Shown one piece after another: positions 1 to 64,000 of a DNA stretch of 64,000 nucleotides. The stretch covers positions 124,001-188,000 of the forward strand of contig NZ_CABHMS010000004.1 of NCBI RefSeq assembly GCF_902167635.1, read 5' to 3'. The first letter of the stretch is position 1, and each line of letters opens with the position of its first letter. The translations under genes were made by a program, and so were the position numbers. The stretch is from Chitinophaga vietnamensis (GTDB lineage: Bacteria > Bacteroidota > Bacteroidia > Chitinophagales > Chitinophagaceae). The notes beneath the pieces were generated by a model. That model had not been told where the DNA came from. It did no database searches and was given only the letters and a program-made list of their open reading frames with translations.

Positions 1-366
1 CGCTGCGCCCGCATTATCTTCTCCCTGAATTATCATCTTGGTAAATGGACGCCGCAGCAATGTATCGACTTCCTGGTAGACCGCGTAGGGCATGAACGCT
101 TCAGCGCAGAGTCGGAAGTACGCCGCTCCTTTACCGGCCACTATGGCCCCTTGTACCAGATCGCGTATATGATGGGCGGTCTGCAGCTGCGTGCGCTCCA
201 CAAAGAAATGGTAGACGGCGGCAAGATGACCGAACTGCAATTCCATGATGCTTTCCTGCATGAGAATGCTATTCCCGTAGAACTATTCCGTGCTATCATC
301 ACCCGACAAAAACTAACGCCAGACTTCAAAACACAATGGCGCTATGCCGATTATCTCCTGAAATAG
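1..366 (+). CDS. DUF885 family protein, C-terminal part
   Basis: The reading frame is open from the first base of the window and ends at a TAG at 364-366, so only about the last 121 residues are present. The fragment carries features typical of the C-terminal end of DUF885 proteins, a family of predicted zinc-dependent carboxypeptidase-like enzymes: a Q-Q-C-I-D-F-L stretch, a R-R-S-F-T-G-H-Y-G-P-L-Y-Q-I segment and a final helical region with an F-H-D-A-F-L motif. The metal-binding motif lies upstream, outside the window, so catalytic competence cannot be judged. The next gene begins 31 bases downstream on the same strand, which is compatible with co-transcription but not proof of it. Confidence 0.75.
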   Translation, partial: RCARIIFSLNYHLGKWTPQQCIDFLVDRVGHERFSAESEVRRSFTGHYGPLYQIAYMMGGLQLRALHKEMVDGGKMTELQFHDAFLHENAIPVELFRAIITRQKLTPDFKTQWRYADYLLK

Positions 367-397
367 AAAAAGCATTACATTTATAAAAAGAGATGTC

Positions 398-1174
398 ATG
401 CCTGAATTACCCGACCTGCAAGCCTTTCGTCATAACCTGGAAAAAGCCTTGCTACATAAAAAGCTGGATACGATCCATGTGTTGAATAAAAAGAAACTGA
501 AGGTGACGGAAGCCGCCTTGCAGGCCGCTTTGGACAAACAGCCACTGGAAAGGATCGACCGGGTGGGCAAAGAACTGCATTTCGTTTTCAAGAACGGTCA
601 TGTGCTGGGGATGCACCTGATGCTGAACGGTAAATTATATCTCTTCGATAAAAAGAATGAACAAAAGCATACCATCGTTGAGCTGCAATTCAGCGGTGGT
701 AAAGGCTTGGCGCTGACCGACTTTCAAGGTCAGGCCAACATTGCGCTGGACCCTCCTGCAAAAGACGCCCCGGATGCTATGGCTGCCGACTTCAACGAAA
801 AGTACCTGCTATCGCATCTGGCCAAGAAAAAAATAACGATCAAAAAATATCTGCTCGACCAGAAAAATGTACTAGGCATCGGCAATGCTTATGCAGATGA
901 TATCCTCTGGGATGCGCGTATATCGCCCTTCTCCATCTGTAATAAAATTCCTGCCGCCCAGGTAAAGGCGCTGGTTCACTCCACGAAAAAAGTGTTGGCA
1001 GCCGCCGAAAAAAATATCCTTCATCATCATCCGGATATCATCAACGGCGAGCTGCGCGACTTTATGCTGGTGCATCATTCCAGGAAGAAGGAAAGTCCTA
1101 CCGGCGCAGAAATCCTCCATGACGATGAAGGGCGCCGCACTTACTACACCGCTGAACAGGTATTGTACACCTGA
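398..1174 (+). CDS. Fpg/Nei family DNA glycosylase with zinc-less finger
   Basis: 258 residues. Base-excision repair glycosylase/AP lyase of the formamidopyrimidine/endonuclease VIII family. The start is fixed by M-P-E-L-P, where Pro2 is the family's Schiff-base nucleophile and Glu3 the catalytic acid. Lys58 in R-V-G-K-E-L matches the conserved beta-hairpin lysine. The helix-two-turn-helix DNA-binding region is seen as G-I-G-N-A-Y-A-D-D-I-L. The C-terminus keeps the spacing and the Arg-Thr-Tyr of the usual finger (G-R-R-T-Y-Y-T), but none of the four zinc-binding cysteines: the expected P-C-x-x-C-G reads P-T-G-A-E-I and the final C-P-x-C is T-A-E-Q. It therefore resembles NEIL1-like zinc-less members. 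Substrate preference cannot be read from sequence. Confidence 0.88.
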   Translation: MPELPDLQAFRHNLEKALLHKKLDTIHVLNKKKLKVTEAALQAALDKQPLERIDRVGKELHFVFKNGHVLGMHLMLNGKLYLFDKKNEQKHTIVELQFSGGKGLALTDFQGQANIALDPPAKDAPDAMAADFNEKYLLSHLAKKKITIKKYLLDQKNVLGIGNAYADDILWDARISPFSICNKIPAAQVKALVHSTKKVLAAAEKNILHHHPDIINGELRDFMLVHHSRKKESPTGAEILHDDEGRRTYYTAEQVLYT

Positions 1175-1183
1175 TCGCCAGGA

Positions 1184-1999
1184 TTAGGCGCCCAGTTGCG
1201 GCACTGCTTTATAATTTTCTTCCCGCGGTTGATAGATATTCCCTGCAATCTTTTCTACAAATGATTTCGGGAAGAATTTGGGCAGCCAGGCATTCAGTTT
1301 GTTCACAAACCCCGGAATGATTTCCGCTTTCCCTTTGAAAAGGCCGTCGATGGCCGTTTTAGCGACACTGTCGGCCGTCATGTTGAAACGGTCTGCCAGC
1401 TTGCGTGTGCTGGCGCCCATGCGGGCGCGGTTCACGAAATCGGTATCGGTGGAGCCGGGACTTAGCGCGCTCACTGAAACAGGCGAGTGGCGCAACTCGT
1501 GCCGCAGTCCGCGCGTAAATGACAAAGAAAACGCTTTGGTAGCTGCATAAATATTGAGATAGGGGACCGTCTGGTACGCCGTAGTGCTGGCCACATTCAG
1601 CAGATAGCTCCGCTGGAACTGGCGCAGCACAGGAATGTAAGCGTAGGATAATCCCACTTGCGCGCGCACATTTACATCAATCACATTGAACTGTTCCGCC
1701 AGCGTAAGCGATTCAAAAGCGCCATTGAGGCCATAACCCGCATTGTTCACCACCACCTGTAAGCCGTTGTGGTAGGGCGATGTAAAGGCGGTTACTTTTT
1801 GCAGTGCATCAGGTGCGGAAAGGTCCTGGTGTAGTATATGTACATGCACGCGGTGCTCCGCTGCGATATCGGCTGCCGTAGCAGAGAGCGCGGCTTCATC
1901 GAGATCTACCAGCAGCAGGTGATAGTTCCTGCCGGCGAGGCGCGCCGCGATAGCTTTGCCGATCCCTTTGGCGGCGCCGGTGACGAGTGCGTAAGACAT
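1184..1999 (-). CDS. Short-chain dehydrogenase/reductase
   Basis: 271 residues, an NAD(P)-dependent SDR. The N-terminus carries the Rossmann dinucleotide motif T-G-A-A-K-G-I-G (about residues 7-14), followed by N-N-A-G (about 86) and the catalytic Y-A-A-T-K, with a serine in N-V-A-S-T upstream. A P-G-S-T-D-T-D segment follows, as in classical SDRs. Length is usual for the family with a short C-terminal extension ending in a Y-Q-P-R-E-E-N-Y segment. It is convergent with the Fpg/Nei gene (9 bases apart). Upstream lies the PhyH dioxygenase gene on the same strand, ending 38 bases before this start, so the two may share a transcript. The substrate is unknown. Confidence 0.88.
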   Translation of the reverse strand: MSYALVTGAAKGIGKAIAARLAGRNYHLLLVDLDEAALSATAADIAAEHRVHVHILHQDLSAPDALQKVTAFTSPYHNGLQVVVNNAGYGLNGAFESLTLAEQFNVIDVNVRAQVGLSYAYIPVLRQFQRSYLLNVASTTAYQTVPYLNIYAATKAFSLSFTRGLRHELRHSPVSVSALSPGSTDTDFVNRARMGASTRKLADRFNMTADSVAKTAIDGLFKGKAEIIPGFVNKLNAWLPKFFPKSFVEKIAGNIYQPREENYKAVPQLGA

Positions 2000-2004
2000 A
2001 AATA

Positions 2005-2072
2005 TTTGCGGATTTTTTGATTTACGGATTTATGGATTTATGGATTTGCGGATTTGAGCACTTGCGGATTTG
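2005..2072. repeat. Half-element of GGATTT-word repeat family
   Basis: The gap between the SDR and PhyH genes and the last codons of PhyH consist of iterated words GGATTT, GATTT and CGGATTT at roughly 9-10 base spacing. The same words build the long hairpins at 3181, 47511, 48565 and 59085, but here there is no matching inverted arm. The PhyH reading frame runs through it, so its last dozen residues (S-N-P-Q-V-L-K-S-A-N-P) are repeat-encoded. Confidence 0.6.
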
Positions 2073-2916
2073 ATGTTGTCCACTGTGGTTTTCCGCCGTA
2101 GAGGTGTTGTTTCAGCTGCGCCAGTTTATGATAAAAAGGTGTGGGGCTGTTGGCGTGTTTGGGTTGATAGGCGCCGGTGATGATCGGGATATACATCACG
2201 CGGCGGCGGCTTTTTTCGCCGGTGTGCGGCGATTGCTGCACGCGGTGCCACAAACGGCCATCATGTACGGTGAGGTCGCCCGCCTGGATATCGAAGCCGG
2301 TTTCATTTTTATCGGGCGTATGATCGATGAAATATTTTTTCCGGAAGAGCAGGCGCAGCAAACCCTGATGGTGTGTGCCCGGCAGCACACGCAAGCCGCC
2401 GTTGTCATAGGCGCAGTCGTCGAGATGCAGGCCCACATTGAGCATGGGCTGAATGCGCGTACCGAGGAAAAGATCGCGCGGACTATCCGTATGCCATCCT
2501 AACTGCCGGAACTGACTGGCTTCCGTATTTACATAATGATTGATCACCAAGCCATCTTTTTCATTTTCCCCGATGCGGCCATCGTAAGGCCCCAGCAGCG
2601 AGGTAAGTGATGCCAGTCTTTCATCTTTCAACAACCCGCGCAGCACATTGCTGTAGTGCGACGCGAAAGCAATGCGTTGTATGAGCGGGCTGCCATCGGT
2701 ATCTGTACCGAATTTCAACGGAATGCCATTCACTTTCTGAATGTTGTTACGCAGCAGCAGTTGCTGCACATGATTCACTTCACGGATAATCAAAGATAAA
2801 GTGTCGGGATCCAGGAAGCCTTTAAACTGAATGATCCCATGCTGCCTGAAATAGGCCAGCTGTTCATCGGTGACCGCCTTTTCCAGGCGGAACACAGGTT
2901 GGTTGTTCGTTTTCAT
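2038..2916 (-). CDS. Phytanoyl-CoA dioxygenase (PhyH) family oxygenase
   Basis: 292 residues, a non-haem Fe(II)/2-oxoglutarate-dependent oxygenase of the PhyH family. The iron triad is visible as His142-x-Asp144 in G-W-H-T-D-S and His224 in G-R-L-W-H-R, and an arginine run (K-S-R-R-R) shortly after could supply the 2-oxoglutarate carboxylate contact. The middle G-G-L-R-V-L-P-G-T-H segment is characteristic. The family hydroxylates lipids, amino acids and many secondary metabolites, so the substrate is open. The C-terminus is encoded by a GGATTT-type repeat and is probably not functional sequence. It is preceded by about 260 noncoding bases with a recognisable promoter and followed by the SDR gene on the same strand. 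Confidence 0.82.
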   Translation of the reverse strand: MKTNNQPVFRLEKAVTDEQLAYFRQHGIIQFKGFLDPDTLSLIIREVNHVQQLLLRNNIQKVNGIPLKFGTDTDGSPLIQRIAFASHYSNVLRGLLKDERLASLTSLLGPYDGRIGENEKDGLVINHYVNTEASQFRQLGWHTDSPRDLFLGTRIQPMLNVGLHLDDCAYDNGGLRVLPGTHHQGLLRLLFRKKYFIDHTPDKNETGFDIQAGDLTVHDGRLWHRVQQSPHTGEKSRRRVMYIPIITGAYQPKHANSPTPFYHKLAQLKQHLYGGKPQWTTSNPQVLKSANP

Positions 2917-3107
2917 GACGAAAAAATTTTAATGGAGATAAAAAATTGTGAACGCGCGGATTATTGGTGGGGTCACCGCTGAGGAGAGAAGAGGATTAAC
3001 AACAACAATACACTACTACAACAGACATGGCTAATGACAGCGGCAAATGGCGGCTGCTGGCTTGTTGGGCATGTATTAGCTGGAGGTTCATGGTAGTGAA
3101 ATTATTA

Positions 3108-3156
3108 GTCTACTTATTTTGTAGACAAATGTAGGAAGTAGATTTTAAATAGCAAA
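3108..3156 (-). promoter_or_regulatory. Bacteroidota promoter and operator-like palindrome before PhyH gene
   Basis: On the minus strand TACATTTG (3125-3132) matches the TAnnTTTG -7 box, and TTTG (3153-3156) lies 20 bases upstream as a -33 box. A perfect inverted repeat, GTCTAC-7 nt-GTAGAC (3108-3126), overlaps the -7 box and the predicted start region, where a repressor could bind. The transcript would have a leader of about 200 nt. In the rest of the gene-free stretch 2917-3180 I see no open frame with coding character. Confidence 0.5.
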
Positions 3157-3180
3157 AAATATTTTGGCTCATGATTCAAG

Positions 3181-3294
3181 GATTTTCGAATTTATTGATT
3201 TTCGGATTTATTGATTTAATTGAAGCGGATATAAGGTTGTTCATCTCCGCTTCAATTAAATCAATAAATCCGAAAATCAATAAATTCGAAAATC
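3181..3294. repeat. Long perfect hairpin, GGATTT-word family (copy 1)
   Basis: Arms 3181-3229 and 3246-3294 are perfect reverse complements (49 bp), separated by 16 bases. The arm is made of GATTTTCG, ATTTATTGA and GATTTAATTG words. The right arm touches the stop codon of the leftward MocA-like gene, so in that transcript the hairpin lies immediately 3' of the coding region and could act as terminator or mRNA stabiliser. A near-identical arm occurs at 47511-47655. Confidence 0.9.
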
Positions 3295-3872
3295 TATAAT
3301 AATCTGGCGTAGTCATTATGCGTGTCAATATCCACGCTGCCTTCCGGGAAGGGGACGATGCCGTCAGGGGGAGTGTGTTGGAGCAGGATCTTTTTAGCGC
3401 CTTCTTGTCCGGAGAGGGACATTAGTTCGGGGAAGAGGGAAGCGTTGAAAAGGGCGGGCGTGCCGAGGGTGTTGTTATAGGCGCAGGCGACTACGGGTGT
3501 GAGGCGTGCGCTCATGGTGCTGAGGAGATCGGTGGTGATGTAGGGCTGATCGCAGAGGAGGAGAAAGGCGCGACTAACGGCAGGGGCTACACGTAGTAGT
3601 TCCTTCAGGCCTTTTTGTATGGAGCTGGCCATGCCTTGCGGCCATTGTTCGTTGACAACAACGTGCACCTTTTCATGGCGGATGCTGTCGTGCACGGCGG
3701 CAGCGTAGGCGCCGAGCACTACTACTACTTCATGACCTGTTTGCAGCACGGTATGTACGATCCTTTGCAGCAGCGTTTCGCCATTGATCAGCAACAGTTG
3801 CTTGGGAGTTCCAAGACGTTGCGAGGCGCCTGCAGCCAATATGATGATGCCCGTTTGAGAAGGATGGATCAT
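3294..3872 (-). CDS. MocA-like molybdenum cofactor cytidylyltransferase / NTP transferase
   Basis: 192 residues. Nucleotidyltransferase of the MobA/MocA family. The N-terminal signature L-A-A-G-A-S-Q-R-L-G-x-x-K-Q (residues about 12-26) is the nucleotide-binding loop, and C-D-Q-P-Y-I matches the metal-binding Asp-Gln-Pro motif. MocA converts molybdopterin cofactor to the cytosine dinucleotide form used by xanthine oxidase family enzymes. Its place as last gene of an operon with XdhC and a three-subunit molybdenum hydroxylase supports MocA rather than MobA. It overlaps the XdhC gene by four bases (ATGA), indicating translational coupling. The stop codon abuts the 49-bp-arm hairpin. Confidence 0.85.
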   Translation of the reverse strand: MIHPSQTGIIILAAGASQRLGTPKQLLLINGETLLQRIVHTVLQTGHEVVVVLGAYAAAVHDSIRHEKVHVVVNEQWPQGMASSIQKGLKELLRVAPAVSRAFLLLCDQPYITTDLLSTMSARLTPVVACAYNNTLGTPALFNASLFPELMSLSGQEGAKKILLQHTPPDGIVPFPEGSVDIDTHNDYARLL

Positions 3873-5011
3873 AGCTGTTGATGGATGATGACCTGTGATG
3901 CCCTGTTGTGTATGGCGCCTGCCCTGTTGCGCAAAGGCGCGCTGCTGGCGGCAGCCATTACGGCTTTGATTTCGCTGATGATGCTCAGGGCGATCTCTTC
4001 GGCGCTTTCTGCGCCTATATCGAGGCCGGCAGGACCGTGTAGCCGTGAACGTTGTACGGCCGTGACGGGCGCCAGCTCATCGAGCATGCGTTGTAGTTTC
4101 TTCGCGGGGCCGAGAATGCCGGTATAGGGCAATGCCAATGGTATCAGCTGTTGCAGAAGGGTAAGGTCGTATTGATAATTGTGCGTCATGAGGATGACGG
4201 CAGTATGCGCATCGGGTTGAAGCTGATCCAGCACCGCGGCGGCTTTGGCCACGATCAGCTGCGATGCTTCCGGGAAGCGGATGCGCGAAGCATAGGCGGG
4301 GCGGCCATCTGCTACGATGGTGCGCCAGCCGAGCAGGCGTGCGATCTTTTCTACAGGTATGGCGTCGTTGCCGGCGCCGGCGATGAGCAGTTGCATCACC
4401 GGCGGAAGGTATTGTATCAATACGCTGAGCTGCCGCTGGCCGGTGGCGTAGGTTTTGATCACGCTTTGCCGTTGCGTGAGCGAATGGGCGGCATCGGCCA
4501 GGATAGCGCTTTGCAGCGGGTCTTTGTCCAGGTTGTTGAACTCCATGTTGGGCTTGAGCAGGAGGCGGGTGCCGGGCTGCGGGCCTTTGCGTTGTTGCAG
4601 GGAAAAGAGCGTGACGATCACCGCGGCTTCGCGCTGTAATACGGCCTGTTGCAGCAGAAGGAGCGGGTGTTGCGGATCGGCGCTGATCACGGGTTCCAGG
4701 AGAATGTGGATAATGCCGTTGCATCCCAGGCCTACTCCCAGCTGATCCTCTTCTTCATCGCGGGTATCGTAGGTAAGCAGCATGGGTTGTTGTTGCATGA
4801 TCACCATTTGTGCACGGCGCAGGGCGTCGCCTTCGAGGCAGCCGCCGCTGATAGCGCCGGTGAGCGTACCGTTTTCGGTGATGAGCATGCGTGCGCCAGG
4901 CTGGCGGTAGGCCGAGCCTTCCACATGTACAACCGTTGCCAGCGCAGTCTTCAAACCTGCGCGGGTGGCCTGTTCGAAGGCCTGCACAATATCTTGCAGC
5001 TCTTTGGTCAT
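3869..5011 (-). CDS. XdhC/CoxI family molybdenum hydroxylase maturation factor
   Basis: 380 residues. XdhC-type proteins bind and deliver the (sulfurated) molybdenum cofactor to xanthine dehydrogenase-family enzymes. The N-terminal XdhC/CoxI domain is seen in the T-A-L-A-T-V-V-H-V-E-G-S-A-Y-R-x-P-G-A-R-M segment (residues about 21-41) and the I-S-G-G-C-L-E-G-D motif; the conserved Cys of G-G-C-L-E is present. A second half with Rossmann character (L-L-I-A-G-A-G-N-D-A, followed by V-A-D-G-R) is the XdhC C-terminal domain. Only two bases separate it from the upstream large-subunit gene, and it overlaps the MocA gene downstream. This is the PaoD-equivalent of the operon. Confidence 0.88.
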   Translation of the reverse strand: MTKELQDIVQAFEQATRAGLKTALATVVHVEGSAYRQPGARMLITENGTLTGAISGGCLEGDALRRAQMVIMQQQPMLLTYDTRDEEEDQLGVGLGCNGIIHILLEPVISADPQHPLLLLQQAVLQREAAVIVTLFSLQQRKGPQPGTRLLLKPNMEFNNLDKDPLQSAILADAAHSLTQRQSVIKTYATGQRQLSVLIQYLPPVMQLLIAGAGNDAIPVEKIARLLGWRTIVADGRPAYASRIRFPEASQLIVAKAAAVLDQLQPDAHTAVILMTHNYQYDLTLLQQLIPLALPYTGILGPAKKLQRMLDELAPVTAVQRSRLHGPAGLDIGAESAEEIALSIISEIKAVMAAASSAPLRNRAGAIHNRASQVIIHQQL

Positions 5012-5013
5012 AG

Positions 5014-7215
5014 TTAGATCAGCTTGTCGGGCGTGATGGGCAGCTCGCGGATACGCTTGCCGGTGGCGTTGAATACAGCATTGGCCACCGAAGCAGCATA
5101 GCCGATCAGGGCAATCTCGCCCATGCCTTTAGAGCCCATCGGGTTAGTGTAAGGATCTTTTTTGTTGACGAATAACACATCGGTGACGGGCGTATCAGCG
5201 TTTACGGGCACATGGTAATCTGCATAATTATTATTGATAAACTTGCCGAAACGATGATCCAGTATGGCTTCTTCGGTGAGCGCCATGCCAATGCCGCCCA
5301 CTACGCCACCGATCATCTGGCTGCCGGCGGTTTTGCTATTCACGATGGTGCCTGAATCGGCTACAGTCACTATATGTTGAAGCCGTATCACACCAGTGGC
5401 AGGATGCACTTGCAGTTTGGTGAAATGCACCGAGAAGGAGTACATGGAATATTTTTTCCTTTCGTCGCCCGCCTGTGAGGTAGCGTTTACCTGTACCGAT
5501 GGCAGCTGCTGTTGTTGCAACACTTCCTGGAAAGGGGTGCGTATGCTGCGGTTGGCGGCGGTACTGATATATCCATCTTCAAAGATCAGCTCTTCCGCTT
5601 TTACATTTTTATAAGCGGGAAGATGGCTGATGGCGAGTTCACCGAGTTTATTTTTAAGCGCATTGCAAACATCCACTACGACGCTGCCGACGGTGGATAT
5701 GGTAGAAGATCCGCCCTGGCGGGGCGCTTCCGGGTAGATGGATTCGCCCAGCAGGAACTTTATTTTCGTAGGTGCGATACCGGTAGTGTCTGACGCAATT
5801 TGCACCATGGCGGTGGCGGTGCCGGGGCCGATGTCGCTGGTAGCGCTTTGTATCACCAGTGATCCGTCGGCATGGAAGGTGGCAGCGGCGCTGGCTTTGC
5901 CTCTTCCAGCGCTGAAGGTGCCAGTGCTCATGCCGTAGCCTGTGAGCCAGCCATTTTCTTTCATGGCGCCGGGCGTGTTGTTGCGCTGGCGCCAGCCGAT
6001 CTTTTCAGCGCCCATCTCGTAGGCTTCTTTTAAATGTTTGCTGGAGAAGGGAATATTTTTTTCCGGGTCGATATCGGCATGATTGCGGCGGCGCAGTTCC
6101 AGCGGATCCATGTTGAGCTGGTGTGCCAGCTCATCTATGGCGCATTCCAGGGCGAAGGCGCCGGTGGCTTCGCCGGGGCCGCGCATCCATACGGGCGTGC
6201 TGAGGTTCAGTGGTACGATCTGATAGCGTGTATTCACGTTTGGACAGGCGTACAAAAAGCGGGAGAGGCTGGTGATGCCTTCCGTAAAATCTTCGTAGGG
6301 AGAGGTATTGGCGATGGCTTCGTGCGTGATGCCGGTGAGCTTGCCGTCGGTAGTAGCGCCTATGCCTATTTTCTGGATGGCGGTGGGGCGGTAGCCTACC
6401 AATGTGAACATCTCATCTCTGTTGATGACCAGCTTTATGGGCTTTTGCAATTTGCGTGCGGCAACGATGGTGGCAATTTCGTGTGGCCACATCCGTAGTC
6501 CCATTCCGAATGCGCCACCTACGAAGGGGGCGTGTACGGTAATATTTTGTTCCGGAATCTGGAAGAGGTTTTTGACGGTTTGCTGCACGCTTTTGACGCC
6601 TTGTGTTTTTACCCATAGGGTGAGTTTGTCGGGCGTTTCCCAGTGTGCGATGATACCGGCCAGTTCCATCGGGTTGTGTACTTCGATGGGGAGGGTATAT
6701 TCCGCTTCGAGCTTTACAGGCGCGGTTTTCCAGGTATCTTCGGCGCCGCGGCTATAGTCTTTCATGCGTTCGTTGCGGAAGGCCTTATCGAGGTTGGCCG
6801 TGATATCGGTTTGATGTGCAGCTTCTTCATATTCCACGTTAACGAGCGAGGCGGCATGCACGGCGCGTTCCAGCGTATCGGCCACTACGATGGCGAGCGG
6901 TTGCCCGGCGGAGTAGATGCGGTCGTCGCTGAAGATGCGCAGGCCCTGTTTGCTGTCGGGGGCAGCCTGTTTGTAGGCCGGCACTGGCGGCGCATTGAGA
7001 TGTGACACTACGTCGATCACGCCGGGAGCGCGGAGCGCGTTGCGGGCATCGATATTTTTAATGCGCCCGCTGGCGATGGCGCTGCATACCAGTGACGCAT
7101 ATACGAGATTATCCACCTGGTGGTCGGCAAAATATTTAGCGGCGCCGGTCACTTTCAGGCGGCCGTCTACCCGGTCCATGGCCTGACCTACGGCGTTTTT
7201 GTCCTGTTGTTTCAT
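5014..7215 (-). CDS. Molybdenum hydroxylase large subunit (PaoC/YagR-like)
   Basis: 733 residues. Molybdopterin cytosine dinucleotide-binding catalytic subunit of an aldehyde oxidase/xanthine dehydrogenase-type enzyme. It starts with the a/b hammerhead domain (G-R-L-K-V-T-G-A-A-K-Y) and contains the G-G-A-F-G-M-G molybdopterin-binding loop near residue 235, and W-M-R-G-P-G-E-A near 345. The active-site glutamate is predicted as Glu700 in G-S-K-G-M-G-E, the usual C-terminal position. Length equals PaoC (about 730) rather than full xanthine dehydrogenase. It overlaps the FAD subunit gene by four bases. The substrate class is probably aromatic or other aldehydes by analogy with PaoABC, but this is inference from subunit pattern. 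Confidence 0.88.
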   Translation of the reverse strand: MKQQDKNAVGQAMDRVDGRLKVTGAAKYFADHQVDNLVYASLVCSAIASGRIKNIDARNALRAPGVIDVVSHLNAPPVPAYKQAAPDSKQGLRIFSDDRIYSAGQPLAIVVADTLERAVHAASLVNVEYEEAAHQTDITANLDKAFRNERMKDYSRGAEDTWKTAPVKLEAEYTLPIEVHNPMELAGIIAHWETPDKLTLWVKTQGVKSVQQTVKNLFQIPEQNITVHAPFVGGAFGMGLRMWPHEIATIVAARKLQKPIKLVINRDEMFTLVGYRPTAIQKIGIGATTDGKLTGITHEAIANTSPYEDFTEGITSLSRFLYACPNVNTRYQIVPLNLSTPVWMRGPGEATGAFALECAIDELAHQLNMDPLELRRRNHADIDPEKNIPFSSKHLKEAYEMGAEKIGWRQRNNTPGAMKENGWLTGYGMSTGTFSAGRGKASAAATFHADGSLVIQSATSDIGPGTATAMVQIASDTTGIAPTKIKFLLGESIYPEAPRQGGSSTISTVGSVVVDVCNALKNKLGELAISHLPAYKNVKAEELIFEDGYISTAANRSIRTPFQEVLQQQQLPSVQVNATSQAGDERKKYSMYSFSVHFTKLQVHPATGVIRLQHIVTVADSGTIVNSKTAGSQMIGGVVGGIGMALTEEAILDHRFGKFINNNYADYHVPVNADTPVTDVLFVNKKDPYTNPMGSKGMGEIALIGYAASVANAVFNATGKRIRELPITPDKLI

Positions 7216-8192
7216 ACGGCGGCGGCTTTTAAGAGTGCGGTAACGATGGTGTTGGGCGCCAGTTGCAATTTGAAGTGGTTATACTTATATGCCCTGGCAT
7301 CCTGCATAGCCACGGTGGCGGCTATACGAAAATTTTCTTCCGTGGGCGCTTTGCCGCTGAGGGCGGCTTCTGCGGCTTTCAGTCGCCAGGGTTTGTGCGC
7401 TACGCCGCCCATGGCCAGGCGCGCTCCGCGGATGCTGCCATCGGCGATATCGAGGGCGGCGCCTACGGATACTAGTGCAAAAGCGTAGGAGGCGCGGTCG
7501 CGCACCTTCAGGTAGCATATATTTTTAGTGAAGGGATTAGCGGGTATTTCTACGCCGGTGATCAGTTCGCCTCTTTCGAGGTTATTATCTTTCTGTGGCG
7601 TGTTGCCTGGCAGGCGGTGGAAATCCGCGAAGGGCAGGCGGCGGTCGCCTTTAGGCCCGGCGATGATGACGGTGGCATCCAGTGCGGCAAGTGCGATGCA
7701 CATATCGCTGGGATGTACGGCGATGCATTGTTCGCTGGCGCCGAAGATGGCGTGCATGCGGTTAAATCCGCCGATGGCACCGCAGCCGCTTCCTGGCGTG
7801 CGTTTGTTGCAAGGCATGGACGTGTCATAGAAATAGCCACAGCGGGTGCGTTGCAGCATATTGCCGCCAACGGTGGCCATATTGCGCAGCTGTTGCGAAG
7901 CCCCGGCCAGCAGTGCCTGCGACAGCAAGGGGAAATGTGTTTTCACCTCTTCATGGGCGGCGAGGTCGCTGTTGAGCGCCAGCGCGCCGATGTGGAGGAT
8001 ATCTTTATCGAAACGGATATCGCGCAGCGGGAGGCGGTTGATATCTATGAGCTTCTCCGGCATTACCACGCCGTTTTTCATGAGATCGAGGAGATTGGTG
8101 CCGCCGGCGATGAAGCGGGCATTGGCATCTTTTGTGATGGCGTCGATGGCCGCTTTCTGCGTGGCTGGCCGCATGTAAGAGAACTGGTTCAT
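7212..8192 (-). CDS. Molybdenum hydroxylase FAD/[4Fe-4S] subunit (PaoB/YagS-like)
   Basis: 326 residues. FAD-binding medium subunit of the molybdenum hydroxylase. The FAD-contacting loop A-G-G-T-N-L-L (about residues 29-35) and the N-M-A-T-V-G-G-N segment (104-111) are typical of the PCMH-type domain. Cys118, Cys128, Cys137 and Cys156 lie in an insertion that corresponds to the extra [4Fe-4S]-binding region known from E. coli PaoB and absent from ordinary xanthine dehydrogenase FAD subunits. This supports a PaoABC-type enzyme. It overlaps the neighbouring subunit genes by four bases at each end, so the three are translated as one coupled unit. Confidence 0.87.
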   Translation of the reverse strand: MNQFSYMRPATQKAAIDAITKDANARFIAGGTNLLDLMKNGVVMPEKLIDINRLPLRDIRFDKDILHIGALALNSDLAAHEEVKTHFPLLSQALLAGASQQLRNMATVGGNMLQRTRCGYFYDTSMPCNKRTPGSGCGAIGGFNRMHAIFGASEQCIAVHPSDMCIALAALDATVIIAGPKGDRRLPFADFHRLPGNTPQKDNNLERGELITGVEIPANPFTKNICYLKVRDRASYAFALVSVGAALDIADGSIRGARLAMGGVAHKPWRLKAAEAALSGKAPTEENFRIAATVAMQDARAYKYNHFKLQLAPNTIVTALLKAAAV

Positions 8193-8812
8193 ACGGTATG
8201 CCCTCCTTGTTTTACGTCCATAACGGCAGCGACTATATTATGATAGGCGCCGCAGCGGCAGATGTTGCCGCTCATAAATTCACGGATATCCGCGGGCGTG
8301 TTGGCATGTCCTTCCCGGATGCAGGCAATGGCGGACATGATCTGTCCGGGTGTGCAATAGCCGCACTGGAAGCCATCGTGGCGGATGAACGCTTCCTGCA
8401 TGGGATGCAGCTGGTCGCCGTTGGCGATGCCTTCTATCGTAGTGATCTTTTTACCTTCCTGCATGACGGCGAGGGTGAGGCAGGAGTTGATCCGTTGTCC
8501 GTTTACATGCACGGTGCAGGCGCCGCACTGGCCGTGGTCGCAGCCTTTCTTGGTGCCGGTGAGGCCCAGTTGTTCGCGGATCAGATCGAGCAGCGTGGTG
8601 CGTGGTTCCAGAGAAAGGTGGTGTACCTTGCCATTGATCTCCATGCTCACATCCGTTTTTTCGAAGATGCCGGCGATGGCTTCATCATGTGCTGCGGCTT
8701 TAAGCACGAGTGGCGGCGCCAGCGCAAGGGCTACCATCGCGGAGGATTGTTTGAGGAAGTCGCGGCGCGCTTCATGCAGGTCCTTTTTTTCAGGAGCTTG
8801 TGACATACACAA
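8189..8812 (-). CDS. Molybdenum hydroxylase [2Fe-2S] subunit, Tat-exported (PaoA/YagT-like)
   Basis: 207 residues. Small electron-transfer subunit carrying two [2Fe-2S] clusters: Cys91, 96, 99 and 111 form the plant-ferredoxin-like site and Cys150, 153, 185 and 187 the C-terminal site. An N-terminal twin-arginine signal (A-R-R-D-F-L-K, residues 15-21, followed by a hydrophobic stretch to A-A-A) indicates Tat export, as in PaoA. The holoenzyme would be folded in the cytoplasm and exported as a complex. First gene of the leftward five-gene operon. The chosen start is the first Met; Met3 is an alternative. Some 80 bases separate it from the next upstream gene. Confidence 0.88.
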   Translation of the reverse strand: MCMSQAPEKKDLHEARRDFLKQSSAMVALALAPPLVLKAAAHDEAIAGIFEKTDVSMEINGKVHHLSLEPRTTLLDLIREQLGLTGTKKGCDHGQCGACTVHVNGQRINSCLTLAVMQEGKKITTIEGIANGDQLHPMQEAFIRHDGFQCGYCTPGQIMSAIACIREGHANTPADIREFMSGNICRCGAYHNIVAAVMDVKQGGHTV

Positions 8813-8895
8813 GTATTTTATGTCTGAAAAGATAACTAAAAAAAAGGTTTTTTCCGATTTTTTAAGATGAGCGGAATCCGCCGTGGATGGCGGGT

Positions 8896-9207
8896 TCAGG
8901 CGGCGCCGAAGGCTTGTTGTTGCAGTGCCTTTACTTCAAAGCAGGACACCCGGAGGTTGTCGTGCACGGTGATGATGCAATGTGCATCGGTGACTACTTT
9001 ATTGTCGATGATGAGCACTACGGCGCCTTGCTGATGTCCGTGGAGCAGGCGATATGTTTCCGTTTCAGGATCGCGTTGCAGCTGTTCCTTGCGGATCATC
9101 TTGGTGTAGAGTTGTTGTATAAGTTCTGGCAATGACAATACTTCGGGTTGTATGCTTTCATCGCGGCCGAAGCGGACCTGGTGTCCGAAACAGGAAAAGT
9201 TCATCAT
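8896..9207 (-). CDS. Hypothetical protein, 103 residues
   Basis: I do not recognise this protein. It is soluble-looking, with no signal peptide or membrane segment. The first half is helical with a Q-x-L-Y-x-K-M-I-R-K-E-Q-L segment; the second half has alternating hydrophobic residues (A-V-V-L-I-I-D-N-K-V-V-T) suggesting a small beta-rich domain. Two or three cysteines are scattered without a metal motif. It lies upstream of the molybdenum hydroxylase operon on the same strand (83-base gap) and is divergent from the sigma factor gene across an AT-rich spacer. Met2 is an equally good start. Confidence 0.5.
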   Translation of the reverse strand: MMNFSCFGHQVRFGRDESIQPEVLSLPELIQQLYTKMIRKEQLQRDPETETYRLLHGHQQGAVVLIIDNKVVTDAHCIITVHDNLRVSCFEVKALQQQAFGAA

Positions 9208-9381
9208 GGTAGTCAGGATAGTGGTTATCTATAAATATATAAATTTATTTATTTTTATATTTATTTACCTGGAGAGAAAGGATATTTGTGCGTGTTGAAA
9301 AAAAATTCTACCTTTTCTGAAGGTTTATCGTTTTAGCCAGCTTTTGAAAAACCGCTCACAGTAGCCATAAACGGTCCACGA

Positions 9382-9999
9382 ATGCCTGTAATGAAAAACA
9401 ATATCTTCGATGAAGATACCATCTGGAAGCGGTTCAAAACGGGAGACAGGGAAGCGTTCTCGCAGATCTACCGTCATTACACCGTGTGTTTGCTGCAATA
9501 TGGTTTTCGCTTTTGTGATGATCGCGAGAAGCTGAAAGATATTGTACATGATCTTTTCGTGGAGCTGTGGAATAGTCGTGATACCATCTCGCATACGGGC
9601 AATATCCGTTTTTATCTTTGCAAAAGTCTGAAGTATAAACTGATCCGCGCCAACTACCAATACCGGGTAGCTACGGGGCGTCGCGATCAATACCTGCATG
9701 AGCGCTACCAGGAGCAGGCGGAATCCAATATAGAAGAACGTATCATTGATTCCGAGATCAACGGCTCGCGGATGGAATTGCTGGACAAGGCCATCAAGAA
9801 GCTCTCCCGGCGCCAGCAGGAGATCATCACCCTCCGTTTTTATATGGGCTTCAGCAATGCGGAGATCGCAGAGCTGATGCATATGAAGTACCAGTCTGTC
9901 AGCAACCTGCTATACAGCGCATTGGGCCGCATCCGTGAAACATTGCAAACATCCCCGTTTGCATTGCGGTTGTTGGAGACATTTCATTTGTTTTTATAG
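9382..9999 (+). CDS. ECF-type RNA polymerase sigma factor
   Basis: 205 residues. Extracytoplasmic-function sigma factor. Region 2 is seen in D-I-V-H-D-L-F-V-E-L-W (about residues 53-63) and region 4 in L-S-R-R-Q-Q-E-I-I-T-L-R-F followed by the helix-turn-helix N-A-E-I-A-E-L-M-H-M-K-Y-Q-S-V. In Bacteroidota such factors are activated by a SusC-type receptor through a FecR-type anti-sigma protein. The FecR and SusC genes indeed follow, but only after about 1.2 kb of tandem repeats. Met4 is an alternative start. The stop codon lies inside a perfect 17-bp tandem duplication (9992-10008 and 10009-10025), next to the start of the array. Confidence 0.9.
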   Translation: MPVMKNNIFDEDTIWKRFKTGDREAFSQIYRHYTVCLLQYGFRFCDDREKLKDIVHDLFVELWNSRDTISHTGNIRFYLCKSLKYKLIRANYQYRVATGRRDQYLHERYQEQAESNIEERIIDSEINGSRMELLDKAIKKLSRRQQEIITLRFYMGFSNAEIAELMHMKYQSVSNLLYSALGRIRETLQTSPFALRLLETFHLFL

Positions 10000-10028
10000 G
10001 GTAATGGATTTTATAGGGTAATGGATAT

Positions 10029-11102
10029 GCCGCCCCTACGGGGCGGTGGTTGATGTTATCGCATTGGTGTTACCAATATATCGCCCCGCTGGGGCGGTGA
10101 TGTGTGTTGCCGTGTTGGTGTTACCAATATATCGCCCCTACGGGGCGGTGATGTGTGTTGCCGTGTTGGTGTTACCAATATATCGCCCCGCTGGGGCGGT
10201 GATGTGTGTTGCCGTGTTGGTGTTACCAATATATCGCCCCGCTGGGGCGGTGATGTGTGTTGCCGTGTTGGTGTTACCAATATATCGCCCCGCTGGGGCG
10301 GTGATGTGTGTTGCCGTGTTGGTGTTACCAATATATCGCCCCGCTGGGGCGGTGATGTGTGTTGCCGTGTTGGTGTTACCAATATATCGCCCCGCTGGGG
10401 CGGTGATGGATGTTATCGCATTGGTGCTACCAATATATCGCCCCGCTGGGGCGGTGATGGATGTTATCGCATTGGTGCTACCAATATATCGCCCCGCTGG
10501 GGCGGTGATGGATGTTATCGCATTGGTGCTACCAATATATCGCCCCTACGGGGCGGTGGTTTGTGTTGCCGTGTTGGTGTTACCAATATGTCGCCCCGCT
10601 GGGGCGGTGATGGATGTTATCGCATTGGTGCTACCAATATATCGCCCCCTACGGGGCGGTGGTTTGTGTTGCCGTGTTGGTGTTACCAATATATCGCCCC
10701 GCTGGGGCGGTGATGGATGTTATCGCATTGGTGCTACCAATATATCGCCCCTACGGGGCGGTGGTTTGTGTTGCCGTGTTGGTGTTACCAATATGTCGCC
10801 CCGCTGGGGCGGTGATGGATGTTATCGCATTGGTGCTACCAATATATCGCCCCTACGGGGCGGTGGTTTGTGTTGCCGCGTTGGTGTTACCAATATGTCG
10901 CCCCGCTGGGGCGGTGATGGATGTTATCGCATTGGTGTTATCAATATATCGCCTCGCTGGGGCGTTGATTTTTGTTGCCATGTTGGTGCTACCAATATAT
11001 CGCCCCGCTGGGATAATGTGTCGATACGCCCCGTAGGGGCGAAATATTGGTAGCATCGCAATTGTCCATGCAATCCGCCCCGTAGGGGCGGCATATTGGT
11101 AG
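10029..11102. repeat. 51-bp tandem repeat array with GC-rich palindromes
   Basis: About 19 head-to-tail units of 51 bp (one of 52) from about 10029 to 11027. Each has the form TACCAATAT(A/G)TCGCCCC-(TAC or GCT)-GGGGCGGTG, then a variable 20-base arm of two types: GTGTTGCCGTGTTGGTG or GATGTTATCGCATTGGTG. Each unit carries a small hairpin CGCCCC-NNN-GGGGCG. The first half shows runs of one arm type (six, then three units); the second half mostly alternates, giving a 102-bp higher-order repeat. Two further units at about 11030-11102 are inverted. Because 51 is a multiple of three, frames stay open on both strands; I do not regard these as genes. The array fills the gap between the sigma factor and FecR genes. 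Confidence 0.97.
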
Positions 11103-11196
11103 GGGTAAAAAATTTTTTTAAATCTTTTGAGTATAAAAAGATGTTCTCTGTCATTATGTAGAGGAAGGGCACTATGAGCCCTATAAATACCACTGC

Positions 11197-12267
11197 ATGG
11201 AACACTTCAACGAAGACACCTGGGAACTGCTACAGGATGATCATTTCATCCGTTGGGCTACACAACCCGATGAAGCCAGCACCCGCTACTGGGAGGCGTG
11301 GATGCAGGAGCATCCCCACCGTGTGGATACCTTGCTGAAGGCCAAAGCCATCGTGCAGCAGCTGGGCAGCAGAAGTGCTATGCCAATAGATCCGGCCTTG
11401 CCTGAAACCATCTATACCGCCATTGAAAGAGATATTGACCAGCAGGTGATACCATCTCTGACGCTTGTCCACCGTCGCCGATTCCCCTGGCGCGTGGCTG
11501 CCGCCGCGGCGATCGCGGGTATCTGCATTTTATTCTTCTTCCTGCCATCAAAAAAAGGAACAACACAAAAAGGTATCACCGCGCAAGTAGATAAGCAACA
11601 TATCACACGCACCAACCAGAGTAACAGCAACCAGGTGGCCTACCTGGCCGATGGCTCTACCGTGGTGCTCACCGCCGGCGCTTCTATCCGGCATGATCTC
11701 TTCCTGAATAACCATAACAGGGAGGTGTTCCTGGAAGGTAATGCCTTCTTTGATATCGCTAAAGATGTGGAAAGGCCTTTTTATGTGTACGCCGGCAAAG
11801 TGGGCATCCGTGTGCTGGGAACGAGTTTCAACGTGAGCGCCGACAAGAGCGGCAACCTCACCGTGATGGTGAGAACCGGAAAGGTGGCGGTGTATGACCG
11901 CAACAGCGCAGACCAGAACGGCTATGTGGTAACGCCCAATCATAAGATCAGCTTTAATGCACGCACGGCGGCGTTTATACCAGACACGGTTAACGCAAAC
12001 GACTATACGATAACTACGATGGCGCCTGTCAACCTGCAATCGTTCGCCTTCGATGATGCACCGGTGAACGATATTTTCAGCGCTCTCGAAAAGGCCTATG
12101 GTATCAGTATCCATGCCGACAGGCGCCTGTTTGAGAAGTGCAGGGTGACCACCAGAATTGACAATGAATCGTTGGAGAATAAATTGAAGATCATCTGTGC
12201 AGCGATCAATGCTACTTACAAGATCAGCGGCGACGCGGTGTATATCACCGGCAAGCCCTGTACCTGA
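11197..12267 (+). CDS. FecR family anti-sigma factor
   Basis: 356 residues. Inner-membrane anti-sigma regulator. The N-terminal cytoplasmic part (residues 1-95) should bind the sigma factor; a single transmembrane helix follows (A-A-A-A-A-I-A-G-I-C-I-L-F-F-F-L, about 100-118). The periplasmic FecR domain is recognisable from L-A-D-G-S-T-V-V-L-T-A-G-A-S, V-F-L-E-G-N-A-F-F-D-I and V-L-G-T-S-F-N-V. The end (about 280-356) is the DUF4974 domain that contacts the STN domain of the SusC receptor. It precedes the STN-containing SusC gene and would transmit its signal to the upstream sigma factor. Confidence 0.92.
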   Translation: MEHFNEDTWELLQDDHFIRWATQPDEASTRYWEAWMQEHPHRVDTLLKAKAIVQQLGSRSAMPIDPALPETIYTAIERDIDQQVIPSLTLVHRRRFPWRVAAAAAIAGICILFFFLPSKKGTTQKGITAQVDKQHITRTNQSNSNQVAYLADGSTVVLTAGASIRHDLFLNNHNREVFLEGNAFFDIAKDVERPFYVYAGKVGIRVLGTSFNVSADKSGNLTVMVRTGKVAVYDRNSADQNGYVVTPNHKISFNARTAAFIPDTVNANDYTITTMAPVNLQSFAFDDAPVNDIFSALEKAYGISIHADRRLFEKCRVTTRIDNESLENKLKIICAAINATYKISGDAVYITGKPCT

Positions 12268-12460
12268 TAGTTTTTCCTGTCATTCCACTAAATAAGAAAA
12301 TATGTTCACTTAGCTCGTTTTATCAACCATCGTATCAACCAAAATGAAAGTGGCGATGCGCTAACACCGCCACCAGATTTTTTCCTGCGGCGTCTTGGAA
12401 CACTGACGCAGGAAGGTTTTGCCGTTCAATGTATTTATCACAACAAAACACTTTGAAGTT

Positions 12461-15400
12461 ATGCACAAATTTGCAAACTCCAACCGTACTGTCATATTTT
12501 TTATGAGAGTTGCCTTGCTACAAATAACACTGTTGTGCTGTTTTATCACCTGCACTTTCGCCAAGAGCGTGAGCGCGCAGGAGGTACTGAACAAGAAGAT
12601 CTCCCTGAGCCTGCCGCCCAGTGAGCTGCGCAGCATTTTGCGGGTGATCACCGAGCAAACAGCGGTGAACTTCACCTACAGCAACAATACCCTGCCGGCC
12701 CGGCAACGTGTGGCCCTCAGCGCCCGTGACGAGAAACTGGGCGATGTATTGCAGAAGCTCCTGCATCCGCTGCATATCACCTTCGAGGTGATCAATGAAC
12801 AGATCGTGCTGAAGAAAGACAAAGGCAACGAAGCCGCCATGAGCATCGAAGCCCTCCGCCTTCTCTTCAAGAAGATCGGCGGTACCGTGCGTGCGGCCGA
12901 TGGCTCGCTGCTGCCCGGCGTTACCGTGCAGGTGGCGGGCACCAACCGCGGCACCTCCACCGATGCCAACGGGCATTTTGAACTGGACGCCAAAGAAGGC
13001 GATGTGCTGGTATTTTCCTTCATCGGTTTCACGCAACAGCGTGTAACCGTTGGCGGTAGTGACGCCCTCAATATCGTGCTGGTATCCTCTGCCACAGCGC
13101 TCGACGGGATCGCTGTTACTGCGCTCGGTATCAAGAGAAATGTGCGCGCACTGGGCTTTTCACAGGAAGAAGTGAAAGGCGCCGAAGTATCGCGCTCCAA
13201 TGCGCCTAATATCATCAATGCCCTCAGCGGTAAAATGGCCGGTGTGAATGTAACCACTCCCAATGGCGTAGACGGCGGCACCAGCCGCATCGTGATTGGC
13301 GGTAACAATACCATCCAGGGCGACAACCAGCCGCTGATCATCGTAGATGGTATGCCTATGGCCAACGACCTCGCACAGCCCTATGATGTACGTACCTCGC
13401 CCACCGGCAGCGCCATCTATGCGGGCAACAAAGCCGATGCCTCCAGCACCAGCGCGCCAAAAGATTTCGGTAGCCCTATCAACATGATCAACCCGGAAGA
13501 TATTGAAAGCATCAGCGTGTTGAAAGGCCCCACTGCTGCGGCTTTATATGGTGGTAAAGGCGCCAATGGCGTGATCCTCATCACCACCAAGAAAGGCGCT
13601 AAACGCAGCGGTCTTGGTGTAGATTATACCTATGGTTACAAAGTAACCCAGCCTTACCGCTACCTCAAATTGCAAAATGAATATGGCGCAGGTGGCATGG
13701 TGTCGCTCGATCCGGTAGATTATATCCGCGATGCCAATGGCAACGCTGTTTATACCGATGGCTGGACAGGCCTCTACGTAGATCCCATCACCGGCACCGG
13801 CCCTTATGGAAAAGACAGCTATGCACAGGTGGGATGGCCAGGCCCTGGCCTCTCCTGGGGACACAAGATGGATGGCACCCTCGTGAAATGGTGGGATGGC
13901 ACTACCAAAGCGGACGTGCCTCAACCAGATAACATCAAGCTGCTGTACAAGAACGGTATGCAATCCACTCACAATGTAGCTTTCTCCGGAGGCAACGAGT
14001 GGGGCTCTATCCGCGGCTCTTTCAGCCGGCTGGATAACACCGCCGTATTGCCCAACAGCGATTATAACCGCAGCACTTTCAACCTGGGCGCTAACATGAA
14101 GCTCACCAAGCGCGTGAATGTGCAGCTCACATCTTCCTACATCATCAATCAATACCATAACCCGCCACAACTGGGTAACGACGATGCCAACTCCTGGCAG
14201 AAACGCCTCGTGTATAACGGCCCGCGTAACTATCATGGAGAAGATATTCCCGTATATAAAAATCCTGATGGCTCCAAGAACCCACAGAGCGGCTTTCCTT
14301 TATCAGGCCCCGATCTCGTGTGGAACATGTATGAAAATAATACCGACCAGACGCGCCGCAAGCTGCTGGCCGGCATACAGCTGAACTACCAGGCTACTGA
14401 TTTCCTCGACTTCCTCTTCCGCGGCGGCCTCGATAATAACACCAACGAGATGCAGCAGAAGAACACGCCTACGGATATAGCGGGCCTTAAAGGTTACTAT
14501 GGCCGCGGCCTGGAGCGCGACAATGCCTCCAACATGGACTTCCTCGCCACCTTGCATAAAGACAAATTATTCAACGGGGTGCTGAACGGAAAGATCTCGC
14601 TCGGCGGAACGCTGTATGAGCGCAACTCTTACGGTACTTTCAATTATAATGATACCTGGGCGATCCCCTTCGTATATTCTCTGAACGATGGTTCCTTCCT
14701 CGGAAACCCGCACCCGGCGGTAGAAAGCCAGTTGCGCAAGAAGATGAATTCTGCCTACAGTTTCATCAACCTGTCTTATAAAGATTTCCTTTATCTCGAT
14801 ATCACCGGAAGAAATGACTGGTCATCTACCTTGCCTAAAGGTCAATGGTCTTACTTCTTCCCGTCTTTTGCGGGCAGCTTCGTTTTCTCCGATCTGCTGC
14901 ACACCGATCCATCTGTGCTGAGCTTCGGAAAGCTGCGCCTGGCCTGGGCGCAAGCGGCCGTAGACCCGGCGCCGTACCAGGTGAATTACAATTATACGAT
15001 CAGCACCTTCGGCGGACAAACCGCTATCATGCTGCCCAAATCCTTGCCAGCGCTCAATTTCAAGCCAGCGATCAACACCACTACCGATGTGGGTTTGGTA
15101 TTGGGTTTCATGAACAACCGTATCAACCTGGATATGCGCTATTACAAAGGAAAATCGCGCAACCAGATATTGCGTTCACCACTGCCGAGCAGTTCCGGTG
15201 TGGATAACATCGTGGTGAATACCGGTGTGCTGGAAAATTCCGGTATGGAGATGATCCTGCGCGCCAAAGTGATCGACCGCAAAGACTTCCAGTGGGACGT
15301 AGCCCTAAACCTCGCGCACAGTAACAATAAATTACTCTCGCTTTCCGACGGAACGGACCATGTAGATATGAACAGCACCTGGGGTGATGGCGGCGCGCAC

Positions 15401-16186
15401 GGCCCCGTGGTATCTGCCCGCGTGGGCGATCAGTTCGGCACCATCTACGGATATGATTATATCTATGATAAAAAAACTGGACTGCCGCTGATGGCACAAG
15501 ACCCATTGGGCAATCCTGCCATGAATGGTACGCTCTACCAGGCTACGCCGGGCCTCGTGCCTTTGGGCAATGCTACGCCCAAACTCACTGGCGGTATCAC
15601 CAACACGTTTACGTATAAAAATATTTCTATCAGCACGCTGATCGATGCCAAGATAGGCGGACAGATATGGTCCGGCACTTATGCCACCATCATGCAACAG
15701 GGACAGGCACCTGAAACACTGAAAGAAAGAGATGGCGGCGGCTTGCCCTACACCACGCCCAATGGCACCAAAACCAATTGGGGCGTGATTTTGCCAGGCG
15801 TGTTCCCCGATGGTAAAGTGAACGACAAGGTAGTGCACTACTACTACAAGTATATGACCTATGGCGTTTGGAGCAGCACCGACCTTGGCAATGGCGTGAA
15901 AGGAAGCGACTGGATAGACCGTAATGCTATTTTCGATAATACCTGGGTGAAGATGAGAGAGATCTCTATCAATTACCAATTGCCGGACCGTATTGCCAGG
16001 AAGACCAAAGTATTCCAATCGGCTTCCTTATCATTGGTAGGCAGGGACCTGTTCTATCTCTACACTACGCTGCCGGACCGTATCAACCCGGAAGGCGTGA
16101 ATGGTGCGGGTAATGCGCAGGGCCTGGAGTTTATGTCGTTGCCCAGTTTCCGTTCATTAGGGTTCCAGGTGAGGGTATCGTTCTAA
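12461..16186 (+). CDS. SusC/RagA TonB-dependent transporter with STN signalling domain
   Basis: About 1241 residues from the Met at 12461, which is followed by a signal peptide ending near S-V-S-A-Q. Order of domains: STN (about 30-100), carboxypeptidase-regulatory-like domain (G-G-T-V-R-A-A-D-G-S-L-L-P-G-V-T-V), TonB plug (L-I-I-V-D-G-M-P-M), a K-G-P-T-A-A-A-L-Y-G signature and the 22-strand barrel ending in V-R-V-S-F. It imports substrate through the outer membrane with the SusD partner 18 bases downstream. The STN domain links it to the FecR/sigma pair upstream. No degradative enzyme is encoded next to it, so the substrate is not indicated. An upstream in-frame Met at 12419 is possible but would precede the signal peptide. 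Confidence 0.93.
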   Translation: MHKFANSNRTVIFFMRVALLQITLLCCFITCTFAKSVSAQEVLNKKISLSLPPSELRSILRVITEQTAVNFTYSNNTLPARQRVALSARDEKLGDVLQKLLHPLHITFEVINEQIVLKKDKGNEAAMSIEALRLLFKKIGGTVRAADGSLLPGVTVQVAGTNRGTSTDANGHFELDAKEGDVLVFSFIGFTQQRVTVGGSDALNIVLVSSATALDGIAVTALGIKRNVRALGFSQEEVKGAEVSRSNAPNIINALSGKMAGVNVTTPNGVDGGTSRIVIGGNNTIQGDNQPLIIVDGMPMANDLAQPYDVRTSPTGSAIYAGNKADASSTSAPKDFGSPINMINPEDIESISVLKGPTAAALYGGKGANGVILITTKKGAKRSGLGVDYTYGYKVTQPYRYLKLQNEYGAGGMVSLDPVDYIRDANGNAVYTDGWTGLYVDPITGTGPYGKDSYAQVGWPGPGLSWGHKMDGTLVKWWDGTTKADVPQPDNIKLLYKNGMQSTHNVAFSGGNEWGSIRGSFSRLDNTAVLPNSDYNRSTFNLGANMKLTKRVNVQLTSSYIINQYHNPPQLGNDDANSWQKRLVYNGPRNYHGEDIPVYKNPDGSKNPQSGFPLSGPDLVWNMYENNTDQTRRKLLAGIQLNYQATDFLDFLFRGGLDNNTNEMQQKNTPTDIAGLKGYYGRGLERDNASNMDFLATLHKDKLFNGVLNGKISLGGTLYERNSYGTFNYNDTWAIPFVYSLNDGSFLGNPHPAVESQLRKKMNSAYSFINLSYKDFLYLDITGRNDWSSTLPKGQWSYFFPSFAGSFVFSDLLHTDPSVLSFGKLRLAWAQAAVDPAPYQVNYNYTISTFGGQTAIMLPKSLPALNFKPAINTTTDVGLVLGFMNNRINLDMRYYKGKSRNQILRSPLPSSSGVDNIVVNTGVLENSGMEMILRAKVIDRKDFQWDVALNLAHSNNKLLSLSDGTDHVDMNSTWGDGGAHGPVVSARVGDQFGTIYGYDYIYDKKTGLPLMAQDPLGNPAMNGTLYQATPGLVPLGNATPKLTGGITNTFTYKNISISTLIDAKIGGQIWSGTYATIMQQGQAPETLKERDGGGLPYTTPNGTKTNWGVILPGVFPDGKVNDKVVHYYYKYMTYGVWSSTDLGNGVKGSDWIDRNAIFDNTWVKMREISINYQLPDRIARKTKVFQSASLSLVGRDLFYLYTTLPDRINPEGVNGAGNAQGLEFMSLPSFRSLGFQVRVSF

Positions 16187-16204
16187 AATCTAAAACGTGT
16201 TAAC

Positions 16205-17812
16205 ATGCATTTCTCAAGAAAAATATTCCGTTATATCGCAGGCGCCGCCTTGTTGCTTTCCGCCTGTACCAAGGATTTTCAGGATATCAACACTACGCCG
16301 GGCCTGCCGGTGAAGGCCGATATCCCGCCATTGGTAAATGGAGTGATCAGCACCCTGTTCCTGAAAGGGCAGGAGCAGACCTCTATCCACAATGAATATT
16401 ATTACCCGGTAACGCAGCTGGCCTGGGTTTGCGGTAAATCAGGTTACCTGATCCAGAATGGCGCTTCCGATATCTGGGTGGATTATTACAATACCCTGCA
16501 AAATCTCAATCTCATACAAAGCAAGCTGGATCAGTTTGTGGGAGATAAAGAGTCGATGACCAACGTGCAGGCGATCACGTATATCCTCCGTGCGTATAAG
16601 ACTTTCCGCATCACCGACCAGTTCGGGGATATCCCGTATTTCAAGGCAGGGCAAGCCTTTACGAACAGCACCGATGAGTTCAGGCCCGCTTATGATCCGC
16701 AGGAGCAGATCTACGACAGCCTGCTGACGCAGCTGATGTGGGCTTCCAAGCATATAGTAACCGCCGCCGGCGCCAAAACCGCTGCAGGTAATGCTTATGT
16801 ATCGCTCGGCAACAGCGAGACCTTCTTCAGTAGCGATATGACCAAATGGCAAAAGTTCTGTAATGCCCTGTTGCTGCGCTATGCCATGCAGATCGTAGAG
16901 AAGGCCCCGACGAAAGCCACGCCCATCCTGCAATACGTGCTGGGCGGACAGCCGCTGATCGGTGAAGGCGAAGATGTAGGCATGTGGCCGGCGAAGTTCA
17001 ACGGCTATGTGCTCAACGACAGCCGTTTCTGGTCGTTCACCTCTCATAAACTGGTGCGCACCAGCAAAACCTGTTGGGACCTGATGGCCGATGGCACCAA
17101 CAACGCGCAGATATTCGATCCGCGCGTATGGCTCTTCTTCGAAACCAACCAGGCAGGCCAGTGGGCGCCTTATCAGCAGGGTGTTGATCCCAGCGAAGGT
17201 AAAAATCCCTACACCGACAAACGGGATGATGATATCACCAACAAAGACAACACCGCTTATTCTTTCTTCAATTATTATATCATTCGTGATATTTATTATC
17301 AACCGGAATTGTTCATCACCGCAGCGGAAATACATTTCCTGAAAGCCGAGGCTTATGCCCGCGGATTGGGTGTGGGCAAGGATATGAACATGGCGGGCAC
17401 TGAATATGTAGCAGGTATCCAGTCCTCCGTGAAGTTCTGGTACGACATTGCGCATAATACCAATGTATTGCACGACAACTGGGCTGCGGTGGCGCCGCCT
17501 TATCCCAGCGATGCCCAGATGGCCGCTATGCTGGCCAATCCCAAGGTGGCTTTCACAGGCACCGATGATGACAAGCTGAATAAGATATATGCCCAGGAAT
17601 GGCTCTCCTTTTTCCGGGAGCCCTGGCTGGCATTTAACCTGTGGAGAAGGACCGGCCGTACCCCGCGCGAAGGCGAGCCTGCCACCTACGCTAATTTCTA
17701 CCGTTTGCAGTACCCTGACCGTGAATCGATCGATAATGCCGCCAATTACAAGGCGCAGTCGGACAAGATGGGAGGCAACAGCACCAACGTAAAAGTTTGG
17801 TGGATGAAATAA
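16205..17812 (+). CDS. SusD/RagB-like outer-membrane lipoprotein (SusD-like_2 type)
   Basis: 535 residues. Surface substrate-binding lipoprotein that caps the SusC barrel. A lipoprotein signal is visible as L-L-L-S-A-C-T-K, with the modified cysteine near residue 21. The body matches the SusD-like_2 group: D-I-N-T-T-P near the N-terminus, helical TPR-like repeats with F-R-I-T-D-Q-F-G-D-I-P-Y and a late E-W-L-S-F-F-R-E-P-W-L-A-F-N-L-W segment. Proteins of this group often go with TonB receptors for peptides or unknown small molecules rather than starch. It is followed by an intrinsic terminator, so sigma-FecR-SusC-SusD forms one regulatory unit. Confidence 0.9.
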   Translation: MHFSRKIFRYIAGAALLLSACTKDFQDINTTPGLPVKADIPPLVNGVISTLFLKGQEQTSIHNEYYYPVTQLAWVCGKSGYLIQNGASDIWVDYYNTLQNLNLIQSKLDQFVGDKESMTNVQAITYILRAYKTFRITDQFGDIPYFKAGQAFTNSTDEFRPAYDPQEQIYDSLLTQLMWASKHIVTAAGAKTAAGNAYVSLGNSETFFSSDMTKWQKFCNALLLRYAMQIVEKAPTKATPILQYVLGGQPLIGEGEDVGMWPAKFNGYVLNDSRFWSFTSHKLVRTSKTCWDLMADGTNNAQIFDPRVWLFFETNQAGQWAPYQQGVDPSEGKNPYTDKRDDDITNKDNTAYSFFNYYIIRDIYYQPELFITAAEIHFLKAEAYARGLGVGKDMNMAGTEYVAGIQSSVKFWYDIAHNTNVLHDNWAAVAPPYPSDAQMAAMLANPKVAFTGTDDDKLNKIYAQEWLSFFREPWLAFNLWRRTGRTPREGEPATYANFYRLQYPDRESIDNAANYKAQSDKMGGNSTNVKVWWMK

Positions 17813-17845
17813 GACGTTGTTTGTTCGTTGATAAAAATGGAAGAT

Positions 17846-17886
17846 ACCCGGATGGTGAAAACTGTCCGGGTTTTTTATATCTTGCA
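17846..17886 (+). terminator. Intrinsic terminator after SusD gene
   Basis: ACCCGGA (17846-17852) pairs with TCCGGGT (17875-17881), followed by a run of six T (17881-17886). Confidence 0.8.
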
Positions 17887-17961
17887 GCAGCTAGCTGATA
17901 AAAAGTCCTGTAACTGTTACCGTAATTACCATTTTTTTAAACGAGCGCAATCTACTTGGTT

Positions 17962-18630
17962 ATGACAAGAACATCTTCCTTGTTGCTTTTACTATGTGTG
18001 ATATTGTTTGCATGCGGGAAAAAAGAGCCAGTGACAATGAATGCCGATAAGTTATTCATGGCGGTTACGGTGAGTGATACCCTGGCGCTGAAAGCGGCCA
18101 TTCTTCGTGGGGAGCCTATAGATGCGCAGGATGCCCTGGGCCGCACGCCCTTGATGGTGGCTACTTACAAGAACCAGGTAACAATTGCCGGCATCCTGAT
18201 ACGGGCTGGCGCCAATGTGAATACGCAGGACCATAGTTTGAACTCTCCCTTTCTGTATGCCGCTGCAAACGGCTTTACTGATATTGTGAAGCTGTGTTTG
18301 AAAACAGCAGATTACAAAGTGCTGAACCGCTATGGCAGCACAGCGTTGATCCCCGCCTGTGAGAAAGCGTACCTGCCTGTGGTGCGGCTGTTGTTAGCCG
18401 ATAAAAAATTCCCGGTGGATCATATCAATAAACTGGGCTGGACAGCCTTGCTGGAGGCCATTATCCTGGGGCGGGGCGCCAGCCCGCATCAGCAGGTAGT
18501 GAGCTTGTTGATCGCTGCGCATGCCGATGTGAACCTGCCGGATAAAGATGGCGTGCGGCCTTTACAGCATGCGAGGCAGCGTAATTATAAAGAGATTGGC
18601 GCGATGTTAGAGAAGGCGGGCGCCAGATAA
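17962..18630 (+). CDS. Ankyrin-repeat lipoprotein
   Basis: 222 residues from the ATG at 17962. A short hydrophobic signal ends in the lipobox L-F-A-C-G-K-K, so the protein is probably anchored to a membrane facing the periplasm. The mature part holds about four to five ankyrin repeats: D-A-L-G-R-T-P-L-M-V-A-T-Y, S-L-N-S-P-F-L-Y-A-A-A-N-G, Y-G-S-T-A-L-I-P-A-C, L-G-W-T-A-L-L-E-A-I and D-G-V-R-P-L-Q-H-A-R. Ankyrin arrays mediate protein binding; the partner is unknown. The gene has its own upstream spacer after the terminator and is convergent with the SUKH gene, with only three bases between stop codons. Confidence 0.85.
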   Translation: MTRTSSLLLLLCVILFACGKKEPVTMNADKLFMAVTVSDTLALKAAILRGEPIDAQDALGRTPLMVATYKNQVTIAGILIRAGANVNTQDHSLNSPFLYAAANGFTDIVKLCLKTADYKVLNRYGSTALIPACEKAYLPVVRLLLADKKFPVDHINKLGWTALLEAIILGRGASPHQQVVSLLIAAHADVNLPDKDGVRPLQHARQRNYKEIGAMLEKAGAR

Positions 18631-18633
18631 TAT

Positions 18634-19185
18634 TTACAATTTCTCTTCGTGTAGCTTTTTAAAATCCCTGATGGCTTGCTCCATTGCCTTTTTGCGGAGC
18701 AGGTAACTTTTGAGATCCCATTTTTCTTTTTCCTTATTGAGATTTGTGAGTGCGCTGGTGAGGGCATGGTATTCCTGCCGGAGGCGGAATGTTTCCGATG
18801 CCTGGAATGCGGCCACTGACGGGCTTTCGCGGATCACTTGCAGGGAGTAGCCCTTGGCTGTCCAGTGCTGGAAGTCGTGATCCAGCAGTTGGAGGTCGTT
18901 GGTAAAGAGGGCGCCATAGCCTGTGATATAAACTGCGGGGTTTCCGGTATTGAGCAAGATGGCCTGTCCGCCGCCATCATCGCCGATGCTGATATATCCA
19001 GGGAGATATTTTTGTACTTCGTATAGCTGGTTCCTTTCTACCAGGTCGTTCATGCCATAGAGCATGAGCTCATCGCCGAAGGCGCTGGTTTCCCGCAACT
19101 GTTGTTGTTGCAGGAAACCAGCGTAGGCGGCGGGCAAGGCGAGGCCCAATGCTTTTTCTATTTGCTGTTGAGATGATCCAGCCAT
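18634..19185 (-). CDS. SUKH (SMI1/KNR4) family protein
   Basis: 183 residues. The N-terminal ~120 residues fit a SUKH domain: I-E-K-A-L-G-L-A-L-P-A-A-Y-A-G-F-L, then L-Y-G-M-N-D-L-V-E-R-N, the I-G-D-D-G-G-G-Q-A strand-turn and N-D-L-Q-L-L-D. A charged helical tail follows (residues about 130-183, rich in Glu/Lys/Leu). SUKH proteins are common immunity proteins against secreted nuclease toxins but also have unrelated roles; no toxin is visible nearby. The gene starts inside the end of the upstream TPR gene (28-base overlap), implying coupled translation and probably a shared function. Confidence 0.75.
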   Translation of the reverse strand: MAGSSQQQIEKALGLALPAAYAGFLQQQQLRETSAFGDELMLYGMNDLVERNQLYEVQKYLPGYISIGDDGGGQAILLNTGNPAVYITGYGALFTNDLQLLDHDFQHWTAKGYSLQVIRESPSVAAFQASETFRLRQEYHALTSALTNLNKEKEKWDLKSYLLRKKAMEQAIRDFKKLHEEKL

Positions 19186-20369
19186 TGTTGCGCAAATTCG
19201 TTGTTCGGATCCAGTTGGAGCAGACGTTCGAAGGCGGTTTTGGCGTTATCTATCTGGTCCATATGTACGAAGAGGATGGCCCTGTTGAGATGTACATAGG
19301 GATTGGTAGGCGCTTGTGCGAGGGCTTCGTCATAAACAGCGAGGGCAGGTTCATACTGCTGTTGCAGCATGAGGATGGAGCCTTTGTTCATGAGCAGGTT
19401 AGGCTCGCCGGGGGCCAGTTCCAGGCCTTTGTCGGCATATTCCAATGCCTTCGCGAGCTTGTTCAGCACCCCTTGATAGGTGTCGTTGTTGAAGCCATTA
19501 TCTTCCATGAACTGGATGCCATGCGTAGAGCTTTCGAGGAGGGCCACTACCTGTTGAGCGTACCAGGTGCTGCTTTTCTCTACATTTTCTTTGAAGGGGA
19601 TGGCTTCCAGGTCTATTTCAGCTTCCGGTGCGGCGCTTTGCTGCATGAGGTCTTTGGCGGGAGCATACCACCAGGTGCAGAACTTGCCGAGTTCGCCGCC
19701 CACGGGGATATCATCGATGGGTGGGAGGCCTTCTTCAGGGATAGCTTCATTGGCCACTACGATATCGAGGATGGCTTCGAGCGCTTTATAGTGGACAGGC
19801 ATGCCTTCCTGTTCCGCCATCATCACGATATAGGGTAGCAGGAGGTACCAGAGGCCGATGGTATCCTTATTTTTTTGTTCGCCGGCGGCTTCGGTAACAA
19901 TGAGCGCTACTTCGAAGACGTTAATATCTTCGGGCGCTTTGGCGTCAGGGCCAGAGAGGGCGCCATTGGCTACAAGTGTTTCCCATAGCGGAGATCCGGC
20001 ATCGCAATAGAGGATATATTGTTGGGTATTGTGATCGAAATTGGCATATCCGGCAACCGGATTATTTTCCTCATCCCAATCATGCTCCGGCTTCGTATAT
20101 ATAAAGGAGAACTTTTTGGTAGCGGCCAGGCGATCGAAAAAAGCCTGGTGTTGCTGATAGGCCGGATGGGCGTTGAGGGGGAAGGTATAAACGAACCTTT
20201 CCTTGATGAGGATGTCCATCACCCGGAAGTGCGTAAACCCTGTGTCGAAGCTGCTTTGCAGCCGGTAGAGGTTAAAGAAGAGGCTTCTTTTATCCAGTTG
20301 TTCGTCCTGGCTATTATCCAGTGAGTAAACGGAGAGCTCAATGAGAGACTCTATCTCGTGCATCGCCAT
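19158..20369 (-). CDS. TPR-repeat protein of unknown function
   Basis: 403 residues. The first ~300 residues match no family I recognise; they are acidic and contain the segment E-V-A-L-I-V-T-E-A-A-G-E and tryptophan-rich stretches such as T-W-W-Y-A-P. The last ~100 residues hold two to three tetratricopeptide repeats (A-L-E-Y-A-D-K-G-L-E-L-A-P-G, A-L-A-V-Y-D-E-A-L-A-Q-A-P-T and A-K-T-A-F-E-R-L-L-Q-L-D-P-N). No signal peptide, so cytoplasmic. It overlaps the following SUKH gene by 28 bases. A clear -7 box lies about 28 bases upstream. The pair could be a toxin-immunity remnant or a housekeeping pair; the sequence does not decide. Confidence 0.7.
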   Translation of the reverse strand: MAMHEIESLIELSVYSLDNSQDEQLDKRSLFFNLYRLQSSFDTGFTHFRVMDILIKERFVYTFPLNAHPAYQQHQAFFDRLAATKKFSFIYTKPEHDWDEENNPVAGYANFDHNTQQYILYCDAGSPLWETLVANGALSGPDAKAPEDINVFEVALIVTEAAGEQKNKDTIGLWYLLLPYIVMMAEQEGMPVHYKALEAILDIVVANEAIPEEGLPPIDDIPVGGELGKFCTWWYAPAKDLMQQSAAPEAEIDLEAIPFKENVEKSSTWYAQQVVALLESSTHGIQFMEDNGFNNDTYQGVLNKLAKALEYADKGLELAPGEPNLLMNKGSILMLQQQYEPALAVYDEALAQAPTNPYVHLNRAILFVHMDQIDNAKTAFERLLQLDPNNEFAQQWLDHLNSK

Positions 20370-20396
20370 AAATACTATGCTATTAAGTTACGGGCG

Positions 20397-20404
20397 CAAA
20401 TTTA
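20397..20404 (-). promoter_or_regulatory. -7 promoter box of TPR-SUKH pair
   Basis: TAAATTTG on the minus strand matches the TAnnTTTG consensus of Bacteroidota primary promoters and would start transcription about 20 bases before the TPR start codon. I do not see a good -33 TTTG. Confidence 0.4.
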
Positions 20405-20456
20405 AGGTGATTTGAGGAGGTGGAGTGGTTATTTATAAGTATTAAAGTTTTTGTCT

Positions 20457-20723
20457 ATGTCAGAATTTCCACGATTAACGGGTTCGCAGGTGGCATTGCT
20501 TAAAGCGGATGCATTTACAGGACACTGTCTGGATCAGCATTTCAACCTGATGATCGGGGGCAAGGACCAGGAGCCGTACACGGTTTTCGAAGATTATGAG
20601 GCGGCGTATGGTTATGTGCAGCGTTGCCGTTTGGAGCGGCCATCATTGGAGTATACGATCTTTGCCGCAGGTGAGGAGGTGGTGGCTTTCTTCAATCCGT
20701 TTGATGATGATAGTGAGCAGTAG
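20457..20723 (+). CDS. Small hypothetical protein, 88 residues
   Basis: From ATG 20457 the product is a small acidic soluble protein starting M-S-E-F-P-R-L and ending F-N-P-F-D-D-D-S-E-Q. Features such as H-C-L-D-Q-H-F-N-L-M-I-G and E-D-Y-E-A-A-Y-G-Y-V-Q-R-C suggest a small alpha/beta fold, but I cannot assign a family. Codon choice looks like that of neighbouring real genes. It is divergent from the TPR-SUKH pair and is the last gene before the 1.7-kb gene-poor stretch. Confidence 0.6.
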   Translation: MSEFPRLTGSQVALLKADAFTGHCLDQHFNLMIGGKDQEPYTVFEDYEAAYGYVQRCRLERPSLEYTIFAAGEEVVAFFNPFDDDSEQ

Positions 20724-21077
20724 GGTGGGCGTGAATTTTTTTTAGCTCCTGTTTTGCATGCTGTCAATGCAGCGGACCGTGCGTTGCTGGAGAGACAGGC
20801 AGTGCTGTTTTCTTTGGCGATGGCGTGGGTGCTGGGCTGTTAAACCTTTCCGGCATATGCTGTTTGCGTTGCCTTCTTACACTTAACTTATAGACGTGAG
20901 CGTGTTGTGATCTCTCGTCATTTCTGTTGCTTATGTTATGAGCTTAGTACTTTACCGCTGTAGCGTTATTAGTATTAGACTCCCTATCTACATTTGTTAA
21001 TCACTCGTTAACCGTTGGTTAATCATCTTATTCTAGCTACCTGTTCAATGGCACACGTCCTCCTCCCCATATATTTG

Positions 21078-21272
21078 TATTATCAATATAACCATTAAGC
21101 AGTTATCATTTTTGAATTAGGAAAATGTTGCTGCATCAGTCTTTTTCCAAGTTATAACCATGGGTTCTTCTTTCTTTAATAGTCAACGCCCGTTAAGGTT
21201 TCCGGTTGCAAGGCCGGGAGCCGGCGGGTAGTTTGCAGTGGCTGCTTCCAGTGGGTGGGAAGCAGTTTTTTT
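21078..21272 (+). ncRNA. Candidate small RNA
   Basis: A TATATTTG -7 box at 21070-21077 and an intrinsic terminator at 21242-21272 bracket about 190 noncoding bases. The second half is GC-richer than its surroundings and can fold: CCCG near 21190 can pair with CGGG near 21227, enclosing CCGG-TTGCAAGG-CCGG. No open frame fills the interval. It is not a family I recognise, and a -33 box is not clear. Confidence 0.35.
21242..21272 (+). terminator. Intrinsic terminator of candidate small RNA
   Basis: CTGCTTCC (21242-21249) and GGAAGCAG (21258-21265) form a perfect 8-bp stem with an 8-nt loop, followed by seven T (21266-21272). Confidence 0.8.
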
Positions 21273-21396
21273 GATTTGGATTTTTTAGTGTTCATATGGG
21301 GTGCTTGTCTAAGCAACCCCTTTGTTTTTTTATAAGGGGGCTTTGTAGGTTATTTTCGTGTATGCTTTATTGTTATTGTATGCTTACGTGAGAAGA

Positions 21397-21793
21397 GCGG
21401 CTACCATGCAGCGTTGCGGGCGAGAATAGCTTTGTTAATCGGTTGTTAATCCGCTTGTGCTGGTTGTAGTTGATGAGCGCTCTTTCTAGGCTTCAGGAGA
21501 CTGTAGGATCTTATAAGTATGGTGGAGTTGGAGATCTGGCTATCTGTAGTTTGATGAAAACTTTTTACCGGCCTCAAGAAGTTGTTGTAATCTCACCTTG
21601 GTAATAATAATGAGTTCAATGTATGGTTACATTGGAAGCAGTGTGGCTGCCATGAGGCATTTCAGGCGAGGAAGGGTTTGTTAATCGGTTGTTAATCTGC
21701 TTGTGCTGGGTGTAGTTGATGAGTAATATTTGAAGGCTTTCTATGGCAGCGGCCGCACCTCGGGCTTTAAATGAGAAGGGCTTTGTTAATAAG
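21397..21793. repeat. Degenerate direct repeats with phased GTTAATC words
   Basis: Units at about 21397-21477 and 21642-21723 align over roughly 80 bases, best in TTTGTTAATCGGTTGTTAAT and in the following TGCTGG(T/G)TGTAGTTGATGAG. A shorter third relative lies at about 21743-21793 (GGCTTTGTTAAT). The two GTTAATC words in each full unit are one helical turn apart. They could be decayed duplications or protein-binding sites. Confidence 0.6.
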
Positions 21794-22399
21794 GCTGCAT
21801 TCGTTTAATGAGGCTAAATTCTTTTTGCAGTTTCTGACAATACCAAGCTGCGAGTTTTCTCTAGCAAAATGATCCATGTCAATATGGCCAGGGTATATTT
21901 GAAAGGAGGAACGGAGTTCCAAGAGAAAAATAATAAGATCGATAAGAAAAATATCTTTTTGAGAAGCGAATTTTATTTTATCCCTTTTGCAACAAGCTAT
22001 ACAAATTAATTCGATCATACTGATCATTTTTTACTCATTATTTTTGTGAACATTTTCCTGTAACTATGAATGGTGGCTGATTTTACGACAAGGTAAACCG
22101 GGTTGTAATTTTATTTTAATTGATGTTAACTGTTTGTTAATCCAAATTTCAAGAAATGATCCCGGACACATAAGCTGTCTCCATAAAATAAATTTGTCAA
22201 AGAAGTTTTGCCAAAATGGACAAAATTTCTTCAATGAACAAACAGGGAATTGATTACACTTTTATTCTTCAGATTGAACGATAACAATCGGAGATATGAT
22301 TGCGCAACGAAAGTATCCAGGCTTTGATTAACCAGACGAACGCCGAGATTACCCACCCTATTACACAATAACTCTTCATTATCGAAAAACTCTACATTC

Positions 22400-25300
22400 A
22401 TGCGAGCAAAATCGTGTGTTGCCGGAGGCTTGTGCCGGCCGATATTGATCATACTATTTTTAATTACGGCATTAGACGCCTTCTGTTTAAGCCCTAAGTC
22501 ATATATAGCCCCAAAGGGAGATGAACCTGATACCAGTATTGTCATCCCCAAATTAACTGGTAAAGTGACCGATTCTTCAGGCATGCCGTTGCCCGGTGTA
22601 ACCGTAATGGTGAAAGGTACTAAGAAAGGTGCCAGCACCGATGGTAACGGCATGTTTACCTTGAAGGATGTGAAGCAAGGGAGTTGGCTGGAAGTGAGTT
22701 CGGTAGGGTATGAGAGTAGGGATGCCAGAGTGATTGGTAATAAGATAGCCGTACATTTGAATATGGTGACGAAAGATTTGGAAGAAGTGCATATTGTTTC
22801 GACGGGATATCAGAAGTTGCCAAAAGAACGGGCGACTGGGTCGTTTGCGTTTGTGGATAATAAACAGTTTAATCAGAGGATAAGTTCAGATATTTTGAGT
22901 AGGTTGGAGGGGAATGTGGCAGGGTTGGTGTTTAATAAAGGAACGGTAGGTGCAGACGGAAAATTGAATAACATAAGTATTAGAGGACATAGTACTTTGT
23001 TCGCAGTTGATCAGCCATTGATTGTGGTTGATAATTTTCCTTATGAAGGCGACTTGAATAGAATTAACCCCAATGACGTAGAATCTGTAACTGTATTAAA
23101 AGATGCTGCGGCAGCTTCCGTTTGGGGAGTAAGATCTGGGAACGGTGTAATTGTAATTACAACAAAGAAAGGAAAGAGATCACAAAAGTTGACAACAACA
23201 TTTAATTCAAATGTTACTATTTCAGGTAAACCTAATCTTTTTTATAGCCATAATTTTCTGGCGTCATCAGATTATATTGGTATTGAAAAAAACCTTTTCA
23301 ATATGGGCTATTATGACAATATGTTGAATAGCTTTTCAACTATTGTTTCTCCTGTGGTGAAAATTTTATCGGACGCGAGATCTGGAAAAATTTCTTCTAA
23401 TGAGGCAGATGAGAAGATTTCTCAATTAAGCCATATAGATAGTCGGCAAGAGTATACAAAATATCTTTATCAGAAGGCTATAACTCAGGCCTATGCTATA
23501 AGCATAAATGGAGGCGGAGCGAATAGCGACTACTATTTGTCTTTAGGGTATGACCGGAATAGAGCGACCACAGTTGGAGACAGAGATAACCGAGTTACCA
23601 TTAATTCCACATATAATTTTTATCCAACGAATAATTTGCAAATTGGAGCTGGAATAAACTACGTTCAAACAATAAACTATCCCAACTCTTCTGCAGGCAG
23701 GACAATACCGAACTATCCATATACTAAACTGGTTGATGAGAAAGGTAACCCAATAGAGATCCCCGTTGATCTAACTTCTATGTATAAAGATAGCATGACT
23801 AATCTAGGTTTTTTGAATTGGAAGTATATTCCTTTGGCAGAAATTAAAATGGCAGACAATAGAGTGAGAAGTAGTGCCACTCGACTCAGCTTTCGAATGA
23901 AATATGATATCTTTCCTTCACTAGATGCCGAAATAAATTATCTATATGAGAATAGTGGAATTCAAACAAACAATTATTATAGTCAAGCAACCTATCATAC
24001 AAGGAATTTAATTAATTTATATACACAAATTAACCAGGATGGTAGTTTGTCTTATCCAATACCAATTGGTGGAATTAACGAGGAAGGAACTTTGACACTA
24101 TTATCTCATCAAGTAAGAGGACAACTTAACTATAATAAAAAATGGAGAGAGCATAGAGTATCAGCACTCACTGGACTTGAAATTAGACACAACAATGTTA
24201 CTCAAAATACGAGTACCGCTTACGGGTTTGACAAAAGTACTCTTAATAATATTCCTACCATTGATTTTAGTACCTTTTTCCCTTTGAATCCATTTGGATC
24301 CGCTAGAATCCCCAATAATATAGCATACTCCAGTAATATTGATAATTACGTATCTTATTTTGCAAATGCCGCTTATACTTATAAAGAGACATACACCGTT
24401 TCAGCAAGTTTTAGAACCGATAAGTCTAATTTGTTCGGCGTTGAAACAAACCAAAAAGCAGTACCGTTATATTCAGCAGGGGCAGCATGGAATTTGAGCC
24501 GCGAAAATTTTTATCATGTGAAATGGCTTCCGTATTTGAAGATTAGAGCAACTTACGGTTATACTGCAAATATTAATAAGAATGCAGCAGCAGTTGTGAC
24601 AACGCTTCAAGGGACAGGTTCGCCATTTTTGGGATTGCCTTTCGAAAGAATCAATAATCCCGGAAATCCGCAGCTACGTTGGGAAAGAAATCGTATGATT
24701 AATTTGGCAATTGACTATGGTTTAATGAATGGAGCAATTGTTGGAAGTTTTGAATATTATTTAAAGAAAAGTAGTGATGTGTTTGGCCAGGCTCAATTAG
24801 CGCCTTCAACCGGGGTAAGCGCATTCTTTGGCAATACTTCAGGTACTGAAGGGCATGGAGCTGAATTTCAGCTTGTAAGTAAGAATATTAATAAAAAGAA
24901 CTTCAGATGGACAACTGACGTCAAAGCCAGTTATTCTATTGATAAGGTGACCAATTATGATCTCAAGTCGTCAGTGTTGGATTTCCTTATTTATGGCTCT
25001 GGTAACGGGGGGGGGATTATTCCTCATGTGGGATATCCAATGTTTGCCATGTATAGCTTTAAATTTGGTGGACTTACTCACGATGGTGGGGATCCACAAG
25101 GTTATTTAAATGGTAAGCTTAGCACTGATTATCAGAGTATTTTGAATGGAGCGACTGTGGATAGCTTGATTTACAATGGCCCGTCCAGACCTACCAAAGT
25201 AATTACTCTTGGGAATACATTTACCTATAAACAGTTTACTTTATCGTTTAGATTTTTGTTTAATCTCAACTACTATTTTAGAAGAACATCCATAAGTGAC

Positions 25301-25681
25301 GTGTCTTCCATTACGGGTGGGACAGGAAATGTTGATTACTATAAAAGATGGCAACACCCCGGCGATGAATTGACAACTAATGTTCCATCTTTCAAATATC
25401 CTCCGATAAATACCGACAGAATGCTTTTTTATAACTATTCGTCGGCTCTTATTGAAAAAGGTGATAATATAAGAGTGATGGATATAAACTTGAGCTATGA
25501 AGTTGATTCTCGTAGACTAAGAAGGTTGCCTGTTTCCAATCTTATTTTTACCTGTTATCTGAATAATATTGGAATTATATGGAGAGCGAATAAAAGTAAA
25601 ATAGATCCAGATATTTATTCTGATGGACAGCAAATACCGGTGCCAAGAAGTATTGCGTTTGGTGCCCGAGTAACCTTTTAA
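22400..25681 (+). CDS. SusC/RagA TonB-linked outer-membrane protein (no STN domain)
   Basis: 1093 residues. After a signal peptide (I-L-I-I-L-F-L-I-T-A-L-D-A) comes a carboxypeptidase-regulatory-like domain (T-G-K-V-T-D-S-S-G-M-P-L-P-G-V-T-V), then the plug with H-I-V-S-T-G-Y-Q, the signature L-K-D-A-A-A-A-S-V-W-G-V-R-S-G-N-G-V and the barrel ending A-R-V-T-F. It lacks the STN domain of the other two SusC proteins here, so it is not tied to a sigma/FecR pair. From about residue 140 on, the gene is markedly AT-richer than the rest of the window. It forms a unit with SusD (20-base gap) and a TlpA-like redoxin, and faces the LanKC/peptide operon tail to tail. Confidence 0.92.
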   Translation: MRAKSCVAGGLCRPILIILFLITALDAFCLSPKSYIAPKGDEPDTSIVIPKLTGKVTDSSGMPLPGVTVMVKGTKKGASTDGNGMFTLKDVKQGSWLEVSSVGYESRDARVIGNKIAVHLNMVTKDLEEVHIVSTGYQKLPKERATGSFAFVDNKQFNQRISSDILSRLEGNVAGLVFNKGTVGADGKLNNISIRGHSTLFAVDQPLIVVDNFPYEGDLNRINPNDVESVTVLKDAAAASVWGVRSGNGVIVITTKKGKRSQKLTTTFNSNVTISGKPNLFYSHNFLASSDYIGIEKNLFNMGYYDNMLNSFSTIVSPVVKILSDARSGKISSNEADEKISQLSHIDSRQEYTKYLYQKAITQAYAISINGGGANSDYYLSLGYDRNRATTVGDRDNRVTINSTYNFYPTNNLQIGAGINYVQTINYPNSSAGRTIPNYPYTKLVDEKGNPIEIPVDLTSMYKDSMTNLGFLNWKYIPLAEIKMADNRVRSSATRLSFRMKYDIFPSLDAEINYLYENSGIQTNNYYSQATYHTRNLINLYTQINQDGSLSYPIPIGGINEEGTLTLLSHQVRGQLNYNKKWREHRVSALTGLEIRHNNVTQNTSTAYGFDKSTLNNIPTIDFSTFFPLNPFGSARIPNNIAYSSNIDNYVSYFANAAYTYKETYTVSASFRTDKSNLFGVETNQKAVPLYSAGAAWNLSRENFYHVKWLPYLKIRATYGYTANINKNAAAVVTTLQGTGSPFLGLPFERINNPGNPQLRWERNRMINLAIDYGLMNGAIVGSFEYYLKKSSDVFGQAQLAPSTGVSAFFGNTSGTEGHGAEFQLVSKNINKKNFRWTTDVKASYSIDKVTNYDLKSSVLDFLIYGSGNGGGIIPHVGYPMFAMYSFKFGGLTHDGGDPQGYLNGKLSTDYQSILNGATVDSLIYNGPSRPTKVITLGNTFTYKQFTLSFRFLFNLNYYFRRTSISDVSSITGGTGNVDYYKRWQHPGDELTTNVPSFKYPPINTDRMLFYNYSSALIEKGDNIRVMDINLSYEVDSRRLRRLPVSNLIFTCYLNNIGIIWRANKSKIDPDIYSDGQQIPVPRSIAFGARVTF

Positions 25682-25701
25682 ATAATATTAGAAATTTTTT
25701 T

Positions 25702-27090
25702 ATGACAAGAAGAAGTATATATTACTTTACATTTTTACTTATTGTACTGGGAAGCGTTACCTGTAAGAAACAAGATGAGTTTCTTGCAGAAAAGCCAACT
25801 GCTGCTCTTGCGGAAATAACGAGTTTGAGTGATATCCAAAAATTGTTAAATAATGAGTCATTGTTTAATGATGGTAATGTTCCTGATTTGCCAGAAGTGT
25901 CAAGTGATGAGTATTACGTAACATATGCTGGCTGGATTGAAAGGGTTTATACTGAGCAGGCAGCATACCTTTGGGAGAAAAAGGTTTATTCAGCCGGGGA
26001 AAATGTGCGAGATTGGTATAATCCATATACACAGATATACTATGCCAACACTATTCTTGATAGACTGCCGGATATTAAGATTGATGCTGGAGAAAAGCAA
26101 ATGGTGGATAGACTGAAAGGAACAGCACTTTTCTTCAGGGCGTTTGCATATTTTAATCTTTTACAAGTGTTTGCCGCACCATACGATTCAACAACAGCAC
26201 AGCGTGATCTCGGAGTGCCGCTGAGATTGATTTCTGATTTTAATGTAAGGGTAGGTAGGAATACGCAAGAAGAATGCTATAATCAGATTTTTCAGGACCT
26301 TTCTGATGCATACCAACTATTGCCTGAGAGGCCAATTCAATTAACTCAACCAGGCAAGCTCACAGTAAACGCATTGTTGGCGAGAATTTACAATTGTCTT
26401 GGGAAATATGAAATGGCACTGAGCTTTGCCAATAAAACACTTGAAAAAAATGGTATACTCGTTGATTACAATCAATTGACCAATACCGATTATTTTTTTA
26501 TCACATCTCCAGATAGGTTCTTACAAGAAGATATTTTTCACTGTACTATGCATTTCTATGGCATGTACTCCTTCTCAACAGGAATTGTTGATTCCACGTT
26601 ATATAGTATGTTTGAAGATAATGATTTAAGAAAGGGGCTTTTTTTTATGAATTATGCTGATGGCTTGCGTTTTAAAGGCTCATATGAGTATGTTAATTTT
26701 GGATATTGTTTCTCTGGTCTTGCAACGGATGAAATATACTTGATAAGAGCAGAATCATACGCACGACGTGGCGATATACAGAACGCTATGAAAGATATGA
26801 ATACACTGCTTGTTAAAAGATATAAAGCAGGAACATTTGTGCCATTGAACGCGTCTTCGGTCGATGATGCATTACGGAAAGTTTTGAATGAAAGAAGAAA
26901 GGAGTTGTGTTATAGAGGGCTTAGATGGCTAGACTTACGACGGTTGAATAAAGATACTCGATTTGCTGTAACGTTGAAAAGAGTATTAAATGGAGTGAAT
27001 TACGTTTTACCTCCCAATGATGTTCGATACACATTTCCGATTCCTGATCGGGAATTGGCACTGAATAATATTCCACAGAACCCAAGATAG
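25702..27090 (+). CDS. SusD/RagB-like outer-membrane lipoprotein
   Basis: 462 residues. Lipoprotein signal with lipobox G-S-V-T-C-K-K. The N-terminal F-L-A-E-K-P-T and the helical core with F-F-R-A-F-A-Y-F-N-L-L-Q-V-F-A-A-P-Y-D, and the C-terminal V-L-N-E-R-R-K-E-L-C-Y-R-G-L-R-W-L-D-L-R-R-L-N, are standard SusD signatures. It partners the SusC gene immediately upstream. Codon use is AT-rich like its neighbours. Its distance from any glycoside hydrolase and its proximity to peptide-modifying genes make a peptide ligand at least as likely as a glycan; that is inference from context. Confidence 0.9.
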   Translation: MTRRSIYYFTFLLIVLGSVTCKKQDEFLAEKPTAALAEITSLSDIQKLLNNESLFNDGNVPDLPEVSSDEYYVTYAGWIERVYTEQAAYLWEKKVYSAGENVRDWYNPYTQIYYANTILDRLPDIKIDAGEKQMVDRLKGTALFFRAFAYFNLLQVFAAPYDSTTAQRDLGVPLRLISDFNVRVGRNTQEECYNQIFQDLSDAYQLLPERPIQLTQPGKLTVNALLARIYNCLGKYEMALSFANKTLEKNGILVDYNQLTNTDYFFITSPDRFLQEDIFHCTMHFYGMYSFSTGIVDSTLYSMFEDNDLRKGLFFMNYADGLRFKGSYEYVNFGYCFSGLATDEIYLIRAESYARRGDIQNAMKDMNTLLVKRYKAGTFVPLNASSVDDALRKVLNERRKELCYRGLRWLDLRRLNKDTRFAVTLKRVLNGVNYVLPPNDVRYTFPIPDRELALNNIPQNPR

Positions 27091-27120
27091 TTTCAGCCCA
27101 AGAAATATTGAATAATAAAT

Positions 27121-28695
27121 ATGTTGTATATGAAAGTGTTAATAGACTGGAGAAGTATATTTGATGACATCATCAATCACTCTTATTGGGAAGAAATAAG
27201 TTGCTTTTGCCATATATCTGTGTCAGTATTTTTCTTATTTTTTTGTTCTACTCCTGTTTGCTTTGCCCAAAGCAGGACGGCTACAATAATTGAAAGTAGA
27301 GATAGTGTGCTAAGAAATGGGGAAAATGTTAGTTTGACTATCTCAGCGAAAATATTAGGTGCATATGGAAATGAGCAAGTAAATAGAGGTTTTCAATTAG
27401 ATACTGTTTATAATCAGCCAATACATAATCACTCCTTTAAATTTGTGATTGATAGTATCAAGGATCCAATTGATGTTACTCTTCAATATATTGATTTTAA
27501 AGATAGGAAATTTACTATTGGCCAAACATTCATTGTGAGACCAGGAGATTCTGTAAACATGTCTTGGAACGGAAATAGCTTTGTTTTTTCTGGAAGAGGA
27601 TCTTCTAGATATAATTGCCTGCATGAGCTGAGTATTCTGTCTGATAGTGCGCCGCAATTGTGGAGTACTAAGGCAATACCATCTAATTTTGACTACTATT
27701 TCACTCTGGTAGATTCCTTTGCTGAGGCAAGTTTGCAGCTTGTTGATAAATATAAGACAGAACTGAATAGCGATGACTACTGGCTTCTAAGGGCTAAGGT
27801 GATAATTGGTTGCCAGACAGCTAAGTATTATTTTGTGAATGACGGTACACCGAATTTTGTTATAAGCAAATTGAATGATGCAAAGATTATTGCATTGAAA
27901 AGATATGGAGTGAATCCGATATGGAATGATGGAGTTAGGAATGATTTCATAGGCAATCCCGTTATATCGCACTACCTAGAATTTCTTGACTTCTTGATTG
28001 CGGAACATAACTATAAATCGATTTATGAGTTACACAAACCGGAGGATTTATCGAAGGCATATAGTTATTTCGTTCAGATGTTAAATGGCCCAGTTAGAGA
28101 GTGGGCTATCTATAGATTGATTAATAAATTTCCATTAGATGTTTCATCTGGATTATGCATTAAAGATGCTTTGGATAAAGGATATATCAAGAATACTTCA
28201 ATAAAGGAACGCATGCTTTATTTGCTTAAAAATTTTGTACCGGGAGCTACTGCCTACAACTTTTCGTTGAAAGATGTAGCTTCAAATACTGTTCGCCTTT
28301 CTGATTTGAAAGGCAATGTTGTTTTAATCGATTTTTGGTATATTGGATGTGGTGGATGTATAAGTATTCATCCATACTTAGATAGTATTCGAAACCAGTT
28401 AAAAGACGAAAAATTTAAATTAGTTAGTATTTGCCTTAGTGTCAATGATGATGGAAATACGCGAAAGAAATGGATTAATGCAATTAAAGAAGATAAATAT
28501 ACCTCTCCTCAGAATCTAAATTTAAATGCTCCGGGCAAGTATAAAAGATATCATGAAGTAGCCAGTCGCTATGAAATACTAGGATGCCCCTCTATCTTTT
28601 TAATTGATAAGGAAGGTCGATTTATTCAAAATCCTTTACGCCCAGAAATAGATCAGGGAAAAGAACTGATGACTCTTATAAAGAAAAATCTTTGA
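27121..28695 (+). CDS. TlpA-like thiol-disulfide redoxin with large N-terminal domain
   Basis: 524 residues. A signal sequence ends near C-F-A-Q (residue 50). Residues about 55-370 form a domain resembling the DUF4369-type N-terminal part of Bacteroidota redoxins. Residues about 375-524 are the thioredoxin-fold TlpA/AhpC-TSA domain: G-N-V-V-L-I-D-F-W-Y-I-G, then the active site Cys410-Gly-Gly-Cys413, and the cis-Pro segment G-C-P-S-I-F-L-I-D. It acts in the periplasm on disulfides. It follows the SusCD pair with a 30-base gap and converges on the peptide operon, whose products carry two cysteines each, and whose MauE-like protein is also a redox partner. Confidence 0.87.
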   Translation: MLYMKVLIDWRSIFDDIINHSYWEEISCFCHISVSVFFLFFCSTPVCFAQSRTATIIESRDSVLRNGENVSLTISAKILGAYGNEQVNRGFQLDTVYNQPIHNHSFKFVIDSIKDPIDVTLQYIDFKDRKFTIGQTFIVRPGDSVNMSWNGNSFVFSGRGSSRYNCLHELSILSDSAPQLWSTKAIPSNFDYYFTLVDSFAEASLQLVDKYKTELNSDDYWLLRAKVIIGCQTAKYYFVNDGTPNFVISKLNDAKIIALKRYGVNPIWNDGVRNDFIGNPVISHYLEFLDFLIAEHNYKSIYELHKPEDLSKAYSYFVQMLNGPVREWAIYRLINKFPLDVSSGLCIKDALDKGYIKNTSIKERMLYLLKNFVPGATAYNFSLKDVASNTVRLSDLKGNVVLIDFWYIGCGGCISIHPYLDSIRNQLKDEKFKLVSICLSVNDDGNTRKKWINAIKEDKYTSPQNLNLNAPGKYKRYHEVASRYEILGCPSIFLIDKEGRFIQNPLRPEIDQGKELMTLIKKNL

Positions 28696-28712
28696 TTGCA
28701 CAATGAGATTTA

Positions 28713-29027
28713 TTACTCATATGCTGTCGGACTGGGTGATAAATATCTTACATATGGATGACCTTTTATTTTTTCCGATGGGAATATTTTCGAGTATATA
28801 CTGTTCAGATCTCTAATTGGAATTGTTGTGCTTATTGTGCAAGCAGAGTTTCTAGTGCAAAATATACTAGTGATAGGTGCGGAAGGCCTCATATTCGTAT
28901 AGAAAAAAGTATTATTTCGTACCAGCGTGTAAACAACTTGCCTATGGTTGCCGCCACTGTATCGTGCGCATATAGACAAACTAAAATTAGTTGCTCCCCA
29001 AAGTAGTATTGTTAGAGACGCTCTCAT
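28713..29027 (-). CDS. Small two-cysteine peptide, paralogue 3 (possibly decaying)
   Basis: 104 residues from the first Met. The C-terminal half aligns with the two paralogues upstream: V-V-Y-T, F-F-Y-T, then Cys57, Cys63, C-T-I-S-T-T-I-P-I-R-D-L-N, F-P and Y-V-R-Y-L. Unlike them it has no convincing signal peptide: the N-terminus (M-R-A-S-L-T-I-L-L-W-G) is out of line with the M-K-K start of the others, and its first cysteine is shifted relative to the family alignment. A one-base shift in the N-terminal region would restore a more hydrophobic segment (L-I-L-V-C-L-Y-A). It may be a decayed copy or start differently. Last gene of the leftward operon; its stop is 17 bases from the TlpA stop. 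Confidence 0.55.
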   Translation of the reverse strand: MRASLTILLWGATNFSLSICARYSGGNHRQVVYTLVRNNTFFYTNMRPSAPITSIFCTRNSACTISTTIPIRDLNSIYSKIFPSEKIKGHPYVRYLSPSPTAYE

Positions 29028-29085
29028 CGTTGAATGAGATTAAAAGAGGTTTAAAGTTAAGTTGTTTTTTAACTTGAATAGCTTA

Positions 29086-29412
29086 TTACTGGTAAACTGT
29101 TGGTGGAGGTGTAGTTGTAAGATATCGAACATATCCTGGGCTGTTTAAATGTTCCACAGGGAAGCTAGTCTTATAGCCTGTATTTAAATCTAGTATACTT
29201 ATAGTAGTGGAAATTGTACATATGCCTTTGAGCGATGCAAGGCAGGTAAGGGGTAAATTTATATGTATAGTTGTGTACACAAAATTCCCACTGACTAATT
29301 TAGTATAGACAATTAATGAAGGTGTTGAATGCCTATTGTATCTTGGTGGAATAGCGGCACCTATTCCAATAGCTGATGCAATAAAACAAACGATAAAATG
29401 TATCTTTTTCAT
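29086..29412 (-). CDS. Small secreted two-cysteine peptide, paralogue 2 (DUF6520-like)
   Basis: 108 residues. Start M-K-K-I-H-F-I-V-C-F followed by a hydrophobic signal peptide (I-A-S-A-I-G-I-G-A-A). The mature part has L-I-V-Y-T, N-F-V-Y-T-T, then Cys57 and Cys65, the core C-T-I-S-T-T-I-S-I-L-D-L-N, F-P and Y-V-R-Y-L, ending in P-T-V-Y-Q. The signal plus short cysteine-bearing body resembles DUF6520-type Bacteroidota proteins, though I cannot confirm membership. The Ser/Thr-rich core next to the second cysteine is what a lanthionine synthetase would need, so it is a candidate substrate of the LanKC enzyme of this operon. A single disulfide is the simpler alternative. Confidence 0.72.
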   Translation of the reverse strand: MKKIHFIVCFIASAIGIGAAIPPRYNRHSTPSLIVYTKLVSGNFVYTTIHINLPLTCLASLKGICTISTTISILDLNTGYKTSFPVEHLNSPGYVRYLTTTPPPTVYQ

Positions 29413-29719
29413 ATACTTTTTATTAGATGGAGTAAAGCTCTATTCATATTATATGTGGACGTTCGAATATGATTGACGGTAAGTACTATGTCGAGGAATA
29501 TTTGATACGAGATATGCGAAAAGGACCTCTGAAAATGATAGACCGGCTAGCGTTAATCTATAACTGTATTTGAAGTAGACGAACCGTAATCTTCCTGAAA
29601 TATTTAGCTTGGATCGGATGATATGTAAATATTAATTGAAGTTGTAATCCCCCACAAGCTTATTTTCATTTTCTTTTAATGAATTTAATATTGTAGAACT
29701 TAACGAAGAGGATATGTTA

Positions 29720-29748
29720 TTAGGTGGCTGACCAAGTCAGCCACCTAA
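29720..29748 (-). terminator. Strong hairpin after peptide 1 gene
   Basis: TTAGGTGGCTGA (29720-29731) and TCAGCCACCTAA (29737-29748) form a perfect 12-bp stem with a 5-nt loop, 23 bases after the peptide 1 stop. There is no clean T-run, so it may be a partial terminator or 3' stabiliser that raises peptide 1 output over peptides 2 and 3. The remaining gene-free stretch 29413-29719 shows no further copy of the peptide and no clear promoter. Confidence 0.6.
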
Positions 29749-29771
29749 CGGACTAATTATGAGATCTGTTC

Positions 29772-30107
29772 TTATTGGAACAGTGTGGGCAATTGACCCG
29801 GTGTGTAGTTCAAGTAAGTCACGTGAGGTGAAGTTCCTTGAGCTGGGAAAGTCGCATTGTACGGAGCGGCATTCAAAGTCGCAATTGGAATAGTTGTGGT
29901 GATAGTGCACACTGCGTTTTTGGTAAAGGTCTGGCAGCTCTTAGGCAGAGGCTTAACTGAAGTGTAAGAGAAAGTAACTGTACCAGAACCTTTCTGTGCA
30001 TAAACAACAGGGGCAGCATTGCTGCTAGCTTTAGGAGCTAATGCAAATGCGGTACCAACACCGGCGATAGCAGCTACGGCCATCAGACTCATTTGTACTT
30101 TTTTCAT
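29772..30107 (-). CDS. Small secreted two-cysteine peptide, paralogue 1 (DUF6520-like)
   Basis: 111 residues from ATG 30107 (an upstream in-frame Met at 30134 would precede the signal peptide). M-K-K-V-Q-M-S-L-M-A and a hydrophobic run to A-F-A-L form a signal peptide. The body carries V-V-Y-A-Q, T-F-S-Y-T, Cys58 and Cys67, then C-T-I-T-T-T-I-P-I-A-T-L-N, F-P, V-T-Y-L and an end in T-L-F-Q. The gene is GC-richer than its operon neighbours and is followed by a perfect 12-bp hairpin, suggesting a highly expressed product. Position after LanKC and MauE genes marks it as the likely main product acted on by them. No LxLQ-type leader motif of known class III precursors is seen. Confidence 0.8.
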   Translation of the reverse strand: MKKVQMSLMAVAAIAGVGTAFALAPKASSNAAPVVYAQKGSGTVTFSYTSVKPLPKSCQTFTKNAVCTITTTIPIATLNAAPYNATFPAQGTSPHVTYLNYTPGQLPTLFQ

Positions 30108-30256
30108 AGTTTTAAATATTGAAATGATTAACAATTGATCAGATTTTTACGGGACCTGATGTTAAACCCGTTTGCGCAAAATTTTTTTGTGTATTTGGAT
30201 CACGTCAATGAACAGTTAGTTTTGTATTAAGAGAGCTGCCAATTTTAGCAAGATTT

Positions 30257-30703
30257 TTATGTTAGTGTTAAACTTGAGGAATGCTTATTGTTTAGCAATT
30301 TTTTTTCAGCGATTATACCACTGACAGCAATTAATAGGAAAGTAGAATTGAAAGCAAAGTGTTGAGGCCATGTGAACTGCGAAATTACTCCTCCGCAAGC
30401 ACAAGGGGTATATGGAAGTAAATTAGCAATTCCTAGTCCTACATAAACGGTAAAAGCGAGCATTACAACAGACGCTCCGTAGAAGCCCCAAAGCCTTGAT
30501 CTCGAAAATATTAATGCTATAGAAATAAATATCTCAACAATAGGCACAGACCATTGCAAGAATGTTTTTGACCAATTAGGAACTGGTTGCATCTCCATTG
30601 CGTGAGTAAAACCAGGCCAGTCAAAGACCTTGCTGAAAGCAGCGTACATAAACATCAAAATCAATGATGTTGAAAGTACTGTTAGGAGAATTTCTCTTTT
30701 CAT
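30257..30703 (-). CDS. MauE/DoxX-like redox-associated membrane protein
   Basis: 148 residues, four predicted transmembrane helices (about 5-25, 50-68, 75-95, 112-132). The pattern A-A-F-S-K-V-F-D-W-P-G-F in the first loop and P-Y-T-P-C-A-C-G-G-V between helices 3 and 4 is typical of MauE-type proteins, with Cys101 and Cys103 as candidate redox pair. The family is linked to disulfide formation or electron transfer for exported proteins, as MauE is for methylamine dehydrogenase maturation. It lies 10 bases after the LanKC gene and 149 bases before the peptide 1 start; function in keeping peptide cysteines in the right redox state is inference. Confidence 0.8.
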   Translation of the reverse strand: MKREILLTVLSTSLILMFMYAAFSKVFDWPGFTHAMEMQPVPNWSKTFLQWSVPIVEIFISIALIFSRSRLWGFYGASVVMLAFTVYVGLGIANLLPYTPCACGGVISQFTWPQHFAFNSTFLLIAVSGIIAEKKLLNNKHSSSLTLT

Positions 30704-30713
30704 AATGAAATAT

Positions 30714-33350
30714 TTACTTAAATAAAGGATAGGATAATAACTCCCAATTGATGTATCGTAAAAGAAAATGCAAAATTCCTGAATGTCCAGTCATCAGATC
30801 GGCGGATGGCAAATTTGTGTTATCTGTTATCCATATGGCAGTGTCATTACTCTCTGGTACTGAGATATGTAAAAGAAATTGAGCTATCCATTCTGCACGG
30901 TCTTTAAAACTGGGGTATTTAAGTGCATTGGCAGCATGGATATATACTTCTCCCAAACCTGCAACCCCCCTTTCTATCCCTAGATAAGGACTATTGATCT
31001 GGGCTGGGTGATTTTGTAAGGCGGAAATAACTAATTTCTTGTATTGTATGTTTTGTGTGATGCTGTAAGCTTCAATAAAAGGTATTATAATACCAGTGAC
31101 ACCATATTCCAGCCATGGATCAATATCTGTATTTCCATCGAAGTATCCCCAGGACTTATTGCCATTAATTTCTATAGCATGGCTTTCCAAGAATTCAAGC
31201 CCTTTCATTGCGGAATGAAGTATTTCCAGCTTCCCTACAGCTTGATAGGCTTTTAGCATGAAGTAGATGATACCTGCAATGCCGTGGGAGAAACTATATA
31301 ACTTCAGCAAATTTTCTCCTGTAGAAATTACCCAGGAGCCATCTTTCTCCTGTCGTTTTATTAATTCTTCGACTATTTGGTTTAGTAGCGGTTCATAGAA
31401 CCGATCAAGTATTTTACGGCACTGAAGAACCACCAATCCTTGTCCGGCAAGCCCTTCACTAATACCCAGTTTGTCGGGTAACGTCAATAACCCATTTTTT
31501 ATCAGATCAAGAATTTCATCAGCCGGTTCCAGCCATCCTATTTCAATGCCCCTTTTTAGTAATAGACTGTTGCCAGCAGTACCGAAATAAAGCCCCTGGG
31601 TGGTTGGGTAATCTGGTGAAAGCAACACATTTACCAGATGGCCGAAGTTTTTATTTATTGCCTCTCCACATTGATCGATAGGTTGACCTAATCGAGCTGC
31701 ATCGACTAGTACATCCACAACTCCGCCTATGCCGGTATGAAGTCCCAAATAGTTCGTTGTTTCGATCAGCTCATTTGTAAGTACTTGGTCACTATTTATG
31801 GATTTTGATATCCAAAGTCCATTTTCTGACGTGAGTTTTGCGCCAGTTAACGCTTTATAACCTTTGTTTAGGCAATCCTGTATATCTGTTTTACTACTGA
31901 GGAACATCAGCGGTTTCGGCGTGTCGTTGATCTGTGATCCATAATTTTCAAGAAAATCTATCAGCTTTGATACGTTGGGTCTGTTGTTTGGGTTATGATC
32001 CAGACAAGCGCAGATAATATCTGCTAATACTTCATCCTGGATTAGAAACCGTAAGTTACGTCGCAGCACCTCCGGGTATGCTGGATTGAATAATTTTGGT
32101 GACAAGCAGGTGAAGGCCCTGATCATAATACCTCCTAATCCGTAGACATCCTGCATAGTATCTGGTATGTCTACCCGCATCTGTTCTGGCGACATATATC
32201 CGGGTGTACCTAAAGTAAAGGGGGGAAGCGGTTTTTCAGATCGCAAGTTGTACATAAGCTCCAAGTCTATGCAATTTATTTTACCGCTTTCGGTTACCAG
32301 GAAGTTTCTTGGACTCAGATCTCTGTGCACGAAACCTCTTTGGTGTAGCCTTTTTATAATATGAAACAGTTCTAATAATAAACCCAGTAAATGTTTGCGT
32401 GCATCCATACTGAGATTGAACCACATTTTACCTTGGTAAGTAGCGTCAATTAAATCGCTTAATGGAATCCCGTCCATCATCTGCATTACAAAGTAAAGAT
32501 TGTCATCTTCCTCAAAAAGATCTATCGCTTGAGGGACGAAGAAATCATTTTCTAGCTGTTTATGTAACTCATACTGCCAGCGAAGCCGATCGCGTACATC
32601 TCTTCCATGATCATCTGAAGAGACGTGGTGTTTACCTTCCTTAAGGATGAAATATGAATTCTTCCTGAATTTCAGTGGATTCGTTACAATTGCTACAATG
32701 CCTTTTGCATCGTTTTTTAACAATGATGTGATCTGATACTTGCCATTATAGCATGTTTTTTCTTTAATTTCTGTATATTTCTTGATGTTGCTGAAAGGCC
32801 ATTGGAGGTCATTTGCCAATGTGAATGGTATCGGCTTTTCATCCTTTACCAAGTTGCCGGTAGCATCATAAATAAAGGATTCTAATGCTCCGTTGTTATC
32901 CTTGAACTGCATTGGATTTATACCACCGTATCGGGTATATATAATTCCTCCGAGATGATAGTCTGTTGGGATGGCTGGTCCACTGAAGTTGCGGGTAAGG
33001 TCGATCAAAAGCATTGCTACGCGTGCAGCTTCCTCGTCAGAGGAAGGATATACCGTAATTATTTTACCCAATAATTGATGGCCAAGATGCCCTCCCAATA
33101 TAGCTATCGCTATTTCTTCCGTTGCAGGTATTTTAAAGGCAATATTTTCTTTGATCAGTAGCGGACATATCCGCTCTAATAGAGTAATAATTTGAGTTGG
33201 TATAACAGACAAATGTAATAGCCATCCTTGTAAGATGTTGCTAACACCCACTTGCAGATAGTGGCCAATAGGCACGAAAGGTATACCGTTTGCTTCCAAC
33301 CAGCTATCGTACCGTGGACGTTTGGTTATTATAGTTGCTGCTTCTGTCAT
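30714..33350 (-). CDS. LanKC-type (class III) lanthionine synthetase
   Basis: 878 residues with the three-part class III architecture. Residues 1-220: lyase-like domain, with L-G-K-I-I-T-V-Y-P (94-102) and G-G-I-I-Y-T-R-Y-G-G-I (134-144). Residues ~230-475: Ser/Thr kinase-like domain with Lys237, catalytic V-H-R-D-L-S-P-R-N (341-349), C-I-D-L-E in place of DFG, and G-T-P-G-Y-M-S-P-E-Q. Residues ~490-878: LanC-like cyclase built of G-x-x-G helices (S-H-G-I-A-G, V-A-G-L-G, G-H-S-G). The zinc ligands of LanC (W-C-Y-G and C-H-G) are absent: W-L-E-Y-G and M-T-G-H-S-G stand in their places, as in class III and unlike class II/IV enzymes. It would phosphorylate, eliminate and cyclise Ser/Thr and Cys of a precursor. 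AT-rich. Confidence 0.86.
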   Translation of the reverse strand: MTEAATIITKRPRYDSWLEANGIPFVPIGHYLQVGVSNILQGWLLHLSVIPTQIITLLERICPLLIKENIAFKIPATEEIAIAILGGHLGHQLLGKIITVYPSSDEEAARVAMLLIDLTRNFSGPAIPTDYHLGGIIYTRYGGINPMQFKDNNGALESFIYDATGNLVKDEKPIPFTLANDLQWPFSNIKKYTEIKEKTCYNGKYQITSLLKNDAKGIVAIVTNPLKFRKNSYFILKEGKHHVSSDDHGRDVRDRLRWQYELHKQLENDFFVPQAIDLFEEDDNLYFVMQMMDGIPLSDLIDATYQGKMWFNLSMDARKHLLGLLLELFHIIKRLHQRGFVHRDLSPRNFLVTESGKINCIDLELMYNLRSEKPLPPFTLGTPGYMSPEQMRVDIPDTMQDVYGLGGIMIRAFTCLSPKLFNPAYPEVLRRNLRFLIQDEVLADIICACLDHNPNNRPNVSKLIDFLENYGSQINDTPKPLMFLSSKTDIQDCLNKGYKALTGAKLTSENGLWISKSINSDQVLTNELIETTNYLGLHTGIGGVVDVLVDAARLGQPIDQCGEAINKNFGHLVNVLLSPDYPTTQGLYFGTAGNSLLLKRGIEIGWLEPADEILDLIKNGLLTLPDKLGISEGLAGQGLVVLQCRKILDRFYEPLLNQIVEELIKRQEKDGSWVISTGENLLKLYSFSHGIAGIIYFMLKAYQAVGKLEILHSAMKGLEFLESHAIEINGNKSWGYFDGNTDIDPWLEYGVTGIIIPFIEAYSITQNIQYKKLVISALQNHPAQINSPYLGIERGVAGLGEVYIHAANALKYPSFKDRAEWIAQFLLHISVPESNDTAIWITDNTNLPSADLMTGHSGILHFLLRYINWELLSYPLFK

Positions 33351-33364
33351 TTTGTTATTTATGC

Positions 33365-34537
33365 TTATATCTTGCTCAGATGTGGTTTAATATGCTGTAC
33401 CGCTTCTTCAGTGAAGGATTGCGGACTATTTTGGATCAACTGTTTTAATTCAATCTGCAATGGCCTTGCCTCACTTATTCTGCCGGAATGTAGGCAAGCA
33501 GAATAATGATAGAACAATAGCTGCCACTCATAAACAGATGCCCTTAATTCCGATATATCAACATCTTTCGGCTTTTTTTGATGATAATTCTTATAAGCAA
33601 AAGAACTGTATAGATATGCCGTTTGCCATGTTTGCTTTTCAATATAATGCTCTATAATAGGGCAAAATGGTTCACCTCTTCGCCGGTCTATCGCATGGGC
33701 TTTGAGCAGATCCTGCTGGATGTCAGACCATCTCTCGCCACATCGGATCTTATTATCTGCAATACGCTCTTTGAGTTTATACTTTTCATCTCTCTCAAGG
33801 TTATCTATGTTTAGTGCTTTCTGATAAGTTTCACGTGCCAGCAGCAATAAATCCATTTTCTGCTGGTTGGAGGTACTATGCATTGCAGCTGCACTATAAC
33901 TTTGCCCTACATAATATATCCATCTGTACTCAGGGTTGCCTTGATCAATAAATGTTTTGAGCTTTTCTGCGTAGTTTAGAAATTTTTGGGTCAGGTCTCC
34001 CTGCCAGGAAGCGCCTTTTTTTTCATAGATGACCTGAATATTGTATATAATTGCTTCCTGTATTGTAGGGTCATTGTGTGCGATATATTCATGTACCACC
34101 CCTTTCCAGTAGAAAGGTTTTGATAAGCGAAAGAATAGTTGTTTAGTAAAATTTATATCTTCTGAGACAGTGGATACGTAGTAGATATCTTGGTTAATTT
34201 GATCTCTTTTGAAAGAAGCAGATATCTCTATTTGCTCGTCGCAGTCGATCCAAAACCCCCAGCTTTGCTCCAAATCCCATCCTGCTGCGTTAGTGGTTTC
34301 TTTCAGCATTTCTAATGCGTAGTTACGAGAACTACCAAAGTCATCAAAGGGTCGTTCGAAAACGTAGGTTGGTATATTATGCCGTATGCCGAAATTTTGA
34401 ATAACTTCAATAGTATCGTCTGTTGACCCAGTGTCTAATGCCACAATGAGATCTGTCAATGGAAGTGCCGAAGTTAACATCCTTTCTATAATATGACTTT
34501 CATTCTTACAAATGAAGTTTAATGCGAATCTTTTCAT
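33365..34537 (-). CDS. GT2-family glycosyltransferase with C-terminal TPR-like region
   Basis: About 390 residues from M-K-R-F-A-L-N-F (34537); the frame stays open to a Met at 34561, but that start would overlap the upstream gene. The GT-A domain shows I-C-K-N-E-S near the N-terminus, L-D-T-G-S-T-D-D-T for nucleotide-sugar binding and the D-C-D-E metal motif, followed by W-K-G-V-V-H-E. Residues from about 200 on are helical, with TPR-like repeats. The layout recalls SunS-type S-glycosyltransferases of glycocin clusters and other Bacteroidota GT2-TPR proteins. The helical part has the motif W-Q-T-A-Y-L-Y-S-S shared with the next protein. It precedes LanKC by 14 bases and could glycosylate the peptide or an envelope target. 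Confidence 0.8.
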   Translation of the reverse strand: MKRFALNFICKNESHIIERMLTSALPLTDLIVALDTGSTDDTIEVIQNFGIRHNIPTYVFERPFDDFGSSRNYALEMLKETTNAAGWDLEQSWGFWIDCDEQIEISASFKRDQINQDIYYVSTVSEDINFTKQLFFRLSKPFYWKGVVHEYIAHNDPTIQEAIIYNIQVIYEKKGASWQGDLTQKFLNYAEKLKTFIDQGNPEYRWIYYVGQSYSAAAMHSTSNQQKMDLLLLARETYQKALNIDNLERDEKYKLKERIADNKIRCGERWSDIQQDLLKAHAIDRRRGEPFCPIIEHYIEKQTWQTAYLYSSFAYKNYHQKKPKDVDISELRASVYEWQLLFYHYSACLHSGRISEARPLQIELKQLIQNSPQSFTEEAVQHIKPHLSKI

Positions 34538-34541
34538 AATT

Positions 34542-35336
34542 CTATGCTTTCGGTATGGCAATAATGTTGGGTACTCCCCCTTTGTTTTGAATCAATGCAA
34601 GCTGATAGTTCCTGAACCTTTCTAAATCATCTGCTGTGAACCATTCTTGATGATTAACCGTATATCTCATCAACATTTCGTATGCTTTCCTTGCTTCATC
34701 TTTTTTGCGCAAGGTCAGGCAAAGTGGAAGATGAAACTCCAGGATTTTCCAATGATAGAAAGCTGTATCTATGAACCATTTCCGGGTATCAACAGGTGGT
34801 TTCCCCTGTAGTTGAGCCATAAAGTAAGAGCTATATATATAAGCGATCCGCCATTCGTGCATGGCATAATACATTTGAATGATGTTACGTATAGCCTCTC
34901 CACGTGCAGTATCCAGCTCGAGTGTGGCGAGATATATCTGTTCTACTTCGGGCCAAGGAGTATCTAATTGCTGAAGAAGCTCCCCTGTTTGCCATTTGGC
35001 AAAGTACTGCAGGTCTCTTTCACCTTTTTGTGAAGACAGAAAATCATTGAATGCAGTAAGCGCTTGATCTGTATGATATCGTTGTATGGCGACATTTTCT
35101 TGCCCGATGGCTAACTGCTGGTGGAAATAACCAGTTAGAAACGGGATTACATAGTCATGTTTTTTGCCAATCCTGTGTTCATTATCTCTGAGCGTTTCAA
35201 GGAACTTCTGATAATGCTCAGATCTATTGCTACCCACACCGACTTGGGAAGAAAAGAAATCTTCAACATAATCTGGTCCGGCAGTGACGTGCTTCGCAAA
35301 ATCGTAGTATATATTTTTTTTGAAAAACATAGTCAT
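34542..35336 (-). CDS. TPR-like helical protein, paralogous to GT2 C-terminal region
   Basis: 264 residues, no signal peptide and no catalytic motif that I recognise. Its second half (W-R-I-A-Y-I-Y-S-S-Y-F, then F-Y-H-W-K-I-L-E-F-H and K-K-D-E-A-R-K-A-Y-E) aligns by eye with the helical C-terminal half of the following glycosyltransferase (W-Q-T-A-Y-L-Y-S-S-F-A, V-Y-E-W-Q-L-L-F-Y-H and R-I-S-E-A-R). It therefore looks like a glycosyltransferase relative that lacks the GT-A domain, and may be a scaffold or substrate-binding partner. It overlaps the upstream membrane protein gene by four bases, and four bases separate it from the GT2 start. Confidence 0.65.
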   Translation of the reverse strand: MTMFFKKNIYYDFAKHVTAGPDYVEDFFSSQVGVGSNRSEHYQKFLETLRDNEHRIGKKHDYVIPFLTGYFHQQLAIGQENVAIQRYHTDQALTAFNDFLSSQKGERDLQYFAKWQTGELLQQLDTPWPEVEQIYLATLELDTARGEAIRNIIQMYYAMHEWRIAYIYSSYFMAQLQGKPPVDTRKWFIDTAFYHWKILEFHLPLCLTLRKKDEARKAYEMLMRYTVNHQEWFTADDLERFRNYQLALIQNKGGVPNIIAIPKA

Positions 35337-36868
35337 ACATTTAATTCCATAGCTCCAGCGCCCTTCGGTGTATGCTCCTTTGCTTTTTCATCTTCATTAC
35401 TGAACTGTATAGCATAGTCAACGAGTAAGAGCCCAAATGTTAAGAACAGGATCATCGGAAATATCTGGTACCTGAACACAATAGGGGAAGCCAGGATGCT
35501 GAACAAACAGTTTGTCAACAACAAGATGCCGATCAACAGCAACCCACTTCTGAAAGAAGTACTAGTCCTTTTTAGTTGTCCACTAAAAAAGAGCCATAGT
35601 AACGCGGCAATAAGCATTAACTGTAATAGCATGAATAGCGGTGATTCCAATATCAGCAAACTACCTTGCAATGAGGAGGAAAGGAATCTTATCTGTAAGC
35701 TGCTATAACCAAACCATTGTGCTGCTATGGGACTGACCACGTCTTTACCGAGGTTGTAAACTTCCATTTTTTCCAAAGGTGGCACAAGATAGTTGGCCGC
35801 ATTAGGAAGAAGATAATATCTCAAGAACGCAATCGGATGCTTCTTTATTAGTGCTGTACCGAACTTAGAAAACATAGGAGATACCTTTCCCCAGGCCTTC
35901 ACATCCGACGCCAAGGTATCGGTAGACCAGTACGCGTACAAGGCTTGTTTCAGTGGAGCGTTTGAATGTTTAATAAAGTAAGCGCCTTTGGCAGGTGTTA
36001 CGTTTATTGTTTCAAAGCCTAGTGTATCAAAGAACTGCTTGGTTTGTCTTGCCAGCTGTTGCGTTTCTATCGGCAAGTCTTTGTCATTTACCTGTATATG
36101 TGGATACATATACATGGCGTTGTTTGCGATCTGCCAGCCGCTGAAAACTGAAAACTGCTTGGTGCCTGTTATTTCCTGTGATTTGTACTCTGTATAATTG
36201 ATAAATGAATAGATCAATATCAACGGCAACCCTATTCCTATTACTTTGAGGGTTAGGCTACGACGTGAGATGATAAATGCCAGTGCCGTGATGAATGGAT
36301 AGTAGATCGCATTATACCTCACCGTGAACGCTATCGTGATCACCAGCGTATGCGTAATTATCTGGTACGGCGATGGCCGGTGGATGATCCACAGCAGCTG
36401 CACCAGCCACCACATACTCAATCCGAGGAACAGCGCGTCACTGGATATATAATTACTCAGGTAGAGGAAGAGCGGATTAAAAAACAGGAAGATGAAGATA
36501 ATGATCGCTGTTCTTCTTACCGGTGAGTAGAAGTATAGTACTGTAAAGAAAAAGTAGAGTGATGTCAGTTCTACGAACAGGTACTGAAAGGCTACCACTG
36601 CGGTGTCGGAATGCGTGATAACGTGAAACAGTGCCAGGAACTTCGAGTAGCCGATAGGCCATATATTCACATCACGGCCTGTTGCTGCTGCATATATATA
36701 ACTATAGGAGTCGCTAAAATAATCTGCAAACGGATACAGGATTTTGAATATTACCAATTGTATGATAATGCCAGCCAATGCGATGCCAAGATAGGTCCTG
36801 TTCTGTTTTTCTTTCAAGATAAATGACAAGAAATTACTTTCCTGCGTGCGATCGGTAAGGTAGTTCAT
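35333..36868 (-). CDS. Multispanning membrane protein, GT-C glycosyltransferase-like
   Basis: 511 residues from M-N-Y-L-T-D (36868); the frame is open further upstream but those residues look noncoding. About ten to eleven hydrophobic segments are spread through the protein. A D-Y-F-S-D-S-Y-S-Y motif in the first extracytoplasmic loop, Y-L-S-N-Y-I-S-S-D-A-L-F near residue 160 and V-R-Y-N-A-I-Y-Y-P resemble GT-C type glycosyltransferases that use polyprenyl-linked sugars. First gene of the leftward operon, overlapping the TPR-like gene by four bases. With the GT2 gene it suggests that sugar attachment is part of the system. The donor and acceptor are unknown. Confidence 0.65.
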   Translation of the reverse strand: MNYLTDRTQESNFLSFILKEKQNRTYLGIALAGIIIQLVIFKILYPFADYFSDSYSYIYAAATGRDVNIWPIGYSKFLALFHVITHSDTAVVAFQYLFVELTSLYFFFTVLYFYSPVRRTAIIIFIFLFFNPLFLYLSNYISSDALFLGLSMWWLVQLLWIIHRPSPYQIITHTLVITIAFTVRYNAIYYPFITALAFIISRRSLTLKVIGIGLPLILIYSFINYTEYKSQEITGTKQFSVFSGWQIANNAMYMYPHIQVNDKDLPIETQQLARQTKQFFDTLGFETINVTPAKGAYFIKHSNAPLKQALYAYWSTDTLASDVKAWGKVSPMFSKFGTALIKKHPIAFLRYYLLPNAANYLVPPLEKMEVYNLGKDVVSPIAAQWFGYSSLQIRFLSSSLQGSLLILESPLFMLLQLMLIAALLWLFFSGQLKRTSTSFRSGLLLIGILLLTNCLFSILASPIVFRYQIFPMILFLTFGLLLVDYAIQFSNEDEKAKEHTPKGAGAMELNV

Positions 36869-37269
36869 TGATGTCCTGATTAAAGTTAAATACTGCCGGA
36901 GCACAGGATGCCCGCCACGCATGCCAGCAAGGCAAATCATCGCTGTTGTTGATTAAACATTTTTGTTTTAGCTGTAAAACGTTGTGTAGTACGCCAGCTT
37001 GTCAAAGCCGGATTATGGGATTGCTAAAATTGCCCGCATAGATTTACTTTTAATTCAAGGGTTTACTCTAAAGTTTTTCAAATGACTCATTGAGGTAATG
37101 AGCGCCTGGTATATGTTGTGGCTGTTCTTCCGAACTACCGGTCAACTGGTTATTTTGTTCCGATCTGGTTTTTGAAACGATTTCCGTTTCTCAACCGTCA
37201 TGTTATAAAATTGCTATTATTTTCAGAAAGATTTCTACAGTATTTCAAATTTGTTTCTATAATTTTTCG
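36869..37269. other. Upstream region of the LanKC operon
   Basis: Some 400 AT-rich bases between the AraC gene (ending at 37270, minus) and the membrane protein start. An imperfect inverted repeat GGTTTTTGAAACG/CGTTTCTCAACC spans about 37168-37195 and may terminate the AraC transcript. The promoter of the leftward operon should lie here, but I find no clean TAnnTTTG with a -33 partner on the minus strand. Confidence 0.5.
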
Positions 37270-38274
37270 TCACGCGCTATTCTTTCTTCTATAATCTAAC
37301 GGCGTAAATCCAAAGTGCTTCTTGAATACAATGCCAAAGTAATTCGGATTAGTGAATCCTACATTATTACTTACATCTTTCACTGAAACCGCCGTTGTAG
37401 ACAGCAGATTGGCGGCTTCCTGCAAACGGCATCCAACTATATAATTAAGCGGCGAGTGTCCTATCACTTTTTTGAATGTACGTTCAAAGGTGGTGATGTT
37501 CATGCCCGCCTGCTGACTCAATTGTGGAATGGTCAGTTGCTGATGAAAATTCTTCCGGATGAAAGCAGCGGTACTGAGCATAATACTTTCGGTGTTTTTA
37601 TCTTCAACAGGTAACTGTGTGCAGTGATGGCTGAAATACAGCAGCACAAGATCTGTGATACGCGCATGAAAGAAGAATTTCCTGCCAGGGCCCGGAGATT
37701 GGCACTGCTGCATGCGTTGCAGCACATCAGCAGCGGCGGCATCTAATGGAAAGGTGGGCAGGGCTTGTGCGGTAGCTGCTTTTCCCTGCAAGCGCTTGTA
37801 AGCCTGGTGGAACCAGGGATGCAGCTCTGTAAATTCGGCGATATAATTGGGTGAAAAAGAGATGTACATCAATTGGTAGATGCCGGGTTCCAATGTAAGC
37901 AGGTTACTCACCTGTGGCGGCATATAATAAAAGGTGCAGGTACCAGCGCTTTGTGTGTGTACTTCATGTGCGCGCAAACGAAAGGTAAAATCACCTTGCG
38001 TTACACAGCACAGGATGGCGGCGGGCTGCCGGATGCTAGCCTGTAAGGTCACACGTTGGGTGATGTGATATTGCTGCCAGTTGATCAGCCACTCCCGGCT
38101 GCTCAGCTCCTGGCTGAAGTAATGGCCGAAAGGCCCTTCGGTAAAGGTGATCGCGGCTTCAGGTATCCGCAGATGATCATATGTGGATGGCAGCTCGTTC
38201 ATGATGCGGACGAGCGCCTCCATACTGGCCTGCACTGTGAAAGTAATAGCGGCCGGCGACTGTAAAGTAACCAT
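37270..38274 (-). CDS. AraC family transcriptional regulator
   Basis: 334 residues. The C-terminal ~100 residues are an AraC/XylS double helix-turn-helix: L-T-I-P-Q-L-S-Q-Q-A-G-M-N-I-T-T-F-E-R-T-F-K, then V-S-N-N-V-G-F-T-N-P-N-Y-F-G and G-F-T-P-L-D-Y-R. The first ~220 residues are a sensor-like domain without a recognisable ligand-binding signature. It sits just upstream of the LanKC/peptide operon on the same strand, separated by about 400 bases; being close to the AT-rich block it could be its regulator, though its base composition is more like the chromosomal background. Confidence 0.85.
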   Translation of the reverse strand: MVTLQSPAAITFTVQASMEALVRIMNELPSTYDHLRIPEAAITFTEGPFGHYFSQELSSREWLINWQQYHITQRVTLQASIRQPAAILCCVTQGDFTFRLRAHEVHTQSAGTCTFYYMPPQVSNLLTLEPGIYQLMYISFSPNYIAEFTELHPWFHQAYKRLQGKAATAQALPTFPLDAAAADVLQRMQQCQSPGPGRKFFFHARITDLVLLYFSHHCTQLPVEDKNTESIMLSTAAFIRKNFHQQLTIPQLSQQAGMNITTFERTFKKVIGHSPLNYIVGCRLQEAANLLSTTAVSVKDVSNNVGFTNPNYFGIVFKKHFGFTPLDYRRKNSA

Positions 38275-38452
38275 CTTGATATCTATCGTTTTAAGTGCCC
38301 CGGCGCTGCGCTAATTCGTATAAGTAATGTTGTGTCTGTTGCGCCGGCTATAGGGTTCGGTTATTTGAGATAGTGCAGCATGCCTACGGTTGCATGAAAC
38401 ACCATATAGCAATTTAAATCAAGCTATTGCGATGTCACAGCAGTAGGCATGA

Positions 38453-38482
38453 AAAAAGGCATCCCCGCGAGGATGCCTTTTT
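38453..38482 (-). terminator. Bidirectional intrinsic terminator
   Basis: AAAAAGGCATCC (38453-38464) and GGATGCCTTTTT (38471-38482) form a perfect stem with a six-base loop and T-runs in both directions. It ends the leftward TIM-barrel gene that stops at 38504. Confidence 0.88.
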
Positions 38483-38503
38483 AGAATCGTCAGCTGAAAA
38501 GAA

Positions 38504-39475
38504 CTATTTCAGCAATTTATTCTTCACATACGTGTAACTCTCTTTGATGCTCTCGAAAGGATCCTTGGTGATCCTGTCCTGCTCTACATAGAGATACTTT
38601 ACGCCAGCTTCTTTGGCTTTGGCGAATATCTCGCGGAAGTTGATGCTGCCGGTACCTACTTCGGCAAAGGTAACGCCGGAGAGCAGCTCCATGGAAGTTT
38701 TGTTTTCAGTGCCGGCGGCGGTAAGGCTGCCGGTGTTATTCTTGTCCATATCTTTTACATGCCAGGCGAAGAAGCGGCCGGGGGCTTCTGCAAAGAGTTT
38801 CAGCGGATCCTGTCCGGATTTTTCTGCCCAGAAGAGATCCAGCTCGAAGGATACCAGCGCGGGGTTGGTTTCTTTGAGCAGGATGTCATAGCCGGTGCCG
38901 CCAGTATCTGTGAGTGGCTTGAACTCCCAATAGTGGTTATGGTAGGCGATTTTAAGATTAGATTTCTTACACAGCTCGCCGGCCTTGTTGAGTTGTGCAG
39001 CCATGAACTTGTAATCGTCCGAGGTCACTTTTTTATCCCAGAGCGGCAGGGGCAGTACAGGCACTACCAGGTAGCGCTGACCGAGTTCTGCGGCGATATC
39101 GATCTGTGCTTTGAGGGCTTCATCGTTGCCGTTGCCAGGCAGCAGGTAGTCGTTAAGCATGTAGTGGCCGCTGGGCGTGCTCAGGTGATGCTGTTGCAGC
39201 AAGGCTTTCAGCTGTTTGGTGGAGAGGCCCCAGAAGGTGCCTTTATCACCGGGGCCTTTGTAGCCGCCGTAAGTTTCGACTTCGCTGTAGCCGATCTTGG
39301 CCACTTTGGCGATGGCGCCTTTCGGGTCTTTGTCGAGCTGGTCACGGAGGGTATACAGCTGTATGCCGATCTTTTTAGGCAGCGCACCTGGTGCTGCGAA
39401 CAGGCCGCGGGGCAGCATCATGGCGGCTGTTGCCAGGCCTGCTGTCTGAAGGAAGGAACGTCTGGAAGTGTGCAT
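38504..39475 (-). CDS. Tat-exported sugar phosphate isomerase/epimerase-like protein
   Basis: 323 residues. The N-terminus S-R-R-S-F-L-Q-T-A-G-L-A-T-A-A is a twin-arginine signal. The rest is a xylose isomerase-like TIM barrel: G-I-Q-L-Y-T-L-R at the first strand, V-E-T-Y-G-G, A-Y-H-N-H-Y-W-E-F, F-E-L-D-L-F-W and H-V-K-D-M-D, the last four supplying candidate metal ligands, and Y-V-E-Q-D near the end. Secreted members of this group are common in Bacteroidota and act on sugars or inositols; the actual substrate is unknown. It is a single-gene transcript ended by the terminator at 38453-38482. Confidence 0.87.
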   Translation of the reverse strand: MHTSRRSFLQTAGLATAAMMLPRGLFAAPGALPKKIGIQLYTLRDQLDKDPKGAIAKVAKIGYSEVETYGGYKGPGDKGTFWGLSTKQLKALLQQHHLSTPSGHYMLNDYLLPGNGNDEALKAQIDIAAELGQRYLVVPVLPLPLWDKKVTSDDYKFMAAQLNKAGELCKKSNLKIAYHNHYWEFKPLTDTGGTGYDILLKETNPALVSFELDLFWAEKSGQDPLKLFAEAPGRFFAWHVKDMDKNNTGSLTAAGTENKTSMELLSGVTFAEVGTGSINFREIFAKAKEAGVKYLYVEQDRITKDPFESIKESYTYVKNKLLK

Positions 39476-39623
39476 TGTAATGAATGTTTTTAACGTGGAT
39501 TAAAACCGGCCATGAATATAAGTTATTTTGACATTTTATAGAGATGAAAACAGTGACTGCATTCCTGTTGCTGCCGTTTCGGGTTATATTCATTACTCAT
39601 ACTTATCCTAAATTCTACCCGAA

Positions 39624-40814
39624 ATGAATTTTTTTCCCCGGCGCCGCCGACGTACAGAAGAGCGTAAGAAGAAATCAAAGTTAAGAGAATGGGTAGAGGC
39701 GGTGATATTTGCCGTGGTGGGCGCTACCTTGCTGCGCACATTTATCTTTGAGGCTTTCGTGATCCCGTCTCCCTCTATGGAAAAGACCTTGCTGGTGAAT
39801 GATTTTCTTTTTGTGAACAAACTGGCCTATGGCCCGCGTATGCCCAATACCCCGCTGGCGCTGCCTTTTACGCTGCATACCCTGCCATTTTCCAAAACGA
39901 GGAAGTCCTATTCTACAGCGGTGCAGTGGCCTTATAAACGGCTGCCGGGCTTCGGTGATATTCAACGCAATGACGTGATTGTATTCAACTATCCCTGTGG
40001 TGATACAGTGTTGAAGAGTGTTAGCGGTGACGATATGGATTATTATAGCACGGTACGGTCGTTAGGGTATGGGCAGATTAAAAAAGATTATCCACCGGTT
40101 ATGTGGCGGCCGGTGGATAAAAGAGAAAACTGGATCAAGCGCTGTATCGGTATGCCAGGCGATTCTTTGCAGATTATAAATGGTAATATTTACATAAATA
40201 AGACAGCACTAATATTTCCTAATGAGTCGGAGCAGCCATATCAAGTTATGATGTCTAACAGATGTCGTGATTTGAGCAGTAAATGGTTACAAAATCTTGA
40301 TATTATTGAAAAAGTTTCAATAAATACGGATTCCACTATCTATATCATTAATCTTGTCCCGTCTGCGGTAAACAAGCTTAGGAAAATGAACGCGATTGTT
40401 TATCCTGACATTAGATCGGCGCAGGTGGCCATGCCCGGCATCTTCCCTTTCGAATACCAACACTATCCCTGGAACGAAGACAACATGGGACCTCTCTACA
40501 TCCCTGCCAAAGGCGCCACTGTCAAGCTGGACAGCCTCTCATTACCTTTCTATAAACGGATCATCGCTACCTATGAAAAGAACAAGTTAGCCGTCATTAA
40601 CGGCAAGATATACATCAACAACCAACCCGCCACCACCTACACCTTCAAAATGAACTACTACTGGATGATGGGCGACAACCGCCACAATTCAGAAGACTCC
40701 CGCTACTGGGGCTACGTGCCTGAAGATCATATCGTTGGCAAAGCATCACTTATCTGGCTCAGTGTAGGAAACCGCAAGATCCGGTGGAGCCGTATGTTCC
40801 GACTGATAAAATAA
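39624..40814 (+). CDS. lepB: Signal peptidase I
   Basis: 396 residues. Type I signal peptidase that cleaves Sec signal peptides at the inner membrane. A basic N-terminus leads to one transmembrane helix (V-I-F-A-V-V-G-A-T-L-L). The catalytic dyad is Ser51 (I-P-S-P-S-M) and Lys172 (I-K-R-C-I-G-M-P-G-D), and box E appears as G-D-N-R-H-N-S-E-D-S-R-Y-W-G. Longer than E. coli LepB because of inserted periplasmic segments. Bases about 40060-40415, encoding the part between the Lys box and the last third, are markedly AT-richer than both flanks, suggesting mosaic origin. Confidence 0.92.
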   Translation: MNFFPRRRRRTEERKKKSKLREWVEAVIFAVVGATLLRTFIFEAFVIPSPSMEKTLLVNDFLFVNKLAYGPRMPNTPLALPFTLHTLPFSKTRKSYSTAVQWPYKRLPGFGDIQRNDVIVFNYPCGDTVLKSVSGDDMDYYSTVRSLGYGQIKKDYPPVMWRPVDKRENWIKRCIGMPGDSLQIINGNIYINKTALIFPNESEQPYQVMMSNRCRDLSSKWLQNLDIIEKVSINTDSTIYIINLVPSAVNKLRKMNAIVYPDIRSAQVAMPGIFPFEYQHYPWNEDNMGPLYIPAKGATVKLDSLSLPFYKRIIATYEKNKLAVINGKIYINNQPATTYTFKMNYYWMMGDNRHNSEDSRYWGYVPEDHIVGKASLIWLSVGNRKIRWSRMFRLIK

Positions 40815-40816
40815 AA

Positions 40817-40840
40817 AGGACCGGCCTGCGTGCCGGTCCT
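40817..40840 (-). terminator. Intrinsic terminator between lepB and amidohydrolase
   Basis: AGGACCGGC (40817-40825) pairs with GCCGGTCCT (40832-40840). On the minus strand it is followed by TTTTTATTTT, so it serves the leftward amidohydrolase gene; the rightward lepB transcript also runs into the stem. Confidence 0.75.
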
Positions 40841-40874
40841 GGAGCGGTTATTGAGGGTCAGTTATCAGTAACAA

Positions 40875-42296
40875 TTATTTTGTTAACGCCATACTTTCTT
40901 TTACGCTACCAAGCAATTTGTCCAGTGCATTTCTGTCGAGTACTTTTCCTTTCACCACCAATGCCGCTATCTTCTGTGTGTTGTGGATATCTTCGAGTGG
41001 ATTGGCTTCCAGCAGCAGGATATCTGCTTTTTTGCCGGCAGCTATTGCGCCATAATTTGTTTGATGGAGGTAAGCCGGTGAGTTGATCACCGATGCCTGC
41101 AAAGCCTGCAATGGGCTGAGGCCATACTCCACCATGCGCGCCAGCTCCTGGTGCAGGCCAATACCCGGAAAATCATATGAGTTGAGATAGCCGGCATCCG
41201 TGCCTGCCATGATCTTCACGCCGGCCTTTTGCAGTAGAGGCAGGATCGCAGCGGTGCGCTCAAACACTTCATGACGCCAGGCGATGGCGGCGCTATCATC
41301 CTGTGCAGCTCTTTTCACCCGCCACTCGTACGTGCGCTGCAATCCTTTGCCGATATACTGAAGATATGGATCATGTGCGTGATCGTCTTTGTCGAGGAAG
41401 GCGATCGTATAGCTGATATTCAACGTAGGCGTAATGGCTGTACCGTTTTTCGCCATGAGGCGGTATGTGCTCATTGCGGCGACTGTATCAAAATGGGCGA
41501 TGATATATTTATTGATATCACGGCCTTTGAGCTCGCCGGCAGCAATGCGGCGGGAGAGGTCCGCTTCATCTTTCACGCCTGCTTTCCAGGCATAGCCAAG
41601 ATGCTCTACGGAGCTAAGACCTGCATCAGATACCTCTTGCATGGTGAGCGCATAAGGTACATGCCCGGAGATGGCGAAGCCTCTCTTGCGCGCTTCGCGC
41701 ACCGCTTCGAGATATAGCGCAGGTTTTATGGTATTGTCAGTGATCTTGATGAAATCCACTTTCAGCTTTTGCAGCGAATCCAGCGCCTGCCGCAGTTCCG
41801 CTGTGGTGCCTATTTCCAGGTCATTGAGCCAGATGGATTTATAGCCTTCTAGTTTAGGACCGGAAGTGAAGATGGTAGGGCCTTGCAGCTCGCCTTTGTT
41901 CACGGCATCGCGCCATTGCAATACAAGCGGACTGATATCCGCCGCGCAATCACGGATGGTGGTGATGCCATGGGCCAGGTACAGGGATAAAAAGCTTTTG
42001 TTCTCTTCTGCAAGGGTATCGCCACCGCCGAAATGCATATGCATATCCCAGAGGCCGGGCATCGCATAGCGATTGCCGCCATCGAATATTTGTGCTGCTT
42101 TGTAACGGCTCGCCTGCTGGTCATCCATCACCCGGATGATGCTATCATGCCGGATAGCGATCGACTGGTGCGGCGTGATCTTGCCTGTCTTTACATCTAT
42201 CACCTGTACGGATCTTATGATCAGATTTACCTGTTGTGCAGATCCGCTCATCGTGTATAATGCCGCTGCTGCGCCGAGGATCAGTTTTTTCATCAT
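40875..42296 (-). CDS. Secreted amidohydrolase family protein
   Basis: 473 residues. Signal peptide L-I-L-G-A-A-A-A-L-Y-T-M-S-G-S-A-Q. The metal-dependent amidohydrolase fold is indicated by G-L-W-D-M-H-M-H-F (HxH metal ligands), I-K-I-T-D, I-S-G-H-V-P-Y, S-V-E-H-L-G and M-A-G-T-D-A-G with the last aspartate ligand, plus the closing A-D-I-L-L-L-E-A-N-P-L. It is of the imidazolonepropionase/prolidase-like group often found secreted in Bacteroidota, and may cleave cyclic amides or peptides. The YCII gene lies upstream on the same strand beyond its own terminator. Confidence 0.87.
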   Translation of the reverse strand: MMKKLILGAAAALYTMSGSAQQVNLIIRSVQVIDVKTGKITPHQSIAIRHDSIIRVMDDQQASRYKAAQIFDGGNRYAMPGLWDMHMHFGGGDTLAEENKSFLSLYLAHGITTIRDCAADISPLVLQWRDAVNKGELQGPTIFTSGPKLEGYKSIWLNDLEIGTTAELRQALDSLQKLKVDFIKITDNTIKPALYLEAVREARKRGFAISGHVPYALTMQEVSDAGLSSVEHLGYAWKAGVKDEADLSRRIAAGELKGRDINKYIIAHFDTVAAMSTYRLMAKNGTAITPTLNISYTIAFLDKDDHAHDPYLQYIGKGLQRTYEWRVKRAAQDDSAAIAWRHEVFERTAAILPLLQKAGVKIMAGTDAGYLNSYDFPGIGLHQELARMVEYGLSPLQALQASVINSPAYLHQTNYGAIAAGKKADILLLEANPLEDIHNTQKIAALVVKGKVLDRNALDKLLGSVKESMALTK

Positions 42297-42303
42297 TGTT
42301 GCT

Positions 42304-42349
42304 TAAAAAGAAAACAGGCGCCGGCCGTTGATACAACGGTGGCGCCTGT
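42304..42349 (-). terminator. Intrinsic terminator after YCII gene
   Basis: ACAGGCGCC (42314-42322) pairs with GGCGCCTGT (42341-42349), with an inner CCGTTG/CAACGG stem; on the minus strand it is followed by TTTTCTTTTT. Confidence 0.8.
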
Positions 42350-42366
42350 CCTGTATGATTGTTTTA

Positions 42367-42783
42367 TTAGTTGTTCATCACTGCGCGGATCTCCACGCTG
42401 CCGCCAAGTTCATAGATAGGACATTTTTTGGCGATGGTAGTGGCATCGTCGAGGTCTGCTGCCTTTACCACAAAAAAGGAGCTCACGATATCGTTGTTGG
42501 CAACGTACGGGCCCTCTTTCACGGCTTTGTCTTTGCCGCTGATGGTTCTGCCTTCCTGTGCCGGGCGTAATCCTGTTACCAGCTTGCCTTCCTGCGCCAG
42601 TCCGCCGATAAAGGCGCCCCAGTGCTGCATATTATCTTTGATGGTAGCGGGATCCGGCTTGGCGTCGGTATTGTACCGGACGATCAGCATGTATTGTTTC
42701 AGATCCTTGTTATCTTTTTGCTGGGCAAAAAGACCGGTAGCGGCGAGGGCCAGGAGGGCCGACAGTAATAGCTTTTGCATCAT
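42367..42783 (-). CDS. Exported YCII-related protein
   Basis: 138 residues from M-M-Q-K-L-L (42783); Met at 42780 is equally possible, and an upstream frame to 42840 looks noncoding. A signal peptide ends at G-L-F-A-Q. The mature part is a YCII-like ferredoxin-fold domain: Y-M-L-I-V-R-Y-N-T-D-A-K-P, W-G-A-F-I-G-G-L-A-Q-E-G-K-L, G-P-Y-V-A-N-N-D-I-V-S-S-F-F-V-V-K-A and A-T-T-I-A-K-K-C-P-I-Y. YCII domains are usually cytoplasmic, so export is uncommon though seen in Bacteroidota. Function unknown. Confidence 0.83.
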   Translation of the reverse strand: MMQKLLLSALLALAATGLFAQQKDNKDLKQYMLIVRYNTDAKPDPATIKDNMQHWGAFIGGLAQEGKLVTGLRPAQEGRTISGKDKAVKEGPYVANNDIVSSFFVVKAADLDDATTIAKKCPIYELGGSVEIRAVMNN

Positions 42784-42896
42784 GCGTATATTTTTTTCAG
42801 GACAGAAAAATAACGAAAAAACCTCAAAGACCTTCCCCAAAGTTAGCCCGGCATACCGCCCTGAAATGGTACTAATTATAACAGTGCGGGTACTTT

Positions 42897-43733
42897 TTAT
42901 AAGTGCCTGCGGAAATCGAGCGGTGTTTTTCCGGTGTATCTCCGGAAGAAGCGGGAAAAGTAAGAGGTATCATTGAATCCCAGCGCATAGGCTACGCCTT
43001 TCACATCCATATCAGTGAGGGTGAGCATCCGTTTGGCCTCCAACAGCAAACGTTCACGGATATACGTTCCGGCGGTATGGCCGCAAGCCTTTCTGCATAC
43101 GAGGTTCAGGTAGCTGGCCGTTACATGCAGCTTGCCGGCATAGAAGCTCACTTCGCTATGCTGGGCATAATGTTTTTCAAGCAGTACCAGGAAACGGTTG
43201 ATGAGATGATGCGGCGCCGCTGCTGTATCTTCCGGATACGCTGTTGTATACCAGCGTTGCAGCATCAGCAGCACGATCTGCAAACGGTGATGCAGGATGC
43301 GGGCAGATACGCTCCGCTGCGAAGCCTCCTCCAGCATCAGCGACAGCTCATGGGTGAGCTGCGTGTACTGAACGGCATCCAGCTGTAGCCAGGGCGCCGC
43401 CGACGGTGTGAAGAAAGGCCACAGCGGCCCTTGCTGCGCCAGGAAGGCGGCAGAGAACATCACCTGGTAACCGCCCGTATTGGCCGACATCGTCCATTGA
43501 TGGGCCTGCCCCGGCGCGAGGAAAAACACCCGCCGGGCCTTCACCGCGTAATCGTTGAAGTCGATCGTATGCACGCCGCTGCCACGGCTCACCACCAGCA
43601 ACATGAAAAAGTCGTGCTTGTGCGGTTCTTCAATCACCGGCATGTTGATCGGCGCATGATGCATGATCTTGAAATCTTCCTGCCGGTAAGGCAGGTCGAA
43701 TATCTTTTCTATACCGAAGGTAGGCAGCGTCAT
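42897..43733 (-). CDS. AraC family transcriptional regulator with cupin sensor
   Basis: 278 residues. N-terminal cupin-like sensor (H-K-H-D-F-F-M-L-L-V-V-S-R-G-S-G and L-A-P-G-Q-A-H-Q-W) and a C-terminal AraC-type DNA-binding domain (V-S-F-Y-A-G-K-L-H-V-T-A-S-Y-L-N, then V-A-Y-A-L-G-F-N-D-T-S-Y-F-S-R-F-F-R-R-Y-T-G-K-T-P-type end). It lies 18 bases downstream of the S41 peptidase gene on the same strand. Likely senses a small polar ligand. Confidence 0.9.
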   Translation of the reverse strand: MTLPTFGIEKIFDLPYRQEDFKIMHHAPINMPVIEEPHKHDFFMLLVVSRGSGVHTIDFNDYAVKARRVFFLAPGQAHQWTMSANTGGYQVMFSAAFLAQQGPLWPFFTPSAAPWLQLDAVQYTQLTHELSLMLEEASQRSVSARILHHRLQIVLLMLQRWYTTAYPEDTAAAPHHLINRFLVLLEKHYAQHSEVSFYAGKLHVTASYLNLVCRKACGHTAGTYIRERLLLEAKRMLTLTDMDVKGVAYALGFNDTSYFSRFFRRYTGKTPLDFRRHL

Positions 43734-43751
43734 GTTATAAAGATAAGGAAA

Positions 43752-45242
43752 CTACTGCCCTTTGATAAGGCGCATCACAAACTCCAGCTGCGTATCTTTC
43801 CCTGTCCGTATCATCCGGATATCGTCAGGCACGGCGATATCAGGCATCACACCACGGCCGGGCGTTAAGGGCGGGGTGGTGTAGTTATCGTAATACACCA
43901 TCGGGATGTTCAGCTCCACACGGGTATGGGGAAGCGGCATATGCAGAAAGGTGCCGCCATTGCCGCCGGCATAGGCGCCGGGCGTTTCTTCCCCGATCAG
44001 CGTAGCCACTTTGTTGGCCTTCAGGGCCGCCAGAAATTCGGATGTAGTGGAATAGCTCGCGCCATTCATGAGCACATACACTTTCCCATTGAAGGCATTG
44101 GCGGCCGGCTGTTGCTGCGCCACACCGGCTGCCATGGCTGCTTTGATCGTGAAGGTGCCATCGGGTTCCGGTATCAGCTCTTCATTTACCTGCTTTTTCT
44201 CTTCTTCTTCCAGATCGATGTAGGGCATGTATTCCGTGCTGCCGTCAACGATAGTATGCTGGCGCAGGTAGTAGCGCGAAGGCTGATGGATCAGATGAGT
44301 GAAAAGCAGCACCCCGAGGGTATCGGCGCCACCATTGTTGTTACGTACATCGATCACCAGGTGACGGATATTTTTCTCTTGAAGGGTACGCATGGATTCA
44401 TCGAGAAAACGGCCCATATTCATTTTCGAAACGGAGCCAAAGGTGTTGATGGTGAGCACGGCTGCCCGTAAAGAATCTACGAGCTCCAGGCGCCAGGGTT
44501 TTTGGCGGTTAAGCTCGCCACGCGGCGTATAGGTTTTCAATAGCCACTGGTTCACCGGGTTACCCGTGACCCACTTCCCCAGCTCCGCCACGGTAGCGGC
44601 GGGCACGGTAATAGTATGCACATGACCTTTATCATTGGCATAGGTGACACGGAAGGAATCCGGCCTGCCGATGTTCCAGTAGTATTGCATCATGAATTGT
44701 CCCAGGTTGAATTTTTGCACCTTCACATTTTTCGTATAGCCGTCACCGGGCATATAACTCAGCAGGCGCTCCCTGATATCAAGTATATTACGGCCATCGA
44801 TGGCGAGCAGCCGGTCAAAAACCTTCACGGTGGTATCACTGGTGCAGTTAAGGGAGATGTACACACTATCGCCGATCCAATGCGTGTTGAAAGGGAAGAA
44901 CTTTCCGTGCTGTTGATAGTACGCACCAAAGCCGGCCGGCGGGAAGGCGGCTGTATGCGCGCACCCGATATAGGCGGTAAGCCAGGCGCAGGTATTGTAC
45001 CATTCATAAAAAGGCATATCGGCATACAAGGTGGCATAGAGGCTGTCCATGGTACGATCTATATTGGCTTTGCTGTGGTAGCGGTAAAGACCTGGATGTG
45101 TTTTTTCGAGCGCTTTACGCATGGTCGTAAAATCTTCTTGTAATGCCTGAAGGGGAAATTTCTGGAATTGAAGGGTATCGGTTTGGGCGGTGGCCGACAA
45201 GAAAATAAAGCTCAGGAGGAGCAGGCATGGTAACTTTTTCAT
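43752..45242 (-). CDS. S41 family peptidase
   Basis: 496 residues from M-K-K-L-P-C (45242). The signal peptide ends A-T-A-Q-T. The C-terminal half holds the S41 (C-terminal processing protease-like) domain: H-L-V-I-D-V-R-N-N-N-G-G near residue 300 and the nucleophile region L-M-N-G-A-S-Y-S-T-T-S-E-F, followed by G-E-E-T-P-G-A-Y-A-G-G-N-G. The N-terminal part (T-H-P-G-L-Y-R-Y-H) is the usual Bacteroidota extension. A periplasmic protease; substrate unknown. Confidence 0.9.
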   Translation of the reverse strand: MKKLPCLLLLSFIFLSATAQTDTLQFQKFPLQALQEDFTTMRKALEKTHPGLYRYHSKANIDRTMDSLYATLYADMPFYEWYNTCAWLTAYIGCAHTAAFPPAGFGAYYQQHGKFFPFNTHWIGDSVYISLNCTSDTTVKVFDRLLAIDGRNILDIRERLLSYMPGDGYTKNVKVQKFNLGQFMMQYYWNIGRPDSFRVTYANDKGHVHTITVPAATVAELGKWVTGNPVNQWLLKTYTPRGELNRQKPWRLELVDSLRAAVLTINTFGSVSKMNMGRFLDESMRTLQEKNIRHLVIDVRNNNGGADTLGVLLFTHLIHQPSRYYLRQHTIVDGSTEYMPYIDLEEEEKKQVNEELIPEPDGTFTIKAAMAAGVAQQQPAANAFNGKVYVLMNGASYSTTSEFLAALKANKVATLIGEETPGAYAGGNGGTFLHMPLPHTRVELNIPMVYYDNYTTPPLTPGRGVMPDIAVPDDIRMIRTGKDTQLEFVMRLIKGQ

Positions 45243-45325
45243 GATAACAATTTGTCGCAAAGGTCGGGCGAAACAGGGGGCGCTCCTAAAAAACTGCTGC
45301 TCAAATCGCGATTTGACAACAGCTC

Positions 45326-46432
45326 TTATCCGCTACAGGAGCGCATTTGCAGAAATTGAGAAGGCGGCATGCCGGTGAGCTGCCGGAAGCTGCGTTGGAA
45401 GGTAGCCTGTGAATTGAAACCACATTCGAGTGCCAGCCCGGCAATGGTATATTGTTGCATATCGCTCTCCATCACCCGGCGTTTAAATTCTTCTACCCGG
45501 TAACTATTCACATATTCGTTGAAATTCATTTGCAGATGTTGGTTCAGCACCGCAGATATTGTTTTAGCCGGGATACCGGTGGCATTGGCTACGGCCTGTA
45601 AATTCAGGTCCGGCTGAAGGTACAGCCGTGCTGTTTCCATGGCGTGTTGCAGGGCGCGGATGGCCTGTGCGGTCACCTCTGCCGCTACCGGCTTCAGTGG
45701 CGCTGCCGGCAAAGGTTTCAACGATAGCAGGTATCCTTTGATGCTGAGCCAGTAGATGATCACCGTAAGGGGTAGATATACAGGATACCAGCCCATATAG
45801 GAGAGCAGATGATCGCGGGTTTGAGGGATGATATACGGGATGAGATAGAATAACCAGATGGCCTGGAAGTAACAGAAGAGCAGCGTGAGCTGGCGGGGCC
45901 ATTCGCGTATTTCCGTTGGCCGCTGCCGTTGCAGGTATCGTACCGCTGCGGCCACATAGGCGCTCACGGATATCCAGCGGGCAATATCCGTATATACGTT
46001 ACAGTTATCGATAAAGTCCCAGCCAGAGCGGCCATTGATCCATCCGGCTTTGATCATCGCCGCTACGGCATAGGGCAGCAGGTCCAGCGCCACAGGATAA
46101 AAATGAATGGCCTGCCGACGGCGCAAACGGAAATCAGGTTCCAGGTAACTCCTGATATAAAAATATAACAGTGGTCCTACAGGCATGATCACCACTAAGG
46201 GAAATATGTTCGCCAGTATATCCAGCCAGGCTGTCATGCCCAACCATGGCTCATTGATGGACATCGTGTTAAAGGAGGCCATCGCCAGTAGTATCAGCAA
46301 CAACGCCAGCAATACGTTGCTTTGCTTTACGGGTCTGCGGCATAGCAGCAATATAGCCGCAATAATGCCCTGCAAGGCGCCGAACAACACCAGGCTGCGG
46401 AAGAAACTGATCAGGAGGGAGGCAAACGTCAT
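45326..46432 (-). CDS. Membrane-bound AraC family transcriptional regulator
   Basis: 368 residues. The first ~230 residues form six to seven transmembrane helices (L-F-G-A-L-Q-G-I-I-A-A-I-L-L-L first). A C-terminal AraC-type helix-turn-helix follows: L-N-L-Q-A-V-A-N-A-T-G-I-P-A-K-T-I-S and I-A-G-L-A-L-E-C-G-F-N-S-Q-A-T-F-Q-R-S-F-R. Such 7TM-HTH regulators bind DNA from the membrane. The S41 peptidase lies 83 bases downstream on the same strand and may be its target. The YheT gene is divergent. Confidence 0.88.
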   Translation of the reverse strand: MTFASLLISFFRSLVLFGALQGIIAAILLLCRRPVKQSNVLLALLLILLAMASFNTMSINEPWLGMTAWLDILANIFPLVVIMPVGPLLYFYIRSYLEPDFRLRRRQAIHFYPVALDLLPYAVAAMIKAGWINGRSGWDFIDNCNVYTDIARWISVSAYVAAAVRYLQRQRPTEIREWPRQLTLLFCYFQAIWLFYLIPYIIPQTRDHLLSYMGWYPVYLPLTVIIYWLSIKGYLLSLKPLPAAPLKPVAAEVTAQAIRALQHAMETARLYLQPDLNLQAVANATGIPAKTISAVLNQHLQMNFNEYVNSYRVEEFKRRVMESDMQQYTIAGLALECGFNSQATFQRSFRQLTGMPPSQFLQMRSCSG

Positions 46433-46533
46433 GTAATGAAGATATAAAATATTATGGCTGTATTATCTCTGCTGGTGTGGTAGCGATTTGGGATAAAGGG
46501 CAAACTGTGCAAAAGCGGGTCAGATAAAAAATT

Positions 46534-46556
46534 TACATTTGTTTACCACAGTAAAC
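46534..46556 (+). promoter_or_regulatory. Promoter and operator palindrome before YheT-like gene
   Basis: TACATTTG (46534-46541) matches TAnnTTTG. It runs directly into a perfect palindrome GTTTAC-CACA-GTAAAC (46541-46556), which would cover the transcription start and leave a leader of only about 14 bases before ATG 46562. A bound repressor here would block initiation. No clear -33 TTTG. Confidence 0.45.
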
Positions 46557-46561
46557 TATTC

Positions 46562-47542
46562 ATGCCGGTTATAAATAATTCAGATTACGAAGCACCGTTC
46601 CTTTTGCGCAATCGCCATATGCTGACGATCTATCCGTCGCTGTTCCGCAGCATAAAGCGCGCCAACTATGACCGTATGCGGATACTTACGCCCGACAAAG
46701 ATTTCCTGGATCTCGACTTCAGCGCTGTTGGCGGCAAGCGTATTGTAGTGATCCTGCACGGGCTGGAAGGAAATTCCACCCGTAAATATGTAGTGGGCAT
46801 GGTGCATATCTTCAACGAAGCGGGTTACGATACGGTGTCTATGAACTTCCGTGGTTGCAGCGGCGAGCCGAATAAAAATCTGTGTTTCTATCATAGTGGT
46901 GAAACCGGCGATCTCGATACGGTTATCCATTATCTCATCTCCCTGAAAAAATATACATCGATACATCTCGTCGGGTTCTCGCTGGGCGGCAATGTTACCT
47001 TAAAATATATAGGAGAACGCGGCGACCGCATCGATCCCCTGATACGCTCTGCTGTGGCCATTTCTGTGCCCTGCGACCTGAAAAGCAGTTCCGCAGAACT
47101 GGAGAAACGGCATAATATGATCTACATGCAGCGCTTCATCCGCGAGCTGGGACACAAGCTGCAACTGAAGCAGGCGCAATTCCCCAACGATATTCACCTC
47201 GATGGTTATCACAACATCCGTTCTTTCCGTCAGTTCGACGACCGCTACACCGCGCCCCTGCATGGTTTCAAAGATGCGCTCGACTACTGGGAGCGTTGCA
47301 GCTCATTGCGTTTCCTGCAACAGATATCTATCCCCACCTTGCTCATCAACGCGCTCGACGATCCTTTCCTCGGAAAGGCCTGCTACCCCTACGATATCGC
47401 AGCATCCCACCCGCACTTCCATCTCGAAACGCCGCACAGCGGCGGCCATGTGGGCTTCGTCCGCTTCGGCGATGATTACTACTGGTCGGAACGCCGCGCG
47501 TTGAAATTCACTCAGGATTATAAGGATTTTCGAATTTATTGA
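46562..47542 (+). CDS. YheT-like alpha/beta hydrolase
   Basis: 326 residues. Alpha/beta-hydrolase of the YheT/COG0429 group. The oxyanion region is V-V-I-L-H-G-L-E-G, followed by N-F-R-G-C-S-G-E, and the nucleophile elbow is G-F-S-L-G-G-N. Later L-L-I-N-A-L-D-D-P and H-S-G-G-H-V-G-F supply the candidate Asp and His of the triad. The last codons (K-D-F-R-I-Y) and the stop codon lie inside the left arm of the 67-bp-arm hairpin, so the natural C-terminus may have been replaced. Acts probably on short-chain esters; exact role unknown. Confidence 0.88.
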   Translation: MPVINNSDYEAPFLLRNRHMLTIYPSLFRSIKRANYDRMRILTPDKDFLDLDFSAVGGKRIVVILHGLEGNSTRKYVVGMVHIFNEAGYDTVSMNFRGCSGEPNKNLCFYHSGETGDLDTVIHYLISLKKYTSIHLVGFSLGGNVTLKYIGERGDRIDPLIRSAVAISVPCDLKSSSAELEKRHNMIYMQRFIRELGHKLQLKQAQFPNDIHLDGYHNIRSFRQFDDRYTAPLHGFKDALDYWERCSSLRFLQQISIPTLLINALDDPFLGKACYPYDIAASHPHFHLETPHSGGHVGFVRFGDDYYWSERRALKFTQDYKDFRIY

Positions 47543-47655
47543 TTTTCGGATTTATTGATTTAATTGGAGCGGAGATGGCAATATTGTTCATCTCCGCTCC
47601 AATTAAATCAATAAATCCGAAAATCAATAAATTCGAAAATCCTTATAATCCTGAG
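47511..47655. repeat. Long perfect hairpin, GGATTT-word family (copy 2)
   Basis: Arms 47511-47577 and 47589-47655 are perfect reverse complements (67 bp) with an 11-base loop. The central part of the arm equals that of copy 1 at 3181 except for one base (GGAGCGGA against GAAGCGGA), and the partner arm carries the matching change. The left arm begins within the YheT-like gene. Confidence 0.93.
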
Positions 47656-47760
47656 TGCACCAATACACGAAGGGCGTGAAACAATGTACGAACGCTATTG
47701 CCACCAATGTGGCGGTGTGCGAAATTTGTAGTGTAATCAATCACCCCGAAAATCACGATC

Positions 47761-48563
47761 ATGTACCAACTTAAGAAAATCCCTTATACATTTTTACTGA
47801 CGGTCTTCTTCACATTGTTGATAGTTGCCTGCAAAAAAGAAGGACCTATGGGCCCGCAAGGGCCTGCGGGCGCGCAAGGTAATGCTGGCCCCGTGGGGCC
47901 GGCAGGGCAGAACGGCAGTATCATTTATAGTGGCAATGGCACGCCGGCCGGCACTTTAGGCGCCAACGGCGATTTTTATATCGACCTCTCCTCCTCTATG
48001 TTGTATGGCCCCAAAACCGCCGCAGGATGGGGTTCCGGATTTAGCCTCAAAGGCGCGACCGGAGCCCCCGGCGCGGCCGGTGCTACCGGCGCAACGGGCG
48101 CCGCAGGCAGCAAGATACTGTCTGGCAGCGGCGCACATATGGCTTCTCCAACTCTGCTAGCAGCTATACTTTCTATACCACCCGCTATTACGAGCGTACC
48201 AATACCAACATCACGCAATCTATCCTGGATGGTGGTATGGTGGCGGTGTATATCGCTCCTTATCAAAATAATCCCAACCAGTGGGAATCAATGACGTACC
48301 GCTTCAGCGATTTCACCGGCAATTATTACCATGTGTTCGCGTATGAAACATCCGTGGGGAAAGTGAGGCTGCATGCGTTCTTCGAACTGATCAATCACAC
48401 TGCTACGCTGCCCACGCTCAGTACTTACAATATCTACTCCTATAAATTCAAAATAGTAGTGGTGGCCGGCGCCATTGCCGCCCGTATGCGCGATACGCAT
48501 GTGAATTTCAACAATATCGATGAAGTGAACCGCGCTACCGGCCTCTGGATGCAGGGACGGTAA
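47761..48563 (+). pseudogene. Collagen-like lipoprotein, frameshifted
   Basis: The frame from 47761 encodes a lipoprotein signal (L-L-I-V-A-C-K-K-E-G), Gly-X-Y triplets (G-P-M-G-P-Q-G-P-A-G and G-A-T-G-A-P-G-A-A-G), then an S-G-S-G-A-H-M point after which the product turns into nonsense (V-V-W-W-R-C). The frame one base back continues the sensible protein, from about 48139 (G-F-S-N-S-A-S-S-Y-T-F-Y-T) through I-T-Q-S-I-L-D-G-G-M-V-A-V-Y to the stop at 48563. A one-base deletion near 48130-48145 (true mutation or assembly error) explains both. The intact form would be a surface-anchored protein of about 267 residues of unknown role. Confidence 0.75.
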
Positions 48564-48564
48564 T

Positions 48565-48643
48565 ATTTTTGGATTTTTGGATTTTCGGATTTTTAGATTT
48601 ATTTGTAGATATAAAAATCCGAAAATTCAAAAATTCATAAATA
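48565..48643. repeat. Imperfect hairpin, GGATTT-word family (copy 3)
   Basis: Arms of about 35 bases with a few mismatches (GGATTTTTGGATTTTCGG left; CCGAAAATTCAAAAATTC right) around a central ~8-base loop. It fills the space between the collagen-like gene and the sigma factor gene. Confidence 0.8.
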
Positions 48644-48648
48644 CCCAT

Positions 48649-49239
48649 ATGGAGCGAATGCCATTAGAAGAGGAAGTGTTGACCAGGATGAAAGAGGGAG
48701 ATGAGTCAGCCTTTTCCGGCATCTACCGGCATTATCATCCTGCATTGTATGTATATCTTTTGCGTTTCTGCAAAGTGCCTTCCCTGGCGGAAGACCTCGT
48801 GCATGATGTGTTTCTGAAGATATGGGAGATCCGGGAGCGTATCAATCCGCAGCTCTCCTTCAGCGCTTACCTGTACCGAATCGCACGTAACCACGTTTTC
48901 AAAACCATTCACAAACTGGCCACTGACCAGGAGCTGCGCTCGCAGCTGTTGTTGCAGCTGATGCAGCGGGAAAGCGAACATCCCGATGAAGCCGCACTGG
49001 CTAAAGAATACGACCGCCTGTTCCAGCAAGCCTTGGCGGGCCTCACCACTCAACGGCTCCATGTTTTCCGGCTTTGCCGCCAGGAAGGCAAAAGCTATGA
49101 TGAAGCGGCAGCCATCCTCGGCATCTCCCGTAATGCCGTCAAGAAACACATGGTACTGAGCATGCGGTTTATCCAGGATTATATCTACCGTCACGGCGAT
49201 ATCCTGCTGGCCGCTTTTATTGTGGCCAGGCTCCGTTAA
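48649..49239 (+). CDS. ECF-type RNA polymerase sigma factor
   Basis: 196 residues from ATG 48649; the frame is open further upstream, but that part is encoded by the hairpin repeat. Met at 48658 is an alternative. Region 2: L-A-E-D-L-V-H-D-V-F-L-K-I-W. Region 4: L-T-T-Q-R-L-H-V-F-R-L-C-R-Q-E-G with the helix-turn-helix Y-D-E-A-A-A-I-L-G-I-S-R-N-A-V-K-K-H. It begins the sigma-FecR-SusCD-GH16-GH30 locus and should drive it when the SusC receptor binds substrate. Confidence 0.91.
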   Translation: MERMPLEEEVLTRMKEGDESAFSGIYRHYHPALYVYLLRFCKVPSLAEDLVHDVFLKIWEIRERINPQLSFSAYLYRIARNHVFKTIHKLATDQELRSQLLLQLMQRESEHPDEAALAKEYDRLFQQALAGLTTQRLHVFRLCRQEGKSYDEAAAILGISRNAVKKHMVLSMRFIQDYIYRHGDILLAAFIVARLR

Positions 49240-49296
49240 AAATTTTTTTTTCAAAGAGGGGTACCCTTTTTCTTCGTTGCAGGATATTACTGATAT

Positions 49297-50460
49297 ATGC
49301 TGCATCCTGAAGAATATTACCAACAACTACTGCAAAAGTATCTCGCGGGAACGGTGACGCCCGCCGAGGCGGCCGAACTGTTCGACTGGCTACAGTCGGA
49401 CCATGCCCGCAAACCCTTGCTGGCCGCCATGCGCCAGGATTTCGATCAGGTAATGCAAGGCACGCACCAGGCACCGGAAGCGATGAGCAACCGCATCGAA
49501 ACGAAGCTGTTGCAGGAAATCAGCCGTGAAAAGGTGGCGCCTATGCGCCGCCGCAAATGGCTCGCCGCCGCCGCTGTGGCCGCGCTGGTCACCGTGGCTG
49601 CCGCCTTCTTCTTTACCGCCAGACAAACAAAAGCGCCCGCACTTGCACAAAATACCACTACCGATATTACACCCGGCACCAACAAAGCCGTGCTCACCCT
49701 CGCCGATGGCTCCACCGTTACGCTTGATAGCGTCGGCAACCAGGTGATACAACAGGGCCATACAATCGTTCAACAAAATAAAGGACAGCTGCAATACACC
49801 GCCAATACCGGAGATGCCGCCGCGGGCTACAACGTGCTCGCCGTGCCGCGCGGCGGACAGTTCAACGTTGTATTGCCCGATGGCTCTCACGTATGGCTCA
49901 ACGCCGCCTCCCGCCTGAAATATCCCACCGCCTTCAACGGTAATACCCGCACCGTGGAAATGGAAGGCCAGGGCTACTTTGAGGTGAAGCCCGATCAAAC
50001 GAAACCTTTCATTGTAAAAGTAAATAACATCGCTGTTCAGGTGCTCGGCACCGCCTTCGATATCATGGCCTATGCCGATGAAAAAGAACAACGTACCACC
50101 CTCATCTCCGGCGCCGTAAAAGTAATCGCAGGCAATACCGAGAAATACCTGAAGCCCGGCCAGCAGGCCATGATGGACAAAGAAACCGGCGCACTGCTGG
50201 TACGTGAAGCCGATGTGCAGGAAGTAACAGCCTGGAAAACCGGCTTCTTTGAATTTGATAATGCAGGATTAAGTACCATCCTGCGGCAGTTGTCGCGCTG
50301 GTATGATGTAGATATCCAGTACAAGGCCGGCAGCAGCGCCCGCCTGTTTGGTGGCCGTATCAGCCGTAACCTGCCACTGTCGGACATCCTGCACATGCTG
50401 GAAAGTACCGGCGCCAACTTTAAACTGGAAGACAGAAAGCTGATCGTAACAACAAAGTAG
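49297..50460 (+). CDS. FecR family anti-sigma factor
   Basis: 387 residues. N-terminal cytoplasmic helices with A-E-L-F-D-W-L-Q-S, a transmembrane helix (L-A-A-A-A-V-A-A-L-V-T-V-A-A-A-F-F-F), the FecR domain (L-A-D-G-S-T-V-T-L-D-S-V-G, then V-P-R-G-G-Q-F-N-V-V-L-P-D-G-S-H-V-W-L-N-A and V-L-G-T-A-F-D-I) and the C-terminal DUF4974 domain. It is 57 bases after the sigma gene and upstream of a SusC with an STN domain, the standard trans-envelope signalling arrangement. Confidence 0.93.
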   Translation: MLHPEEYYQQLLQKYLAGTVTPAEAAELFDWLQSDHARKPLLAAMRQDFDQVMQGTHQAPEAMSNRIETKLLQEISREKVAPMRRRKWLAAAAVAALVTVAAAFFFTARQTKAPALAQNTTTDITPGTNKAVLTLADGSTVTLDSVGNQVIQQGHTIVQQNKGQLQYTANTGDAAAGYNVLAVPRGGQFNVVLPDGSHVWLNAASRLKYPTAFNGNTRTVEMEGQGYFEVKPDQTKPFIVKVNNIAVQVLGTAFDIMAYADEKEQRTTLISGAVKVIAGNTEKYLKPGQQAMMDKETGALLVREADVQEVTAWKTGFFEFDNAGLSTILRQLSRWYDVDIQYKAGSSARLFGGRISRNLPLSDILHMLESTGANFKLEDRKLIVTTK

Positions 50461-50679
50461 CTAAATAAAAAAATGACCAAATAAAAGATCGCCACGTTTT
50501 CCACGACGCACCACGTAAAAAAGTAAAACTGATTAACAACATGACAACCGAAACGAGCTAGGGCGCGCTACGCCCAAAAAAAATCCGGGAGTGCTGCTAC
50601 ACCCCCGGAAGGTCCGGGCGTTCCTGAAATAAGTCCCTTACAAGAACCTTTTTCGTCATTTCCCAAACACTACAAAAGT
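50461..50679 (+). promoter_or_regulatory. Structured leader before SusC gene
   Basis: Between FecR and SusC lie several short hairpins: GGGCG/CGCCC (50561-50575) followed by nine A, and TCCGGG/CCCGGA (50584-50609). They may adjust SusC expression relative to FecR. No box matching a sigma consensus that I know is seen. Confidence 0.3.
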
Positions 50680-53600
50680 ATGCAATTAAACTTTAGTGGT
50701 ACGGTTTCCCCTTGCCGGAAATTGCTATCAACCAAAATGTTCTGCGTTATGAAATTGACCGCCTTTTTGCTGCTCGCAGCATGCTTACACATCAGCGCAA
50801 AAGGATTGTCCCAGCAGATCACACTTTCAGAAAGAAATGCTCCCCTTAAAAAGGTGCTGAAAGAAGTAGCCCGCCAGGCGGGGATTTCTGTGGTGTATGA
50901 TGAGACCTTGCTGGCTACTGCCAATCCTGTTACCATCCACGTCAGGAACGCGACGGTGAAACAGGCGCTGGATGAGGCTTTGGCCGGACAGCCAGTGAAT
51001 TACCTGATGGAAGATAAACGCATCACGCTGGTGCGCGCGCTCATCACCCGCATCGACACTTCCATCCTCGTAACAGGTACTGTAACGGATGAAAATAATA
51101 GCCCGATCATCGGCGCTACCTTACGCGTACAAGGCGCCAACACAGGAGCGGTGACAGATGCCAGCGGTAAATTTTCTATCCATGTGCCGGGTATGCGCGC
51201 ACAGCTGGCGGTATCCTTTATTGGCTACAACCCGCAAACAGTGGCCATTAGCGGCACTGTGCTGCATATACGCCTGCAGCCTTCGCAAACGGCGCTCACC
51301 GAAACAGTGGTAGTAGGTTATGGCGTACAAAAGAAAAGCGTGGTAACCGGCGCCATCTCCAGCGTACGCGCCTCCGATATCGAGTCGCAGCCTGTAACCC
51401 GCCTGGAGCAAGTATTACAGGGCCGTACCTCCGGTCTCACGGTAACCTCCAGCTCCGGCCAGCCCGGCTCCGGCGCTTCTGTACGTGTGCGTGGTATCAC
51501 CTCTTTCAATAACAACGATCCGCTGTGGGTAGTAGATGGGGTAGTGGTAGATAATGGCGGCATCGGCTACCTGAACCAATACGATATCGAATCCGTGGAA
51601 GTGCTCAAAGATGCTGCCTCACAGGCTATCTACGGTACCCGCGCCGCCTCCGGCGTTATATTGGTGACCACCAAAAAAGGGAAGGCCGGAAAAATATCTG
51701 TCAGCTACAATGGCTACTATGGCGTCTCAGCGCCTGCGCGCAAGCTGAAACTGCTCAACGCCACCGAATACGCCATCCTGCGCAATGAAGCCTCCGTAGC
51801 CGATGGCAAAGGCATCGTATTCCCGAATCCTTCTTCACTCGGACAAGGTACCGACTGGCAGGCACAGATTTTCAACAACCACGCCAAGCGCCAGAATCAT
51901 GAGATCAGTGTGAGCGGCGGCAGTGAAAAATCCACTTTCTATTCTTCCTTCGGATACCTGCAACAGGATGGTATCGTAGCCAGCGATATCTCCAGATATC
52001 AACGCGTAAGCCTGCGGCTGAACTCCTCCCACAAGATCACGCCCTGGCTTACCTTCGGTGAGAATGTAGGTTATGCGTACGACAAAGCGCTGGGTATCGG
52101 CAATACCAACAGCGAATTTGGCGGGCCGTTGAGCTCTGCCATCAACCTCGATCCTACTACGCCGGTGGTGATCACAGATCCCAATGTGGCTAACGCTGCC
52201 CCCTATACGAATGTGGGCATCCGTAAAGATGCGCTGGGCCGCCCTTATGGTATCTCTAACCAGGTAGGACAGGAGATCATCAACCCACTGGCCTATATCA
52301 GCACCCATCTCGGTAACTATAACTGGTCGCACAATATCGTCGGCAATGCCTACCTCGAAATAGAGCCAATAAAAGGTCTCCGCTTCCGGTCTACCGTAGG
52401 CGCCAAGATCGCTTTCTGGGGCAATGAAACTTTTACGCCCATCTCCTGGCTCAACTCTTCCAATGTGAATAGCCGCACGGCTTTCAACAGAGGCCAGAAC
52501 CAGGGCTATAACTGGAACCTGGAAAATACGCTGTCGTATACACGTAGTTTCAATGATCACAGCTTTACCGTGTTGCTCGGACAAGGCGCGTATATGGACA
52601 ACCGCACCCGCAATACCAACGTGACTTACTTTGATATGCCCGTGGATAATTTCAATGACGCCTCCATGAACTACAATGTGCCTTCCGACAAGCGCGTGTC
52701 TTCCGGTGGCGAAGGCGTGGATCACCGCGTAGCATCATTGTTTGCACGTTTGAACTATAACTATCGCGAGAAATATTTATTCGAAGGCATCGTGCGCCGC
52801 GATGGCTCTTCCCGCTTCGGTCCCAGCTATTCCTATGGTACCTTCCCTTCTTTCTCACTGGGATGGGTGCCTTCCAAAGAATCTTTCTGGCCGCAGAATA
52901 ACGTGGTGGACTTCCTCAAATTCCGCGGCGGCTACGGCGTAGTAGGCAGTGACCAGATCGGCGATTTTGCGTTTATGTCTACCATCGGTGGCGGCAGAAA
53001 CTATGCCTTTGGCAACACGGGCAGTTACCTCATCGGCTACAGTCCCAATGCGCCTTCCAATCCCGATCTGAAATGGGAAGAAACCCATCAGACCAACGTC
53101 GGCTTCGAAGCCGCGCTGCTGCGCAATTTCAACGTATCGTTCGATTGGTATGTGAAGAAGACCAAGAACATCCTCATGAACCCGCGCATCCCGGATTATG
53201 TAGGCGCTATTTCCAATCCTGCCGCTAACGTAGCCGATATGAAAAATACCGGCGTGGAACTGGAACTCGGCTATCACAACAAGATCGGCGATGTGGATTT
53301 CTCTGTAAATGGTAATGTATCGTATGTGAAAAATACCGTGGTGAACCTGGGCCGTGGCGTAGATTATCTTTCCGGCGGACAGAGCTTCCAGGCCAGCACC
53401 TATCCCATCACGCGCACCGCGGTGGGCCAGCCTTTCAACTCCTTCTACGGATTCAGAACGCTGGGCATCTTCCAGACACAACAGGAAATAGACAGTTATG
53501 TAGATCAGAAAGGTAACAAGATACAACCCGATGCAAAACCCGGCGACTTCCGCTGGGCGGACCTCGACGGCGATGGCAAGATCACAGATAAAGACCGCGA

Positions 53601-54099
53601 CTTCATCGGCAACCCAACGCCTTCCTGGACCTACGGTTTCACGGTGAGCGCCGCCTGGAAAGGATTTGATATCATATTGTTTGCACAAGGCGCTGCCGGT
53701 AACAAAATATTCCAGGGGCTCCGCAGGCTGGATATTGCCAATGCCAACTGGCAATCCAAAGCCCTCAACCGCTGGACAGGACCCGGCACCAGCAACGATT
53801 ACCCGAGATTGAGCGCTTCCGATCCGAATCACAACTTTTCCAATCCTTCCAATTTTTACCTGGAAGATGGCAGCTACCTGCGCCTGAAAACATTACAACT
53901 CGGTTATTCCCTGCCATCCAATATCACGAAGCATATCGGCTTACAACGTGTACGCGTGTACGTGATGGGAGAGAACCTGCTCACCTTCACCAAATACACC
54001 GGTTACGATCCTGAGATCGGCGGCGGCGTGCTGAGCATCGACCGCGGTATCTATCCGCAGGCACGTTCGTATATGGCCGGCCTGAATGTTACCTTCTGA
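50680..54099 (+). CDS. SusC/RagA TonB-dependent transporter with STN domain
   Basis: 1139 residues; the first Met gives the long N-terminus often seen in Chitinophaga SusC proteins, while M-K-L-T-A-F (50749) is an alternative. Signal peptide ends near K-G-L-S-Q. STN domain (I-T-L-S-E-R-N-A-P-L-K-K-V-L-K-E-V), carboxypeptidase-regulatory-like domain (G-T-V-T-D-E-N-N-S-P-I-I-G-A-T-L), plug with V-V-V-G-Y-G-V-Q-K-K and L-W-V-V-D-G-V, signature L-K-D-A-A-S-Q-A-I-Y-G-T-R-A-A-S-G-V, and a barrel ending G-L-N-V-T-F. Downstream SusD, a glycan-binding-like lipoprotein, GH16 and GH30 point to beta-glucan oligosaccharides as substrate. Confidence 0.94.
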   Translation: MQLNFSGTVSPCRKLLSTKMFCVMKLTAFLLLAACLHISAKGLSQQITLSERNAPLKKVLKEVARQAGISVVYDETLLATANPVTIHVRNATVKQALDEALAGQPVNYLMEDKRITLVRALITRIDTSILVTGTVTDENNSPIIGATLRVQGANTGAVTDASGKFSIHVPGMRAQLAVSFIGYNPQTVAISGTVLHIRLQPSQTALTETVVVGYGVQKKSVVTGAISSVRASDIESQPVTRLEQVLQGRTSGLTVTSSSGQPGSGASVRVRGITSFNNNDPLWVVDGVVVDNGGIGYLNQYDIESVEVLKDAASQAIYGTRAASGVILVTTKKGKAGKISVSYNGYYGVSAPARKLKLLNATEYAILRNEASVADGKGIVFPNPSSLGQGTDWQAQIFNNHAKRQNHEISVSGGSEKSTFYSSFGYLQQDGIVASDISRYQRVSLRLNSSHKITPWLTFGENVGYAYDKALGIGNTNSEFGGPLSSAINLDPTTPVVITDPNVANAAPYTNVGIRKDALGRPYGISNQVGQEIINPLAYISTHLGNYNWSHNIVGNAYLEIEPIKGLRFRSTVGAKIAFWGNETFTPISWLNSSNVNSRTAFNRGQNQGYNWNLENTLSYTRSFNDHSFTVLLGQGAYMDNRTRNTNVTYFDMPVDNFNDASMNYNVPSDKRVSSGGEGVDHRVASLFARLNYNYREKYLFEGIVRRDGSSRFGPSYSYGTFPSFSLGWVPSKESFWPQNNVVDFLKFRGGYGVVGSDQIGDFAFMSTIGGGRNYAFGNTGSYLIGYSPNAPSNPDLKWEETHQTNVGFEAALLRNFNVSFDWYVKKTKNILMNPRIPDYVGAISNPAANVADMKNTGVELELGYHNKIGDVDFSVNGNVSYVKNTVVNLGRGVDYLSGGQSFQASTYPITRTAVGQPFNSFYGFRTLGIFQTQQEIDSYVDQKGNKIQPDAKPGDFRWADLDGDGKITDKDRDFIGNPTPSWTYGFTVSAAWKGFDIILFAQGAAGNKIFQGLRRLDIANANWQSKALNRWTGPGTSNDYPRLSASDPNHNFSNPSNFYLEDGSYLRLKTLQLGYSLPSNITKHIGLQRVRVYVMGENLLTFTKYTGYDPEIGGGVLSIDRGIYPQARSYMAGLNVTF

Positions 54100-54118
54100 T
54101 AATTTAAAAATTACGAAA

Positions 54119-55672
54119 ATGAAAAGAACGAAATGCAGATATATCTTACTCATGGCAGCAGGCTTGCAGCTGTTAGGCGCTTGCAGCAAGAGTTTCCTGG
54201 AAGTGAAGCCCAAAGGCACCAACCTGGAAGACAACTATTACCGTAACCAAACCGAAGCCTTCAATGGTCTCATCGCCGTATACGATGTGATCGGATGGCA
54301 GGGTGGCGGCTATGTTACCAAAGTAGGCGCGATGGATGCCGCCAGCGATGATAACTATGCCGGCGGTGGCAGCGCTACGGATGTTACTTCCCTGCAGGTG
54401 ATCAGCAACTATACCCTTACGCCCGCCGTTGGCCCCCAGGCTGAATTGTGGCGCAAAGGCTTTGCCGGCGTATTCCGCGCCAATGTGCTGCTGAGTAAAT
54501 TACCTGCCGTACCAATGGATGATAACACTAAAAAAAGATATACCGCAGAATGTAAATTCCTGCGCGCCTATTTCTATTTCGATCTCGTACGCCTCTTTAA
54601 AAATGTGCCGCTCTTCACCAAGCCGGTAACCACCAGCGATATGTACAACGTAGTACAGGCAGCACCCGCTGATGTTTACAAGCAGATAGAGAATGACTTG
54701 AAAGATGCATTGGCAGAAACTAACCTGCCCGACCAGGTGCCCATCGCCACAGAAGGCGGCCGTGCCACGAAAGGCGCCGTGCATGCGCTGCTCGGCAAAG
54801 TATACCTGTATGAACAACGCTGGGCAGAAGCCATCACCGAACTGAAAGAAGTAAATGGCGAAACACCCGGACAGATAAATGCCAAATACGGCTACAAGCT
54901 GCTGGACAATTTCGGCGACCTCTGGAAATCAGACAACGCACATAAATTCAATAGCGAGTCCATCATGGAGATCGCATTCACCTCCACTTCCGCAGGCACC
55001 TGGGATTGTGTGGCCTGTACCGAAGGTAATGTGCTCAACATCATGGTGGGGCCAAGAGGCTACAAGGCGCTACAGGCGGGCGCGCCAGACTATATCTCCG
55101 GATGGAGCTTCCTGCCCGTAACACCTGATCTCTACAATGTAATGCACAATGATCCCCGTTTCAGATATACCATCGCCGATCTCGACAGCCTCGAAAAGAA
55201 TGGTATCGCTTCTTACGAGAAAGGCTATATGAATACCGGCTACTTCCTGGAGAAGCTCGCAGGAAGGCTTTCCAACAAAACCACCGGTGGTGGCGTGGTA
55301 GAGCTGAATTTCCCGCAGAACATGTACGAGATACGCCTGGCAGATACTTACCTGATGGAAGCCGAAGCCCGCATAAAAGCCGGCGAGGGCGGCGGTGCAG
55401 GCACGCGCGCCTATGCGCTCCTCAATGCCGTACGCGCCCGCGTAGGCCTTGGCCCGGTCAGCGCTACCTTTGATAATATCTTCAACGAGCGCCGGCTGGA
55501 ACTCGCCGGTGAAGGCCACCGCTGGTTCGATCTCGTAAGAACCGGTAAAGCCGCCACCGTACTGGCCAGCAGAGGTTTTGTTGCTGGTAAGAACGAAATA
55601 TTACCTATTCCCCTGTTAGAGATGGACAACACCAAGATCGAACAGAACAAGGAATACGGCGGCACTAAATAA
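54119..55672 (+). CDS. SusD/RagB-like glycan-binding lipoprotein
   Basis: 517 residues from M-K-R-T-K-C (54119), 19 bases after the SusC stop. Lipoprotein signal with lipobox L-L-G-A-C-S-K. SusD signatures: F-L-E-V-K-P-K-G near the N-terminus, E-C-K-F-L-R-A-Y-F-Y-F-D-L-V-R-L-F in the helical core and N-E-R-R-L-E-L-A-G-E-G-H-R-W-F-D-L-V-R-T-G near the end. Part of the SusCD complex of the beta-glucan locus. Confidence 0.93.
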   Translation: MKRTKCRYILLMAAGLQLLGACSKSFLEVKPKGTNLEDNYYRNQTEAFNGLIAVYDVIGWQGGGYVTKVGAMDAASDDNYAGGGSATDVTSLQVISNYTLTPAVGPQAELWRKGFAGVFRANVLLSKLPAVPMDDNTKKRYTAECKFLRAYFYFDLVRLFKNVPLFTKPVTTSDMYNVVQAAPADVYKQIENDLKDALAETNLPDQVPIATEGGRATKGAVHALLGKVYLYEQRWAEAITELKEVNGETPGQINAKYGYKLLDNFGDLWKSDNAHKFNSESIMEIAFTSTSAGTWDCVACTEGNVLNIMVGPRGYKALQAGAPDYISGWSFLPVTPDLYNVMHNDPRFRYTIADLDSLEKNGIASYEKGYMNTGYFLEKLAGRLSNKTTGGGVVELNFPQNMYEIRLADTYLMEAEARIKAGEGGGAGTRAYALLNAVRARVGLGPVSATFDNIFNERRLELAGEGHRWFDLVRTGKAATVLASRGFVAGKNEILPIPLLEMDNTKIEQNKEYGGTK

Positions 55673-55713
55673 TCATCTGTAACGGTATCGACTACACGAA
55701 AAAATAGATCATC

Positions 55714-56565
55714 ATGCAATTACAACATATATTCAAACAACTGCCCCTCGTGCTGGGACTGGCCGTAGTGGCGGCCTGTACGCCGGAATCCGGCAGGAAA
55801 GACCTGGGCCCTCTGCCCGTAGCCTCTTTCACCGCTACCCCGCTTGGCAGCAATCCTAACAAGATCGTGGTGAAAAGCACCACGCCCGGCGCTTTCCTCT
55901 GGTCGTGGAACTACGCCAATAACCTCACATCCCGGCTGGAAACAGATACGTTCAGCTTCCCGAAGAAAGGGGAGTACTCCATTCAGCTCACAGCCTTTAC
56001 CCACGGCGGCTATGCCACGGCGGCGCAAAAGGTGAACATCGCCAACGATATGCCGGCCGTGAACATCCTGCCGGGCAGCGACCTCACACAATCCGCCAGC
56101 AGCCAATACTGGACGGTGCTGAATACCGGCGGCACACAAACCAGCATCAACTTCACCGCCGCCGGCCTTGTATTCAGCAACACCGGCAACAGCAATGGCG
56201 CTATCTTCCAGGGCGTGAAAGTGAATCCTGCCAAGGATTACATCCTATCGATGCAAGTGCAGGGCAGCGGCGCTACCAACTCCTGGTTTGAAGTATACGT
56301 AGGTACCGACGCGCCCGTTCAAGGCAAAGATTATAGCGGCAACAAATTCATTTCCCTCAATACCTGGGCTGGCTGCGGCAATGCGCCCTTCAATGGCGAC
56401 CTTGCCGCCATCGGCTGTAGCGGCAGCGGCACCGGCGCCGGCGGCAAACTTCACTTCACCTCCAACAATACCGTCTACATCCTGATCAAAGCGGGCAGCT
56501 CCGGCGGCACCCTCGGCAATGGCGGCATCACCGTGGCGAATGTGAAATTACTCGAACAACAATAG
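55714..56565 (+). CDS. PKD-domain surface lipoprotein, probable glycan binder
   Basis: 283 residues. Signal with lipobox V-V-A-A-C-T-P. Residues about 35-110 fit a PKD/Ig-like domain (F-T-A-T-P, F-L-W-S-W-N-Y-A-N, F-S-F-P-K-K-G-E-Y-S-I-Q-L-T-A). The rest is beta-rich, with a carbohydrate-binding-module look (N-S-W-F-E-V-Y-V-G and a long glycine/serine/asparagine-rich stretch), and ends in V-A-N-V-K-L-L. The position between SusD and GH16 is where SusE/F-like or SGBP proteins sit in polysaccharide loci. It has no catalytic motif. Confidence 0.8.
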   Translation: MQLQHIFKQLPLVLGLAVVAACTPESGRKDLGPLPVASFTATPLGSNPNKIVVKSTTPGAFLWSWNYANNLTSRLETDTFSFPKKGEYSIQLTAFTHGGYATAAQKVNIANDMPAVNILPGSDLTQSASSQYWTVLNTGGTQTSINFTAAGLVFSNTGNSNGAIFQGVKVNPAKDYILSMQVQGSGATNSWFEVYVGTDAPVQGKDYSGNKFISLNTWAGCGNAPFNGDLAAIGCSGSGTGAGGKLHFTSNNTVYILIKAGSSGGTLGNGGITVANVKLLEQQ

Positions 56566-56571
56566 CGAAGT

Positions 56572-56745
56572 TTGTCTTACTCAGGATTATTTAGATTAAA
56601 AGGATTGCCAGGATTTATTTTTCAGGATTTATAAAGATTAAAGGAGATATTCGGGTAGATCTTCAAAAATCTTTTTTAATCTTTATAAATCCTGAAAAAT
56701 AAATCCTGGCAATCCTTTTAATCTAAATAATCCTGAGTAAGACAA
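56572..56745. repeat. Long perfect hairpin, GGATT-word family (copy 4)
   Basis: Arms 56572-56642 and 56675-56745 are perfect reverse complements (71 bp) with a 32-base loop. The arm is made of CAGGATT, AGATTA, AGGATT and AGGATTT words spaced mostly about 10-13 bases apart. It begins seven bases after the PKD lipoprotein stop and ends 25 bases before the GH16 start, within what should be one operon. Confidence 0.93.
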
Positions 56746-56770
56746 CATCCGCGTTCAAACAAGTGTGTTT

Positions 56771-57619
56771 ATGAAACATTATTACCTTCTCCTGCTTCTC
56801 TGTCTTCCCGCAGCTTCATGCTCCGGAAAGGGCGATACCACGGCGCCGGCGCCTCCTGTAACGAACGGGCCGGTGGATAAAGGCTGGACCTTCGAACCCA
56901 CGCCGGTATGGGCCGATGAATTTGATTATACCGGCCTGCCCGACGCCTCCAAATGGGGATATGATACCGGCGGCGGCGGATGGGGCAATAATGAACTGGA
57001 ATATTATACAGATAATGGCAATGCCTCAGTCGCTAATGGCGTGCTTACCATCACCGCAAAAAAAGAAGACCGCGAAAACCGCCACTACACTTCGGCGCGG
57101 ATGGTCACCAAAGGGAAGGGCGATTTCCTCTATGGCCGCTTTGAGATAAAAGCCAAACTGCCCGCCGGCAAAGGTACCTGGCCCGCCATCTGGATGTTGC
57201 CCACCGACTGGGCCTACGGCGGATGGCCTAACTCCGGCGAAGTAGATATCATGGAACATGTAGGCTATGATCCGGATGTGATCCATATCAGCGCCCATAC
57301 ACTGGCCTATTATTTCAAGATCAATACACAGAAAACAAGTACCAAAAAGATCGATGGCGCTACCACCACTTTCCATGTGTACCGCATGGACTGGACACCC
57401 TACGCCCTCCGCGGGTATATCGACGACCAGCTGGTATTCCAGTTCGCCAATGAAGGCAAAGGCTTTGAAGTATGGCCCTTCGACAAACGTTTCCACCTGC
57501 TGCTCAATATCGCGGTAGGCGGCGACTGGGGCGGCGCACAGGGCGTGGACGACAGCATCTTCCCCGCTAAAATGGAAGTAGATTACGTACGTGTGTATAA
57601 AATGATCGACAAACCATAA
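56771..57619 (+). CDS. GH16 family glycoside hydrolase (laminarinase-type) lipoprotein
   Basis: 282 residues from ATG 56771. Lipoprotein signal ending A-A-S-C-S. GH16 beta-jelly-roll endo-glucanase: W-A-D-E-F-D-Y near residue 48, then G-R-F-E-I-K-A-K-L-P, W-P-A-I-W-M-L-P and the catalytic E-x-D-x-x-E motif in G-E-V-D-I-M-E-H (Glu156 nucleophile, Asp158, Glu161 acid/base). The extra methionine in I-M-E is typical of the beta-1,3-glucanase (laminarinase) branch. Probably a surface enzyme making the first cuts in beta-1,3-glucan, in concert with the GH30 gene three bases downstream. Confidence 0.92.
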   Translation: MKHYYLLLLLCLPAASCSGKGDTTAPAPPVTNGPVDKGWTFEPTPVWADEFDYTGLPDASKWGYDTGGGGWGNNELEYYTDNGNASVANGVLTITAKKEDRENRHYTSARMVTKGKGDFLYGRFEIKAKLPAGKGTWPAIWMLPTDWAYGGWPNSGEVDIMEHVGYDPDVIHISAHTLAYYFKINTQKTSTKKIDGATTTFHVYRMDWTPYALRGYIDDQLVFQFANEGKGFEVWPFDKRFHLLLNIAVGGDWGGAQGVDDSIFPAKMEVDYVRVYKMIDKP

Positions 57620-57622
57620 ATC

Positions 57623-59077
57623 ATGCTGATGAAAACAAACAGAAATATCTTCGTATATACGTTCCTGTTATTGATGGGCGCGGCGCAGGTAGTGAGCTGT
57701 CAGGGCAACAAAAATACAGACCAGCCAACGCCTGTTAACCCGGAAGTGAAAACAGATGTACAGTGCTGGCTCACCAATCCCGACCGCACCGCTTTGTTGC
57801 AGAAACAAAACATCAGCCTCCTCTTCTCCGCCAGCGACAACGGTTTCCCGACGATAGACGTAGACGATACCCAATCCTACCAAAGCATCGACGGTTTCGG
57901 GTTTACGCTCACCGGCGGCAGCGCCACCCTGATCAACAAGCTACCAGCCGATCAGCAGAATGCCCTGCTCCGTGAACTGTTCCTGCCAGATAGCAATGGC
58001 ATCGGTATCAGCTACCTGCGCCTGAGCATCGGCGCTTCCGATCTCAGCGCATCGGTATTTACATATGATGAGATGCCCGCTGGTCAAACCGATCCGCAGC
58101 TTGCGAAATTCAGTATCGACAAAGAACGTGAAGACCTCATCCCTGTGCTGAAAAAGATACTGGCACTAAACCCTAATATCAAGATACTCGGTTCGCCGTG
58201 GACGGCGCCCACCTGGATGAAGACCAACAACGCCTTCATCGGCGGCAGCCTTAAACCGGAAAATTTCCAGGTATATGCCAACTATTTCGTGAAGTATATA
58301 CAGGCTATGAAGGCAGAAGGCATCACTATCGATGCTATTACGCCGCAGAACGAGCCGCTGCATGGCGGCAACAATCCCAGCATGGTGATGCTGGCCCCCG
58401 ATCAGGCCATCTTCGTGAAAGCCAATCTGGGACCAGCTTTCAAGGCAGCAGGGTTATCTACCAAAATTATCCTCTACGATCATAACGCCGACCGTCCCGA
58501 TTATCCGATCTCTATCCTCAATGATCCCGCCGCCTATCCTTTCGTGGATGGCTCGGCCTTTCACCTGTATGGCGGCCAGATCACGGCATTGTCTGTCGTG
58601 CACAGCGCCTTCCCGGACAAGAACGTGTATTTTACAGAACAATGGTCTGATGGTAAAGGCAGTTTCGCCAACGAGCTGAAAGGCAATACCACTAACCTCA
58701 CCATCGGAGCTACCCGTAACTGGAGCCGTAATGTGCTGCAATGGAACCTCGCCTCCGATCCGCAGTGGAACCCGCATACCGACAATGGCGGCTGCTCGCA
58801 GTGCCTGGGCGCTGTTACCATCGGCGGTACTATCTACCGTAATTCTTCCTATTATGTAATCGGACATGCTTCCAAATTTGTGCGCCCGGGCGCAGTGAGG
58901 ATTGCTTCTACGATCACGAACCAGCTGGACAATGTGGCCTTCAAAACACCAGATGGCAAACATGTGCTCATCGTGGTGAACAATAACAATATGCCGCAAC
59001 AATTCCAGATCCGTTTCAAAGGCAAACTGGTAGGCGCCTCGCTCAATAATGGCGCAGTAGGCACCTACATTTGGTAA
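57623..59077 (+). CDS. GH30 family glycoside hydrolase
   Basis: 484 residues with a lipoprotein-like signal (A-Q-V-V-S-C-Q). The TIM-barrel GH30 domain shows I-D-G-F-G-F-T-L-T-G-G-S-A near the N-terminus, G-S-P-W-T-A-P-T-W-M-K, the acid/base Glu244 in T-P-Q-N-E-P-L and the nucleophile Glu339 in Y-F-T-E-Q-W. The C-terminal beta domain ends V-G-T-Y-I-W. GH30 enzymes include beta-glucosylceramidases and endo-beta-1,6-glucanases; next to a GH16 laminarinase the latter is the better guess, together handling beta-1,3/1,6-glucan of fungi or algae. Ends the locus, before a hairpin shared with a convergent gene. Confidence 0.91.
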   Translation: MLMKTNRNIFVYTFLLLMGAAQVVSCQGNKNTDQPTPVNPEVKTDVQCWLTNPDRTALLQKQNISLLFSASDNGFPTIDVDDTQSYQSIDGFGFTLTGGSATLINKLPADQQNALLRELFLPDSNGIGISYLRLSIGASDLSASVFTYDEMPAGQTDPQLAKFSIDKEREDLIPVLKKILALNPNIKILGSPWTAPTWMKTNNAFIGGSLKPENFQVYANYFVKYIQAMKAEGITIDAITPQNEPLHGGNNPSMVMLAPDQAIFVKANLGPAFKAAGLSTKIILYDHNADRPDYPISILNDPAAYPFVDGSAFHLYGGQITALSVVHSAFPDKNVYFTEQWSDGKGSFANELKGNTTNLTIGATRNWSRNVLQWNLASDPQWNPHTDNGGCSQCLGAVTIGGTIYRNSSYYVIGHASKFVRPGAVRIASTITNQLDNVAFKTPDGKHVLIVVNNNNMPQQFQIRFKGKLVGASLNNGAVGTYIW

Positions 59078-59084
59078 CACAGGG

Positions 59085-59159
59085 ATTTTGGGATTTTCGG
59101 ATTTTGGAATTGTATGGATGTTTTGTTCATACAATTCCAAAATCCGAAAATCCCAAAAT
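59085..59159. repeat. Perfect hairpin, GGATTT-word family (copy 5)
   Basis: Arms 59085-59116 and 59128-59159 are perfect reverse complements (32 bp) with an 11-base loop. It sits between two convergent genes (GH30 and TlpA-like) and can serve both as terminator. The loop side carries TTGTTCAT, also found at the same place in copies 1 and 2. Confidence 0.92.
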
Positions 59160-59162
59160 ATT

Positions 59163-60302
59163 TTATTGCAGGAGTTTGTTCATCTCCGCTATAATATGGT
59201 CGTATAGTTCGTTGTAATATCCTTGTAAGGCCGCGTGTATCTTGCCATTTCCGTCTACGAGGTATAAAGTGGGATAGCCGGAGATATGGTAGTTTTCTGC
59301 CAGTGCTTTGTTGCCGAGCAGGATGGTGTAATTGATATTTCTTTTGCTGAGAAAATCGCGGATCTTTTGTTTGTCGGTGTCGTAGATATTGATGCCGATC
59401 ACTTCCACATTTTTACCCTGGTATTGTTGCCGGATCTTTTCCAGTTCGGGCATTGCTTTGATGCAGGGCTGGCAGGCCATGTACCAGAATTCCAGCAGCA
59501 CGACTTTTTTTTGCAGGCCGCGGAAGCGGATCGTATCCCCTTGCAGGGAGGGCAGCTGCCAGTCGGGCGCCTGGATACCCGCTTCCAGCGAGGGTTTGCT
59601 CACGTCGCCGCTATAGAGGCTGTAGCTGTAGTAGCGGGTCCAGGCGGGCAATGCAAAAAGTGAAGCGGGAATGTTGCTGTTGATCTGGATATCAGAGAGC
59701 GTAAAGGCCTGGTATTGATACACTCCCTGGAACGCTACGGTGTTCACGGTGCGGATGGGAAGGGTATCTTTCTTGCGGATAAATTCATGCGAGAAAATAT
59801 TCTTGAGGTCAGATTCATCCGGTTGCTGTATGAGGAGATGAAAACAAGGCTGCCGGGCAATCACCGTGTCTGGCATGAGGAATACCGTGCTGCCGGGCGC
59901 ATGGCCAAAATCGCCCTGGATCAGCGGCGGATACAGTTCATAGCTGCTGATATGATCCCAGCCATATTGTGGCGTATACGTTTCACTCACCGTTTGCTGC
60001 GCAATGTCGATATTGTAAATATTGACGCCGTCATATACCGTAAGAAAAGAATCCGCAGTGAGATTATAGAGCTTTGATCCGATAGTATCGCCGGGCAGGC
60101 GCTGAAAACGAACGTCGGCGCTTTTGCGCACCGTATCTTTATCCAGCATGTATTTCATTTCAATGGCAATATGGTACTGGCCATTCTTTATATGAGCAAG
60201 TTTTTCCGTACACCTTTTCAGCAATACAGCGGCGGTGGTGGATTCTTGTGCAGATGTCCCGAGCCAGAGCAATAGCGTCAGAACGAGCAGGATCGTTTTC
60301 AT
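59163..60302 (-). CDS. TlpA-like thiol-disulfide redoxin
   Basis: 379 residues. Signal peptide ends T-S-A-Q-E. Residues about 22-230 resemble an LolA-like/outer-membrane lipoprotein-sorting type domain as in many Bacteroidota redoxins (G-Q-Y-H-I-A-I-E-M-K-Y). Residues about 240-379 are the thioredoxin fold, with active site Cys277-Gln-Pro-Cys280 in E-F-W-Y-M-A-C-Q-P-C and the cis-Pro in I-S-G-Y-P-T-L-Y-L-V-D. Periplasmic disulfide reductase. It is convergent with the GH30 gene and divergent from the DUF1543 gene. Confidence 0.87.
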   Translation of the reverse strand: MKTILLVLTLLLWLGTSAQESTTAAVLLKRCTEKLAHIKNGQYHIAIEMKYMLDKDTVRKSADVRFQRLPGDTIGSKLYNLTADSFLTVYDGVNIYNIDIAQQTVSETYTPQYGWDHISSYELYPPLIQGDFGHAPGSTVFLMPDTVIARQPCFHLLIQQPDESDLKNIFSHEFIRKKDTLPIRTVNTVAFQGVYQYQAFTLSDIQINSNIPASLFALPAWTRYYSYSLYSGDVSKPSLEAGIQAPDWQLPSLQGDTIRFRGLQKKVVLLEFWYMACQPCIKAMPELEKIRQQYQGKNVEVIGINIYDTDKQKIRDFLSKRNINYTILLGNKALAENYHISGYPTLYLVDGNGKIHAALQGYYNELYDHIIAEMNKLLQ

Positions 60303-60375
60303 GGAGGCGCCACGAGGGAATTTGTGGATATGAAGTTAATATTTAATTTTAAATTAAACATTGTCAGATAATAAA

Positions 60376-60930
60376 ATGAACAACATGAAACTCTTTATGG
60401 TGCTGCTGGGCAGCAAACCGGAAGGCCGGCACACGGAACAGCACGATGTTTTCTTCGGCATTGCCCGGGAACTGCGCGACCTGGTGCCGGATATCAAAGC
60501 CTTCTGGCCGGAAGCCAAAGATAAATTGCATATCGACGGTTGGAGAGAAGTGAACTATGTGGATAATTTTCATATATCCGTTGACGTTAGTCCGGCCGAA
60601 AACCCCGGCCAGCTCTTCTTCCTGAACCTGGGCGGCTACAAACCAAACGAACTGGAAGAGTTCCATTACAAGCTGCTGCGTGTAGGCAAAGACGTAGGAG
60701 AGGCCATCCGCTCTGCCAAAGAAACCACCTTCTATAAACATACCGGTTTCGGCGATCTGGCTGCTTCACATGTAGATGATAAATATGGGGTAGACGTAGA
60801 TGATGTACATGCAATAGCTGATATCCTGCCCGCCCACATGAAAGGCGTATGGCACCTGAAAGTGACGCCTGTAGCGGAAACCAGGGAAGATGAAATACAT
60901 CTCGGGTATTTTCAACTGCACAAGCTATGA
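60376..60930 (+). CDS. DUF1543 domain protein
   Basis: 184 residues from ATG 60376 (Met at 60385 is an alternative). It begins M-K-L-F-M-V-L-L-G-S-K-P-E-G-R-H-T-E-Q-H-D-V-type sequence, characteristic of DUF1543, with a second half related to the first (F-F-L-N-L-G-G-Y, then E-E-F-H-Y-K-L-L). Cytoplasmic, function unknown. Single-gene transcript ended by a strong terminator. Confidence 0.88.
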   Translation: MNNMKLFMVLLGSKPEGRHTEQHDVFFGIARELRDLVPDIKAFWPEAKDKLHIDGWREVNYVDNFHISVDVSPAENPGQLFFLNLGGYKPNELEEFHYKLLRVGKDVGEAIRSAKETTFYKHTGFGDLAASHVDDKYGVDVDDVHAIADILPAHMKGVWHLKVTPVAETREDEIHLGYFQLHKL

Positions 60931-61043
60931 CCGCCATCAACTGGGAGCAGCATCCGGAATTGTAACAAGGGCCACTGATATGTTTCCGGCATGAATTATG
61001 CTCCCTTGCCTTTAGTTTATTCGAAGTAAACAGTTTATACAAT

Positions 61044-61074
61044 ACCCGTCCGGTTTTTGCCGGACGGGTTTTTT
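61044..61074 (+). terminator. Intrinsic terminator after DUF1543 gene
   Basis: ACCCGTCCGG (61044-61053) pairs with CCGGACGGGT (61060-61069), followed by a run of T to 61074. It touches the stop codon of the convergent dehydrogenase gene. Confidence 0.9.
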
Positions 61075-62035
61075 ATGCCCGGATAAGATTGGGCAATGGC
61101 TCGCCTTTCATGGCGGCGATAATATTTTGCGCTGCAATGCAGGACATGGCATTACGGGTTTCTACCGTGGCGGAGCCGATATGCGGCAATACCGCTACCG
61201 TAGGCATGTTGAGCAACGGATTATCCGCCTGCATGGGCTCAGGATTGGTAACGTCCAGCCCGGCGCCCCAGATCAGGCCATTGTTAATCGCGGCTATCAG
61301 ATCGGCTTCGTTGTGGATACCGCCACGCGCGGCATTGATGAAGATGGCATTGGGCTTCATCCGGGCAAATACCTCTTTGTTGAAACGTCCTTTTGTTTCC
61401 GGCGTGAGAGCTGTATGTATGCTGAGCACATCGCTTTGTTGCAGCAGTTCATCAAAAGATACCCGTATGGCGCCCAGTTCCTTTTCGGCGGCGGCATTGC
61501 GGCCACGGTTGTGATAGATCACTTTCATATCGAGTGCGCGCACGCATCGCCGGGCCATCACATGACCGATGTTGCCCAGTCCCCAGATGCCGAGGGTTTT
61601 ACCTTCCAGGGAGATGCCGAGATTGGCCGTAGGATCGGAGAAGCCCCATTCGCCGTTGAGGATGCGTTGGTGCATATAGAACGCTTTGCGCGAAGCGGCC
61701 AGCATGAGCAGGAAAGCGGTATCTGCAGTGGCGGCGCTCAATACTCCCGGCGTATTGGTTACCGGGATGCCCAGCTCCTGCGCCGCTTTCATATCAACAT
61801 AATCGTATCCTACAGATAACAAACTGATCACCTTCAGGTGGCGGCACTGTTCCAGGAAAGTGCGGTCTATGCCGCGCCCGCCGGCATATAACAAAGCGTC
61901 GTGCTGTTGGCAATAGGACACCATTTCTTCGGGGGAGAGGTTCCGCTTTTCTGTCCACTGGGTAACGGCAACGCCCGCACGCTGTAACATTTCCAGGCCC
62001 GCCGGTGGTAAGACTCTCGTGATAAAAACTCTCAT
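61073..62035 (-). CDS. D-isomer-specific 2-hydroxyacid dehydrogenase
   Basis: 320 residues. NAD(P)-dependent reductase of the glyoxylate/hydroxypyruvate group. The Rossmann motif is G-I-W-G-L-G-N-I-G (about 148-156); the catalytic residues lie in N-A-A-R-G-G (Arg), N-P-E-P-M (Glu) and L-P-H-I-G-S-A (His). A S-V-G-Y-D-Y-V-D substrate-binding segment precedes. Reduces 2-oxoacids such as glyoxylate; exact substrate not readable. Divergent from the GH89 gene across a 49-base spacer. Confidence 0.9.
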   Translation of the reverse strand: MRVFITRVLPPAGLEMLQRAGVAVTQWTEKRNLSPEEMVSYCQQHDALLYAGGRGIDRTFLEQCRHLKVISLLSVGYDYVDMKAAQELGIPVTNTPGVLSAATADTAFLLMLAASRKAFYMHQRILNGEWGFSDPTANLGISLEGKTLGIWGLGNIGHVMARRCVRALDMKVIYHNRGRNAAAEKELGAIRVSFDELLQQSDVLSIHTALTPETKGRFNKEVFARMKPNAIFINAARGGIHNEADLIAAINNGLIWGAGLDVTNPEPMQADNPLLNMPTVAVLPHIGSATVETRNAMSCIAAQNIIAAMKGEPLPNLIRA

Positions 62036-62084
62036 AAATTTATTGGCTATTGTTGTAAATTTCGGATATTAATCGAGTGATACA

Positions 62085-64000
62085 ATGAGAAAAAAACTAC
62101 TGACAGCAGCGATGTTGCTGTTATCCTTTGCTGTGGCTGCGCAGGATTTCCCTGCCGTGCAGCAGCTGGCGCAGCGGCGCGTTCCCTGGCTGGCATCTTC
62201 CCTTACCCTGAAAAATATTCCTGTCAGCGCCGGAAAAGATGGCTTTGAGATCAGCACCGCCGGCGGCAAGGTGCGGATCGCCGCATCCAGCGCCAGCGCT
62301 GCCGCAGCGGGTCTCAACTGGTATCTGAAATATTATTGCCACCGCTCTATGTCGCACATGGGCGACAATCTCTCTCCTGTATCTCCTCTCCCGAAAGTAG
62401 ATGGCACGCTGCGCATCCATACTGATTTCGACTACCGCTATGCCCTCAATTATTGCACCATCAGCTATACGATGAGCTTCTACAGCTGGAAAGACTGGGA
62501 GCATGAGCTGGATTGGATGGCGCTTAACGGCGTGAATGTGATGCTGGCCACTATGGGCAGCGAGGCCATATGGCAGCGCACTTTGCAAGACCTCGGCTAC
62601 AATGCTGAAGAAGTGCGCGCTTTTGTGGCCGGTCCCGGCTTCACGGCCTGGTGGCTCATGGGCAACCTCGAAGGATGGGGCGGCCCCCTTACGCAAGGGC
62701 TCATCGACCGCCAGGTGGAACTGGAGAAAAAGATACTGGCCCGCATGCGCGGCCTCGGTATACAACCCGTGCTGCAAGGTTTCTACGGTATGATACCCGT
62801 GAACATGAAAGAGAAACTGCACCTCAGCAAAGTGGTGCAGCAGGGCCGCTGGGCTGGCGGCTTTCAGCGCCCCGACTTCCTCCTGCCGGACGACAGCAGC
62901 TATGCGCGTATTGCAGGCACTTACTACGAAGAGCTGAAAAAGCTCTATGGCAGCGATATCCGCTTCTTCGCCGGCGATCCTTTCCACGAAGGCGGCAATA
63001 CGCAGGGCGTAGATGTGACTGCGGCGGCGCGTGGCATACAACAGGCCATGCAAGCGCATTTCCCGGGCGCTACCTGGGTGTTGCAAGGCTGGCAGGCCAA
63101 TCCTTCCAGCGCCTTGCTCAAAGGCCTCGATAAATCGAAAGTGCTGGTACAGGAGCTTTTCGGAGAAAATACCGCCAACTGGGAAAAGCGCCAGGGCTAT
63201 GAAGGCACGCCTTTTATCTGGTGTTCTGTTACCAATTTCGGGGAGAAGCTGGGCCTGTATGGCAAGCTGCAACGCTTTGCCAGTGAAGTGTACCGCGCCG
63301 CCAATGGCCCTTACCAACAGCTGATGCGCGGTGTGGGCATCATGCCGGAAGGTATTCATAACAACCCCGTGATCTACGACCTGCAGCTGGAACTGCCCTG
63401 GCATCAGGATAGCGTAGATGTAAAGGCATGGATAAAATCATATGTACGTGCCCGTTATGGGGTGGATAACCCGGCTATACAGGAAGCCTGGCAAGGGCTG
63501 GTAGCCACGGCCTACAGCAGTTTTCCACAATACCAGGAAGGGCCTACGGAATCGGTGTTCACTGCACGCCCCACACTGGAAGACCGCCCCGTATCCACTT
63601 GGGGCACACGCAAGCGAAACTATGATACGGCGCAGTTCCGCCTTGCTGTGCAGCGTTTCCTGCAAGCCGGGAATAAAAATCCTACCTATATCATCGATGC
63701 GATAGATTTCCGCCGGCAGGTGATCTCCAATGAGGGAGAAGCCGTATATGCCGCCATGGTACAGGCTTTCAAGCAGAAGGACAAAGACGCTTTCAGAAAA
63801 ACATCTGCCCGTTTCCTCGCCCTGATGCGCCAGCAGGATGCCTTGCTCAGCAGCAATTCACATTTCCGCCTCAATACCTGGACCGATGCCGCCCGCGCCA
63901 TGGGCCACACGCCCGCCGAGCAACAATTGCTCGTGAGGAATGCCCGCACACAAATCACTTATTGGGGTCCTGACAATCCCGACACCGAGCTCCATGAATA
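62085..64000 (+). CDS. Alpha-N-acetylglucosaminidase (GH89), 3' end outside window
   Basis: The frame from ATG 62085 is open to the end of the window (638 codons), so the stop lies beyond it. Signal peptide M-R-K-K-L-L-T-A-A-M-L-L-L-S-F-A-V-A-A-Q. The N-terminal domain contains A-A-A-A-G-L-N-W-Y-L-K-Y-Y-C; the TIM barrel shows W-E-H-E-L-D-W-M-A-L-N-G-V-N, W-W-L-M-G-N-L-E-G-W-G-G and the late D-P-F-H-E-G-G segment, all typical of NAGLU-type enzymes; the last visible residues Y-W-G-P-D-N-P-type match the C-terminal domain. Releases terminal alpha-GlcNAc from glycans; exported. Confidence 0.9.
   Translation, partial: MRKKLLTAAMLLLSFAVAAQDFPAVQQLAQRRVPWLASSLTLKNIPVSAGKDGFEISTAGGKVRIAASSASAAAAGLNWYLKYYCHRSMSHMGDNLSPVSPLPKVDGTLRIHTDFDYRYALNYCTISYTMSFYSWKDWEHELDWMALNGVNVMLATMGSEAIWQRTLQDLGYNAEEVRAFVAGPGFTAWWLMGNLEGWGGPLTQGLIDRQVELEKKILARMRGLGIQPVLQGFYGMIPVNMKEKLHLSKVVQQGRWAGGFQRPDFLLPDDSSYARIAGTYYEELKKLYGSDIRFFAGDPFHEGGNTQGVDVTAAARGIQQAMQAHFPGATWVLQGWQANPSSALLKGLDKSKVLVQELFGENTANWEKRQGYEGTPFIWCSVTNFGEKLGLYGKLQRFASEVYRAANGPYQQLMRGVGIMPEGIHNNPVIYDLQLELPWHQDSVDVKAWIKSYVRARYGVDNPAIQEAWQGLVATAYSSFPQYQEGPTESVFTARPTLEDRPVSTWGTRKRNYDTAQFRLAVQRFLQAGNKNPTYIIDAIDFRRQVISNEGEAVYAAMVQAFKQKDKDAFRKTSARFLALMRQQDALLSSNSHFRLNTWTDAARAMGHTPAEQQLLVRNARTQITYWGPDNPDTELHE

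Follow-up and report, generated by a model that had tools for sequence, protein, structure and literature searches.

What kind of peptide pathway, if any, is encoded where a relative of lanthipeptide synthetases lies next to peptides with Sec-type signals and faces an outer-membrane SusC-SusD pair? A locus of Chitinophaga vietnamensis raises this question, and we examined it in a window of 64,000 nucleotides, i.e., the whole stretch of DNA that was analyzed. The original prediction named SusC-SusD-TlpA, peptide, MauE, LanKC, GT2-TPR, TPR and GT-C-like genes as one system in a shared AT-rich block. All of these genes are present within the region 22400-38274, as confirmed by Pfam and NCBIfam matches and by homology. 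The plus strand carries the genes for SusC, a TonB-dependent outer-membrane transporter (22400..25681; TIGR04056, 505.8 bits versus a cut-off of 368), for SusD, its lipoprotein partner in the outer membrane (25702..27090; PF14322, PF07980), and for a TlpA-like protein with a thioredoxin fold and a C-G-G-C motif (27121..28695). They converge with minus-strand genes for peptide 3 (28713..29027), peptide 2 (29086..29412), peptide 1 (29772..30107), MauE, a membrane partner in thiol oxidation (30257..30703; PF07291, E 1.5e-27; C-x-C-G-G), a LanKC-derived protein of RamC_N-kinase-LanC-like build (30714..33350; PF25816, PF00069, PF05147), a GT2 glycosyltransferase with a TPR-like C-terminal part (GT2-TPR, 33365..34561; PF00535 at 22.8 bits, cut-off 23.3), a TPR-like protein (34542..35336) and a GT-C/PMT-like membrane protein (35333..36940; weak PMT_2 match, E 0.01, under the cut-off). 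The TPR-like protein gave no TPR match in Pfam and is a homolog of the GT2-TPR C-terminal part (27% over 137 amino acids, E 3e-14). An AraC-family regulator on the minus strand (37270..38274), a recurrent neighbor of the gene set, belongs to it and was added to the earlier list. The block 22400-36940 is indeed AT-rich, with 38.4% G+C versus 51.7% in the window outside 22000-38500.

The most likely start of peptide 1 is the ATG at 30107. Its leader ends in A-F-A, and its mature part is Thr-rich with two cysteines. Peptides 2 and 3 are related to it (E 2.8e-9 and 3.8e-8), as predicted; their description as two-cysteine products needs amendment, since both carry three cysteines in total, two of them in the mature part. 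Peptide 2 has a Sec-type leader, and that of peptide 3 is atypical or decayed and was missed by our leader model. Directly 3' of the peptide 1 stop codon, a perfect 13-bp inverted repeat with a 3-base loop was read from the sequence (29720..29748, minus strand). Terminator-like sites were more frequent in 28000-30800 than in shuffles (7 versus 1.7), promoter-like sites showed no excess there (10 versus a mean of 11.1), and an Rfam search of positions 18000-40000 gave no match over the gathering scores. An AlphaFold2 model of peptide 1 from five sequences reached a mean pLDDT of 53.

We compared 97 LanKC neighborhoods of the genus with 20 control stretches from the same genomes. At E<=1e-20, 63 of 79 Chitinophaga genomes contain LanKC relatives, and a single genome has up to four distinct genes, judging by the matches listed; one locus, L107, in which no LanKC open reading frame was picked, and about 15 further matches, mostly of the short lyase-kinase form, lie outside the set. 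SusC was found in 76 of the 97 neighborhoods versus 6 of the 20 controls, SusD in 80 versus 1, TlpA in 49 versus 2, MauE in 44 versus 0 and GT-C relatives in 25 versus 0. Leader peptides were called by a leader model, whose training set was the same LanKC loci in which they were counted, together with hydropathy, and at equal search size they were present at 79/97 loci versus 0/20 controls for E<1e-4 and at 84/97 versus 3/20 for E<0.01. Since mature parts diverge too far for alignment search (an alignment of five peptides found matches in only 8 of the 79 genomes), this recurrence rests on the leader model and on position. Most precursors have a Sec-type signal, with a basic start, a hydrophobic stretch and small residues at its end, such as A-F-A, followed by a short, Thr-rich mature part that usually holds two or four cysteines. 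Past residue 24, the peptides contain 14.1% Thr and 3.5% Cys, compared with 5.9% and 0.9% in open reading frames of more than 200 amino acids.

LanKC and the nearest SusD are convergent in 63 of 80 loci, and SusC or SusD is present at 78 of the 84 LanKC loci with a leader peptide. No peptide was found at 13 of the 97 loci, where some peptides were perhaps missed by the filter for open reading frames and one locus, L051, sits on a 6.3-kb contig; seven of the 13 also have no SusCD. LanKC operons that consistently go without peptides and SusCD were thus not seen, and the predicted grouping of LanKC, peptide, MauE and SusCD was found repeatedly across Chitinophaga, which supports the view that the parts form one recurring system. 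Within this system the kinase is an accessory part, since peptide-MauE loci without it exist: a second such locus in the genome of the window (L039) has no LanKC, and among the best 30 MauE loci of the genus, a leader peptide lies no more than 1.5 kb away in 14, and a single one of these was recognized as a LanKC locus.

The closest paralog of the window SusC in its own genome, which holds 39 SusC matches, pieces included, lies at this second peptide-MauE locus (C3:470157; 47%, 1010 bits), and the next-best paralog is far behind (28%, 258 bits). In a phylogeny, 13 SusC proteins, all from peptide-MauE loci, form a clade with a support of 1.0 that contains none of the five control SusCs; a second clade of peptide-locus SusCs includes one of the five. 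As the locus itself makes the peptides, we slightly favor outward transport by the SusCD pair, with re-uptake nearly as likely. Quite possibly, then, though at somewhat less than even probability, the pair is an importer: the secreted peptide would bind a nutrient, metal or signal and return via its own SusCD, in a loop for scavenging or sensing that the AraC regulator controls. Import is the known function of SusCD complexes (PMC12636315), and both the regulator in the gene set and the pairing of the SusC clade with peptide loci fit such a loop. A metal-binding motif common to the peptides was not seen on inspection by eye, which argues against it, as does the precedent of Oar/PopC for TonB-dependent export (PMC6434023). 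Re-uptake concerns direction and purpose and is compatible with a kinase that acts on the peptides.

Cysteine content and MauE coincide in part. Wherever MauE accompanies peptides (43 loci), no peptide lacks cysteine, and MauE is absent from all seven loci that hold a Cys-less peptide. Of the 53 LanKC loci without MauE, 41 have peptides, and at 34 of these 41 every peptide contains cysteine as well. It is reasonable to assume, as had been proposed, from the gene families and from the MauE-Cys association, that MauE and TlpA would act on the peptide thiols. As an obligatory partner MauE was rejected, given its presence in 44 of 97 loci.

The LanKC-like protein of the window contains lyase, kinase and LanC-like domains in a single chain, according to Pfam and to matches with solved chains. 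Its best solved matches by sequence are 8car (E 2.9e-31), which we take to be SgbL, and 8sam (LanKC; E 1.5e-22); the NCBIfam cut-offs are missed (NF038151, LanKC, 274.7 of 575 bits; NF038150, LanL, 351.2 of 650 bits). Over the 97 loci, the full lyase-kinase-LanC architecture occurs in 44 and a shorter form in 53. The latter comprises a group of 30 loci in which the lyase domain is mostly missing, with a gap at the QGWKIH motif in 27 of 30 rows, and a lyase-kinase group of 23 loci without a cyclase domain. On the kinase tree, the architecture label changes 7 times, compared with at least 41 times in 200 shuffles; since two outgroups failed to root this tree cleanly, we propose no sequence in which the domains were lost.

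For the lyase we compared eight residues of ThurKC, K65, H67, K94, K108, K117, D152, R163 and R191. The window protein retains five of them (H67, K94, K117, D152 and R163, as H46, K73, K96, D130 and R140) and has L44, G87 and K172 in place of K65, K108 and R191. The equivalents of K65 and K108 are lysine in none of 45 full-length and 24 lyase-kinase proteins (i.e., 0/69 lyase domains), and the lyase-kinase group keeps at most two of the eight residues; two LanKC relatives from outside the phylum retain the K65 lysine. In ThurKC, K65A abolished turnover and K108A installed no dehydro residue, while R191A and H67A gave phosphorylated intermediates and K94A an unmodified peptide (PMC10604976). 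A ThurKC stripped of lyase residues thus does not simply yield a phosphopeptide, which counts against the kinase reading. The zinc ligands of LanC are missing from the window protein; the C-H pair is found in 0/75 LanC domains and W-C in 6/75. The kinase residues K237, D344, N349 and D362 are all present in the window protein, and all four are intact in 96 of 100 aligned rows. The four damaged rows all belong to the set of 13 loci at which no peptide was found (hypergeometric p 2e-4; p-values here overstate independence, since the loci come from related genomes). The four damaged kinases include a pair of sisters, and L051, the locus on the 6.3-kb contig without a found peptide, is one of the four rows.

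By its sequence, the LanKC-like gene is a derivative of a lanthipeptide synthetase in which only the Ser/Thr kinase keeps the known catalytic residues throughout the group, and the dehydrating step seems to have been lost. Canonical class III lanthipeptide synthesis, which the original prediction took from the enzyme family, was accordingly rejected as the default because the lyase residues are lost; the kinase is retained, and the active sites of lyase and cyclase have degenerated or disappeared. Because the window lyase keeps five of the eight compared residues, a rewired elimination is possible. A divergent but true class III/IV-like pathway, in which an altered lyase eliminates phosphate, Thr and Ser lose water and Cys closes (methyl)lanthionine bridges ahead of Sec export, is in our view unlikely. 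It would suit the 44 loci with the full architecture and the retained H46, K73, K96, D130 and R140, and missing zinc ligands do not count against it, as these are missing from class III cyclases anyway (PMC7268733). It is at odds with the universal loss of the K65 and K108 lysines and the poor retention in the lyase-kinase group, with the groups that have dropped the lyase or the cyclase, with the missed LanKC and LanL cut-offs, and with three loci at which only Cys-less peptides stand beside a full-length LanKC form, plus one more with a single such peptide.

Kinases are often regulatory. The kinase might thus act on the regulation of the locus or on another protein, being retained as a local switch, and the peptide-MauE loci that do without it fit this idea. 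We consider this improbable in view of its descent from peptide-modifying enzymes, with parts of their domain scaffold kept, of the kinase gene adjoining MauE and peptides, and of the restriction of damaged kinases to loci without a found peptide. Finally, a chance neighborhood of a common SusCD-TlpA operon and an unrelated peptide operon is very unlikely given the recurrence, control counts, convergent geometry and SusC phylogeny, even though SusC is abundant in the genome and in control stretches.

Glycosylation would be an optional step. GT2-TPR, which had been likened to SunS, is an optional component found at 4 of 98 LanKC loci, and it is not a SunS equivalog: the SunS model TIGR04195 gave 30.3 of the 350 bits needed (E 1.9e-7) and the solved SunS an E value of 0.012. 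SunS-type S-glycosylation as a core step was rejected on the rarity of the gene. An alignment of the GT-C proteins had no match among solved structures up to E 1.

We hold it about evenly probable that the locus encodes a LanKC-derived peptide kinase in a modular pathway of Sec-exported peptides, with disulfide formation by MauE and TlpA, optional glycosylation and a dedicated SusCD pair. The LanKC-like kinase would phosphorylate the precursor on Ser and Thr while this is still in the cytoplasm, with the worn lyase and LanC domains possibly serving as a scaffold for substrate binding. The precursor would then be exported by Sec and cleaved by signal peptidase, and MauE and the TlpA-type thioredoxins, judging from their families and the MauE-Cys association, would set the disulfide in the periplasm. 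Optionally, the GT-C-like protein, and in the window also GT2-TPR, may glycosylate Thr or Ser. The SusC-SusD pair would move the product across the outer membrane, and the AraC protein may control the gene set. That the synthetase has been reduced in evolution to a peptide kinase, with lyase and cyclase as relics or scaffolds, and that secreted phosphopeptides, some of them disulfide-bonded or glycosylated, leave by dedicated TonB-driven SusCD pairs, we regard as rather unlikely.

If the kinase reading is true, the family shows a dehydratase turned back into a kinase and provides many combinations of precursor, enzyme and transporter on which phosphorylated secreted peptides can be tested; if phosphopeptides are also exported by SusCD, they would be a new peptide class with a new secretion route. 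Genome mining has been keyed on LanC and kinase domains (PMC7268733), so the longer forms are expected to be filed as class III/IV clusters, and a wrong product assigned to them. With its dedicated SusC clade, this soil genus allows TonB-dependent export of peptides to be tested, and DUF6520 gains a context among secreted Cys peptides that have MauE close by and in some cases face SusD or an S9 peptidase.

In titles and the beginnings of abstracts retrieved for lanthipeptides with SusC or MauE, LanKC in Chitinophaga or Bacteroidetes, and RiPPs with SusD, the system was not described; no paper combining three of TlpA, SusC, secreted peptide and MauE was found, nor one under the name DUF6520. 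With the class III/IV synthetases ThurKC and SgbL, the window protein shares the lyase-kinase-LanC-like order and intact kinase residues. The Chitinophaga family differs in having no K65 and K108 equivalents, in the missing lyase or cyclase of two groups and in precursors with Sec-type signals; an ABC exporter was absent from the Pfam matches of the window's gene set. Lanthipeptide precursors (LanA) have a non-Sec leader and a core with Ser/Thr and Cys, whereas Sec-type leaders occur here in 84 of 97 loci (79 at E<1e-4), with Thr-rich Cys cores in most and a Cys-less peptide at seven. Compared with class IV LanL, the zinc ligands of the LanC domain are missing in the window protein, and SunS shares only weak GT2-domain similarity with GT2-TPR.

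DUF6520 (PF20130) proteins resemble the peptides in the kind of leader, in being small two-Cys secreted proteins with MauE nearby, and in being convergent with SusD or an S9 peptidase in some cases. Peptide 1 matches this family weakly (17.2 bits, cut-off 25.4, E 0.007) and peptides 2 and 3 do not; simple membership was rejected as the family cut-off is missed. Elsewhere in the phylum, 14 of 17 PF20130 matches have MauE at a distance of at most 1.5 kb, including all 13 over the cut-off, and the stretches of about 3 kb read at these loci contained no LanKC match. In the Oar/PopC case of Myxococcus, a periplasmic protein, here a protease, requires a TonB-dependent transporter to pass outward, and the abstract makes no mention of SusD (PMC6434023). 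Peptides of the chryseobasin/DybA type from Bacteroidota differ in their enzyme, ChrH, an iron oxidase (MNIO) acting on a C-P-A-C-G-M-G core, in place of a LanKC-derived kinase, and MauE and TlpA, part of the Chitinophaga set, go unmentioned in the available sections (PMC12636315). The C-P-A-C-G motif occurs in 0/154 Chitinophaga peptides, and the Pfam search of the window's module returned no MNIO (DUF692). These sections describe a precursor that is modified in the cytoplasm and has a Sec or lipoprotein signal, and clusters that often include SusC/SusD and in one case a secreted prolyl oligopeptidase (PMC12636315); the Sec signal on the precursor and the nearby SusCD are what the two systems have in common.

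Inspection of the window recovered every gene named in the original prediction, in the order and on the strands claimed. The SusC and SusD genes and that of a TlpA-like protein point rightward on the plus strand (22400-28695) and are faced, up to position 36940, by those for peptide 3 (28713-29027), peptide 2 (29086-29412), peptide 1 (29772-30107), MauE (30257-30703), the LanKC-like protein (30714-33350), a GT2-TPR protein (33365-34561) whose C-terminal part is homologous to the neighboring TPR-like protein (34542-35336), and a GT-C-like membrane protein (35333-36940). Upstream, on the same strand as the peptide-LanKC genes, lies the gene of a recurrent partner, an AraC-family regulator (37270-38274). 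The G+C content of the block is 38.4%, versus 51.7% for the window outside 22000-38500. Between the stop codon of peptide 1 and peptides 2 and 3 lies a perfect inverted repeat of 13 bp with a loop of 3 bases (29720-29748), which may restrict read-through and leave peptide 1 in excess. The ~2 kb upstream of the SusC gene (20370-22399) holds only short open reading frames (ORFs; at most 140 amino acids among those listed) and gave no Rfam match, and an SMI1/KNR4 (SUKH-1) domain protein is encoded immediately beyond the block (18634-19185).

Evidence for one recurring system comes from the comparison of 98 LanKC neighborhoods (the window, 17 of one set of 20 stretches, and 80 others) with 20 control stretches of the same genomes; a locus for which ORF picking returned no LanKC was left out, giving 97 counted loci. 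SusC was found at 76 of the 97 loci versus 6 of 20 controls, SusD at 80 versus 1, TlpA-like proteins at 49 versus 2, MauE at 44 versus 0 and GT-C-like proteins at 25 versus 0, and relatives of one representative AraC regulator occurred at 60 of all 98 loci versus 1 of 20 controls; as the genomes are related, p-values overstate independence. At equal search size, a leader peptide was detected at 84/97 loci versus 3/20 controls (E<0.01) or at 79/97 versus 0/20 (E<1e-4), counts that are biased towards the LanKC loci because the leader model was trained on them. The LanKC gene and the nearest SusD gene (n=80) are convergent at 63 loci, on the same strand at 10 and divergent at 7. Near the lyase-less LanKC form, a ~261-amino-acid protein without a Pfam match (locus L140, 8133-8918) recurs in 14 loci; a DUF4221 protein and a ~178-amino-acid protein that contains a C-P-A-C motif and matches no Pfam family are also recurrent there. 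Another LanKC locus, L041, with a Cys-less peptide and without MauE, has SusCD followed on its strand by a subtilase (S8) gene (6711-8270).

SusC provides a second, separate line of evidence for one system. The closest paralogue of the window SusC within its own genome (47% identity, 1010 bits; runner-up 28%, 258 bits) is encoded at C3:470157-473324, in a locus (L039) where SusC-SusD-TlpA faces three peptides and MauE, with LanKC absent. A tree of 65 SusC proteins places these two with 11 others in a clade of 13 (support 1.0), all from loci with MauE and a peptide, and none of the five control SusCs falls inside. The remaining SusCs of LanKC loci are spread over different clades, one large clade of which contains a control, so the pairing is neither with a single SusC type nor exclusive everywhere.

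The LanKC-like protein of the window comprises RamC_N, kinase and LanC-like domains, and its top solved-chain matches by sequence are solved class III and IV enzymes, namely 8car (class IV) and 8sam. Its relatives fall into size classes of ~880 (44 loci), ~720 (30) and ~470 amino acids (23); nearly all of the ~720-residue form are without the lyase domain, and the ~470-residue form is without the LanC domain. For the class III synthetase ThurKC, K65A and R163A are reported to give no turnover, K108A to install no dehydro residue, K94A to leave the peptide unmodified, and H67A, K117A, D152A and R191A to be impaired, with phosphorylated intermediates left by H67A and R191A (PMC10604976). Because these outcomes differ, a lost lyase alone is no proof of a phosphopeptide product. 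Mapping of these eight residues onto the group through HMMER alignment to solved chains placed Leu44 of the window protein at K65; neither K65 nor K108 is matched by Lys in any of 45 full-length or 24 lyase-kinase proteins, and Arg occurs at R191 in 0/45 and 2/24, respectively. The window protein keeps five of the eight (H46, K73, K96, D130 and R140), and the lyase-kinase proteins at most two. In two relatives beyond the phylum, from plasmids of Haematobacter and Lacticaseibacillus, the five positions examined read K, H, K, K and R; the loss therefore characterizes this group. The usual His of the LanC domain is present in 2/45 full-length and 4/30 lyase-less forms, and none of the 75 LanC domains (0/75) has the C-H zinc-ligand pair, although absence of zinc ligands alone is described as normal in class III (PMC7268733).

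Of the domains, the kinase alone is retained in every form. Lys237, Asp344, Asn349 and Asp362 are complete in 96 of 100 rows. The four with losses (L051, L157, L159 and L171), two of them sisters (L157 and L159) and one on a contig of 6.3 kb (L051), are all among the 13 loci without a found peptide (hypergeometric p 2e-4). This coincidence in the sequences suggests, indirectly, that kinase activity is linked to the peptides.

LanKC relatives occur in 63 of 79 Chitinophaga genomes (E<=1e-20). At family level, 49 of 195 genomes match at E<=0.001, many through short kinase matches, and 16, including the window's own, at E<=1e-40 (tallied from the match listing); at phylum level, with up to two candidates scored per genome, at least 2 of 395 match at E<=1e-40, namely the window's own and one of the same family.

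The core of peptide and MauE also occurs without the kinase. Among the best 30 MauE loci of the genus, 14 have a leader peptide (E<1e-4) within 1.5 kb, one of which (L247) lies at L115, which is among the LanKC loci counted above. Across the rest of the phylum, 14 of 17 PF20130 (DUF6520) matches, including all 13 over the cut-off, have MauE no more than 1.5 kb away. At L206 and L210 the DUF6520 gene is convergent with SusD, and several DUF6520 genes are opposite a gene resembling an S9 peptidase, of which the one at L204 was checked against Pfam. At LanKC loci, S9-like peptidases were found in 15/97 versus 1/20 controls, and MauE in none of these 15. All 43 peptide loci with MauE have Cys in every detected peptide, and each of the seven loci that hold a Cys-less peptide belongs to the 41 without MauE (Fisher p 0.005; related genomes). 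As 34 of the 41 nevertheless hold only Cys-containing peptides, MauE may be replaced there by other thioredoxin-fold proteins. At one LanKC locus (L046, 3766-5668 and neighbors), a peptide family has a D-x-[DN]-x-D-G-x-C-T motif resembling an EF-hand loop, with an S9 peptidase adjacent and MauE absent. The window's genome also encodes an orphan peptide relative (L038, 9671-10042; C4:637680), with no match to MauE or SusCD within the 20 kb read. In locus L044 (11771-14917), a GT-C-like domain is fused to a flavoprotein matching PRK07208, which would agree with an unusual sugar donor; in L114 (5500-7179), a separate amine-oxidase-type flavoprotein adjoins the GT-C gene.

Given the domain anatomy, leader, co-occurrence and residue counts observed, the best-supported account is a phosphorylated, Sec-exported, disulfide-bonded peptide with its own SusCD. 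As to substrate and order of steps, we infer that the peptide would be synthesized in the cytoplasm, where the LanKC-derived kinase would phosphorylate it before Sec export; MauE and TlpA-type proteins would then form its disulfide, glycosylation would be optional, and its SusCD would carry it across the outer membrane. SusCD systems are known importers. In the Oar/PopC case, a TonB-dependent transporter is reported to be required for secretion (PMC6434023), and for the direction of transport here, export would have a slight edge over import.

Our search of open-access literature, by titles and the beginnings of abstracts, found no prior description of a Chitinophaga LanKC-peptide-SusCD system. 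The layout has a precedent in the ChrH/DybA MNIO family of Bacteroidota, for which precursors with Sec or lipoprotein signals, modified in the cytoplasm, are described, in clusters that often contain SusC and SusD and in one case a secreted prolyl oligopeptidase (PMC12636315). As far as that account goes, the Chitinophaga system shares this layout, whereas its LanKC-derived enzyme and its peptides are different.
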